This document shows, piece after piece, positions 1 to 33,938 of a stretch of DNA of 33,938 bases. The DNA is from Candidatus Izemoplasmatales bacterium (GTDB lineage: Bacteria; Bacillota_I; Bacilli_A; Izemoplasmatales; Hujiaoplasmataceae), in assembly GCA_028691315.1 (NCBI GenBank), contig JAQUZN010000013.1:1-33938 (forward strand). The letters run 5' to 3'. The notes under the pieces were generated by a model. The model did not search any database and had not been told where the DNA came from. It saw only the letters and a program-made list of their open reading frames with translations. A program made the translations under genes and the position numbers. The number at the start of each line of letters is the position of its first letter. Positions within the stretch are counted from its first letter, which is position 1.

Positions 1-609
1 ATCTCTTTTTGTGTTGTCCTCGGGACTATTATTAGTGCCACAACTGCAGCATATGCATTTGCTAAGCTAAAATGGAAAGGCAGAGATAAATGGTTTCTCA
101 TTATGCTTGCAACAATGATGCTTCCTCTTCAAATAATTTTGATTCCAACGTATATCATGTATGCGAAAATTGGATGGTTAGGAACAAGATTACCACTAAT
201 AGTTCCAGCGTTCTTTGGCGGTGGAGCAGCTTTCTACATATTCTTATTAAGACAATTTTTTAAGGGTCTTCCAAAAGAATTGACTGAAAGCGCCATTATC
301 GACGGCGCCAATCATTTTCAAATCTTTTTGAAGATTATGCTACCACTTTCAAAACCAGCAATTCTTACTGTAGCCTTATTTACATTTATGGGCACATGGA
401 ATGATTACTTTGGGCCACTTATCTTCCTTAGTAATCCTGAACAATGGACATTAGCACTAGGATTAAGGGCATTTCAGACTCAATATGGAGGACAATATAA
501 CTTAATGATGGCTGCTTCAATTCTTATAATGTTGCCAACATTAATACTATTCTTCTTTGCACAAAAGTCCTTTATTGAAGGTATAAAATTTACAGGAATA
601 AAAGGATAG
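1..609 (+). CDS. Carbohydrate ABC transporter permease, MalG type (5' truncated)
   Basis: The reading frame is open from base 1 to the TAA at 607-609, so the N-terminus lies outside the window; about 202 residues remain. Several hydrophobic segments are visible. The cytoplasmic EAA loop follows the binding-protein-dependent permease pattern (ESAIIDGAN, then KIMLPLSKP), which docks the ATPase. The C-terminus, ending near FIEGIKFTGIKG, is typical of MalG-like CUT1 subunits, where it reads roughly F-x-x-G-x-x-x-GA-x-KG. The binding-protein gene starts 11 bases downstream and the MalF-type partner follows it, so this is one half of a heterodimeric sugar importer. No ATPase gene is seen here. It is either upstream of the window or a shared MsmK-type ATPase encoded elsewhere. 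The substrate cannot be told from the sequence. Confidence 0.93.
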   Translation: MSFCVVLGTIISATTAAYAFAKLKWKGRDKWFLIMLATMMLPLQIILIPTYIMYAKIGWLGTRLPLIVPAFFGGGAAFYIFLLRQFFKGLPKELTESAIIDGANHFQIFLKIMLPLSKPAILTVALFTFMGTWNDYFGPLIFLSNPEQWTLALGLRAFQTQYGGQYNLMMAASILIMLPTLILFFFAQKSFIEGIKFTGIKG

Positions 610-619
610 GAGGAAAAAT

Positions 620-1921
620 ATGAAAAAGATTTTAGTCGCTTTACTACTAGGGGTACTTAGTTTGAGTTTACTTGGATGTAAGGATACAGTTCCGACGGAT
701 GCCATTGTGATTGATTTTTGGCATATGTCTCCAGTGGGAAGTGAATCGTATTCAAGAACTAAACAGATGATCACCGCTTTTAATGAAAGTCAGGACACCT
801 ATTTTGTGAAAGGAACAGGATTTTCATTTTGGGATTACTGGGACAAAATAAATGTTGCAGTCAGTTCAAGAACTGCCCCAGATCTTGGATTATCCACAAT
901 TGATGATGTTGTTTCAAGGGCTGAGGCGGGAGTGCTCTATAATATTTCAGATTTAATGAGCGCGGACCCTACTGGAATTGATATTAATCAATTCTATGAA
1001 GCACAACTTCAGTTTGCGACATATGATTCAAGTTTATATGCTCTACCGTTTACCGCAACGACTAGAGTGTTATATTACAATCTAGATATGTTTGAAGAAG
1101 CTGGATTAACCGAAGCAGATGTTCCACATACTTGGAGTGAATTATATGCTGTTTCTAAGCAATTAGATATTGTAGAAGATGGAACTATTGAACAACTTGG
1201 TTTTGATCCAACCTACGGGAATGCAACATATCATGGGTTCTTATGGCAATCAGGTTTAGATTTCTTTGATCAAGACTTAAATCCAACACTCAATACCCAA
1301 GCATATGCAGATGTTCTTGACTGGATTCGAAATTTCAATTCAGAATACTCAAGAGATCAGTTAACATCTTTTGGTGCTGCAAACACGATGTTAGGAATCA
1401 ATCCATTTGCTGGTGAACGAGTCGGAATGATGATTGAGACCGATGGACTATACCAAACGATCAAAGAATCGGGCGCAACTTTTAATTACGGTATAACTTA
1501 TATTCCAATTCCAGATGAAAATGGTGTTCGTGTGAACTGGGGAAGTGGATTCTCTATTGAAATGTATGATAATGGTGACAATGATACTGCTTCGCAACAA
1601 GGAGCTTGGGAGTTTTTAAAATACTTGATGAGTTTTGATGTTCAAAAAGAACTTTCACAAGCAAATGGGTGGATTATGGCTAATAAAGCAGCCATGGATT
1701 CTGCCGCAGAGGGCAATCCAATTTTACAACGGATGCTGGAAGAAGTTCAGTATGCAAAAGATAAAGTATATGTTCCATATGCACCATCATGGCATGGAAA
1801 TGACTGGCAGTCTTATTACACGGCCTTTCTAAATGGTGAAACAACAGCACTAGAGTGTTTGGCACAAGCAAGAGCTTATTATTTGGAGAAACAAGAAAAC
1901 TATAACGCAACAAGGGGATGA
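620..1921 (+). CDS. ABC sugar-binding lipoprotein (family 1 extracellular solute-binding protein)
   Basis: This 433-residue protein begins with a lipoprotein signal peptide: positive start (MKK), hydrophobic core and lipobox LLGC with the lipidated Cys at residue 20. The mature part has the length and motifs of CUT1 binding proteins. These include DFWHM near the start of the mature domain, an A-P-D-L-G segment, the LPFTATTRVLYYNLDMFEEAG stretch (quoted here only as the region around residues 140-160) and a C-terminal WEFLKYL block. It is the receptor that captures a saccharide outside the membrane for the two adjacent permeases. A good SD (aggagg, about 608-613) precedes the ATG. It sits between the MalG-type and MalF-type genes, which is an uncommon order (permease, receptor, permease). 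The ligand is unknown; the downstream hexosamine-kinase-like gene hints at an amino sugar. Confidence 0.94.
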   Translation: MKKILVALLLGVLSLSLLGCKDTVPTDAIVIDFWHMSPVGSESYSRTKQMITAFNESQDTYFVKGTGFSFWDYWDKINVAVSSRTAPDLGLSTIDDVVSRAEAGVLYNISDLMSADPTGIDINQFYEAQLQFATYDSSLYALPFTATTRVLYYNLDMFEEAGLTEADVPHTWSELYAVSKQLDIVEDGTIEQLGFDPTYGNATYHGFLWQSGLDFFDQDLNPTLNTQAYADVLDWIRNFNSEYSRDQLTSFGAANTMLGINPFAGERVGMMIETDGLYQTIKESGATFNYGITYIPIPDENGVRVNWGSGFSIEMYDNGDNDTASQQGAWEFLKYLMSFDVQKELSQANGWIMANKAAMDSAAEGNPILQRMLEEVQYAKDKVYVPYAPSWHGNDWQSYYTAFLNGETTALECLAQARAYYLEKQENYNATRG

Positions 1922-1928
1922 TGATATC

Positions 1929-2846
1929 TTGAACAAAAAAAGTTCATTCACAAAGCTGAAAAAACAGGAAAATTTAATCGGATATCTTTTTGCTTCTCCC
2001 TGGTTGTTAGGACTTATTGTTCTCGGATTTTTTCCGATTTTGATGAGTCTTTTCATCAGTTTTACAAATTACGATATGATATCTACACCGACATTTATCG
2101 GTTTTGAGAATTTTCGAATTTTGTTGACAAATGATTCCTTATTTTGGAAGAGTTTAGGAAATACGCTTTACCATGTTGCAATTGCGGTTCCAGTAGGAAT
2201 TATTGTTGGGCTTTTACTTGCCCTCCTTTTAAATAACAAATTAAAAGGGATGAGTATTTATCGGACTTTATTCTATTTACCAAACGTTGTCAGCATTGTC
2301 GCCATGACTTTGTTATGGTTATGGTTATTTCAACCAAATTTCGGGTTAATCAACCAAATTTTATCACCCTTATATGACTTATTCCACATGGATCCTATCC
2401 AGTGGTATTTAGATGCAAAACTGTCAAAAATAACCTTAATTTTGATGGGTTTATGGTTGTCGGGTGGTTCTATGGTTATATATCTTGCACAGATGCAAGA
2501 TATACCTAGTTCCTTATATGAGTCTGCAGAGATTGATGGTGCTGGATGGTTTAAAAAAACAATTTATATTACATTACCCCTAATGACACCTTCGATTTTC
2601 TTTAACTTTGTTATGGGTATCATTGGTGGATTCCAAGTCTTCACGATGGCTTATATTGTCACAAATGGTGGGCCTTCAAGATCTACGTATTACTATTCGT
2701 ATTATCTTTTTGACAAAATGATGTCAGATAATGCCATGGGCATGGCAAGTGCCATGGCATGGATCCTATTATTCATCGTTCTTGCCATCACAATTTTGGC
2801 ATTACGTCTCAATAAATATGTCGTTTATTTAGGCGAAGAGACATAA
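1929..2846 (+). CDS. Carbohydrate ABC transporter permease, MalF type
   Basis: This is a 305-residue integral membrane protein with about six membrane segments and the permease EAA loop around residues 197-220 (YESAEIDGAG, then ITLPLMTP). The N-terminal LIGYLFASPWLLGL and the downstream SLFISFTNYD are typical of MalF/UgpA-like CUT1 subunits. The start is a TTG at 1929, preceded by a GGGGATG-type SD that overlaps the stop of the binding-protein gene, so the two are closely coupled. It pairs with the MalG-type permease at 1-609 to form the membrane channel. UGG is used for all tryptophans and the gene ends in UAA. Confidence 0.93.
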   Translation: MNKKSSFTKLKKQENLIGYLFASPWLLGLIVLGFFPILMSLFISFTNYDMISTPTFIGFENFRILLTNDSLFWKSLGNTLYHVAIAVPVGIIVGLLLALLLNNKLKGMSIYRTLFYLPNVVSIVAMTLLWLWLFQPNFGLINQILSPLYDLFHMDPIQWYLDAKLSKITLILMGLWLSGGSMVIYLAQMQDIPSSLYESAEIDGAGWFKKTIYITLPLMTPSIFFNFVMGIIGGFQVFTMAYIVTNGGPSRSTYYYSYYLFDKMMSDNAMGMASAMAWILLFIVLAITILALRLNKYVVYLGEET

Positions 2847-2877
2847 AATAAGATATAATAAAAAGGAGAGAAATAAA

Positions 2878-3705
2878 ATGCAAAAGAAATTGATTTTTTT
2901 AGTTGTAATGATTCTATCGGTTTTTGTATTAACTGGATGCTGGGCAGGAGAAGTGGGTGTTACAACAACATTCAATGATTCTAAAGGTGCTGGGACAAGA
3001 ACAATTATCCTTGACGTGATGGATGATACACTTTCAGACACACCAATCATCAACCCTGATGATCCAGATCAAACTGAAGGCAAAGGGGCAGTCATCAACA
3101 ATAAGCATATTGAAGGTGGACTACCTGCCATTCAAACTTGGCTTCAAGAAAATGCACCATCTTTTATCACTGTTGAAGAAATGACTGTAGATGGATATCA
3201 TCGTTACTTTACTTTAAGTTATACTTTTACTGACTTTGATGATTTTCTTGCAAAATATGCAGAGCTTGTTAATTTAAGCCCAAATCTATCTTGGGATGAT
3301 TTCGATGCTACTGAAAAACCAACATGGACATGTGAAGGTTCAACTTGCACATTTGCAGAATCAAAAGCGATTGTTGATGCTTCATTGGACTGGGCAATTG
3401 ATGGCGTTTGGAATGATATATATGTTGCAGACGATTTAGCTGGCTATGTTACAAAAGACAGTATTACTGTACTTGCAAATTACAAAGTTGTTATGGCTGA
3501 CCAAATGTATGAAGAACTTCAACATTTTGATTCAGAAGCTGTAGATGGAGATTCCACTGGAGCAATGGCATATGTTACAAGTGATAACTTCTCATTAACC
3601 GCAAAATATCCAACAAATTCGACTTTGATTATCGTGATTATTGCCGCAGTTGTTGTTATTGGTGGTGGAGCCGCTGCCCTTATTCTTTCAAAAAAGAAAA
3701 AATAA
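2878..3705 (+). CDS. Unknown lipoprotein with a second, C-terminal membrane anchor
   Basis: I do not recognise the family. The 275-residue product starts with a lipoprotein signal peptide (lipobox LTGC, Cys 21). It then has an acidic, Asp/Glu/Thr-rich outer domain of about 220 residues containing two close cysteines (TCEGSTC, about residues 152-158, a possible disulfide). It ends in a strongly hydrophobic helix (about residues 248-270) followed by KKKK. If both signals work, the outer domain is held to the membrane at both ends, which is odd. It lies 31 bases behind the MalF-type permease with a good SD (aaaggagag) and is clearly in the sugar operon. A role as an accessory receptor or surface protein is only a guess. 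Confidence 0.85.
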   Translation: MQKKLIFLVVMILSVFVLTGCWAGEVGVTTTFNDSKGAGTRTIILDVMDDTLSDTPIINPDDPDQTEGKGAVINNKHIEGGLPAIQTWLQENAPSFITVEEMTVDGYHRYFTLSYTFTDFDDFLAKYAELVNLSPNLSWDDFDATEKPTWTCEGSTCTFAESKAIVDASLDWAIDGVWNDIYVADDLAGYVTKDSITVLANYKVVMADQMYEELQHFDSEAVDGDSTGAMAYVTSDNFSLTAKYPTNSTLIIVIIAAVVVIGGGAAALILSKKKK

Positions 3706-3739
3706 TTTAATTCGTTTTACCCTGTAATAGGAGGGCAAT

Positions 3740-4351
3740 ATGCAATCAAAAACTATAAAAGACATATTTAAACTTTTTATCGATATTTTCTATGTCAATT
3801 TATTGTTTTGGTGTACTTTAATCGTAGGATTGGGATTGACAACGGTTGCTTCATTTAAAGCAATGTTTCATGTGCTATTCCATCTTCATGATCCAAAGCA
3901 CCAAACATATGTAGCAAGAGAATACTTTGAAAGTTTCAAAGAGAATTTTTTGACTTCACTTTGGATGTCAGTAGTATTGATCGGCGTAGCCCTCCTTTAC
4001 TATGTTTTATTTAGATATGCGTTTACAAATGTTATCACAGTTTTAATGGCATTTTCAATTGTATCAGCTTTTTTGTTCGTTTCGTATTTGTTATATCTAT
4101 TGCCAATTTACGCTATTTTTCAAACCGAATCGAACAAGAAATTATTTCAAAACAGCTTTTTCTTATTTGCAGGACACCCATGGGTCACTTTTAAGTTAAT
4201 TGGATCTTTGGCTTTTGTTGTTTTGCTCTTTGAATTATTTTCTGGTACAATTTTATTTTCAGTTGCACTTGTTTGTTATATCAATACAATCCATCTTGAT
4301 CCTATTTTTAAACCTTATTACCCAGTACTTGTAGAGGAGGAAAGCATATGA
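3740..4351 (+). CDS. DUF624 / YesL-like membrane protein
   Basis: This 203-residue protein is very hydrophobic, with four to five predicted membrane segments. The N-terminal pattern (short amphipathic start, then LLFWCTLIVGLGLTTVASFKAM) and the F-x-x-F-K-x-N-F block around residues 70-80 resemble the DUF624 family, whose B. subtilis member YesL lies in a sugar ABC transporter locus. The function of the family is not established. It has a strong SD (taggaggg, 3728-3735). Its TGA stop at 4349-4351 overlaps the ATG of the next gene, so translation is coupled. Confidence 0.8.
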   Translation: MQSKTIKDIFKLFIDIFYVNLLFWCTLIVGLGLTTVASFKAMFHVLFHLHDPKHQTYVAREYFESFKENFLTSLWMSVVLIGVALLYYVLFRYAFTNVITVLMAFSIVSAFLFVSYLLYLLPIYAIFQTESNKKLFQNSFFLFAGHPWVTFKLIGSLAFVVLLFELFSGTILFSVALVCYINTIHLDPIFKPYYPVLVEEESI

Positions 4352-5067
4352 GTCATTGGTATATTTATGTCATTATTTTACTTGTAATTTTCGCTGCTTA
4401 TGGCATCTTTTTTGCCTTTAAAAAAGGGAAAAAGAAGGGGGCAGATGATTTGTTAAAACTTTTTCTTGTGAATGGGTATGATTTAAAAGTCGCTGGATTT
4501 AAAGAACAAAACAAATCCATTTTGAAAAATGGGATTGTTTTTGTGGGCGATTCGATAACGCAAGATTATCCCTTACAAGACTTTTATCCTGGAAGTGTTG
4601 TTTATAACCGTGGAATTGGTGGAGATACATCGGTCGGTCTTTTAAAGAGATTAAATGAAAGTGTATTTGATCTAGAGCCAAGTAAAGTTGTACTTCTAAT
4701 TGGAACCAATGATTTTGGTGTGCTAAATGCAAAAGTTAGTGAAGTCGCTAAACGGATAAATCAAATTGTTGAAACAATCCATTTGCATCTTCCTAATACA
4801 AAAATCATCTTAGAGTCTGTTTATCCAGTAAATATTTCCTTAAGTGATAGTATTAGGTATCGAAGTAATGAAGATATTATCGAGTTGAATAAACTCTTAG
4901 CATTCACTAAAAATGTGACATTTGTCGATATTGCATCCCTTTTAATGGATGAAGATGGCAACCTGAACCCTCAATATACGGTTGAGGGATTGCATATCAA
5001 TGCTCAGGGATACAGAGTTATATCTAGTGCTCTTGCGCCTTATATTGTAAAAAATGAAAGGATGTAA
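4348..5067 (+). CDS. Membrane-anchored SGNH/GDSL-family hydrolase
   Basis: This 239-residue protein has one N-terminal membrane helix (about residues 5-24) followed by a lysine-rich stretch and then an SGNH hydrolase domain. The blocks are clear: VGDSI with nucleophile Ser69 (block I), a Gly in RGIGGD (block II), IGTND (block III) and EGLHIN near the C-terminus with the catalytic His (block V). The family removes acyl groups from lipids, glycans and cell-wall sugars. The lysines directly after the helix suggest, by the positive-inside rule, that the catalytic domain faces the cytoplasm; this is inferred. Its position between the sugar importer and a hexosamine-kinase-like gene fits deacylation of an imported saccharide. 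The start codon overlaps the previous stop (ATGA). Confidence 0.88.
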   Translation: MSHWYIYVIILLVIFAAYGIFFAFKKGKKKGADDLLKLFLVNGYDLKVAGFKEQNKSILKNGIVFVGDSITQDYPLQDFYPGSVVYNRGIGGDTSVGLLKRLNESVFDLEPSKVVLLIGTNDFGVLNAKVSEVAKRINQIVETIHLHLPNTKIILESVYPVNISLSDSIRYRSNEDIIELNKLLAFTKNVTFVDIASLLMDEDGNLNPQYTVEGLHINAQGYRVISSALAPYIVKNERM

Positions 5068-5072
5068 AGCCA

Positions 5073-5972
5073 ATGACTAATTATTATCTTGGAATTGATG
5101 GTGGGGGTAGCAAGACGCACTTTGTCGTAATTGATAACAACTCTAAAGTCGTATTTGAAAAAACAGAGGGACCTTCCGCTATTGATACTGTTGGAATTGA
5201 AGGGTGTTTAAGTACCATTTCGGGTCTTCTAAAAGCGATGCCTAATGGTATTCAAATTAGTTCAGTATTCGCGGGAATTGGTGGTGTTTCAGGTGTTGTT
5301 CATGAAGAAGAACTTCAGACTAGAATAAAGATGCTTGATAGAATTAACAAAGACGCTTTTGTTAAAGTTAAAAATGATGTTTCTGTCGCACTTCTTTCAA
5401 AAGACGGAACTTTTGAGGGTATGACATTGATTTTAGGGACAGGTTCTGTATGTTATGGTGTACATCATGGGAAAGAGTACCGCGTTGGTGGATATCATTT
5501 TCAAGAGGGTGACCTTGGTAGCGCTTATGATCTAGGGACGCAGGCAATGCGCCATTTAGCCAAAGTATTAGATAAAAGAAATAAATCAAGTGACTTTGCA
5601 AATCAATTGATGAAGGAAACAAATGTTTATGATTTTGTTTCAATGGCCGCTTATTTTGATACTTGGAATCGTTCTGAAGTAGCGAAACTTGCGAAAATCG
5701 TTACTAAATTTGCATCTGTAGATGAAGATGCAATGGCTATTTTAGAAAATGCATCTAATGAAGTATTTCACTTAGTTAGAACGCTTTACCATGAACTTGC
5801 ATTTGATGAGACCAAGCTTGTACTGGTTGGGGGACTTGCAAATGCAGATACTTTGTATAAAACAATGTTCTTAAATAAAATTCATTCAATTTCAAAAAAA
5901 ATCGAGATTATTTCACCAAAGTATACACCTGCAGAAGCTGCAGCTGTTTATGCGAAGAATGTTGCAAATTAA
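5073..5972 (+). CDS. BadF/BadG-type ATPase, N-acetylglucosamine-kinase-like
   Basis: This 299-residue ASKHA-fold kinase carries the phosphate-1 loop near its start (GIDGGGSKTH), the phosphate-2 region (LGTGSV, about residue 125) followed by GGYHFQEGDLGSAYDLG, and a C-terminal adenosine-type motif (VGGLANA). This arrangement is that of the BadF/BadG/BcrA family members annotated as N-acetylglucosamine or glucosamine kinases. It probably phosphorylates the sugar imported by the upstream ABC transporter, in the cytoplasm. It is the last gene of the operon and begins 5 bases behind the SGNH hydrolase gene. A different hexosamine or a non-sugar substrate is possible. A terminator lies about 160 bases downstream. 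Confidence 0.87.
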   Translation: MTNYYLGIDGGGSKTHFVVIDNNSKVVFEKTEGPSAIDTVGIEGCLSTISGLLKAMPNGIQISSVFAGIGGVSGVVHEEELQTRIKMLDRINKDAFVKVKNDVSVALLSKDGTFEGMTLILGTGSVCYGVHHGKEYRVGGYHFQEGDLGSAYDLGTQAMRHLAKVLDKRNKSSDFANQLMKETNVYDFVSMAAYFDTWNRSEVAKLAKIVTKFASVDEDAMAILENASNEVFHLVRTLYHELAFDETKLVLVGGLANADTLYKTMFLNKIHSISKKIEIISPKYTPAEAAAVYAKNVAN

Positions 5973-6131
5973 GGGATTTAATAAGAGTTACTATTTATAC
6001 TTTTTGGTACAATAGATGTCGTATAATTCGTATTCAAACCAAACTAATTGACAGGTAACGATAGAAAGTGTGTATCCTTTTGATCCAAAGTCAATTCTTA
6101 AGTAGGAAATGTTTTGACAATGATAAAACCG
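5973..6131. other. Intergenic region with a possible short transcript
   Basis: This stretch between the kinase gene and the terminator at 6132-6165 holds no convincing gene. It contains a TATAAT at 6022-6027 without a good -35, a TTGACA at 6048-6053 without a good -10, and an inverted pair AATTGAC (6046-6052) / GTCAATT (6090-6096) that would close a 37-base loop. It is either the long 3' untranslated end of the sugar operon or a small independent RNA. No riboswitch class was recognised. Confidence 0.35.
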
Positions 6132-6165
6132 AAGGAAGAACAGTTTCATATTCTTCCTTTTTGTT
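6132..6165 (+). terminator. Rho-independent terminator of the first sugar operon
   Basis: A perfect 9-base stem, AAGGAAGAA (6132-6140) with TTCTTCCTT (6151-6159), has a 10-base loop and is followed by a T-rich tail. It lies downstream of the kinase gene and ahead of the next promoter. Confidence 0.85.
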
Positions 6166-6244
6166 ATTTATTTTTGAAATATTTATCCGCAATCACCGAT
6201 GAAAATAGCTAATTATTTTTTACATAACTGAATGTATCTCGATA

Positions 6245-6273
6245 TTGCATTTCAAAAAAGCATATGTTACAAT
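6245..6273 (+). promoter_or_regulatory. Sigma-A-type promoter for the corrinoid activator/regulator genes
   Basis: TTGCAT (6245-6250), a 17-base spacer and TACAAT (6268-6273) match a vegetative promoter. Transcription would start near 6280, just ahead of the SD GAGGAG (6286-6291) and the ATG at 6301. Confidence 0.7.
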
Positions 6274-6300
6274 ACGCTTAATTAAGAGGAGCAAACAAAT

Positions 6301-6849
6301 ATGGAAGATGAAATTACTCAATTTCTTGAACAAAAACAAATTACATACTCAATAATCAATCCTAAAGATATTATTTTTCGTGATGAATTTACCGACAGAT
6401 GCAAGATGAATTATTGTGGAAGATACAACACATCATGGACTTGCCCTCCGGCAATTGGTGATATTTCAGAATTAAGAAAACGTGTAATATCTTATCCTAA
6501 AGCCATCCTTTATCAGATGATCTTTCCTTTAGAAGACAATTATGATGTTGAAGGAATGGATGAAGGAAGACATTGCATTATGAAAGTAACACTAGAGCTA
6601 CATCAATTGCTTCAACATCAAAATTCTCCTTTTTTAGTTTTGGCTGCTGGAAGTTGTTCTATATGTCCTATATGCACTTATCCTGATAAAGAATGTCGGC
6701 ATCCTGAACTAAAACTATATTCAATGGAATCACTAGGAATCGATGTTGCAGTACTGTCTAAAATGTATCAATTAAAATATTATAATGGACCCTGTACGGT
6801 AACATATTATTCTGTGGTCTTCTTTTCGGAGGAAAAATGCCAACTGTAA
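6301..6849 (+). CDS. DUF2284 predicted metal-binding protein
   Basis: This 182-residue cytoplasmic protein matches the DUF2284 pattern. It has an N-terminal C-x4-C-G-R-Y-x-x-x-W-x-C-P-P block (Cys34, Cys39, Cys48), a central variable part, then a ferredoxin-like C-x2-C-x2-C-x6-C cluster (Cys119, 122, 125, 132) followed by RHPE and the S-M-E-S-L-G-I-D-V stretch. An Fe-S cluster is likely. Family function is not established. It overlaps the start of the corrinoid-activator gene by 13 bases, so it probably acts with it, for example in electron delivery to that protein's 2Fe-2S centre; this is inference. The ATG is well placed behind GAGGAG. Confidence 0.85.
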   Translation: MEDEITQFLEQKQITYSIINPKDIIFRDEFTDRCKMNYCGRYNTSWTCPPAIGDISELRKRVISYPKAILYQMIFPLEDNYDVEGMDEGRHCIMKVTLELHQLLQHQNSPFLVLAAGSCSICPICTYPDKECRHPELKLYSMESLGIDVAVLSKMYQLKYYNGPCTVTYYSVVFFSEEKCQL

Positions 6850-8309
6850 CGATTCGAAATTTAAATAATTACACGATAAATTCAACGAAAGTAAATCAAG
6901 ATCTCCTTTCACTTCTGAGGGAAAATCATTTATATATTAATAGTCCATGCGGTGGAACTGGTACATGTGGAAAATGTTTAGTCTATTTAGTAGAAAAAGA
7001 AACGATGGTTCAAGCATGCCAAAAAAAAGTTACATCTGACATGACTATTGAGATTACTTTACTAAATTCAAAAGCGAACATTAATACTACTAAACAAACT
7101 TCTTTTAAGCCAAGTGAAAACAAAGTAGGGCTTGCTATTGATCTTGGAACTACCACACTTGCATTTTATTTTATGGATCTTGTCACAAAAGATATTATTT
7201 ATTCAACCTCTGCAATCAATAATCAAATTGCATATGGTGCAGATGTAATTTCTAGAATCAATCAATCAATCCAAGGAAATTTTGAAGCGATATTTCATAC
7301 GATTATTTCACAAATCAATCAAGAAATCGATTTGTTTTTGAAAAAGTATAGATATACTTATATTAGTCAAATGGTAGTATCAGGCAATCCAACGATGATT
7401 CATATCCTCAACCACACGAACCCTCACACCATTGGCTTTGCACCTTATAACTGTGTATTTACAAACGCCATTTTCAAAAAAGGAAGTTCAATGCTACTTC
7501 AAACAGATGAAGTATCCTTACTTCCACTTGTTAGTGCCTTTATTGGCTCTGATTTAGTCGCAGGCATCATTTCTTCAAAAATGATGGCAATGCCCAATAG
7601 CCTGTTAATTGATCTAGGCACCAACGGTGAAATGATTCTTCATACACAAGATGAATTATTTGGAATATCCACAGCGACAGGGCCTGCATTTGAAGGGGCA
7701 TCCATTGAAATGGGCTTAGGTGGCGTGGATGGTGCAATTAATCATGTTGAGTATAAAGACAATTTTTTTACATACTCAACGGTTTCTGGTCAAGCAAGAG
7801 GTATCACAGGATCAGGACTTATCGACGCTGTTGCTATCTGCATCAAAGAAGGGTTTATAGATGAGACCGGTGCTCTCTCATATCCACTTTTAGAACAAAT
7901 TCCCAATATCTATCATGATAACCGGATCTATATTAACAAAGATGTTTATATCTCGCAAAAAGACATCAGAGAATTTCAACTTGCTAAAAGCGCAATTAGA
8001 GCTGGAATCGAGTCATTACTCAGCGTGACAAAAGTAAGTATTAAAGCGCTGAACCAGGTATATATTGCTGGTGGGTTTGGCTTTTATCTAAACATTAAAA
8101 ATGCGATAACTTGCGGGATGTTTCCCAAAGAATTTGAAGCGATTATTGTTTCAATTGGCAATGCATCTGGATTTGGAAGTCAAATTATCTTGACTAGACC
8201 AGATGAAATGAATAATGCGATTAAAATTGCTAAGGAAGTAAAAACCATTGAATTAACAAAACTGGCAATGTTCTCAAACTTGTTTATCGAACATATGCTT
8301 TTTGAATAA
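6837..8309 (+). CDS. RACE-type reductive activator of corrinoid proteins (2Fe-2S + ASKHA/DUF4445)
   Basis: The 490-residue product begins with a plant-type 2Fe-2S domain: Cys38, 44, 47 and 61 in a C-x5-C-x2-C-x13-C pattern. From about residue 98 follows an ASKHA ATPase domain of the DUF4445/RamA-RACo type, with a GLAIDLGTTTLA phosphate loop, a NGEM-containing segment (LIDLGTNGEM), GPAFEGA and GITGSGLIDA. Such proteins use ATP to reduce the inactive Co(II) state of corrinoid methyltransferase proteins to Co(I). The likely client is the corrinoid protein at 9776-10417. At 490 residues it is shorter than the roughly 600-residue forms, so the linker region between the domains is reduced. It overlaps the DUF2284 gene and is followed by the PocR/AraC regulator. 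Confidence 0.92.
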   Translation: MPTVTIRNLNNYTINSTKVNQDLLSLLRENHLYINSPCGGTGTCGKCLVYLVEKETMVQACQKKVTSDMTIEITLLNSKANINTTKQTSFKPSENKVGLAIDLGTTTLAFYFMDLVTKDIIYSTSAINNQIAYGADVISRINQSIQGNFEAIFHTIISQINQEIDLFLKKYRYTYISQMVVSGNPTMIHILNHTNPHTIGFAPYNCVFTNAIFKKGSSMLLQTDEVSLLPLVSAFIGSDLVAGIISSKMMAMPNSLLIDLGTNGEMILHTQDELFGISTATGPAFEGASIEMGLGGVDGAINHVEYKDNFFTYSTVSGQARGITGSGLIDAVAICIKEGFIDETGALSYPLLEQIPNIYHDNRIYINKDVYISQKDIREFQLAKSAIRAGIESLLSVTKVSIKALNQVYIAGGFGFYLNIKNAITCGMFPKEFEAIIVSIGNASGFGSQIILTRPDEMNNAIKIAKEVKTIELTKLAMFSNLFIEHMLFE

Positions 8310-8332
8310 CGTACTAAAGGGGTGTGATGAAT

Positions 8333-9631
8333 ATGAAGGTTGCGATTAGTGATTTTACTCTTGAACAAGTACTTAATCTAAAAGATCTAGAACAATTGTT
8401 CAGTCATTTTGCTAAACTAACTGGGATTGATGTATCGTTACACGACCCAGAAGGTCGTGAAATACTAGCGTACCGTCTAAACCCAGAAAAAAACATCTGT
8501 GAACTTGTAAAATCAAGACAATCAAACTGCGATTTTCAAATGAAGTATGCAGGACTTAAGTCAGCGGACCTGGGACAACCTTATATCTTTCAATGTGGAA
8601 CGATGGTCAAGTGTAGTGTTCCAATTTTGTTTGAGGAGAAATATATTGGGTCTTTAGCCTGTGGACCAGTTTTACTGTGGGATGCTGATGAAATTGCTAG
8701 AGGCGATTTGATTAATTTCGCAAAGACCTATCATATTCCCCAAGAAGATGCGGATTCCATTATGGATTGTGTGAAACAATTATCTCCAGAAAATATGCGC
8801 AGTGCAGCTGAAATGCTTAATTTAATGGTTTCATTTATGTGTAAAGAAGAATCTATCTTCCTCCAACAAAGAACGAAGATTACAAAACAACAAAATCAAA
8901 TCGCCGATTTGATTATCGAGAAAAGAATCAATGCCCTGAGTATGGAGACAATGGAAAAGAGAAATAAATTCCGTAAATATCCCTATGAACTGGAAAAAGA
9001 ATTAATTGCTTTTCTTCAAACTGGTGATAACAAGAATGCCATGCAAATTTTAAATTCAATACTAGGTGAAATTTTTTCATTATCCTCAGGTAATCTAGAT
9101 ATTATCAAAGCCAATGTCTATGAACTAACTGCTGTATTAATGAGAGCAGGAGTAGACGCAGGCGTAAGTTTATCTGACATGAGTCAAATATTAAGAAAAG
9201 TAACCGTCATTTTATCAGATGATACTTTATATGATGAAGTATGCCTTCTAACAACAGAAGTAATGGAAGAGATTAATAAAGTAATTTCCGCTAATAAATT
9301 TAAAAAACAAAGCAACGAAAATTTAATTAATGCGATTAGTTATATCAAGAAAAACTATCGTTTTGATTTAAGCCTTGATAATGTCGCAAATAGTGTATTT
9401 GTAAGTTCTTACTACCTTAGTCATCTATTTAGAGACGAAATTAATATGACTTTTAGCGATTATGTGAACAAAGTACGGATGGATGAGGCAATAAAACTGA
9501 TGAAAGAAACCCATATGGCAATTCAAGATATTGCAATAAAATGTGGATTCTCTGATGCTAGTTATTTTACAAGGACATTTAAGAAATATCATGGAATTAC
9601 TCCAAAAAAATACATGAGTCTTTATTTTTAA
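8333..9631 (+). CDS. PocR-sensor / AraC-family transcriptional regulator
   Basis: This is a two-part cytoplasmic regulator of about 432 residues. The N-terminal 170 residues have the PocR ligand-sensor pattern (DLEQLFSHFAKLTGIDVSLHD, several spaced cysteines, then CSVPILFEEKYIGSLACGPV). A helical linker follows, and the last 100 residues are a double helix-turn-helix AraC domain (YLSHLFRDEIN and CGFSDASYFTRTFKKYHGITPKKY). PocR domains bind small organic ligands; in Salmonella PocR responds to 1,2-propanediol. Placement directly before the corrinoid operon suggests that it activates that operon when the methylated substrate is present. Starts at 8324 (GTG), 8327 and 8333 (ATG) are possible. 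I prefer 8333 because the SD AAAGGGG (8316-8322) is then 10 bases away. Confidence 0.9.
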   Translation: MKVAISDFTLEQVLNLKDLEQLFSHFAKLTGIDVSLHDPEGREILAYRLNPEKNICELVKSRQSNCDFQMKYAGLKSADLGQPYIFQCGTMVKCSVPILFEEKYIGSLACGPVLLWDADEIARGDLINFAKTYHIPQEDADSIMDCVKQLSPENMRSAAEMLNLMVSFMCKEESIFLQQRTKITKQQNQIADLIIEKRINALSMETMEKRNKFRKYPYELEKELIAFLQTGDNKNAMQILNSILGEIFSLSSGNLDIIKANVYELTAVLMRAGVDAGVSLSDMSQILRKVTVILSDDTLYDEVCLLTTEVMEEINKVISANKFKKQSNENLINAISYIKKNYRFDLSLDNVANSVFVSSYYLSHLFRDEINMTFSDYVNKVRMDEAIKLMKETHMAIQDIAIKCGFSDASYFTRTFKKYHGITPKKYMSLYF

Positions 9632-9638
9632 TAAACAG

Positions 9639-9673
9639 ATAAGTCCACATGCAAATATGGACTTATTTTTTTG
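9639..9673 (+). terminator. Rho-independent terminator after the PocR/AraC gene
   Basis: The arms ATAAGTCCA (9639-9647) and TGGACTTAT (9658-9666) pair perfectly around a 10-base loop and are followed by a run of seven T. This separates the activator/regulator genes from the corrinoid operon. Confidence 0.88.
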
Positions 9674-9714
9674 GGATATAACAATATAGTGCTACTTTAT
9701 GACAAAAAAACGAG

Positions 9715-9743
9715 TGTTAGCGCTTTAAATATTAGGGTATAAT
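9715..9743 (+). promoter_or_regulatory. Promoter of the corrinoid/sugar operon with an overlapping cre-like site
   Basis: A TATAAT lies at 9738-9743, but the -35 position (about 9715-9720, TGTTAG) is poor, as expected of a promoter that needs an AraC-type activator. The same bases form a cre-like sequence: TGTTAGCGCTTTAAA (9715-9729) fits TGNNARCGNWWWCAW except for A instead of C near the end. CcpA bound there would block the -35 region. Both roles are inferred from sequence. Confidence 0.55.
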
Positions 9744-9775
9744 ACAATTGATTTTTCAAAAAGGATGGTATAAAC

Positions 9776-10417
9776 ATGATTTTAGACGAAATAAGCACCT
9801 TACTTCAAAAAGGAAAGGCAAAAGAAGTCAAACTGTTAGTTCAAAACGCACTAGATGAAGGGATAGCTCCTGTAGAAATCCTAAATCAGGGATTAATTAA
9901 AGGAATGTCCATCATTGGTGGAAAATTCAAAAACAATGAAGTCTTTGTGCCTGAAGTACTTGTTGCGGCACGTGCTATGAACTCTGGACTTGAAATCTTG
10001 CGTCCAGCTTTAGTCCTTGCGGGAAACAAGTCAGTAGGTAAAGCACTAATATGTACTGTTTCTGGAGACTTACATGATATTGGCAAAAACCTTGTCAAAA
10101 TGATGATGGAAGGCCAAGGAATTGAAGTCATCGACTTGGGTGTAGATGTTAGCCCAGAAACAATTATTGAAGCAATCAAAGAGCATCATCCACAGATTAT
10201 TTGCCTTAGTGCATTACTGACAACGACAATGATGAACCAAAAGGTAATCATTGATTCGATAAATGATTCAGGTCTACGCAGAAAAATCAAAATCATGATT
10301 GGTGGCGCACCAGTAACTGAACAATACGCTAAAGAAATTGGAGCTGATGGATATTCGCCTGATGCCGCAAGTGCATCAGAAATGGCATTATCATTTTTAT
10401 GTAAAGGAGATTGCTAA
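9776..10417 (+). CDS. Corrinoid (B12-binding) methyltransferase protein, MtaC/MtvC type
   Basis: The 213-residue product has the two-part structure of corrinoid proteins in three-component methyltransferase systems. A helical cap (about residues 1-85, with GLIKGMSIIGGKFKNNEVFVPEVL-type residues around 40-62) is followed by a Rossmann B12-binding domain. The signature GDLHDIGKN is present, with His100 as the expected lower cobalt ligand. Downstream, SALLTTTM and IGGAPV complete the B12 fold. It would carry the methyl group from a methylated donor to an acceptor between the partner methyltransferases. It is the first gene of an operon running to 19312, and the next gene starts 1 base after its stop. 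Co(II) repair would come from the activator at 6837-8309. Confidence 0.94.
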   Translation: MILDEISTLLQKGKAKEVKLLVQNALDEGIAPVEILNQGLIKGMSIIGGKFKNNEVFVPEVLVAARAMNSGLEILRPALVLAGNKSVGKALICTVSGDLHDIGKNLVKMMMEGQGIEVIDLGVDVSPETIIEAIKEHHPQIICLSALLTTTMMNQKVIIDSINDSGLRRKIKIMIGGAPVTEQYAKEIGADGYSPDAASASEMALSFLCKGDC

Positions 10418-10418
10418 G

Positions 10419-11504
10419 ATGTTCAAAACAATTGATTCTTATAAAATTGATATTGATAAGACATTTAGTGAATCAAAGAAATTATACGATGATGCCTTGC
10501 ACAAAATTCCAGGGAATATCAGCTTCCGCACACTACCACCAAGTGATGTTGAAATCTATACTCGACTTGATCTAACAAAATACAATTACATAACTGATGT
10601 TGATAAGTACGCAGAGGATCTTATTTCACTCTTAGATGAATCCTATACGAAGCGTGCCTTAATTGATGACAATATGATTCCAACTATTTTTCCTATATTG
10701 GGAATTGGTGATTACAGCGCGTTTGTTGCCGGAGATATTATTTTTAAAAAAGATACTTCATGGGGACAGCATATTCTAAACGAAATTGATGATTATAAAA
10801 AATTACCACCCATCGGAACGGCAATTTGGTATAAAAGATTTTTAGAAATTTCTGAAGCATTAATTAAAAAAAGTGCTTCAAAGGAAATTCCATATATGCG
10901 AGGCTTTTTTTCGCCACTAGATCTTGCACATGCACTTCGGGGAGAAGATATCTATTATGATTTCTATGATGAACCCGAAAAAGTTCATGAACTTCTAAAT
11001 TACTGTGCTGATGCAATTATTCATTTCGCTGAAGACATCTACAACCTTGTTGAACAATACTATCGAAACACAAAATATGGCACATGGTACACCAAAAACT
11101 GTATTAACATGTCTGAAGATATCGCATGTATGATCAGCGGTGAGACCTATAGAGAATTCTGCATGCCACATACACAAAAAGTAATCGATTATTTTGGCAT
11201 TGGCTATATGCATTGCCATTCACGGGCTATGTACTTAGTAAAAGAAATTTGCTCTATGAGAAACGTAGTCCACTTGTGGTTAGCTACGGATCCTAATCAG
11301 CCAAGACCGATGGAACATCTAGAATCACTAATCAAAGATGCAAATGGAGCAGTTTTAGCAATTGATTGTGACAATTTTGAAGAAATAGAAAATAATTTTG
11401 AATTAATGAAAAAAGGGAATTTCTCAATTTGCTTACCGGTTTCTTCAATTGATGAAGGAATTGAATTAACAAACCGGTTTAGAAAGTGTAACAAGGAGGA
11501 ATAA
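10419..11504 (+). CDS. URO-D-fold protein, putative corrinoid-dependent methyltransferase (paralogue 1)
   Basis: This product of about 361 residues shows the C-terminal half of the uroporphyrinogen-decarboxylase/MtaA-like TIM barrel, including the motif following YFGIGYMH. At the usual H-x-C zinc site it reads His265-Cys266-His267, and Cys338 lies near the position of the third ligand, so metal binding may be altered. It is unlikely to be the heme enzyme HemE: it directly follows the corrinoid protein and no heme gene is near. I infer a role as the methyl-donor-specific methyltransferase, or a regulatory or structural relative. A longer frame opens upstream at 10338, but the ATG at 10419 has SD AAAGGAGA (10403-10410) and avoids overlapping the corrinoid protein gene. 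Confidence 0.8.
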   Translation: MFKTIDSYKIDIDKTFSESKKLYDDALHKIPGNISFRTLPPSDVEIYTRLDLTKYNYITDVDKYAEDLISLLDESYTKRALIDDNMIPTIFPILGIGDYSAFVAGDIIFKKDTSWGQHILNEIDDYKKLPPIGTAIWYKRFLEISEALIKKSASKEIPYMRGFFSPLDLAHALRGEDIYYDFYDEPEKVHELLNYCADAIIHFAEDIYNLVEQYYRNTKYGTWYTKNCINMSEDIACMISGETYREFCMPHTQKVIDYFGIGYMHCHSRAMYLVKEICSMRNVVHLWLATDPNQPRPMEHLESLIKDANGAVLAIDCDNFEEIENNFELMKKGNFSICLPVSSIDEGIELTNRFRKCNKEE

Positions 11505-11506
11505 TC

Positions 11507-13831
11507 ATGAAAAAATTTAGCGTAATATTATTAACTATTGTTTTTCTTGCTTTTTCATGGGTTTTTTCTACGCCTGTTTTCGCAGACGGTGCAACTTCTT
11601 TAAGAATTTGGTTTTCTCAATATGATGAAGAAAATTTGGCAATGGAAGCCATTGCTAAGAGATATGAAGAAGAAACTGGCGTTCATGTAGAAGTTATCTC
11701 AAGAATTAATCTTTTTAATGCTGTTAAAGACTTAGTGAATAATGCTACGCTTGATGATAGACCTGATATTGTCTACTTGCAGGCACCAGATATTGGTCTT
11801 CTAGTAAAAAGTGGATATCTTCGTGATATCAGTGATGCAATTGATGAAGAAATGACTACTAGATTTGTTGACGTTGCTTTTTCTGCATTTTCATACAACG
11901 GATCTAATTATGGAGTCGGATATTCTGTTGACTCTTATGGACTAATCTACAACAAGGCATATATATCAGAAGAAGAACTACCAAAAACCTGGGATGAGTT
12001 TTATGCAACTGCAAAAGCACTAACTCAAGTTGATGAGGATGGAAATGTACTAGTTCATGGTGCGTTACTTAATTCTAGAGACATGTGGTTTAATTATTCT
12101 CTGATAAAATCTTTTGGTGGATATTACTATGGTACTTTCCCAAATGGGGATTATAATCCATATGATATTGGATTAGATAATCCTGGCATGCTTGATTATA
12201 TCGCGTTAATGAAAGAGATGAAATCTAATAACCTTGTTTTGACAAACAAGATTCATGGCGAAAGTGAAATTGTATCTCGATTTGCAAATGGAAAAGTAGC
12301 AATGATTATTTACGGATTATGGTATGCTTCTTCATTTCAACAACAAGGAATTGATTATGGCATTGCTTCATTACCAGATTCATCTGATGGAACTATTTCC
12401 AAAGCGTTAGCTACAGTCACAGGGTTTGCCGTCAACAATTACACGCTTCATCCAGATGAATCAGTTTCGTTCTTGAAATATATTCTTGAAGATGATAATC
12501 AACAACTATTGATTGAAGCCGGAAATGGATACTCCCAATTGCTAGGCACAAGAAATCCAGCGAACAAAAGTGTGATTGCTTCAGCTTATATTCAAAGTTC
12601 GGATATTCTATCCTCTTTATCTTCTTTAAATGATGAATGTGAACCTTTCCCAAATATTGCTGAAGGGCAGATTTGGTACAATTATACAAGCACTGTATTT
12701 CAAAGTATCTTTTTTGGCGATGCAAATGGCGATGAAGTAGATCCACAGGCAAAGTTATCTGAACTAACAGAAAAAATTCGTGAAGATGTTCAGCTAATGA
12801 ACTATCAAGCCGAAAGAATAGAAGTTCCACCTGTATTTTATCTAGTGTTGATTTTACTTGCCATAGGATTTATCGTATTTAAAATTGTTCGCTTTAAAAT
12901 TGAACAAAAAAAGCAATTATATCACTCCAGACTATCTTGGAAAGAAACATTTCTTGCATGGGGATTGATGACACCTTTACTGATATTACTGCTAGTCTTT
13001 TATGTATATCCAATATGTCATAATTTCTATCTATCACTAACAGATTATAGTGGCGTGAACCTTAGAGATTATGGGCTAATAGGATTTGCAAACTACAAAA
13101 ATATTTTTGTAGCAGGACTAGATGGTTTGATTAAAATGAGTTGTTGGACAATAATCTTCGCAACACTCGTGGTTGTAATTGCATTTATCTTAGGAACTTT
13201 TTTAGCTACTTTATTATGTGAAATTAACTTCAAGGTTGCTAAAATCTATCGTATCGTATTTATCTTACCATGGGTGATTCCAACCGTCATTACACTATTA
13301 ATGTGGCAAGGACTTTTAGATACCGATGGTGGACTAATTAATCAGTTACTGGGTTTGATTGGAATCCCAAATATACCATGGCTATCAGATGCGTTTATGG
13401 CTAAAGTATCAACCGTTCTTGTGATGACCTGGTTCTCATTTCCATACTTCATGGTCGTTGCTTCAGGACTGCTTAAATCGATTCCAAAGGATTATTATGA
13501 TGCGGCAAAAATGGATGGAGCCAATGGCTATTACACATTCAAGTTCATTACTCTTCCACTAGTTTTTAAAGCACTAATTCCAACACTAATTATGTCATTT
13601 ATTATGCAGTTCAATCAATTTGGTGTTTATATCTTGACTGCTGGTGGACCAGCATCAGACAAAATTGGCGCACCAGGCGCAACGGATCTTTTAATTACGT
13701 ATGTATTTAATACAGCATTTAATACGAGTCGTTATGCGGTTGCGGCGAGTTATTCAGTAATTATCTTTGTATTTGTCGCAATTTTTGCAATTATCTCGAT
13801 GAGAGTCGGAAGAAAGGTGGCGAATACTTAA
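11507..13831 (+). CDS. ABC transporter binding protein-permease fusion (MalE-MalF type)
   Basis: This is a 774-residue fusion. It has a signal peptide ending about STPVFA (residue 26) without a lipobox Cys, then a complete extracellular sugar-binding domain (about residues 27-435, with RIWFSQYDEENLAM at its start and GLIYNKAYISEEELPKTWDEF in the middle). A single membrane helix (about 442-461) brings the chain to the cytoplasm. A MalF-type permease follows from about residue 485, with an EAA loop (DAAKMDGAN from residue 665, then ITLPLVF). The receptor is thus tethered to its own channel. The MalG-type partner starts 1 base after the stop. Receptor fusions are known in glycine-betaine and glutamine importers; in the CUT1 sugar family I regard the fusion as unusual. 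No ATPase gene is present, so a shared ATPase is inferred. Confidence 0.93.
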   Translation: MKKFSVILLTIVFLAFSWVFSTPVFADGATSLRIWFSQYDEENLAMEAIAKRYEEETGVHVEVISRINLFNAVKDLVNNATLDDRPDIVYLQAPDIGLLVKSGYLRDISDAIDEEMTTRFVDVAFSAFSYNGSNYGVGYSVDSYGLIYNKAYISEEELPKTWDEFYATAKALTQVDEDGNVLVHGALLNSRDMWFNYSLIKSFGGYYYGTFPNGDYNPYDIGLDNPGMLDYIALMKEMKSNNLVLTNKIHGESEIVSRFANGKVAMIIYGLWYASSFQQQGIDYGIASLPDSSDGTISKALATVTGFAVNNYTLHPDESVSFLKYILEDDNQQLLIEAGNGYSQLLGTRNPANKSVIASAYIQSSDILSSLSSLNDECEPFPNIAEGQIWYNYTSTVFQSIFFGDANGDEVDPQAKLSELTEKIREDVQLMNYQAERIEVPPVFYLVLILLAIGFIVFKIVRFKIEQKKQLYHSRLSWKETFLAWGLMTPLLILLLVFYVYPICHNFYLSLTDYSGVNLRDYGLIGFANYKNIFVAGLDGLIKMSCWTIIFATLVVVIAFILGTFLATLLCEINFKVAKIYRIVFILPWVIPTVITLLMWQGLLDTDGGLINQLLGLIGIPNIPWLSDAFMAKVSTVLVMTWFSFPYFMVVASGLLKSIPKDYYDAAKMDGANGYYTFKFITLPLVFKALIPTLIMSFIMQFNQFGVYILTAGGPASDKIGAPGATDLLITYVFNTAFNTSRYAVAASYSVIIFVFVAIFAIISMRVGRKVANT

Positions 13832-13832
13832 T

Positions 13833-14666
13833 ATGAAAAAATCTAGAATTCATCTTAAAAAACTGATTGCTCATTTCTTTTTACTTGGGTTAACAATTAT
13901 CACATTAATTCCATTTTTGTATATCATACTAATTGCTTTTGGGAAAAATGTCGTTGGTACGAGTGCCACAATTCCTAAGGAATATACCTTAAACAACTTT
14001 TCACGGCTCTTTGTTGAAACAAAGTTTTTATCTTGGATCCAAAATTCACTCGTAATTGCTTTTTCAACGATGGTTATTTCAGTCATTTTTGTTAGTATTA
14101 CCGTTTATGTGTTTTCAAGAATGAAGTTTCACGGTAGAGAAAAGTTATTTCAATTCATTCTTTTAATTCAGATCTTTCCACTGACACTCTCAATGGTTTC
14201 CATCTTTAGTATCTTTGTCAATTTAGGAATTATCAATGACTTGAAAGGCTTGGTTTTATTAAATTCGACGATATCCTCTGCGGGTTTAGTACTACTTGCA
14301 AAAGGTTATTTTGATACGATTCCATATGAAATTGATGAAGCTGCGATGATGGATGGAGCTAGTCGACTTCAAACATGTTTTAGAGTGATTTTACCTCTTG
14401 CCAAACCAATGATGGCAGTCGTTGCGATTCAAAGCTTTGTCATCGCATACAACGAATACGCGATTGCTTCAACGGTAATGACCGAGGGACTAACATCCAT
14501 GCCACTGGCTGTAGGATTACAATCCATGATAACCGGACAGTTCGGTACAAACTGGAGTATGTATTGTGCTGCAGCAATCTTGGGTTCAATTCCAATGATT
14601 ATTTTATTTTATTCGCTCCAAAAATATTTTATTGGCGGACTGACTGAAGGCTCGATAAAAATGTAA
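13833..14666 (+). CDS. Carbohydrate ABC transporter permease, MalG type
   Basis: This 277-residue protein has six predicted membrane helices, an N-terminal Arg/Lys-rich start (MKKSRIHLKK) and the permease EAA loop (DEAAMMDGAS, then VILPLAKP). The C-terminal LQKYFIGGLTEGSIKM matches MalG-type subunits. It begins 1 base after the stop of the binding protein-permease fusion and must be its heterodimer partner. The resemblance to MalG, together with the following neopullulanase-like gene, points to an alpha-glucan or maltodextrin-like oligosaccharide, possibly modified. Confidence 0.93.
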   Translation: MKKSRIHLKKLIAHFFLLGLTIITLIPFLYIILIAFGKNVVGTSATIPKEYTLNNFSRLFVETKFLSWIQNSLVIAFSTMVISVIFVSITVYVFSRMKFHGREKLFQFILLIQIFPLTLSMVSIFSIFVNLGIINDLKGLVLLNSTISSAGLVLLAKGYFDTIPYEIDEAAMMDGASRLQTCFRVILPLAKPMMAVVAIQSFVIAYNEYAIASTVMTEGLTSMPLAVGLQSMITGQFGTNWSMYCAAAILGSIPMIILFYSLQKYFIGGLTEGSIKM

Positions 14667-14678
14667 AGGAAGATATGA

Positions 14679-16367
14679 ATGGTTAAAACTAGTGTACAAC
14701 ATTCCAGCAACCCACCTTACTGTTATCCTATAGCGATTGATACACTTTGTGTCCGTTTGAAAATTAAGAGAAATACTTGCACACTGGTTTTAGTTCATTA
14801 TCAAAATCTGTATGATCATACAAGTTATTTAAAAACATCTGAGATGAAACTAATATTAAGTGATGACTTGTTTGATTTATATGAAACAACCATTACGATG
14901 AAAAGCCGTCATTTCAAGTATTACTTTGATATTACTTGTAAAAATATCATCTATCACTATACATCAGATGGCTTTATTACCGAGCCTGAGCCGTCTAATT
15001 ATTTTTATTATTCATCAATTAATAAAGATGAAATTAAAACACTTCCCAAAAATTGTGAAGGGGAGATCATTTATCAAATTTTAGTCGATCGCTTTTTTGA
15101 TGGAAATCCATTGAATAATCCAAAGAACACGAAAAACAAGAGTGAATTACCAGATCGTAACACCTATTATGGTGGCGATTTTGAAGGAATTGTTCAAAAG
15201 CTCGATTATCTTGATGCTTATGGCGTAAAGATTATTTATTTAAGTCCCGTCTTTGATTCGCCTACTTACCATAAATATGACATTAATGACTATTATCATA
15301 TTGAGGATATATATGGAGGAAAAGAGGGATTAACGACCCTTGTAAAAAAAGCCCATGAAAAAAATATGTTGATAGTTTTGGATACAGTATTTAATCATGC
15401 ATCCTCAAATCATCCATTTTTTCAAGACATTCTTTTAAACCAGGAGAAGTCAAAGTATCTTGATTATTTTGAAATTGAATCTTTTCCTGTTTCTGTAGAA
15501 AAAGGAAATTATAACAATTTTGCTAATTTAGTTCCTTCAATGCCTAAATGGAACACTGTGAATCCTAAAGTTCAAAACTACTTGATTGACTCAAGTATCT
15601 ATTGGATGAAAAAATGTCATATTGATGGATTTAGACTAGACGTTGCAGACGAAGTGTCACACGCTTTTTGGAAAAACTTTTATTTAAGAATTAAACAACA
15701 AAATAAAGACGCAATTATTATCGGCGAAATTTGGAATCAAGCCCAAAACTGGGTCAATACGAATGAAATTGATACTGTTACAGATTACAAATTTCGACAA
15801 TTTCTTCTCGATTTTTCGGGCTTCAAAAAATCATCAACTCACTTTTTTCAAAAACTGAATCATCATAAAATGTTGTATCTTACACCTACATTTAACTATC
15901 TTGTGCATTTGGTAGGAAGTCACGATACGATTCGATTAATAAACTATCTTCAAAAGCCCAAATTTCATTTCTTGACGCTTTCAACAATGCTTTTGTTTGA
16001 TGGGATTCCATTAATTTATTATGGAGATGAAATTGCTTTACCAGGAGAGGTTGATCCTGATAATCGCCGTGCTATGATATGGGATCGACCAATTACAAGC
16101 GAAGAGGAAGCTTTTAAAAAGTTATGCAAGTTTCGTAGCCAGTCTGAAGTTTTAAAAAAGGGAACACTTGAGACGATTTCTTCCACTTCGAGAGTACTTA
16201 AATTTATACGTTCTTATCAAAATCACAAAATTCTTGTTGTCATTAATTTTTCAGGCAGGCCTACTTTGGTGGTCAGTCATGACTACATTCATTTACTTGG
16301 AGAAGTTCTTCAAAAAAATGGCGGATTTATTGTGTATCCGTATTCATATGCATTATTTAGGATTTAA
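14679..16367 (+). CDS. GH13 alpha-glucanase, neopullulanase/cyclomaltodextrinase-like
   Basis: The 562-residue protein lacks a signal peptide, so it acts in the cytoplasm on imported oligosaccharides. An N-terminal beta-rich domain of about 125 residues (CBM34-like position) precedes a GH13 barrel. All conserved regions are present: DTVFNH (from residue 235), GFRLDVADEV with nucleophile Asp321, GEIW with acid Glu350, and GSHDT with Asp416. The MPKWN segment (residue 288) resembles the MPKLN marker of the GH13_20 neopullulanase group. It would hydrolyse alpha-1,4/1,6 links of maltodextrins, cyclodextrins or pullulan fragments. The SD AAAGGAAG lies 6 bases ahead of the ATG. Membership in a corrinoid methyltransferase operon is unusual and suggests that the glucan is methylated or carries a methyl aglycone. 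Confidence 0.93.
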   Translation: MVKTSVQHSSNPPYCYPIAIDTLCVRLKIKRNTCTLVLVHYQNLYDHTSYLKTSEMKLILSDDLFDLYETTITMKSRHFKYYFDITCKNIIYHYTSDGFITEPEPSNYFYYSSINKDEIKTLPKNCEGEIIYQILVDRFFDGNPLNNPKNTKNKSELPDRNTYYGGDFEGIVQKLDYLDAYGVKIIYLSPVFDSPTYHKYDINDYYHIEDIYGGKEGLTTLVKKAHEKNMLIVLDTVFNHASSNHPFFQDILLNQEKSKYLDYFEIESFPVSVEKGNYNNFANLVPSMPKWNTVNPKVQNYLIDSSIYWMKKCHIDGFRLDVADEVSHAFWKNFYLRIKQQNKDAIIIGEIWNQAQNWVNTNEIDTVTDYKFRQFLLDFSGFKKSSTHFFQKLNHHKMLYLTPTFNYLVHLVGSHDTIRLINYLQKPKFHFLTLSTMLLFDGIPLIYYGDEIALPGEVDPDNRRAMIWDRPITSEEEAFKKLCKFRSQSEVLKKGTLETISSTSRVLKFIRSYQNHKILVVINFSGRPTLVVSHDYIHLLGEVLQKNGGFIVYPYSYALFRI

Positions 16368-16382
16368 TGCCATATAGGCATT
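16366..16382 (+). repeat. Intercistronic hairpin between the GH13 and lipoprotein genes
   Basis: AATGCC (16366-16371) and GGCATT (16377-16382) form a 6-base stem with a 5-base loop, overlapping the GH13 stop codon. There is no T tail, so it is not a simple terminator. It could protect or process the mRNA so that the downstream lipoprotein is made in larger amounts. Confidence 0.45.
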
Positions 16383-16407
16383 CATATAAAGAAAAGGAGA
16401 ATTACAA

Positions 16408-17250
16408 ATGAAAAATTTAAAATTATTCGTATCACTTTTTATGCTTTTTGGATTTGCTTTTTTGTTAGTCGGATGCGGTGATAACTCAACAACAACGACA
16501 ACCACAAATGGTGGTAATGATTCTACAACAACTACCACAGAAGCAACACTATCACCTTATTTTGTTGCTGGTAGTTTCAATGGATACATTGCCGATGATG
16601 AAGGCTCTCGTATGCAAGCTCTAGCTGAAGAAGAAGGATGGTATACATTTACTGTTGAACTTAATGCTGACAACCGTGATAATGCGTATGATGGACATTA
16701 TTACACGATTACCGATGGTACATGGACAACAACTTTTGGTACTACTAGCTATGCATTACAGCCTGCTCCTACTTCACCTACAGGTGGAGGAATGGGAAGC
16801 ATTTATGTTTATGAAAATCAAACATTGACTATTTTGTTCGATTCTAACACTAATACTGTTTATGATAGTTCAATGGTTAAAGTACTTGATAACCCAATTA
16901 TTTATGGCGATTTTAATACCGCTATGGATCACGGTGCAGATTGGTCAATTGCTTTAACAGACGCGCTTGTTTTAGAAGACACAGATAGCAATGGTATCTA
17001 TGAGGGCGAATGGACATTCCCAGCATACACTGGTTCAAGTGAATCAGGATATACGTTATTAGTCGCAACTGCAACTGCTTATTATATCGGTGCATGGGGA
17101 CACAGTTGGGGTGTATTAACTCAATATTTGTTTGATGGAAACCTCGCTTCTATGGGAGCTGTTAATAATTTAAAGCCAACAGTTGACACGACATATCATT
17201 TTGCATACGATAGTGCAACTCATATTACTACTTGTACAGTTGTTGAATAA
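16408..17250 (+). CDS. Surface lipoprotein with carbohydrate-binding-like domains
   Basis: The 280-residue product has a lipoprotein signal (lipobox LVGC, Cys23) and then a low-complexity Thr/Asn/Ser linker (about residues 27-48) typical of a flexible stalk. The first domain (about residues 50-150) begins FVAGSFNGY, like the start of starch-binding or SusE/SusF-type beta-sandwich modules. It is rich in Trp, Tyr and Gly. The second part (about 160-280) starts again with IYGDFNTA and may be a second such module. A surface role in holding glucan near the importer is plausible given the GH13 and MalEFG-like neighbours. Catalytic residues were not seen. The SD AAAGGAG is good. Confidence 0.8.
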   Translation: MKNLKLFVSLFMLFGFAFLLVGCGDNSTTTTTTNGGNDSTTTTTEATLSPYFVAGSFNGYIADDEGSRMQALAEEEGWYTFTVELNADNRDNAYDGHYYTITDGTWTTTFGTTSYALQPAPTSPTGGGMGSIYVYENQTLTILFDSNTNTVYDSSMVKVLDNPIIYGDFNTAMDHGADWSIALTDALVLEDTDSNGIYEGEWTFPAYTGSSESGYTLLVATATAYYIGAWGHSWGVLTQYLFDGNLASMGAVNNLKPTVDTTYHFAYDSATHITTCTVVE

Positions 17251-17271
17251 ACAATATAGAATTGAGATGAA

Positions 17272-18324
17272 ATGATGCTTAGACCAAAAAATTGGATTCC
17301 TAATTTTCATAATATGGAATTAATACTGCAAAAAAAAGCAGCTCCAAGACCAGTATTTTTTGATTTCATCATAGGAGATGAAAAAGAAAAGATGTTGGTA
17401 GGAGAATTATATCGTCATGATACAGAATTGGAAAGAGTTGTTACAACAATTCGTGCTTTTGACAGTGCAGGGTTTGATCATGCACCAATCATTGTTAGGG
17501 GATTATCATTTGAACGAAATGGTGAAGTTCATGAAGGTGTATCGACAAAATCTTTGAATAGTGGATCGGTTATTTCTGACTGGGATTCGTATCATCAATA
17601 TAAATGGCCAGAAATAACCGATTGCGATTTTTCGATTATTGATCACGCGAGTGAGTACTTACCTAAAAATGTAAAGTTTATCCCTTTTAGTTTAGATGGA
17701 ATCTTAGAAAATACAATAGGAATTGTCGGTTTTGAAAACTTATGCTATATGGTTTATGATGACTCTGACTTAGCGGAGGCAATCTTTCAAAAAGTGGGAG
17801 AAAGAATCGAAGCATATTTTACCGAGTGCCTCAAAAAACCATCTGTTGGGGCAATCTTATGCAATGATGACTGGGGATTTAACACCCAAACCATGTTGCC
17901 ACCAGATATGCTCAGAAAATATGTGTTTCCTTGGTATAAAAAAATTGTTAAAAAGGCACATGAGTGTGGAAAATATGCAATCCTTCATTCCTGTGGCTAT
18001 TTTGGAGATATCATCGAAGACATTATTGAAGACATGAAATTTGACGGCAGACACTCTTATGAAGACAACATTGTTCCAGTAGAGAAAGCATATCAATCTT
18101 TAAACCCTAGAATTGCAATTCTAGGAGGCATTGATGTTGATTTTTTAGCTAGAGCAACAATTCCAAAAATTATTGAACGGACAAAAAATGTTTTAACTAT
18201 GACAAAAAAATCAGGTGGGTATGCTCTTGGAAGCGGAAATTCGATTCCAGATTATATTCCTAATGACCATTACAAAGCATTTCTCACAGCCGCTCTAGAA
18301 ATGGGTGATTTTACATATGAATAA
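17272..18324 (+). CDS. URO-D-fold methyltransferase, corrinoid system (paralogue 2)
   Basis: This 350-residue protein is clearly of the uroporphyrinogen-decarboxylase superfamily. Its LHSCGYFGDII motif gives His239 and Cys241, the H-x-C pair used for zinc in MtaA/MtbA-type methyltransferases. At the place of the third ligand the sequence reads GSGN (Asn323) rather than GC, so the canonical thiol-activating site is incomplete. In three-component systems URO-D-fold proteins can serve as the donor-side or acceptor-side methyltransferase; this one is a reasonable candidate for the donor side (demethylase). Two ATGs (17272, 17275) are possible with a weak GAGATGA SD. Its 3' end overlaps the next gene. 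Confidence 0.87.
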   Translation: MMLRPKNWIPNFHNMELILQKKAAPRPVFFDFIIGDEKEKMLVGELYRHDTELERVVTTIRAFDSAGFDHAPIIVRGLSFERNGEVHEGVSTKSLNSGSVISDWDSYHQYKWPEITDCDFSIIDHASEYLPKNVKFIPFSLDGILENTIGIVGFENLCYMVYDDSDLAEAIFQKVGERIEAYFTECLKKPSVGAILCNDDWGFNTQTMLPPDMLRKYVFPWYKKIVKKAHECGKYAILHSCGYFGDIIEDIIEDMKFDGRHSYEDNIVPVEKAYQSLNPRIAILGGIDVDFLARATIPKIIERTKNVLTMTKKSGGYALGSGNSIPDYIPNDHYKAFLTAALEMGDFTYE

Positions 18325-19312
18325 AAAAGAATGGATTAATCATATCAAAAATAATAGACAGTTGTCATTGCCGGTATTATCTTTTCCGGCAGTGCAACTG
18401 TTAAATATTACAGTTAAAGATTTAGTAAGTGACAGTACTTTACAAGCTAAAGCAATGGATGCAATTGCACACAGGTATTCAATGAGTGCTTCGTTATCAA
18501 TGATGGATCTAAGCGTTGAAGCAGAAGCTTTTGGCGCAGAAGTACGATATTTTGATATGGATGTTCCAACTGTCATTAAAACGAAAATTGAAACAATGGA
18601 AGATGTTGATAACTTATTAGTTCCTGAAATCGGAACAGGTAGGACTAAAACATATATTGAAGGTATTCGTCAGGCGAAATCTTTGATTACTGACATTCCT
18701 GTTTTTGCGGGAGTGATTGGACCATTCTCTTTGTCTGGAAGACTAATGGATATGACTGAAATTATGGTCAACTGCTATATAAATCCAGAAATGGTACATG
18801 AAACACTAACAAAAGCATCGTTATTTATTAAAAATTATATTTTGAAGTTAAAAGCAGCCGGCGCTGATGGAGTCATAATGGCAGAACCTGCTGCAGGGCT
18901 TCTATCACCTGAAATATGTCAGGAGTTTTCATCAAGGTACATTGCTGACATTGTAAAAGATGTAAATAGTGATGATTTTGTATTTATCTATCACAATTGT
19001 GGAAATGTGATTCCTTTGGTTGATACGATGTTAAGCATAAAAGCAGATATCTATCATTTTGGCGATGCAATAAATATGGAAAACATATTGCGCTTAATGC
19101 CTGCCGATACTGTTGTAATGGGCAACTTAAGTCCTTCTAGTGTATTTCAAAAAGGAACTGTGCAAAGTGTAAAAGACGAAACAAATCATCTGCTTGAAAA
19201 ATGTTCGATTTATGAGAACTTTATTATTAGTTCGGGGTGCGATATTCCTCCACTTACTCCAATTGAAAATATTGATGCATATTTTGAAACAGTATCAAGT
19301 TTTTATAAATAA
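18317..19312 (+). CDS. URO-D-fold methyltransferase, MtaA/MtbA-like (paralogue 3)
   Basis: About 331 residues. This paralogue keeps the full zinc-site pattern of MtaA/MtbA-type methylcobamide methyltransferases: HNCG with His226 and Cys228, and SSGCDIPPLTP with Cys308. It is therefore the best candidate for moving the methyl group from the corrinoid protein to an acceptor. The acceptor (a thiol, or tetrahydrofolate as in acetogens) is not evident from the window. The ATG at 18317 overlaps the previous stop by 8 bases; a GTG at 18305 is an alternative with no better SD. It is the last gene of the operon, followed by a weak terminator. Confidence 0.88.
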   Translation: MNKKEWINHIKNNRQLSLPVLSFPAVQLLNITVKDLVSDSTLQAKAMDAIAHRYSMSASLSMMDLSVEAEAFGAEVRYFDMDVPTVIKTKIETMEDVDNLLVPEIGTGRTKTYIEGIRQAKSLITDIPVFAGVIGPFSLSGRLMDMTEIMVNCYINPEMVHETLTKASLFIKNYILKLKAAGADGVIMAEPAAGLLSPEICQEFSSRYIADIVKDVNSDDFVFIYHNCGNVIPLVDTMLSIKADIYHFGDAINMENILRLMPADTVVMGNLSPSSVFQKGTVQSVKDETNHLLEKCSIYENFIISSGCDIPPLTPIENIDAYFETVSSFYK

Positions 19313-19332
19313 AAAACTAATATTTATTAATC

Positions 19333-19376
19333 GAAAAAGAGAAGATTTTTTGAAAATATTTTCTTTTTCTTTTTTA
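19333..19376 (+). terminator. Probable terminator of the corrinoid/sugar operon
   Basis: GAAAAAGAGAA (19333-19343) pairs with TTTTCTTTTTC (19359-19369) at 10 of 11 positions and is followed by T-rich sequence. The stem is AT-rich, so the call is moderate. The rest of 19313-19510 shows only the promoter of the next gene. Confidence 0.5.
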
Positions 19377-19481
19377 TATTCAGTTTGTAAATACCGATTT
19401 TTGTATCGTATATCTCTATAATTAATATTATGGATTGCTTCAATTCATTAGACATTACACTCTTTATCATAGTTAATTTTA

Positions 19482-19490
19482 TGATATAAT
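19482..19490 (+). promoter_or_regulatory. Extended -10 promoter for the esterase gene
   Basis: TGATATAAT combines a TGn extension with a perfect TATAAT (19485-19490). No good -35 is seen, which is usual for extended -10 promoters. The start codon is at 19511, so the untranslated leader is very short. Confidence 0.6.
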
Positions 19491-19510
19491 ACACGAGATG
19501 GAGGATAATT

Positions 19511-20281
19511 ATGTTAGAAACATTTGAAGTATACATACCAACAACAAAAGCCCAACGTACGATACGTGTCTATGTACCAGATACATGCTGTGAACTTTCT
19601 CCTTGTGATATTTTATTTATGCATGATGCTCAAAACTTATTTGATGATGCAATGAGTTATCATGAAGTATCATGGCGTGTTCAAGATGCAATAGAACAAT
19701 CAAAATACAACCATCTTATCGTTGTTGGAATTGATAATCATCCAGAAGAGCGCATGAATGAATATAGTCCATATGAAACAGCAATAGACTTAAAAGATCG
19801 TTTTATTAATGGCTCTGGTGGTAAAGGATACCAATATATTGATTTTATTGTAAAGGAATTACTACCAATTATTAAAAGCAAGTATTCTACGACAGAAAAC
19901 TATTTTATGGCAGGTAGTTCAATGGGCGCATACATATCAATGTTTGCAGCAATGAAATATCCTGCCCTTTTTCAGGTGATTGGTTCATTCTCAGTTGCTT
20001 CTTGGTTCAATGAAAAATTATTTTTAGAAGCTCTCAATCAATCAAAACTAAATATTAATACAAAATTTTGGGTTACAGTTGGATCTCAAGAATCGTCATC
20101 TAGTTCTATTGAAGAATTTCCTGAAATCTATATAAACAACTCTAAACATCTTGTAGAAACATTAAAAAATAAAGGGATTAAAACAATTTATTTTGAGATT
20201 AATGATGGTGCACATAATGAACGCCAATGGATGGAGTTGTTTCCAAAATTTCTAGATTTTATATACAAAAAAGTAGTATGA
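19511..20281 (+). CDS. Esterase family alpha/beta-hydrolase (Fes/esterase-D type)
   Basis: The 256-residue cytoplasmic protein shows the putative-esterase fold: an N-terminal beta region (TFEVYIPTT..RTIRVYVPD), the FMHDAQNLFDD segment, VVGIDN, and the nucleophile elbow GSSMG with Ser137. A C-terminal GAHNERQW supplies the likely catalytic His. Members cleave acyl esters of sugars, phenolics or siderophores, and some are alpha-glycan-linked acyl esterases. It has its own extended -10 promoter directly after the corrinoid operon. Whether it removes ester groups from the same glycans is a guess. The SD GGAGG (about 19500-19504) precedes the ATG. Confidence 0.85.
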   Translation: MLETFEVYIPTTKAQRTIRVYVPDTCCELSPCDILFMHDAQNLFDDAMSYHEVSWRVQDAIEQSKYNHLIVVGIDNHPEERMNEYSPYETAIDLKDRFINGSGGKGYQYIDFIVKELLPIIKSKYSTTENYFMAGSSMGAYISMFAAMKYPALFQVIGSFSVASWFNEKLFLEALNQSKLNINTKFWVTVGSQESSSSSIEEFPEIYINNSKHLVETLKNKGIKTIYFEINDGAHNERQWMELFPKFLDFIYKKVV

Positions 20282-20287
20282 TATAAA

Positions 20288-20326
20288 CTACGAGAAGTAG
20301 CTGTTCTTAAGTAACAGGTATTTTTT
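20288..20326 (+). terminator. Probable tandem-hairpin terminator of the esterase gene
   Basis: A small hairpin (CTAC 20288-20291 / GTAG 20297-20300) is followed by CTGTT (20301-20305) / AACAG (20313-20317) and then a run of six T. Stems are short, so confidence is moderate. The next 120 bases show no gene. Confidence 0.4.
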
Positions 20327-20447
20327 AAAATTTCTATCCTATTTTTTCATTTGTCTTTCTATATTAAAAAAACTGTTCGCATTCTTTTTTGCTTCACTTC
20401 ATTCATCAAAAAGCATAAAACGAAATGGTTCATACTTTTATCTCTAC

Positions 20448-20481
20448 AAAAAAAAGATGCTAGTATTTTACTACTAACATC
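20448..20481 (-). terminator. Rho-independent terminator for minus-strand pheA
   Basis: Read on the minus strand, GATGTTAGTA (from 20481 to 20472) pairs with TACTAGCATC (20465 to 20456) with one mismatch and is followed by eight T (20455-20448). It is about 150 bases downstream of the pheA stop. Confidence 0.75.
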
Positions 20482-20553
20482 TATATTTCTTATTATTCTT
20501 TTTTATAGTGTTCGTAATTAAACTATTGTTTTGGCGATTTGTGATATAAAATT

Positions 20554-20632
20554 GACTGAAATCTAAAAATCAAGATTTACTCATCTAATCCTATTTAGTG
20601 AAGATAAAACTTCACAACCGCAGATTTCAGTC
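20554..20632 (-). other. Structured 3' RNA element directly after pheA
   Basis: An 11-base perfect inverted repeat, GACTGAAATCT (20554-20564) and AGATTTCAGTC (20622-20632), encloses two smaller hairpins: AAATC/GATTT (20567-20578) and GTGAAG/CTTCAC (20598-20615, 6-base loop). The outer stem ends at the base next to the pheA stop codon. The shape is a three-way-junction-like fold ahead of the regular terminator. Its role is unknown; mRNA 3' protection is one possibility. Confidence 0.55.
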
Positions 20633-21439
20633 TTATTCTCTAACTGGACAAACGCCAATTACTTGAATCGAATATGCATCATTTGGTTTTGAAAGAATTG
20701 AAATCACATAATCTCGTTTATTTTCACTCAGTATGATTTCAAGAAAGAAATGATAATTGCCCATATGTTCTCTTGTTGGACGGCTGAGAATGGATGTTAA
20801 GTTGATGTTATTTTTTTTGAATGTGGATAAGATATCATATAGTAGACCAGGTCTGTCAATTACAGGTGTGACGATAAATGTGACTCTATAGCTTTTAGAA
20901 GGAAGAATGATTTGTTTTTTAGAGACAATGACAAACCTTGTTTGATTGTCTTGTGTATCCGCAACATTTCTAAGAAAACAAGGCTTGTCATCGTTTACTA
21001 GATGCGATGGGACAATTGCTGCGTCTCCAAACGCATTACCTTTGATTGCCTCATAAGAAGATGTATTACTTTCTGTCAGGATAATCGCGGATTTACTCAT
21101 TTTCTTTATTAAGTCAAGACATTGTCCTTTGGTAGCGAATTGTACATAAAGTCGTTTCACTTTTTCAAGAGATGATATGTTTCCAATTAAAGAAAAAGCG
21201 ATTGGAAGATTGATTTCATCAATTATTAAAAGATTATTTTTGAAAATACCATCAAGTGATGGCTGAATATATCCATCAAGCGTATTTTCAATTGGAACAA
21301 TTCCTAATTCATCATTTTTAACTGTTGATAATACATCTTCTATCGATGAAAGATATGTTGCTTGATCATTTTTACTTTTTATTTTTTGAAAGGCAAGGTC
21401 CGTAAACGTACCTTCAGGTCCTAATACGATGTAGTTCAA
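20633..21439 (-). CDS. pheA: Prephenate dehydratase
   Basis: The 269-residue enzyme converts prephenate to phenylpyruvate in phenylalanine synthesis. The N-terminal YIVLGPEGTFTDLAFQ, the GIVPIENTLDG block and the catalytic NQTRFVIV (TRF motif, about residue 165) define the dehydratase domain. A C-terminal ACT domain follows (RPGLLYDIL, then LTSILSRPTREHMGNYHFFLE, the ESRP-like effector site) and would bind Phe for feedback control. A GTG at 21448 opens the frame, but the SD AAGGAAG (minus strand, 21454-21448) touches it and lies 8 bases before the TTG at 21439, which is therefore the likely start. It stands alone, not with other aromatic genes. Confidence 0.92.
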   Translation of the reverse strand: MNYIVLGPEGTFTDLAFQKIKSKNDQATYLSSIEDVLSTVKNDELGIVPIENTLDGYIQPSLDGIFKNNLLIIDEINLPIAFSLIGNISSLEKVKRLYVQFATKGQCLDLIKKMSKSAIILTESNTSSYEAIKGNAFGDAAIVPSHLVNDDKPCFLRNVADTQDNQTRFVIVSKKQIILPSKSYRVTFIVTPVIDRPGLLYDILSTFKKNNINLTSILSRPTREHMGNYHFFLEIILSENKRDYVISILSKPNDAYSIQVIGVCPVRE

Positions 21440-21469
21440 AAAAATCACTTCCTTAAATTTATTAAAAGT

Positions 21470-21475
21470 ATTTTA
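21470..21475 (-). promoter_or_regulatory. Candidate -10 box of pheA
   Basis: On the minus strand the sequence TGGTAAAAT gives an extended -10 (TAAAAT at 21475-21470) about 30 bases ahead of the TTG start. The -35 is weak. Confidence 0.4.
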
Positions 21476-21565
21476 CCATAAAACAATCATTTTGAATCTA
21501 AAAAAAGGAATTTATAAAATATCTATCACTCTCCTTAAGAACTATCAAATTTTTCATATTTAGAG

Positions 21566-21596
21566 ACTTCATTCTAAGATGATACTAGAATGAAGT
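21566..21596. repeat. 11-base perfect inverted repeat between pheA and the HAD gene
   Basis: ACTTCATTCTA (21566-21576) and TAGAATGAAGT (21586-21596) are separated by 9 bases. Neither strand has a strong T tail, and the flanking genes diverge, so a terminator is not needed here. It may be an operator for one of the divergent genes. Confidence 0.6.
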
Positions 21597-21625
21597 GATT
21601 TATTTCGTTATCTTCTATAAAGTAA

Positions 21626-21634
21626 TGGTATAAT
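21626..21634 (+). promoter_or_regulatory. Extended -10 promoter for the HAD gene
   Basis: TGGTATAAT holds a TGn extension and a perfect TATAAT (21629-21634); no clear -35. The ATG is at 21679. Confidence 0.6.
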
Positions 21635-21678
21635 ATCATTTAAGAATATATAATTAACTTATACTAAATGGTGATAAA

Positions 21679-22488
21679 ATGGCTGATAAAAACAAACAAA
21701 ATCTATTTCAAAAAAAACTCTTTCTTCTCGACATGGATGGAACAATCTATATCGATAATCATCTAATTGATGGAACTTTAGATTTACTTAGTTACATCAA
21801 TCAAATAAATGGAAGAAGCATTTACATTACCAATAACTCTTCTAAATCAGTTCTTGATTATGTGAAGAAACTATCTTCACTTGGAATCAATGCGACTCCT
21901 GGTGATTTTTTCACATCTTCCATGGCAACATCTTTTTACTTAAAGGAAAACTACAAAGATAAACTAGTGTATGTTATGGGTACAGCTTCTTTAATCAAAG
22001 AATTATCCTCAGGTGGTGTAAGAACAACCACTGACTTAAAAGACCCTGTAGAAGTCGTTTTACTCGGATATGATACAGAATTAACATACAGTAAACTAGA
22101 AGATGTTTGTATCCTATTAAAACAAGATCTACCTTACATAGCCACAAACCCAGATATGGTTTGTCCTACTTCCTATGGCTATGCTCCTGATTGCGGGTCT
22201 TTTGCGGATATGATTTATAACGCCACTAAAAAACGTCCCTATTTCATTGGAAAACCCAATCCAATGATGCTTCAATATGCAGTTTCTATGGCAAACGCAA
22301 CTTTAGGAGAAACCATGGTTATCGGTGACCGCCTTTATACGGATATTGCAAGTGGTAAAAATGCAGGTATCTCTACAGTATGTGTCTTATCAGGTGAAGC
22401 CACATTAGAGGATGTTAACTTAAGTGATATTAAACCAGACTATGTTTTTCCCAGTGTAAAAGAACTATTAATTGAATTAAAAAAGTAA
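21679..22488 (+). CDS. HAD-IIA family phosphatase (NagD/p-nitrophenylphosphatase-like)
   Basis: The 269-residue protein has the HAD motif I as LDMDGTIY (Asp nucleophile pair about residues 18 and 20), motif II in ITNNSSKS, a cap domain of the C2/IIA type in the middle (VVLLGYDTELTYSKLED), then GKPNPMM and motif IV as VIGDRLYTDIASGKNAG. Such enzymes dephosphorylate small sugar phosphates or nucleotides, or relieve phosphoglycolate and similar damage. It is a single-gene unit with its own promoter and terminator. The precise substrate cannot be read. Confidence 0.92.
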   Translation: MADKNKQNLFQKKLFLLDMDGTIYIDNHLIDGTLDLLSYINQINGRSIYITNNSSKSVLDYVKKLSSLGINATPGDFFTSSMATSFYLKENYKDKLVYVMGTASLIKELSSGGVRTTTDLKDPVEVVLLGYDTELTYSKLEDVCILLKQDLPYIATNPDMVCPTSYGYAPDCGSFADMIYNATKKRPYFIGKPNPMMLQYAVSMANATLGETMVIGDRLYTDIASGKNAGISTVCVLSGEATLEDVNLSDIKPDYVFPSVKELLIELKK

Positions 22489-22491
22489 TTC

Positions 22492-22522
22492 AGGAAGAGA
22501 AAAATCTCTTCCTTTGTTTTTA
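22492..22522 (+). terminator. Rho-independent terminator of the HAD gene
   Basis: Perfect 9-base stem AGGAAGAGA (22492-22500) / TCTCTTCCT (22505-22513) with an AAAA loop, followed by TTGTTTTTAT. Confidence 0.92.
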
Positions 22523-22550
22523 TAAATATTTTTTTTTCAAACAACTAATA

Positions 22551-22578
22551 TTCCAAATGGCTTTACAAATGTTATAAT
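22551..22578 (+). promoter_or_regulatory. Promoter of the GPH symporter gene
   Basis: A perfect TATAAT lies at 22573-22578, with TTCCAA at 22551-22556 as a modest -35 (16-base spacer). The strong SD AGGAGGTGG (22599-22607) and TTG start follow closely. Confidence 0.6.
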
Positions 22579-22611
22579 GATACTATATATAAACTACTAG
22601 GAGGTGGCATA

Positions 22612-23988
22612 TTGTCTGAATTAAAGAAAAAATCAAGATTTATTGATTTATTACTATTTAGTGGAAATGAAACTGCCACAACCGCAAGTTTTAATTTAGT
22701 TTCTTTTTTCTTTATCTTAATGATGACGGATAATTTGCTCCTTGGCGCAATTGGTGCCGGTATTATCTTTTCTGCTAGTCGGATTTTAGATGCTTTTACT
22801 GATCCTTTAATTGGGACTTTAATCGATAAAACAATTACGAAATATGGAAGATACAGACCCTTTATTTTAATTGGATCTGTTACACTTAATTTAGGTATTC
22901 TTTCTATCTTTGGTGGCTTCATTCATTTTCAATCTGATTCCTTAATGTATCTATGGATTATCATTTGGTACATTGTTTATATAATTGGCTATACATTTCA
23001 ATCAGCTTGTACAAGGTCCGCTCAAACTATCATTACCAATGATCAGTTTCAGCGTCCATTACTAGGCGCATTATTATCTAGTTTTTCTTATTTATTCTAT
23101 GGTATTTTTGCGATTGTTGCGATTCCTTTTGTCAATTCTTTTCCTGGAGGATATTCCAATCCTTTAGGATATCGATATCTTTCCTTAGTTGTGATTGGCG
23201 TAAATCTAGTTTTAACAATTTTAGCTGTTATTGGTTTACGAACAATGGATAAAAAAGAAAGTTACACTAAGATTCTTGACGCAAAAAAAGTAACTTTAAA
23301 ATCAATGTTTTCTTTAATTAAGCGAAATGGACCATTAAAAGCATTAATTATCGCTGCTGGGACAAATAAATTTGCCCAGCTTATTACATCCACTTCAATG
23401 GTAATGTTTTTCACCTATACTGTAAGAGATATTGCGGCTCAAAAAATAGTGGCTTCTTGGGGATTACTCTTTGGCATCATTGGTGTACTGGTTGGATTAG
23501 TGGTTGCGTCTTTATTTGATAGAAAGAAATCTTTTCTCTTAGGAACTTATTTGGGATTATTATTTCCAATTGTCATTATTATTATCAGACCGTTTTCACC
23601 AGAACTTGAATGGTTATTCCTTGGATTATTAGTGGCGATTATATTCGCCACTGCAGTTGCTTCATCTAATGTATTACCACTCATTGCTGATGTGGCAGAT
23701 TATGAGTATTATGTCAATAAACAATACATTCCAAGTGTTGTTGGGACAACGTTTTCTTTAGTAGATAAATTAATGTCTTCTTTAAGTGGTGTTATTCTAG
23801 CAGCGGTATTGACTTATATTGGATACACTGCGGGGATGGACCCTACTTCAAGAGCATTTTGGGGATTCTTCGCAATGGTTATTATTATTCCTGCACTAGG
23901 TCACCTTGCATCTATTCTTGCATTTAGATTTTATCCAATCACAAAAACATTTTATCATCAAATGATTATCGATAAAGACAAGGCATAA
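22612..23988 (+). CDS. MFS transporter of the GPH (glycoside-pentoside-hexuronide) symporter family
   Basis: The 458-residue protein has about 12 hydrophobic segments. The N-terminal half has the GPH/MelB pattern: a polar G-N-E in the first helix, then SRILDAFTDPLIGTLIDKT followed by GRYRPFIL, which matches the Asp-bearing cation site and loop of the family. It probably co-transports a sugar or glycoside with a cation. The start is TTG, supported by an ideal SD 7 bases upstream (GGAGG 22600-22604). It lies alone between the HAD gene and alr. The substrate is not predictable. Confidence 0.92.
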   Translation: MSELKKKSRFIDLLLFSGNETATTASFNLVSFFFILMMTDNLLLGAIGAGIIFSASRILDAFTDPLIGTLIDKTITKYGRYRPFILIGSVTLNLGILSIFGGFIHFQSDSLMYLWIIIWYIVYIIGYTFQSACTRSAQTIITNDQFQRPLLGALLSSFSYLFYGIFAIVAIPFVNSFPGGYSNPLGYRYLSLVVIGVNLVLTILAVIGLRTMDKKESYTKILDAKKVTLKSMFSLIKRNGPLKALIIAAGTNKFAQLITSTSMVMFFTYTVRDIAAQKIVASWGLLFGIIGVLVGLVVASLFDRKKSFLLGTYLGLLFPIVIIIIRPFSPELEWLFLGLLVAIIFATAVASSNVLPLIADVADYEYYVNKQYIPSVVGTTFSLVDKLMSSLSGVILAAVLTYIGYTAGMDPTSRAFWGFFAMVIIIPALGHLASILAFRFYPITKTFYHQMIIDKDKA

Positions 23989-24007
23989 TGAATTAACCTT
24001 TTTTCGA

Positions 24008-24036
24008 TTGGATTCACTTTAGTAAAATGCTATAAT
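24008..24036 (+). promoter_or_regulatory. Promoter of alr
   Basis: TTGGAT (24008-24013), a 17-base spacer and TATAAT (24031-24036). The SD GAGGGA (24058-24063) and TTG start at 24069 follow. Confidence 0.75.
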
Positions 24037-24068
24037 CAATCTAATAAAAATAGAATTGAGGGATTTAT

Positions 24069-25169
24069 TTGATTAAACTAGAACGAGCTTATGCTACAAT
24101 TTCAAAAGATACACTAATCCATAATTACCAAGCATTTGAAACACTTGTTGGTCAAGATACCCTCGTGATGTCCGTTGTCAAAGCGGATGCATATGGGCAT
24201 GGTTCTATCGAGGTATCGAAAGCTTTAGAACAAGCAGGATGTACTTATTTTGGTGTTGCTTGTCTTGAAGAAGCAATCGAGTTAAGAAATGCTGGAATTA
24301 AAGCGAACATCTTAATTTTTGGCCGAACGGATTTAGCTAACATCAAATATATTCATGAGTATAATTTGATTCAAACCATCATTAGTTATGAATATGCCCT
24401 TGAAATCGACGAATGTGGAATTGATATTGATGCCCACATCAATATCGATACGGGAATGTCGAGACTTGGTATTTATACCCATGAAGAATCTGATATCGAA
24501 AATACAATACTCGAGTTCAGAAAAATCGCTAAACTCGACCACATTAACATTGAAGGAATCTACACCCATTTCGCAGATGCAGACAATGTAGATGATACAT
24601 TCACAAAAAAACAGTTTAAGATATTTAACACGATTGTCCAGACTTTAAAGAAAGACCATGTTTGCCATGGCATTTGCCACTGTGCAAACACCAGCGCAAC
24701 TTTAAGATTTCCAGAAATGAAACTAAGTATGGTCCGAATAGGCATTGGACTATACGGATACCCTCAAGTAAAAACAAACATAGAGTTATTACCAGTGATG
24801 AGTCTTTATGCTGAAGTTGAAGATATCCATCATTTAAAACCAAACGATTCTGTTAGTTATGTTCGCAGGTACTATGTAACAGAAAATAAAACCATCGCGA
24901 CAATCGCCATTGGCTACGCCGATGGCTACTTACGAGGTTCCACAAATAATGACTATTTTATATATAATGGACATAAGTTAGAAGAAGTAGGAACCATCTG
25001 TATGGATGCTTGTATGGTAGATGCAACAGGTACAAACATTAAAATTGGTGACTATGTAGAAGTCTTTGGAGAAAACAAAACAGTTTCGGTTATTGCGAAA
25101 CACTTAAATACCATTGAGTATGAAGTACTCTGTGGTATTGGTAAAAGAATCCACCGTATTTATAAATAG
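24069..25169 (+). CDS. alr: Alanine racemase
   Basis: The 366-residue PLP enzyme interconverts L- and D-alanine for peptidoglycan. The PLP lysine is Lys38 in VVKADAYGHG. INIDTGMSRLGI, the GIYTHFADAD segment, ATIAIGYADGY and the C-terminal-domain GTICMDACMVD are all characteristic. The length is normal for the family. The start is TTG with a GAGGGA SD and its own promoter, and a terminator follows. An intact alr suggests that the organism makes D-alanine and probably a cell wall, unlike true mollicutes. Confidence 0.97.
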   Translation: MIKLERAYATISKDTLIHNYQAFETLVGQDTLVMSVVKADAYGHGSIEVSKALEQAGCTYFGVACLEEAIELRNAGIKANILIFGRTDLANIKYIHEYNLIQTIISYEYALEIDECGIDIDAHINIDTGMSRLGIYTHEESDIENTILEFRKIAKLDHINIEGIYTHFADADNVDDTFTKKQFKIFNTIVQTLKKDHVCHGICHCANTSATLRFPEMKLSMVRIGIGLYGYPQVKTNIELLPVMSLYAEVEDIHHLKPNDSVSYVRRYYVTENKTIATIAIGYADGYLRGSTNNDYFIYNGHKLEEVGTICMDACMVDATGTNIKIGDYVEVFGENKTVSVIAKHLNTIEYEVLCGIGKRIHRIYK

Positions 25170-25176
25170 TAGAAGC

Positions 25177-25224
25177 GAGCTTTTAAAGACTTTTGATTAA
25201 AAAGACTTTAAAATGCTCTTTTTT
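25177..25224 (+). terminator. Rho-independent terminator of alr
   Basis: GAGCTTTTAAAG (25177-25188) pairs with CTTTAAAATGCTC (25206-25218) with one bulged base, followed by six T. Confidence 0.85.
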
Positions 25225-25304
25225 CATGTTCTTATTTTTATAATTTTTTTTATGTAGATATTCATTAAAGTTAACAAAAGATAAGTGACGCCTAGCACAA
25301 TTAA

Positions 25305-25320
25305 GGTTACATATGTAACC
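25305..25320. promoter_or_regulatory. 16-base palindrome, candidate operator of the toxin-antitoxin module
   Basis: GGTTACATATGTAACC is a perfect palindrome about 30 bases upstream of a TATAAT (25351-25356) and 69 bases ahead of the first toxin codon. MqsA-type antitoxins repress their own operon by binding palindromes with AACC/GGTT ends in E. coli, so autoregulation is likely. Binding is inferred. Confidence 0.65.
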
Positions 25321-25350
25321 GAAAATACATGATTTCCTAAACTTATATGG

Positions 25351-25356
25351 TATAAT
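25351..25356 (+). promoter_or_regulatory. -10 box of the toxin-antitoxin operon
   Basis: Perfect TATAAT preceded by ATGG. No good -35 is present at the right distance. The SD AAGAAGGGA (25375-25383) and the GTG at 25389 follow. Confidence 0.55.
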
Positions 25357-25388
25357 TAAAGTATATCAAGTGTAAAGAAGGGATGTAA

Positions 25389-25465
25389 GTGCCTGATGAA
25401 ATCGTGGTTTTTATTCAAAAAATTCGAAAATTAATTAAAGAGAAAAGTGTGTTTTTTCAAATCGA
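25389..25465 (+). pseudogene. Displaced N-terminal part of the MqsR-like toxin (other frame)
   Basis: From a GTG at 25389, well placed behind the SD AAGAAGGGA, this frame encodes VPDEIVVFIQKIRKLIKEK, then SVFF. That resembles the first helix of MqsR-family toxins. The frame then leaves the family pattern at the T6 run 25452-25457. The rest of the toxin continues in the -1 frame from there. One extra T in the run would join the parts into SVFFSNRMYFEK. So either the gene is broken by a one-base deletion, or the run is slippery, or the sequence has a homopolymer error. Confidence 0.7.
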
Positions 25466-25720
25466 ATGTACTTTGAGAAAACATATGTACAAGTGCTTAT
25501 CGATTATTTTGGAATTACAGTCGAAGAAGCTTGGAGAATTATAACTTTTTTGAACAAGTTTGATTATTGCATTGATTCTATGCCGGATTACAATAAGAAA
25601 GAAGATACCCATATATTCAAACGTATGGTGAATGGAACGATGGCTTATATAAAAGTGCGTATTGAAGAAATGAATAATGATAGTACTGGTGTTTGTATTT
25701 CTTTCCATAAAGATTGTTAG
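25466..25720 (+). CDS. MqsR-family toxin (main part; start frameshifted)
   Basis: The 84-residue open frame holds most of an MqsR-like RNase toxin. After the helix VQVLIDYFGITVEEAWRIITFL come D-Y-x-x-x-x-M, a KRMVNGTMAYIKVRI strand matching the Y-x-K core of MqsR, and the ending VCISFHKDC, like the family's SF-[KH] end. MqsR toxins cleave mRNA, preferring GCU in E. coli. The ATG at 25466 has no SD and would lack the first helix. The full protein of about 110 residues needs the 25389-25460 segment in the neighbouring frame. The antitoxin gene starts 9 bases downstream behind AGGAGGA. Activity as it stands is uncertain. Confidence 0.78.
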   Translation: MYFEKTYVQVLIDYFGITVEEAWRIITFLNKFDYCIDSMPDYNKKEDTHIFKRMVNGTMAYIKVRIEEMNNDSTGVCISFHKDC

Positions 25721-25729
25721 GAGGACATT

Positions 25730-26707
25730 ATGGAAAAATTATATTATTGCGAATTTTGTCAGGGAAGGACAGAATCTTTTATCACATTAAAAAATGTAGA
25801 ATTTAACCACAATCATAAGGCATTATCTATTTTATCCGAAGTTCGAATATGTAAAGATTGCAAAAATCAAGTTTATGACCGAGAACTAGATCAAATTACC
25901 ACCGAAAAAGCAATTAATGAATATAATACTTTATATGGTATTCCAGGAAGTGAAATTATTAAGTTTAGAAACAATCTAAACATCAGTCAATCTACTCTAT
26001 CCAAAATTATCGGTATTGCAAAAAAGACATTGGTTAGTTATGAAAAAAATCAGGCAATTCCCAGCAATCATTATCTTCAAACTTTGAAAGTAGTGATGGA
26101 AAAGCCTGAAATTATTCAGTTGTTTGCCAAAAATAGTGATAAGATTTTTACAAAAAAAGAGGCAGAAAAAATTTTCTTCTGTGATATTCCAGATTCTTTC
26201 AAAGTTTGTGAAGATGAGTACCATGGATATAACGATTACAGTGAAGAAAAAATCGAGCAGGTCATACTCTATTTCGCTGAACATTCAACGGTCATGACCA
26301 AGATAAACAAAGGACTTTTTTATCTTGATTTTTCGGCATATAAAGAATTTGCGAGATCGATAACAGGTTCAAGTTATCAAAAATTTGCTTATGGTCCTTT
26401 TATAGCATCTCTATACCAAAAAATTGAAAAATTAGTTTTTCAAAAGAAGATTCATGTAAAATCAATTTCAACTGAAAATTTGAAATACAATGAATACACA
26501 TCATTAATAAAACCAAATCTGAGTCTTTTTAATGAACGTGAAATAATATTACTACAAAAAGTCAGGGACTATGTCACTTCATTATCAGCAAGTGCAGTAT
26601 CGGAAGATTCGCATGAAGAAAAAGCGTGGTTAATGACTGAAGATGGGGCATATATATCATATAACTATGCTTTGTCTTTGAATAAAGATTTTTTTGAAAA
26701 TGAATAG
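25730..26707 (+). CDS. Antitoxin: MqsA-like zinc finger + HTH + Panacea/SocA (DUF4065) domain
   Basis: The 325-residue protein has three parts. Residues 1-50 form a YgiT/MqsA-type zinc finger (CEFC and CKDC). Residues about 75-125 are an XRE-like helix-turn-helix (IKFRNNLNISQSTLSKIIGIAKKTLVSYEKN, split here into its two helices). From about residue 165 there is a DUF4065/Panacea domain, with MTKINKGLFYLDFSAYKEF, SITGSSYQKFAYGPF and IYQKIEKL-like features, as in SocA and PanA antitoxins. The protein probably neutralises the upstream MqsR-like toxin and represses the operon through the palindrome at 25305-25320. In E. coli MqsA the toxin-binding part is the zinc finger, so the added Panacea domain is a second possible neutralising module. 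Confidence 0.88.
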   Translation: MEKLYYCEFCQGRTESFITLKNVEFNHNHKALSILSEVRICKDCKNQVYDRELDQITTEKAINEYNTLYGIPGSEIIKFRNNLNISQSTLSKIIGIAKKTLVSYEKNQAIPSNHYLQTLKVVMEKPEIIQLFAKNSDKIFTKKEAEKIFFCDIPDSFKVCEDEYHGYNDYSEEKIEQVILYFAEHSTVMTKINKGLFYLDFSAYKEFARSITGSSYQKFAYGPFIASLYQKIEKLVFQKKIHVKSISTENLKYNEYTSLIKPNLSLFNEREIILLQKVRDYVTSLSASAVSEDSHEEKAWLMTEDGAYISYNYALSLNKDFFENE

Positions 26708-26714
26708 AAATCTA

Positions 26715-26743
26715 AAAAACGAGCCAAAAAACTCGTTTTTTTA
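26715..26743 (+). terminator. Rho-independent terminator of the toxin-antitoxin operon
   Basis: AAAAACGAG (26715-26723) and CTCGTTTTT (26732-26740) with an 8-base loop and continuing T run. The 195 bases that follow (26744-26938) hold no gene that I can support. Confidence 0.85.
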
Positions 26744-26939
26744 CGTCTACAATATAAATAAGGTTGAAAAGTAATACTAACCCGTTTTGAGTATTATTTT
26801 TCATGTAATTACAAAAAAAGCTTAGTACTGGAACCAAACAAACTAATTGATAGAACCACTCCAAAAATCAAAATTTCTTTTTTAAACAAAACAATGTAAC
26901 ATCCAAATATCGATTTCAAAAAAAATCATAAATTATTTC

Positions 26940-26968
26940 TTGAGAAAAAAGCGCTTTCATTGTATAAT
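26940..26968 (+). promoter_or_regulatory. Promoter of gdhA
   Basis: TTGAGA (26940-26945), 17-base spacer, TATAAT (26963-26968). It lies about 160 bases ahead of the gdhA start, leaving a long leader. Confidence 0.8.
26945..26961 (+). promoter_or_regulatory. cre-like (CcpA) site inside the gdhA promoter
   Basis: The sequence AGCGCTTTCATT (26950-26961) fits the right 12 bases of the consensus WTGNNARCGNWWWCAWW exactly; only the TG of the left half differs (AA). It lies between the -35 and -10 boxes, where CcpA binding would repress. Its GCGCTTTC also pairs with GAAAGTGC (26979-26986). Confidence 0.55.
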
Positions 26969-27036
26969 GATTATGTCAGAAAGTGCTTTTCTTCTCTGAA
27001 CAAATAGAAAGGACTAATTTAGTTCCGAAAATTAAG

Positions 27037-27062
27037 CTAAAATATATATTTTAGTCTTTTTT
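27037..27062 (+). promoter_or_regulatory. Terminator-like hairpin in the gdhA leader (possible attenuator)
   Basis: The 18-base palindrome CTAAAATATATATTTTAG (27037-27054) is followed by TC and seven T, all between the gdhA promoter and its start codon. An upstream GGACTAA (27011-27017) could pair instead with TTAGTC (27051-27056), offering a rival fold. This looks like conditional termination. No known riboswitch or T-box motif was recognised. Confidence 0.5.
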
Positions 27063-27080
27063 TATCTTAAAACGAAGAAA

Positions 27081-27098
27081 AATCAGTTTTAACTGATT
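27081..27098 (+). repeat. Perfect inverted repeat near the gdhA start
   Basis: AATCAGTT (27081-27088) and AACTGATT (27091-27098) with a 2-base centre, 16 bases ahead of the SD. It could be an operator or a further leader hairpin. Confidence 0.5.
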
Positions 27099-27128
27099 AA
27101 AAAATATAACATAAGAGAGGCGACAAAA

Positions 27129-28475
27129 TTGTTTAAGAGCGAGTACTTAAATGAACTATTCAAAAGTGTTTCAGAAAGAAATTCAAGTCAACACGAGTAC
27201 CTACAAGCAATTGAAGAATTTTTTGAATCGATGGACTTTGTTGTTCTAGACGATCCAAGAATTTGTGAAAATGCGATTATGGAAAGGTTGATTGAACCAG
27301 AAAGAACCATCAAGTTCCGAGTTACTTGGATTGATGACTTAGGAAAAATCAATGTAAACCGTGGATACAGGATCCAATTTAATTCAGCGATAGGACCCTA
27401 CAAGGGCGGACTTCGTTTCCATGGCTCAGTAAATGAATCCATTCTAAAGTTTTTAGGATTCGAACAAACTTTTAAAAATGCACTAACAGGACTTCCAATG
27501 GGTGGCGCAAAAGGTGGATCTGATTTTGACACACGTGGAAAAAGTGATCGCGAAATCATGAGATTCTCGCAAAACTTTATGTTAGAACTATATCGTCATA
27601 TCGGTCCTGACACAGATGTACCGGCTGGTGACATCGGTGTTGGAAACAAAGAAATTGGATACATGTATGGCATGTACAAAAAGATTCAAAATGAAGTTAC
27701 AGGAACATTAACTGGTAAAGGCTTATCATACGGTGGGTCTTTAGGTAGAACAGAAGCAACAGGTTATGGTGTTTGTTACTTTGTAAACGAAATGTTAAAA
27801 ACATATCGTAATGATGACTTTAAGAATAAAATCGTTATTATCTCTGGATCCGGAAAAGTTGGAAAATACGCTGCTTTAAAAGCACATGAATTAGGTGCGA
27901 AAGTTGTTGCTTTATCTGATATTAATGGATTTGTCTACGATCCAAATGGTCTTGACTTAAGTATCGTTAAAATGTTAACTGAAGATTCTCCAGAATTTTC
28001 TACTAAATACACAGAATATCGTCCAAATGCAACATTCAATCCAGTACCAAGCGACATTTGGAAAGTACCATGTGATATCGCACTTCCTTGTGCTACTCAA
28101 AATGAATTACAAATTGAAGGCGTGAAGGCGTTAGTAGAAAATGGTTGCTTCTTGGTAGCTGAAGGTGCAAACATGCCAACAACACTAGATGCAACAAAGT
28201 ATTTGCAACATCATGATATTTTATTCGCTCCAGGAAAAGCTGCAAATGCCGGAGGCGTTGCTGTATCAGGACTTGAAATGAGCCAAAATGCAATGCACTA
28301 CCCATGGACTTATGCTGAAGTCGATGAAAAACTTGAATTAATCATGGCTGATATCTTTAAAAAAGCATATACCCAAGCAAGAAAATACACTGACCACAGA
28401 AACCTTGTAGTAGGTGCGAATATTGCTGGATTTATGAGAGTATATCAAGCAATGTTGGACCAAGGTGTTCTATAA
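27129..28475 (+). CDS. gdhA: Glutamate dehydrogenase (NADP-type, hexameric)
   Basis: The 448-residue enzyme interconverts 2-oxoglutarate plus ammonia and glutamate. The catalytic region is complete: YKGGLRFHGSVN, PMGGAKGGSDFD with Lys128, PAGDIGVGNKEIGYMYG, and the NAD(P)-binding ISGSGKVGKYAALKAHELGAK region (named here by its GSGKVG core). The C-terminal GANIAGFMRV is typical of the S_50-like hexameric class, usually NADP-linked and biosynthetic. The start is TTG with SD GAGAGG (27115-27120) 8 bases upstream. It has a long, structured leader and a cre-like site in its promoter. The following DUF1015, serC and serA genes run on closely. Confidence 0.96.
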   Translation: MFKSEYLNELFKSVSERNSSQHEYLQAIEEFFESMDFVVLDDPRICENAIMERLIEPERTIKFRVTWIDDLGKINVNRGYRIQFNSAIGPYKGGLRFHGSVNESILKFLGFEQTFKNALTGLPMGGAKGGSDFDTRGKSDREIMRFSQNFMLELYRHIGPDTDVPAGDIGVGNKEIGYMYGMYKKIQNEVTGTLTGKGLSYGGSLGRTEATGYGVCYFVNEMLKTYRNDDFKNKIVIISGSGKVGKYAALKAHELGAKVVALSDINGFVYDPNGLDLSIVKMLTEDSPEFSTKYTEYRPNATFNPVPSDIWKVPCDIALPCATQNELQIEGVKALVENGCFLVAEGANMPTTLDATKYLQHHDILFAPGKAANAGGVAVSGLEMSQNAMHYPWTYAEVDEKLELIMADIFKKAYTQARKYTDHRNLVVGANIAGFMRVYQAMLDQGVL

Positions 28476-28476
28476 G

Positions 28477-29670
28477 ATGCCTTTTGTCATCACCCCAAAA
28501 ATTTTACTTCCAAAATCGGACATTGATTTAAATAAATGGGCAGTTATCGCTTGTGACCAGTTCACAAGCGAGCCACATTATTGGCTTGAATTAAAAATGT
28601 TAGTAGACAAAAATTTCTCCACTTACAATCTAATCTTACCAGAAGTGTTTTTAGAAAATAACGCATCTCTTCAAATTAAAGAAGCTAACCAGAATATGGC
28701 TGATTATTTAAAAATCAATCTCTTTAGAGAAGAAGAATGTATGGTACTTGTAGAACGTAAAACGCCTTATACAGATTGTAGATTAGGGCTTGTTCTTGCG
28801 ATTGATTTAGAGAGTTATGAATATGAACCTGGAAAAGTAGGCTCAATTGTGGCAAGTGAAAGAACAGTACCTGAACGTATTCCACCAAGAGTAAAAATCA
28901 GGGAAAACGCACCGATTGAATTACCTCATGTTCTTGTTTTAATTGATGATTTGGAAGACCAAATCATTAATAAAATCTACAAAACAAAAGATAGTTTAGA
29001 TGTTTTATACGATTTTGATTTAAATATGGGTGGTGGCCACTTAAAAGGATACAAGGTCAAAGATACCGAACGAATTAGCCATAAATTGATGGCTTCTAGT
29101 GAAACAATTAAAATGATCGTAGGGGATGGCAATCATTCTTTAGCTTCTGCAAAAGTATGTTGGGAAGCAATAAAAAAATCATTGCCAGAAAACGAGTTTT
29201 ATATTCATCCTGCACGTTTTGCATTGGTTGAAGTCATTAGTTTATATGATCCGGGGTTGACATTTGAACCTATTCACCGCGTGTTATATCATGTGTCAAA
29301 AAACTTTATCAAGGATTTTGAACATCACGTAACCGGTGATGCTGTAACGACGGTTTATGATGGTCATAAATTTAGAGAAGTGCATGTCCCAGAGAATCCG
29401 TTTATTGCGATTAAAATGATACAAGAATTTTTAGATAAATATTTAGAAGTCTATCCTGAGATAAAAATTGATTTTGTGCATGGACTAGATAGCTTAGAAA
29501 AAGTAGTTAAATCTAACAAAGATTCAATCGGAATAATGATGCCTCAATTAAAAAGAGAAGATTTATTCCCATATGTTAAAAATTATGGTGTTTTACCTAG
29601 AAAATCTTTTTCTCTAGGGGAAGCAAAAGAAAAAAGATATTATATGGAATGCCGGAAAATTCAAAAATAA
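28477..29670 (+). CDS. DUF1015 family protein (serC/serA-associated)
   Basis: The protein of about 397 residues matches DUF1015, an uncharacterised family often found beside serC and serA in Firmicutes. Visible conserved parts are CDQFTSEPHYW near the start, GSIVASERTVPERIPPRVKIRENA in the middle (the ERTxPERIPPR core), GDGNHSLASAK (about residue 215) and GIMMPQLKREDLFPYV near the end. The function is unknown; the neighbourhood suggests a role linked to serine or amino-acid metabolism. The start at 28477 (ATG, 1 base after the gdhA stop) is preferred over the GTG at 28465, which lies inside gdhA. The CAAGGTG at 28461-28467 can serve as SD. Confidence 0.88.
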   Translation: MPFVITPKILLPKSDIDLNKWAVIACDQFTSEPHYWLELKMLVDKNFSTYNLILPEVFLENNASLQIKEANQNMADYLKINLFREEECMVLVERKTPYTDCRLGLVLAIDLESYEYEPGKVGSIVASERTVPERIPPRVKIRENAPIELPHVLVLIDDLEDQIINKIYKTKDSLDVLYDFDLNMGGGHLKGYKVKDTERISHKLMASSETIKMIVGDGNHSLASAKVCWEAIKKSLPENEFYIHPARFALVEVISLYDPGLTFEPIHRVLYHVSKNFIKDFEHHVTGDAVTTVYDGHKFREVHVPENPFIAIKMIQEFLDKYLEVYPEIKIDFVHGLDSLEKVVKSNKDSIGIMMPQLKREDLFPYVKNYGVLPRKSFSLGEAKEKRYYMECRKIQK

Positions 29671-29701
29671 CGATAATTATAACTGTAAGGAGGTTAATTA
29701 A

Positions 29702-30787
29702 ATGAAGAGAGTTTATAACTTTTCTGCTGGCCCTGCTGTATTACCAGAGCCGGTTTTACAACAAGCTGCAGATGAAATGCTTTGTTATAAAGACACGGGT
29801 ATGTCTGTTATGGAAATGAGCCACCGTTCAAAAGCTTTTGAAACAATTTTGGATGAAGCTATTGCTGATTTAAAGCAATTAATGAATATACCTGATAATT
29901 ATAAGGTTTTATTTTTACAAGGTGGAGGACACACACAGTTTGCAATGGTTCCTATGAACTTAATGCGAAGTGGTTCAGCAGATTATATTATCACAGGTGA
30001 ATGGGCTAAAAAAGCTTATGCAGAAGCCAAAAAATATGGAACACCAAGAAAGTTAGCAACGAGTGAAGAAGCTAGTTTCTCATATATTCCTGATTGTACA
30101 AACCTAGATGTTAATCCAACTGCAGATTATGTATACATTTGCGAGAATAATACAATTTATGGCACGAAGTTTCCTGTATTACCGAATACTTTTGGTAAAG
30201 TACTCGTCTCAGATATGTCTTCTTGTATTTTGTCTGAACCGATTGATGTAAGCAAATACGGACTTATTTATGCTGGAGCTCAAAAGAATATTGGACCAGC
30301 AGGGACTGTCATTGTTATTATCCGTGAAGACTTAATCAAAGAAGATGTGTTCCCAGGAACGCCAACAATGTTACAATACAAGATTCATGCAGATAAAAAC
30401 TCTTTATATAATACGCCTCCAACCTACGGAATCTATATTTGTGGACTTGTCTTTAAGTGGTTACTTAATTTAGGCGGGTTAGAAGAAATGAAACGTCGTA
30501 ATGTTGAAAAAGCATCAATTCTATATGATTTCCTTGATTCATCCAAGTTATTTAAAGGAAGTGTTGCTAAAAAAGACCGTTCTTTAATGAATGTAACTTT
30601 TAATACGGGTAATAAAGAAATGGATGAATTGTTTATAAATGCATCTTTAGAAGCAGGATTTGAAAACTTAAAAGGTCACCGTTCAGTTGGTGGCATGAGA
30701 GCTTCTATTTATAATGCGATGCCACTTGATGGCGTGAAAGCATTAACTGCTTTCATGGTTCAATTCGAGAAGGAACACGCCTTATGA
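29702..30787 (+). CDS. serC: Phosphoserine aminotransferase
   Basis: The 361-residue class-V aminotransferase catalyses 3-phosphohydroxypyruvate plus glutamate to phosphoserine plus 2-oxoglutarate. The N-terminal YNFSAGPAVLPEPVLQQA and SVMEMSHRSK are diagnostic, with LFLQGGGHTQFAMVPMN as the cofactor phosphate region and Lys195 in GAQKNIGPAG as the PLP lysine. The C-terminal GHRSVGGMRASIYNAMP completes it. The SD is ideal (AAGGAGG, about 29689-29695). Its stop overlaps the start of serA by ATGA. Upstream gdhA could supply the glutamate. Confidence 0.97.
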   Translation: MKRVYNFSAGPAVLPEPVLQQAADEMLCYKDTGMSVMEMSHRSKAFETILDEAIADLKQLMNIPDNYKVLFLQGGGHTQFAMVPMNLMRSGSADYIITGEWAKKAYAEAKKYGTPRKLATSEEASFSYIPDCTNLDVNPTADYVYICENNTIYGTKFPVLPNTFGKVLVSDMSSCILSEPIDVSKYGLIYAGAQKNIGPAGTVIVIIREDLIKEDVFPGTPTMLQYKIHADKNSLYNTPPTYGIYICGLVFKWLLNLGGLEEMKRRNVEKASILYDFLDSSKLFKGSVAKKDRSLMNVTFNTGNKEMDELFINASLEAGFENLKGHRSVGGMRASIYNAMPLDGVKALTAFMVQFEKEHAL

Positions 30788-31935
30788 GAGTGGTATGTTT
30801 AAATAATATATCTCCTACTGGGTTAAATGAGTTTACTAAAAAATATGAAATCATTGATGATTTGACAAAAGCAGAATTAATTGTTGTTAGATCAGCGCAA
30901 ATGCATGACATAGATTTACCAAAGAAACTTTTAGCCATTGCTAGAGCTGGTGCTGGAGTCAATAACATTCCTTTAGACAAAATGGCAGAAGCCGGTGTAG
31001 TCGTTTTCAACACGCCAGGAGCGAATGCTAACGGCGTCAAAGAATTAGTGATTGCGGGACTTTTAATTGCTTCAAGAGACATCGTTGGTGGCGTGAACTG
31101 GGTGAAAGCCAATCAAACAGATGAAGCAATTTCAAAGTCAATTGAAAAAGCAAAAGTGGCTTTTGGTGGGAACGAAATCTTCGGAAAAACAATTGGTGTC
31201 ATTGGTCTTGGTGCTGTTGGTGGAAAAGTGGCGGAAGCTTGTTTCAATCTTGGAATGAAAGTGATAGGCTTTGATCCTTATTTATCCGATGAAGCTCGTT
31301 CAACTCTTCCTAATGAAATAATGCTTACCGATAATTTAGATCAGATATATAAAGTAAGTGACTTTATGAGTCTTCATCTGCCTTTACTTGATAGTACACG
31401 GTATATGATGAATGAGGAAGTATTTGAAAAAGTAAAACCAGGTTGTACACTTCTTAATTTTTCAAGAGATGCTTTAGTTGATGATGATGACCTAGAACAA
31501 GCCATTGCTTCAGGTAAAATCAAAAAATATGTCACGGACTTTCCAAACTATAAAACGGCGAATATGGAAAATGTAATCTGTATTCCTCATCTTGGGGCTT
31601 CGACCGAAGAGAGTGAAGAAAACTGTGCATATATGGCTTGTCATGAACTAATGAAGTTTGTGGAAACTGGAACGATTATGAACTCTGTGAACTATCCTAG
31701 AATTGATCCGGGAAAACAAGAATCGGTTTCAAGGATTGTCGTTTTACACCAAAAAGAAGATTTGATGGTTCAGTTTATGGATATTTTATTTAATAAACCT
31801 GTGTTAAATATTATTACAAAGACAAAAGGATCAAAATCAGTAACGATTTTTGATATTGATGAAGACATTCCTTTAGACTGTCTTCATAAATTTAAAGAAC
31901 TTGAGGGCGTTATAAGAGTCAGAAAGATATCATAA
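30784..31935 (+). CDS. serA: D-3-phosphoglycerate dehydrogenase
   Basis: The 383-residue D-2-hydroxyacid dehydrogenase performs the first step of serine synthesis. It has the substrate domain with ARAGAGVNNIPLDKMAEAGV, the NAD-binding loop GVIGLGAVGGKVAE, the catalytic Arg in LLNFSRDALVDDDDL and the catalytic His in IPHLGASTEESEENC. A short C-terminal ACT-like segment (about residues 315-383) ends in a region resembling VIRVRKI. This is shorter than the long SerA forms with an intervening domain. Coupled to serC by ATGA. A terminator follows. Confidence 0.94.
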   Translation: MRVVCLNNISPTGLNEFTKKYEIIDDLTKAELIVVRSAQMHDIDLPKKLLAIARAGAGVNNIPLDKMAEAGVVVFNTPGANANGVKELVIAGLLIASRDIVGGVNWVKANQTDEAISKSIEKAKVAFGGNEIFGKTIGVIGLGAVGGKVAEACFNLGMKVIGFDPYLSDEARSTLPNEIMLTDNLDQIYKVSDFMSLHLPLLDSTRYMMNEEVFEKVKPGCTLLNFSRDALVDDDDLEQAIASGKIKKYVTDFPNYKTANMENVICIPHLGASTEESEENCAYMACHELMKFVETGTIMNSVNYPRIDPGKQESVSRIVVLHQKEDLMVQFMDILFNKPVLNIITKTKGSKSVTIFDIDEDIPLDCLHKFKELEGVIRVRKIS

Positions 31936-31942
31936 ACAACAC

Positions 31943-31975
31943 AAGATGGTGAATTTTACCATCTTTTCTTTTTTG
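31943..31975 (+). terminator. Rho-independent terminator of the gdhA-serA block
   Basis: AAGATGGT (31943-31950) / ACCATCTT (31958-31965) with a 7-base loop, then TTCTTTTTTG. Confidence 0.9.
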
Positions 31976-32019
31976 ACACATAATCATCACAAATGAAGAA
32001 TATACTGAAATCGGTTATA

Positions 32020-32044
32020 AATAAACAAGTGTTTATTAATAAAC
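32020..32044. promoter_or_regulatory. TetR-style operator in front of the MMPL exporter gene
   Basis: AATAAACAAGTGTTTATT (32020-32037) is an 8-base inverted repeat with a 2-base centre, and a further AATAAAC half-site follows at 32038-32044, next to the SD. TetR-family repressors commonly control RND/MMPL pumps through such sites. No regulator gene is in the window. Confidence 0.6.
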
Positions 32045-32058
32045 GGGAGGTGAATTCA

Positions 32059-33938
32059 TTGAAACAAAAGATTATTTTTGTGGTGTTTTTTTTGCTTGCG
32101 ATCATTTCAATCTTTTTAATGACAAAGGTTGAAGTGAATTACGATCTCTCAAAGTATTTGCCTAGTGATGAAAATGCTTCAATCGGACTTCGCATCTATG
32201 AAGACCAGTATGGAGAGTCAAGTACCGCTAATCTAGTATTAAAATTTGATAGTGAAACGACATTATCAGAAATTCTTCAAGTTAGTACAGATTTAAGTCA
32301 AATTGAAAATGTGAGTTCAGTACTATTTCTTGATGATTATTTGAATCAATCCATGTTTGATCAAATTAAAGCGGCTGCAGATCCATATACTCAAGCCTAC
32401 TTAGAACAACTTGAGGCAAACATGCTATTGACTGGTGGAACTTACACGGAATTGATTGTAAATTTGTATAATGCATCACCAACGACGATGTCAAGTGTTG
32501 GTGACTACATTGACACTTTTTATCATGAAGCCAATCATACTGCCTATTTTCAAATTGTATTTGGTGTAAGTGCAGCATCCTCACTGACGGAACCTGCGTT
32601 AAATGCTGTTAAAGATGTCGCTAGTGCAATTTCTATCGATTATTATTTATCTGGAAATGCAGCATCCACAGTTTACACGAGAAATACCATTACCAAAGAA
32701 GTATTCAATATTACAATTATTATCATTCCAATTATCTTAATTATCTTGCTTTTTATGACGCCATCATTTTTTGATTTAGTAATTTTTGGTGTCGTTGCAG
32801 GTGTGTCTATTTTGCTAAATCTAGGGACAAATGCTTTTTTACCAAATATTTCATTTGTCACCCAATCGATGGCGATTGCCTTACAACTTGCGATTTCGCT
32901 TGATTACATTATCTTTATTGTGAATAGATACCATAAAGAAAAAGATTTAGGACTTTCTACAGATGAAGCGATTAAAGCGGCTATGAAGAAAGTCTATCAG
33001 CCGGTTATTGCTTCGGCACTGACAACCGGTGTTAGTTTCTTAGCACTGATTTTTATGCGTTTTTCAATTGGTATGGATATTGGACTTGTTTTCTTTAAAG
33101 CAATTGTCTTTAGTCTAATTGCGTCATTAACTTTGTTACCGGCGTTAATTAAAGTCGGCGACAAACTAATTTTAAAATCAAAACACAAAGTATTTTTACC
33201 AAGGTTTGGTAAGTTTGCCAAATTTATCTATAAATTCCGTTATGCTTTTTTAGTTTTCCTAATTGCAATTATTGTTCCAGCGTATTATTTCCAATCACAC
33301 AATAATTTTATCTATGGAGATACAGCATTAACTGCAGCAGAAGGTTCGAGTTATTATGAAGATGTCAAATTCATTGAGGATAACTATGGGCTTCAAAATC
33401 AAATCATTATTTTAACCAATAAAGACCAAGCGGTAGAAGCATCTCTTGTTCAAACGTTAATGTCAGATACGAGTTTACAAATCACTAAAATTGAATCTGG
33501 GGTGATGTATCTATCACAGATAAGTGATCCAGTTATCCTTCAAAATATTCTTGCAAAGTTTTATACAGAGGACTACTCCATTATCATTTTGACCGTAAAT
33601 TTGCCTGTTGAATCAGCAGATACGAAACTCATGGTCACGAGCTTAAGACAAATAGTTTCTGATTCTGGATATTCAGAATATTATCTTCTTGGACAATCTC
33701 CGATTGCGTATAGCATTGAAGATGTCATAAGAGTCGATTATTTAATTGTCTCAATTATTGCGGTTATCAGTATTATGATCATTATCTTATTAACATTTAA
33801 GAATTTTATTATGCCTCTCATTTTACCTTTAGTCATCGTATCAAGTGTATTTTTAACAATGTCCATTCCTTATTTTGCGGGTGAAAGGGTTGTTTTCTTA
33901 GGGTATTTAATTGTATCAACGATTTTACTCGGAGCGAC
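32059..33938 (+). CDS. MMPL/RND-family exporter (3' truncated)
   Basis: From the TTG at 32059 (SD GGGAGGTG, 32045-32052) the frame is open to the window end, giving 626 residues without a stop. The start MKQKIIFVVFFLLAIISIF is a membrane helix. It is followed by an extracellular domain beginning DLSKYLPSDENASIGLRIYEDQYG (core: YLPSD), which is typical of MMPL proteins. A block of helices then has QLAISLDYIIFIVNRYHKE, the GxxxDY-like signature of RND pumps (Asp-Tyr in helix 4). A second, similar extracellular domain starts near IEDNYGLQNQ, and another helix block runs to the edge. Such proteins export lipids or drugs, driven by protons. The substrate is unknown. A TetR-like operator precedes it. 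Confidence 0.92.
   Translation, partial: MKQKIIFVVFFLLAIISIFLMTKVEVNYDLSKYLPSDENASIGLRIYEDQYGESSTANLVLKFDSETTLSEILQVSTDLSQIENVSSVLFLDDYLNQSMFDQIKAAADPYTQAYLEQLEANMLLTGGTYTELIVNLYNASPTTMSSVGDYIDTFYHEANHTAYFQIVFGVSAASSLTEPALNAVKDVASAISIDYYLSGNAASTVYTRNTITKEVFNITIIIIPIILIILLFMTPSFFDLVIFGVVAGVSILLNLGTNAFLPNISFVTQSMAIALQLAISLDYIIFIVNRYHKEKDLGLSTDEAIKAAMKKVYQPVIASALTTGVSFLALIFMRFSIGMDIGLVFFKAIVFSLIASLTLLPALIKVGDKLILKSKHKVFLPRFGKFAKFIYKFRYAFLVFLIAIIVPAYYFQSHNNFIYGDTALTAAEGSSYYEDVKFIEDNYGLQNQIIILTNKDQAVEASLVQTLMSDTSLQITKIESGVMYLSQISDPVILQNILAKFYTEDYSIIILTVNLPVESADTKLMVTSLRQIVSDSGYSEYYLLGQSPIAYSIEDVIRVDYLIVSIIAVISIMIIILLTFKNFIMPLILPLVIVSSVFLTMSIPYFAGERVVFLGYLIVSTILLGA

Follow-up and report, generated by a model that had tools for sequence, protein, structure and literature searches.

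A conserved cluster of corrinoid methyltransferase and sugar import genes suggests anaerobic consumption of methylated sugars in several bacterial groups

Three-component corrinoid O-demethylases of acetogens and their relatives (MtvB, OdmB, VdmB and MtoB, with CdmB for chloromethane) remove methyl groups anaerobically by means of a URO-D-fold methyltransferase I, a corrinoid protein and an ATP-dependent activator. The type 1 mlp gene clusters of Kountz and Balskus, described in PMC10418091, occur in anaerobes and combine a corrinoid protein, a RACE protein and MtaA-like protein(s), with no folate methylase. The soluble coenzyme M methyltransferases MtaA and MtbA belong to the same fold family and carry an HxC...C zinc motif, and maltodextrin ABC importers with a GH13_20-type enzyme are built from MalE, MalF and MalG. 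The locus described here shares features with all four. O-methyl sugars are present in algal, plant, mycobacterial and cyanobacterial polysaccharides, and to our knowledge sugar demethylation has so far been described as an oxidative reaction (P450 on 6-O-methyl-galactose).

The window is the whole 33,938-nucleotide stretch that was analysed, from Candidatus Izemoplasmatales bacterium (assembly GCA_028691315.1, contig JAQUZN010000013.1, positions 1-33,938 of the forward strand). The original prediction had placed a corrinoid protein, three URO-D-fold proteins, a sugar importer, a GH13 enzyme and a repeat lipoprotein at 9776-19312, and each was confirmed there. The genes form one co-directional string on the plus strand, as claimed, with intergenic distances between -20 and 40 bases, not the 1-30 bases given. 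As a boundary this extent did not hold, because genes for DUF2284, RACo and a PocR/AraC regulator lie directly upstream. An esterase (19511-20281, plus strand; PF00756, E 5e-25) follows downstream as a recurrent companion, and a similar esterase is found in matching position in five other loci (L050, L052, L057, L058 and L060).

The upstream genes, also on the plus strand, start with a predicted metal-binding DUF2284 protein (6301-6849; PF10050, E 2e-43). It is followed by a RACo-type reductive activator of the corrinoid protein (6837-8309; RACo_C_ter E 7e-63, Raco_middle E 2e-37, Fer2), which has the 2Fe-2S domain and the RACo ASKHA domains of RACo/RACE activators and scores 267 bits with the NCBIfam AcsV-like model, under the cut-off of 800. 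The third is a transcription regulator with a PocR sensory domain and an AraC HTH (8324-9631; PocR E 6e-26, HTH_18 E 6e-24). DUF2284 and RACo adjoin the cluster in 10 other loci, nine of which also have PocR; other lineages carry a TrmB sugar regulator in place of PocR/AraC. Elements at 9639-9743 are predicted to split an activase/regulator transcript from a corrinoid/sugar transcript: a terminator-like hairpin with a T-run 3' of the regulator (9639-9672, plus strand) and a conserved promoter footprint (9680-9743, plus strand; aligned in 10 loci). The hairpin had been placed on the minus strand in the scan; it is palindromic, and TTTTTTT follows it on the plus strand. Within the footprint are direct ACAA/GCAA boxes, the cre-like TGTTAGCGCTTTAA (9715-9728) and TATAAT (9738-9743). 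In this locus and in five relatives the cre-like box matches at 9/10 informative positions, it or a degenerate form stands 16 nt upstream of the -10 in seven relatives, and in most relatives box and -10 lie immediately 5' of the corrinoid gene.

The corrinoid protein (9776-10417, plus strand; B12-binding E 4e-27, B12-binding_2 E 3e-21) is of the MtbC/MtgC type. It has both domains and the DxHxxG cobalt-ligand motif (DLHDIG) of corrinoid methyl carriers, and matches TIGR02370 with E 1e-60 and 204.5 bits, just under the cut-off of 215.3. It is the only PF02607 protein and the only corrinoid methyl carrier in the genome.

The three URO-D proteins had been lumped together in the original prediction; they are separable by their metal motifs. 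UroD1 (10419-11504, plus strand; Pfam URO-D, E 1e-7) has a divergent URO-D fold and starts one base past the corrinoid gene. A longer open reading frame starting at 10338 was dismissed as an artefact, the alignment with 21 relatives opening at MFKTIDSYK. Its HxH motif (H265, H267) is invariant across the 22 aligned sequences. The AF2 model (pLDDT 94) has UROD as its best PDB fold match (TM about 0.6), a resemblance by fold only; a profile search of the PDB gave no sequence match, to a solved methyltransferase or otherwise. UroD2 (17272-18324, plus strand; Pfam URO-D, E 5e-19) carries an invariant HSCG, and an invariant GNS where the second Cys would be. The top fold match of its AF2 model (pLDDT 91) is MtaA (4ay7; E 1e-14, TM 0.71, 16% identity by fold), which the sequence search reached only at E 0.05. 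CdmB, the sole protein of the MtvB/OdmB/MtoB group in the PDB searches, matched UroD2 at E 0.42 and UroD1 not at all. UroD3 (18305-19312, plus strand, probably starting at ATG 18317; Pfam URO-D, E 5e-52) is 27% identical to MtaA (4ay7) over 259 aa (E 1e-15) and has an MtaA-type His-Cys-Cys zinc motif, HxC with GC(D/G)I. It scores under the NCBIfam cut-offs for the MtaA/CmuA family (TIGR01463; 125.7 vs 235.4 bits), MtaA (115 vs 400) and MtbA (92 vs 600).

According to PMC10418091, His-Cys-Cys marks S-methyltransferases in this superfamily, and its loss marks O-methyltransferases. CdmB works without zinc (PMC13222342), so motif loss alone is no proof of O-type chemistry. With their non-thiol metal motifs, UroD1 and UroD2 look substrate-facing and are candidate O-demethylases (methyltransferase I); UroD3 looks like an MtaA-like methylcorrinoid:thiol methyltransferase. 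Haem synthesis was rejected as the role of these proteins: they are the complete URO-D set of the genome, not one of them passes the cut-off for HemE, and a corrinoid protein is linked to them.

The sugar genes, all on the plus strand, begin with a fusion of a MalE-type solute-binding domain and a MalF permease (11507-13831; SBP_bac_8 E 2e-35, BPD_transp_1 E 1e-14), which matches the MalF family with E 7e-53 and 180 bits (cut-off 392). A MalG-like permease follows (13833-14666; BPD_transp_1 E 5e-15, MalG E 3e-46). The cytoplasmic enzyme is of the neopullulanase/cyclomaltodextrinase type (14679-16367; Alpha-amylase E 4e-59). It has the N-terminal alpha-amylase_N domain and catalytic Asp-Glu-Asp of GH13_20-type enzymes, and aligns with TVAII (1bvz; E 1e-105) with RLDVA, GEIW and SHD retained. 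The lipoprotein (16408-17250; lipobox LVGCG) is a candidate glycan-binding protein built of repeated YGDFN-type modules of ~120 aa, present in one to several copies among relatives, and had no match in Pfam or PDB searches. An ordinary maltodextrin/pullulan locus lies elsewhere in the genome, so the GH13 of the cluster is a dedicated enzyme, and a plain maltodextrin operon was rejected as a full explanation. Glycogen phosphorylase genes are neighbours in L055, L060 and L065, debranching-type GH13 genes in L055 and L060, and a CBM48 protein in L068; together these point to an alpha-1,4-glucan. Along with the GH13 type, the glycogen phosphorylase neighbours lend support to a role in alpha-glucan import and cleavage.

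The original prediction had called for a search for co-occurrence, and had named regular separation of methyltransferase and sugar genes as evidence against itself. Another 25 loci share the core order UroD1-SBP/MalF-MalG-GH13-lipoprotein-UroD2 (UroD1 identity 50-68%); they come from Izemoplasmatales, Haloplasma-type Bacilli, Clostridia and Thermotogae. As far as the contigs extend, UroD1 adjoins the importer and GH13 genes in these loci; one is rearranged, and none of the 25 has the core separated. The reverse test, starting from the GH13 clade, found UroD2 or UroD1 adjacent in 12/12 genomes. Over 15 loci, UroD1, UroD2, GH13 and both transporter genes diverge in step, their pairwise identities being correlated (r = 0.62-0.94; 0/2000 permutations for every gene pair). 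Because the core is never apart and the reverse test agrees, this comparative sequence evidence strongly supports a functional connection of the methyltransferase genes with the sugar genes. Sibling corrinoid/UroD clusters have other sugar genes as neighbours (alpha-mannosidase, D-lyxose isomerase and a galactitol-type PTS).

Searches for known methyl acceptor enzymes were negative. The folate methyltransferase family PF00809, MetE and homocysteine methyltransferase were all absent from the 11 cluster-bearing genomes, source genome included for PF00809, and the search for methionine synthesis found no MetH. Folate was rejected as acceptor for known enzyme types. Homocysteine-regenerating enzymes are scarce (LuxS in 0/11 genomes, SahH in 1/12), which argues against homocysteine; that UroD3 is a novel methionine synthase is conceivable, though not the preferred reading. 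In anoxic sediments, sulfide is methylated from O-methyl groups (PMC7374477).

We consider it on balance probable that the cluster serves the anaerobic, B12-dependent O-demethylation and catabolism of an O-methylated alpha-1,4-glucan or of oligosaccharides derived from it, which is the best reading of the cluster anatomy. Chains would be captured by the surface lipoprotein and the MalE-type binding protein, imported through MalFG with power from an ATPase encoded elsewhere, and cut at alpha-glucosidic bonds by the cytoplasmic GH13. UroD1 and UroD2 would transfer sugar O-methyl groups, perhaps from two different positions, to the cob(I)alamin of the corrinoid protein, and RACo would re-reduce cobalt that had slipped to Co(II). 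From there UroD3, through its MtaA-like zinc site, would pass the methyl group to a thiol. Sulfide is the most plausible acceptor and would yield methanethiol; homocysteine is less likely. The released glucose units would enter ordinary alpha-glucan metabolism. The mycobacterial MGLP, the best documented O-methylated alpha-1,4-glucan, is intracellular, which counts against this reading, as do the match of UroD1 to UROD by fold only and the lack of the corrinoid gene from the examined stretch of some relatives. MGLP has an alpha-1,4 chain with 6-O- and 3-O-methyl glucose and acyl esters (PMC4555173). By this chemical fit MGLP is a candidate, as an example substrate only, its supply to these bacteria being unproven.

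The original prediction had named a methylated glucan or a methyl glycoside as the compound imported, cut and demethylated. Alpha-glucan import and cleavage stood up; an O-methylated oligosaccharide is preferred to the methyl glycoside, as an alpha-glucan chain is indicated by the GH13, the phosphorylases and the lipoprotein with its repeats. The methyl group might instead sit on the aglycone of an alpha-glucoside (methyl alpha-glucoside, or one formed with a methoxylated or N-methylated compound), freed by GH13 and then demethylated by UroD1/UroD2. GH13_20-type enzymes accept varied aglycones, which counts for this alternative, as does the demethylation of small methoxylated compounds by URO-D enzymes (PMC13222342). 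The chain-directed neighbours and repeat lipoproteins speak against it, as does the distance of UroD1/UroD2 from the solved O-demethylase relative CdmB (best E about 0.4), and we judge it unlikely, if the strongest of the contenders.

A little less likely still is that UroD1 and UroD2 catalyse another reaction on the glucan, the corrinoid protein and UroD3 having a separate methyl-transfer task. UroD1 is highly divergent, with a decarboxylase as its best fold match, and corrinoid genes change place around the core, and five loci lack them in the examined stretch (L060, L065, L069, L070 and L072). Against this, UroD2 has MtaA as its best fold match, most lineages keep corrinoid and activase genes inside the cluster, and no second corrinoid methyl carrier is encoded in the genome. 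We find it improbable that a methyl-sulfur or methyl-selenium salvage system of the type 1 mlp kind travels with the sugar operon, acting on a methylthio-sugar or methyl-selenide: the corrinoid protein, RACE, MtaA-like UroD3 and lack of a folate methylase would fit, but His-Cys-Cys is absent from the two most conserved URO-Ds, and in the accessible text of PMC10418091 it is Mlp2 and Mlp3 that define type 1 clusters, and no such cluster is reported with glucan importers and GH13. Methylation of an imported or stored glucan is very unlikely; in assays, UroD reactions can go in both directions (PMC10418091), but these genomes lack a PF00809 feeder of methyl groups to the corrinoid, and the gene content (importer, hydrolase, phosphorylase, cre-like control) is catabolic. 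Chance neighbourhood with no functional link is barely credible against the unseparated loci, the reverse test and the correlated divergence.

A broader claim falls slightly short of an even chance: that several anaerobic lineages have a B12 route for O-methylated polysaccharides, with UroD1/UroD2 as sugar O-demethylases passing methyl groups to a thiol such as sulfide, sibling clusters for other methylated sugars, and the whole an oxygen-free counterpart of oxidative sugar demethylation. The conserved block, found in distant relatives from several bacterial groups, suggests an undescribed anaerobic consumption of methylated sugars. If true, anaerobic carbon cycling would gain a missing step in the form of a conserved route that needs no oxygen, sugars would join the substrate range of corrinoid methyltransferases, and with sulfide as acceptor a new methanethiol source would be named for sediments and digesters. 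The finding would also give a testable role to divergent URO-Ds that a family search would call haem enzymes, in a genome without HemE.

The original prediction knew of no described system of this kind, and our literature search, which had most subscription journals outside its reach, likewise found no corrinoid system for sugars; for Izemoplasma with corrinoid and polysaccharide nothing was relevant by title. Compared with the three-component O-demethylases, the cluster has no MtrH/MtvA-like Pterin_bind folate methyltransferase II (PF00809 in 0/11 genomes), its UroD1 and UroD2 are not close to CdmB, and it is tied to an alpha-glucan importer and GH13. Like type 1 mlp clusters it has a corrinoid and a Ram/RACE protein in one co-directional cluster and no folate methylase within 20 kb (PF00809 is absent genome-wide). 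Those clusters have at least two Mlps (Mlp2 and Mlp3) >25% identical to a characterised SCMT, with His-Cys-Cys; here UroD3 alone reaches this identity and has the motif, UroD1 having HxH and UroD2 HSC then GNS. Two extra divergent URO-Ds are present, and sugar genes replace the sulfur/selenium genes. UroD3 shares fold family, zinc motif and 27% identity with the MtaA/MtbA enzymes, and stays under their family cut-offs. With maltodextrin importers the cluster shares MalE, MalF and MalG homologues and the GH13 catalytic residues, whereas here MalE is fused to MalF and corrinoid methyltransferase genes are interspersed among those of the operon.

The window corresponds to contig 156 in a metagenome-assembled genome of 2.4 Mb. 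The cluster spans 6301-20281 on one strand and encodes, in order, a DUF2284 protein, a RACo-type activator, a PocR/AraC regulator, the corrinoid protein, UroD1 (true start at 10419), a fused MalE-MalF protein, MalG, GH13, a repeat lipoprotein, UroD2, UroD3, and an esterase. A hairpin at 9639-9672 is followed by a promoter region, which suggests two transcripts, one carrying the activator and regulator and the other running from the corrinoid protein through UroD3. Immediately 5' of the cluster lies a second sugar operon (103-5972) encoding a binding protein, two permeases, a lipoprotein, a DUF624 protein, a GDSL lipase, and a BadF/ROK-type kinase; no such operon adjoined the cluster in the relatives mapped. 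Elsewhere in the window, one protein joins an MqsA-like/HTH part to a SocA/Panacea antitoxin domain (25730-26707), and consecutive genes at 27129-31935 encode a Glu/Leu/Phe/Val-type dehydrogenase, a DUF1015 protein, a class V aminotransferase, and a D-isomer 2-hydroxyacid dehydrogenase.

A UroD1 profile was searched against 84,980 species genomes and returned 27 loci, 25 of which were true relatives at 50-68% identity. By their record titles these belong to Izemoplasmatales/Acholeplasmataceae, Haloplasma/Haloplasmataceae, Thermotogae, Clostridia, and Bacillota; the window's nearest named relatives are listed under Acholeplasmataceae and Candidatus Izemoplasmatales. Sugar genes lay 3' of or around UroD1 in 25/25 loci, as far as contigs extend, so the separation of methyltransferase and sugar genes that was looked for in related genomes did not appear. 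The full core of UroD1, solute-binding protein domain/MalF, MalG, GH13, and UroD2 was present in 16 of the 25 loci (window not counted) and was interrupted by contig ends in 8; the remaining locus, L068, was rearranged, with a distant UroD2-like gene. Because these loci had been found through UroD1, the reverse test was run from GH13 in 90 genomes of the window's order. Of the GH13 homologues, those of 12 genomes, the window's own among them, stood apart at 44-57% identity from paralogues at or below 40%, mostly 32-37%. All 12 members of the close group adjoined cluster genes (MalG, lipoprotein, UroD2 or UroD1); in one of them, G028, UroD1 would lie beyond the contig end. Both searches bear out and strengthen the original observation of corrinoid, URO-D, and sugar genes in one gene string. 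Identities between pairs of loci, taken for each of the five core proteins across 15 loci, correlated at r = 0.62-0.94, and 0/2000 permutations reached any observed value. Since the 15 loci are related, this correlated divergence shows joint inheritance rather than independent events. The Clostridia version carries a gene of about 250 codons between lipoprotein and UroD2 (L065:16972-17727, L069:9289-10041, and L070:7280-8026), encoding an Amidohydro_2 protein in L065.

UroD1 and UroD2 were the URO-D proteins kept in all lineages; UroD3 was elsewhere exchanged for a UroD-thioredoxin fusion or missing from the stretch. On this ground UroD1 and UroD2 are likely the substrate-facing enzymes. S- or Se-methyltransferases of this superfamily have a His-Cys-Cys site, and one or both Cys are lost in the O-type (PMC10418091); CdmB functions without any zinc (PMC13222342). 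Across 259 aligned residues UroD3 is 27% identical to MtaA (4ay7), and its HxC and GC motif is retained. In UroD2 HSCG is invariant, and GNS, likewise invariant, takes the place of the second Cys (17 sequences); the closest match to the predicted UroD2 structure is MtaA (TM 0.71). UroD1, with an invariant HxH (22 sequences), is more divergent; a sequence search against solved proteins found no match for it, and its predicted model is confidently of URO-D type (pLDDT 94). The MtaA-related URO-D fused to a thioredoxin-like domain was located at L061:10367-11761 and L063:10647-12032 in Thermotogae, and at L078:1270-2628, L080:1695-3056, and L081:1459-2817. Its zinc motif is FxC...C, not HxC...C (read in L063 and L021/L074), CAAC is present in L063, and a CobW-type GTPase lies 3' of the fusion in L078 and L080.

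The nearest structures to GH13 are neopullulanase/cyclomaltodextrinase (1bvz, E 1e-105), with the catalytic Asp, Glu, and Asp kept. By-eye inspection of the protein sequence found no signal peptide, so the enzyme would act on imported oligosaccharides. Genes for glycogen/maltodextrin phosphorylase adjoin the cluster in three loci (L055, L060, and L065). Its neighbours also include debranching-type GH13 genes in two of these, L055 and L060, and L068 has a CBM48-bearing protein beside it. Together with the GH13 type, these neighbours make an alpha-1,4-glucan the likely sugar. As contig 53 of the same genome holds an ordinary maltodextrin/pullulan locus that has an importer, a pullulanase, and GH13 enzymes of its own, the cluster probably serves a special glucan. 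The companion esterases (PF00756 in the window, SASA type in L067/L074) would fit an acylated chain such as mycobacterial methylglucose polysaccharide (PMC4555173), named here as a chemically fitting example and not as the claimed substrate.

The corrinoid gene is preceded by a cre-like box TGWAARCGYTTT, which lies shortly before the -10, and by two GCAA/ACAA boxes; these elements are kept among relatives and suggest carbohydrate-type control of the gene. The cre-like box was significant against shuffles in about a third of single sequences (6/19 upstream regions), and its support is therefore the aligned position, not the individual match. Other lineages have a TrmB sugar regulator at the operon head instead.

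Pterin_bind (folate methyltransferase, MetH), MetE, and homocysteine methyltransferase were found in 0/11 cluster-bearing genomes; LuxS was missing from 11/11 and SahH from 11/12, while positive controls matched in these searches. With genome completeness at 68-99%, absence across all 11 genomes is meaningful though not proof. Since the known acceptor enzymes were absent, UroD3 is the candidate methyl outlet, with a thiol as acceptor. By analogy with freshwater sediments, where O-demethylation is accompanied by sulfide methylation (PMC7374477), the thiol would most plausibly be sulfide.

Within the same order, corrinoid/UroD clusters of weaker similarity adjoin other sugar genes. L081 (G049:C57 9000-28000) encodes a UroD2-like protein (34%), a corrinoid protein, and a second URO-D, then directly a PfkB kinase and D-lyxose isomerase, with a class II aldolase and an alpha-mannosidase-type GH38 upstream; it is likely a sibling system for another sugar. 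In L082 (G059:C18) a corrinoid protein and a URO-D gene adjoin a galactitol-type PTS, transaldolase, and DeoR regulators. The two clusters suggest a family of sugar-linked corrinoid systems.

The open-access literature, within our incomplete coverage, yielded no description of such a corrinoid system. O-demethylation of an O-methylated alpha-glucan is the best available interpretation of the cluster, at a probability that we place a little above even. Among known systems, a folate-linked O-demethylase and a type 1 mlp cluster (the corrinoid/RACE/MtaA-like gene clusters of PMC10418091) were each rejected, because the cluster lacks defining features of each.

Follow-up and report, generated by a model that had tools for sequence, protein, structure and literature searches.

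The window analysed here, a stretch of 33,938 nucleotides from a Candidatus Izemoplasmatales bacterium, raises the question of why three proteins of the URO-D family (PF01208) are encoded around a set of sugar genes. All three lie on the plus strand, P1 at 10419..11504 (PF01208, E-value 1.1e-7), P2 at 17272..18324 (4.6e-19) and P3 at 18317..19312 (4.3e-52), and within 10419-19312 P1 and P2 are separated by four genes that encode sugar-uptake and hydrolysis functions and a lipoprotein. We consider it somewhat probable that the region is one operon through which the cell uses an O-methylated alpha-glucan oligosaccharide anaerobically, in which P1 and P2 would act on the methyl donor side and P3 would pass the methyl group to a thiol. 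A HemE role is unlikely for P1, P2 and P3, as the genome holds no further PF01208 matches; the scores of P2 and P3 fall well short of the HemE cut-off, and HemE is absent from the matches listed for P1.

The genes upstream of P1, also on the plus strand, begin with a DUF2284 predicted metal-binding protein (6301..6849; PF10050, E 2.2e-43), which is kept at the operon head in those f1-type loci that extend that far. It is followed by a RACE-type corrinoid reductive activase with 2Fe-2S and RACo domains (6837..8309; PF14574, 6.9e-63, with PF17651 and PF00111), a PocR-AraC transcription regulator (8324..9631; PF10114, 6e-26, and PF12833) and a corrinoid protein (9776..10417; PF02607 and PF02310) that is the sole PF02607 match in the genome. 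Downstream of P1, on the same strand, come a MalE-MalF fusion of solute-binding protein and permease (MalEF, 11507..13831; PF13416, PF01547 and PF00528), a MalG-type permease (13833..14666; best NCBIfam match MalG with 158.5 bits, below the cut-off of 261), a GH13 enzyme with an Alpha-amylase_N domain (14679..16367; PF00128, 3.8e-59, and PF02903) and a lipoprotein with a repeated unit and a lipobox-like LVGC in its sequence (16408..17250), a putative glycan binder. From P1 to P3 the spacing is near-continuous (2, 1, 12, 40, 21 and -8 nt), and an esterase that possibly deacylates the sugar follows at 19511..20281 on the plus strand (PF00756, 4.7e-25). RNA elements and tRNAs were not found in the window, and promoter and terminator scans gave 57 promoter-like sites compared with 72 in shuffles. 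The source genome is a draft (90% complete, 7.9% contamination) and the genomes compared are mostly MAGs, so that absences are soft.

Are the sugar genes a functional part of this unit? MalEF occurs in 12 of the 90 genomes of the order, which are exactly those with P1 or P2; P1 and the P2 orthologues are found in 11 genomes each and share 10, and the two genomes with P1 or P2 alone carry these genes on short contigs (the hypergeometric values treat genomes as independent and ignore kinship). P1 adjoins MalEF or its separate halves in 21/21 loci, including those of Thermotogae and Clostridia MAGs, and P2 is present in all 14 of these loci whose sequence extends beyond the lipoprotein. The distance matrices of P1, P2, MalEF, MalG and GH13 correlate with r 0.62-0.90; for P2 and RACE, r is only 0.10, a value that speaks against the proposed pathway. 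A chance insertion of the sugar genes was rejected on locus conservation, MalEF co-occurrence and these distance correlations. The third URO-D gene is exchangeable among loci and encodes either a P3 with a His-Cys-Cys (H-C-C) site or a URO-D-thioredoxin fusion (P3'). Because P1, P2, MalEF, MalG and GH13 occur and diverge as a set while the third URO-D is swapped, a split between a donor side (P1 and P2) and an acceptor side (P3) is supported. The first-pass annotation had proposed this split from the zinc-site residues; that H-C-C logic turned out to be weak, and the support comes mainly from evidence beyond it. Its suggestion that P1 and P2 may instead be regulatory was rejected as unlikely, since the lineages have a DNA-binding regulator of their own, PocR-AraC in this operon and the sugar regulator TrmB in others.

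The same linkage bears on a reading in which a methyl-sulfur or methyl-selenium salvage cluster of the type 1 mlp kind shares an operon by chance with an ordinary maltodextrin pathway. P3 is indeed MtaA/MtbA-like with an H-C-C site, and clusters with H-C-C but no folate methylase have been described and proposed for methyl-selenium and methyl-sulfur compounds (PMC10418091). However, it is P3 that is swapped, and the sugar genes stay with P1 and P2 in Izemoplasmatales, Haloplasma, Thermotogae and Clostridia MAGs; P1 and P2 lack H-C-C; and none of the order's other 78 genomes carries this MalEF type, so that it is not the usual maltose locus of the order. We therefore regard the salvage reading as improbable. 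Likeness to the type 1 mlp clusters (Kountz and Balskus, PMC10418091) extends to several URO-D proteins, one of which, P3, resembles an Mlp with H-C-C, together with one corrinoid protein, one RACE and no folate methylase nearby. As in those clusters, the corrinoid protein (9776-10417) and the Ram/RACE component (6837-8309) are encoded in the same direction (plus), and an H4folate methylase is lacking within 20 kb, PF00809/MtrH being undetected in the whole draft genome. On the other hand, a cluster of that type is defined by two or more Mlps that exceed 25% identity to a characterised SCMT, whereas against 4ay7, the one SCMT structure compared, P3 reaches 27%, P2 16% and P1 12%, the latter two figures coming from structural alignments. 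Their genes are at most 2 kb apart, while about 5.8 kb of sugar genes separate the end of P1 (11504) from the start of P2 (17272), and their His-Cys-Cys site, from which some Mlps1 are excepted, is found in P3 but not in P2 (N323) or P1 (H-x-H).

The residues reported in the first-pass annotation are correct when the codons are read directly. P3 (ATG 18317) has H226 at 18992-18994, C228 at 18998-19000 and C308 at 19238-19240; P2 (ATG 17272) has H239 at 17986-17988, C241 at 17992-17994 and N323 (AAT) at 18238-18240. In alignments to the MtaA structure 4ay7, the H-x-C of both proteins falls on H-x-C, and N323 and C308 fall on the third Cys; the positions in P2 and P3 correspond firmly to the known zinc site. 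The predicted P2 model (pLDDT 74.4) adopts the URO-D fold and matches 4ay7 with Z 25.8 and rmsd 3.6 over 303 aligned residues at 16% identity, and 70/259 aligned P3 residues are identical to 4ay7. P3 shares the full H-x-C...C site of the methylcobamide:coenzyme M methyltransferases MtaA/MtbA but stays below the curated NCBIfam cut-offs (NF004889, 146/244 bits; TIGR01463, 126/235 bits). To our knowledge, coenzyme M is not expected in this organism. H226 and C228 are conserved in 13/13 P3 orthologues and C308 in 12/12. Among P2 orthologues, H239 is found in 24/24 rows, C241 in 23/24 and N323 in 23/23 rows with a letter; these 24 rows include L046 and L051, truncated copies of L040 and L038, and represent 22 distinct proteins.

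P1 is the most divergent of the three. Its codons (ATG 10419) specify H265 (CAT, 11211-11213), C266 (TGC, 11214-11216) and H267 (CAT, 11217-11219), and across 22 orthologous rows both histidines are invariant, as are N230, E233, D234, T290, D291, N293, D316 and N334. Position 266 is C in 10 rows, T in 7 and S in 5, and position 338, a Cys in this protein, is C in 13, T in 7 and A in 2. Since both positions vary, a Cys zinc site is no conserved function of P1, and the earlier reading of His-Cys-His as such a site was rejected; judged by these alignments, the conserved feature is H-x-H. In this one protein Cys338 may supply another Cys at the third place, an outcome that the first-pass annotation had named as refuting its reading, but not across the orthologues. 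The two positions covary, T pairing with T in 7/7, which hints at a contact between them. Sequence-profile alignments place C266 rather than H267 on the zinc Cys, opposite C228 of P3. Given this covariation and these alignments, the register of P1 against the H-x-C of MtaA is unsettled, which counts against the pathway, and the residue equivalence of P1 to the known zinc site is not firm. The predicted P1 model (pLDDT 89.5) has the URO-D fold (Z 19.3 and rmsd 3.8 to 4ay7 over 294 aligned residues, 12% identity). Searches with the P1 sequence and alignment against solved structures gave no credible match, whereas fold comparison did: UroD, MtaA and MetE structures were the top rows among the matches listed by VIA-align, while Foldseek returned mostly unrelated barrels below its first row. 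One could argue from the divergence of P1 and its variable positions 266 and 338 that the metal-site differences are mere drift, the paralogues being equivalent or P1 a non-catalytic subunit. Ten invariant P1 residues, H265 and H267 among them, and the invariant N323 of P2, the opposite of drift, make this very improbable.

The site pattern, H-C-C for P3 but H-C-N for P2 and H-x-H for P1, fits the rule that S-type URO-D methyltransferases have H-C-C and O-types replace Cys (PMC10418091). The H-C-C site points to thiol or selenol chemistry and says nothing on direction: type 1 mlp proteins with H-C-C have been proposed to demethylate methyl-selenides (PMC10418091), and P3' has F-x-C in all 8 rows covering the stretch. 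H-C-C on its own therefore does not identify the acceptor side, and the lack of the His in P3' also weighs against our pathway. Nor need the site hold zinc, as CdmB is a zinc-free URO-D demethylase (PMC13222342).

In the pathway that we propose, the lipoprotein and MalEF/MalG would bind and import the O-methylated oligosaccharide, GH13 would cleave the glucan in the cytoplasm and the esterase would remove acyl groups. P1 and P2 would transfer sugar ether methyls, perhaps from two different positions, to the Co(I) corrinoid protein, whose cobalt RACE (with DUF2284) would keep reduced. P3, with its thiol-type H-C-C and presumed zinc, would then move the methyl group to homocysteine, sulfide or another small thiol. 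Thiols can serve as methyl acceptors of a corrinoid O-demethylase system in vitro (PMC10946705), and a thiol is proposed here because no folate acceptor enzyme was detected in these cells. The corrinoid protein is present in 23/24 carrier genomes; PF00809 is absent from 16/22 and MtrH (PF02007) from all 22, MTHFR is above cut-off in just 4/22, and in this draft genome no pterin methyltransferase, MtrH or MTHFR was detected. Folate C1 metabolism does exist in the carriers, since FTHFS is found in 22/22, a further point against the proposed pathway. Transfer to tetrahydrofolate by P3 or an undetected enzyme, with the methyl group exploited for carbon or energy in the manner of acetogens, would agree with FTHFS, and an Mlp has been raised as a possible unrecognised H4folate methylase (PMC10418091). 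Considering the scarcity of PF00809, MtrH and MTHFR and the thiol-type site of P3, we find this route rather improbable.

As to the donor, GH13 is probably of the cyclomaltodextrinase/neopullulanase kind (best NCBIfam cyclomaltodextrinase, 256 bits, below the cut-off of 540); its motifs GFRLDVA, GEIW and GSHDT are all there, and no signal peptide is obvious by eye. The lipoprotein has a weak sub-threshold SusF_SusE match (E 0.044), and its homologues show 2-4 matches along their length in several loci. The L041 operon encodes an alpha-glucan-binding CBM48 protein, and in a number of relatives the PF00756 esterase lies beside P3 or P2. An operon for plain maltodextrin would show the same GH13 and transporter; we infer methylation of the imported sugar, of which the sequence gives no proof. 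The methyl group might also come from elsewhere on or from the glucan, such as a methyl glycoside, methyl ester, methylthio-sugar or aromatic glycoside. Classic URO-D O-demethylases use phenyl methyl ethers (PMC13222342, PMC10946705), and an esterase is present at many loci, but the operon has no visible aromatic degradation genes, and the kind of GH13, together with TrmB and CBM48 at other loci, argues for a glucan, leaving such donors unlikely. For the sugar ether that we favour, a candidate natural substrate is the mycobacterial 6-O-methylglucose lipopolysaccharide, an acylated alpha-1,4 chain with 6-O-methyl groups and a 3-O-methyl end (PMC4555173, PMC2674218); its 6-O-/3-O-methyl and acyl groups would account for a pair of demethylases along with an esterase.

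The URO-D O-demethylase systems (OdmB, VdmB, MtvB, MtoB and the haloalkane relative CdmB) likewise combine a URO-D methyltransferase I, as which P1 and P2 qualify by their predicted folds, with a corrinoid protein and an activating enzyme. They differ in their methyltransferase II, a pterin/MtrH protein that delivers to folate and of which neither PF00809 nor PF02007 was detected in this genome; this operon instead has two dissimilar putative donor-side URO-D proteins and a third member of the family, and a sugar transporter and GH13 in place of an aromatic context. In the literature searched by title and abstract start, we found no report of corrinoid-dependent sugar O-demethylation, and the one route by which a methylated sugar is demethylated that came up was an oxygen-using P450 acting on 6-O-methyl-galactose from porphyran (PMC10033563). 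That enzyme also takes the methyl off a methoxy sugar but is a monooxygenase releasing formaldehyde, whereas the system of this operon would be anaerobic and corrinoid-based. We tentatively propose, at somewhat less than even confidence, an unrecognised anaerobic pathway of corrinoid O-demethylation of methylated alpha-glucans, with two dedicated URO-D demethylases (H-x-H and H-C-N), a MalEF importer likewise dedicated to it and a thiol sink. URO-D genes inside a conserved operon for starch-like sugars suggest an oxygen-free, vitamin-B12-type removal of methyl groups from methylated sugars. If true, B12-type O-demethylation would reach carbohydrates, beyond aromatic ethers and small methyl compounds, and this corrinoid route would add a methyl sink outside folate in fermenting anaerobes. 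It would also present a URO-D family whose metal site guides role assignment within one operon, and provide substrate classes to test in several uncultured lineages of Izemoplasmatales and Thermotogae.

The main result is a sugar operon that was absent from the first-pass annotation. Its URO-D (PF01208) paralogues P1 (10419-11504), P2 (17272-18324) and P3 (18317-19312) are the only PF01208 matches in the window's 2.42 Mb draft genome (90% complete, 7.9% contamination). Between P1 and P2 lie, in order, a MalE-MalF fusion of solute-binding protein and permease (MalEF), MalG, a GH13 enzyme and a lipoprotein, with intergenic gaps of 2, 1, 12, 40 and 21 nt; P2 runs 8 nt into P3. A corrinoid protein, PocR-AraC, a corrinoid reductive activase (RACE) and DUF2284 are encoded 5' of P1 and a PF00756 esterase 3' of P3. 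The DUF2284 protein (6301-6849) is a constant RACE neighbour in operons of the type found in family f1. Directly upstream (103-5972) are a second sugar-type ABC transporter set, a GDSL lipase/acylhydrolase and a BadF-type kinase, genes for which no matches are listed in the relatives' loci examined.

This operon is a genuine, conserved unit. Of 90 genomes of the order, 11 carry P1, as do 7 of 392 in a phylum-wide sample. Seven of ten relatives examined (f1) share the window's gene order, DUF2284-RACE-PocR-corrinoid-P1-MalEF-MalG-GH13-lipoprotein-P2-P3-esterase, as far as contigs and examined stretches extend; in the other three, from family f2, the operon head differs. Among named genome contigs, 21 loci with P1 were found, ten of them on contigs already among these relatives, in MAGs that carry the labels Izemoplasmatales/Izimaplasma, Acholeplasmataceae or Acholeplasmatales, Haloplasmataceae/Haloplasma, Bacillales, Tenericutes or Mollicutes, Thermotogae/Thermotogaceae, Clostridia, and Bacillota or Firmicutes. 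In all 21 loci P1 has MalEF, or its halves encoded separately, as a neighbour, and P2 was found in all 14 whose examined stretch runs beyond the lipoprotein, in locus L041 as a relative with only 28% identity positioned upstream. L041 is a divergent version of the operon, with P1 after MalG and H-T-D in the P2 relative. P2 orthologues above 50% identity are present in 11 of the 90 genomes, plus one 34% relative, and ten of the 11 carry P1; one genome has P1 but no P2 (G020) and one has P2 but no P1 (G028), the gene in each case being on a short contig. MalEF (E 1e-60) is found in 12 of 90 genomes, exactly the union of P1 and P2 carriers. Within-locus distances correlate among P1, P2, MalEF, MalG and GH13 (r 0.62-0.90) and more weakly with those of RACE and the corrinoid protein (0.10-0.77).

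Codon readings confirm all three URO-D proteins and the zinc-site residues on which the first-pass annotation had relied. In alignment with the MtaA structure 4ay7, the H-x-C of P2 and P3 falls on H-x-C, and the third site position is Asn in P2 and Cys in P3. The P1 match to Pfam URO-D is confined to a short stretch; its AlphaFold2 model (mean pLDDT 89.5) predicts a URO-D fold across nearly the full length, resembling human UROD (Z 20.1, rmsd 3.7, 303 aligned) and 4ay7 (Z 19.3, rmsd 3.8, 294 aligned, 12% identity). The less certain P2 model (pLDDT 74.4) also matches 4ay7 (Z 25.8, rmsd 3.6, 303 aligned).

Orthologue rows were drawn from four locus sets and identical copies removed by script. 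P3 retains H226 and C228 in 13/13 rows and C308 in 12/12. The 24 P2 rows (22 distinct) include distant relatives, with truncated L046 and L051 remaining beside L040 and L038; H239 is present in all, C241 in 23 (Asp in L041) and N323 in all 23 with a letter there. H265 and H267 of P1 are invariant in 22 rows, with C (10), T (7) or S (5) at position 266 and C (13), T (7) or A (2) at 338. Positions 266 (11214-11216) and 338 (11430-11432) covary, T with T in 7/7 rows, which suggests a contact near the active site. Since E233, D234, D291, N293, D316 and N334 are likewise invariant, a harder oxygen/nitrogen metal site in P1 is plausible. According to Kountz and Balskus, S-type URO-D methyltransferases carry His-Cys-Cys and O-types have one or both Cys replaced (PMC10418091); by that rule P3 would be a thiol enzyme and P1 and P2 O type, with an ambiguous register of P1 against the MtaA site. 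CdmB, described as active without zinc (PMC13222342), is a caveat to reading roles from the site.

From these residues, P3 had been proposed as acceptor-side enzyme and P1 and P2 as donor-side or regulatory. This split is partly supported, and on stronger grounds than residues alone: P1 and P2 remain linked to the sugar genes, whereas the third URO-D is swapped. In f2, Haloplasma and Thermotogae it is not P3 but P3', roughly 450 residues long, in which an F-x-C...C URO-D is fused to a thioredoxin-like CAAC domain at the C-terminus (L047:1267-2625, L046:3174-4538, L051:2232-3662, L054:4625-5986, L056:7789-9162). P3' adjoins P2 in G071, G074 and G076 and is one gene off in G090, G095 and G097; in G098 and G094 it is on a separate contig, accompanied in G094 by a PocR, RACE and corrinoid protein of its own. 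P3 adjoins P2 in the window, G002, G011, G013, G018, G019, G024, G091, G092, G093 and G096; G099 has a 52% P3 elsewhere, G100 has pieces of P3' and a more divergent P3, and P1 was the sole one found in G020. The acceptor side is thus modular, as expected if P1 and P2 are substrate-specific and P3/P3' general.

Of 24 carrier genomes, 23 have a corrinoid protein (PF02607), the exception being G028, an 82% complete MAG; the window's genome has one match. All 22 carriers searched have FTHFS. PF00809 is absent from 16 of the 22, including the window's genome, MtrH from all 22, and MTHFR scores above cut-off in four; known methyl-folate acceptor enzymes are therefore missing from most carriers. A thiol acceptor via P3 is thus the simplest reading. 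Thiols are described as methyl traps for cobalamin-dependent demethylases in vitro (PMC10946705).

Gene context points to an alpha-glucan substrate, given the MalEFG-type importer, the GH13 enzyme, TrmB regulators in f2 and Thermotogae loci, and a large protein with a CBM48/AMPK1_CBM glycogen-binding domain in the L041 operon (L041:709-3417). The best GH13 match is cyclomaltodextrinase (256 bits, under the 540 cut-off), with GFRLDVA, GEIW and GSHDT motifs retained. The esterase genes, PF00756 or, in f2, a SASA-type carbohydrate esterase between GH13 and lipoprotein (L021:13567-14862, L040:14875-16167), suggest an acylated glycan. Mycobacterial MGLP is described as alpha-1,4-linked glucose and 6-O-methylglucose with a 3-O-methylglucose end and short acyl esters (PMC4555173, PMC2674218); going by these descriptions, it is one natural polymer that would combine all these traits, and we hypothesize that it could be the substrate.

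The system would work like a corrinoid O-demethylase, yet it lacks features that define the type 1 mlp cluster and others that define the three-component O-demethylases, and is therefore best regarded as a putative variant. A second locus, L075:3415-11595 (genome G049), differs from the P1 operon. This sugar operon encodes a corrinoid protein and three URO-D proteins, one of them P2-like with H-C-N (34% identity), together with an FBP aldolase, a lyxose-isomerase-like protein and two PfkB sugar kinases. Corrinoid systems linked to sugars may therefore be more general.
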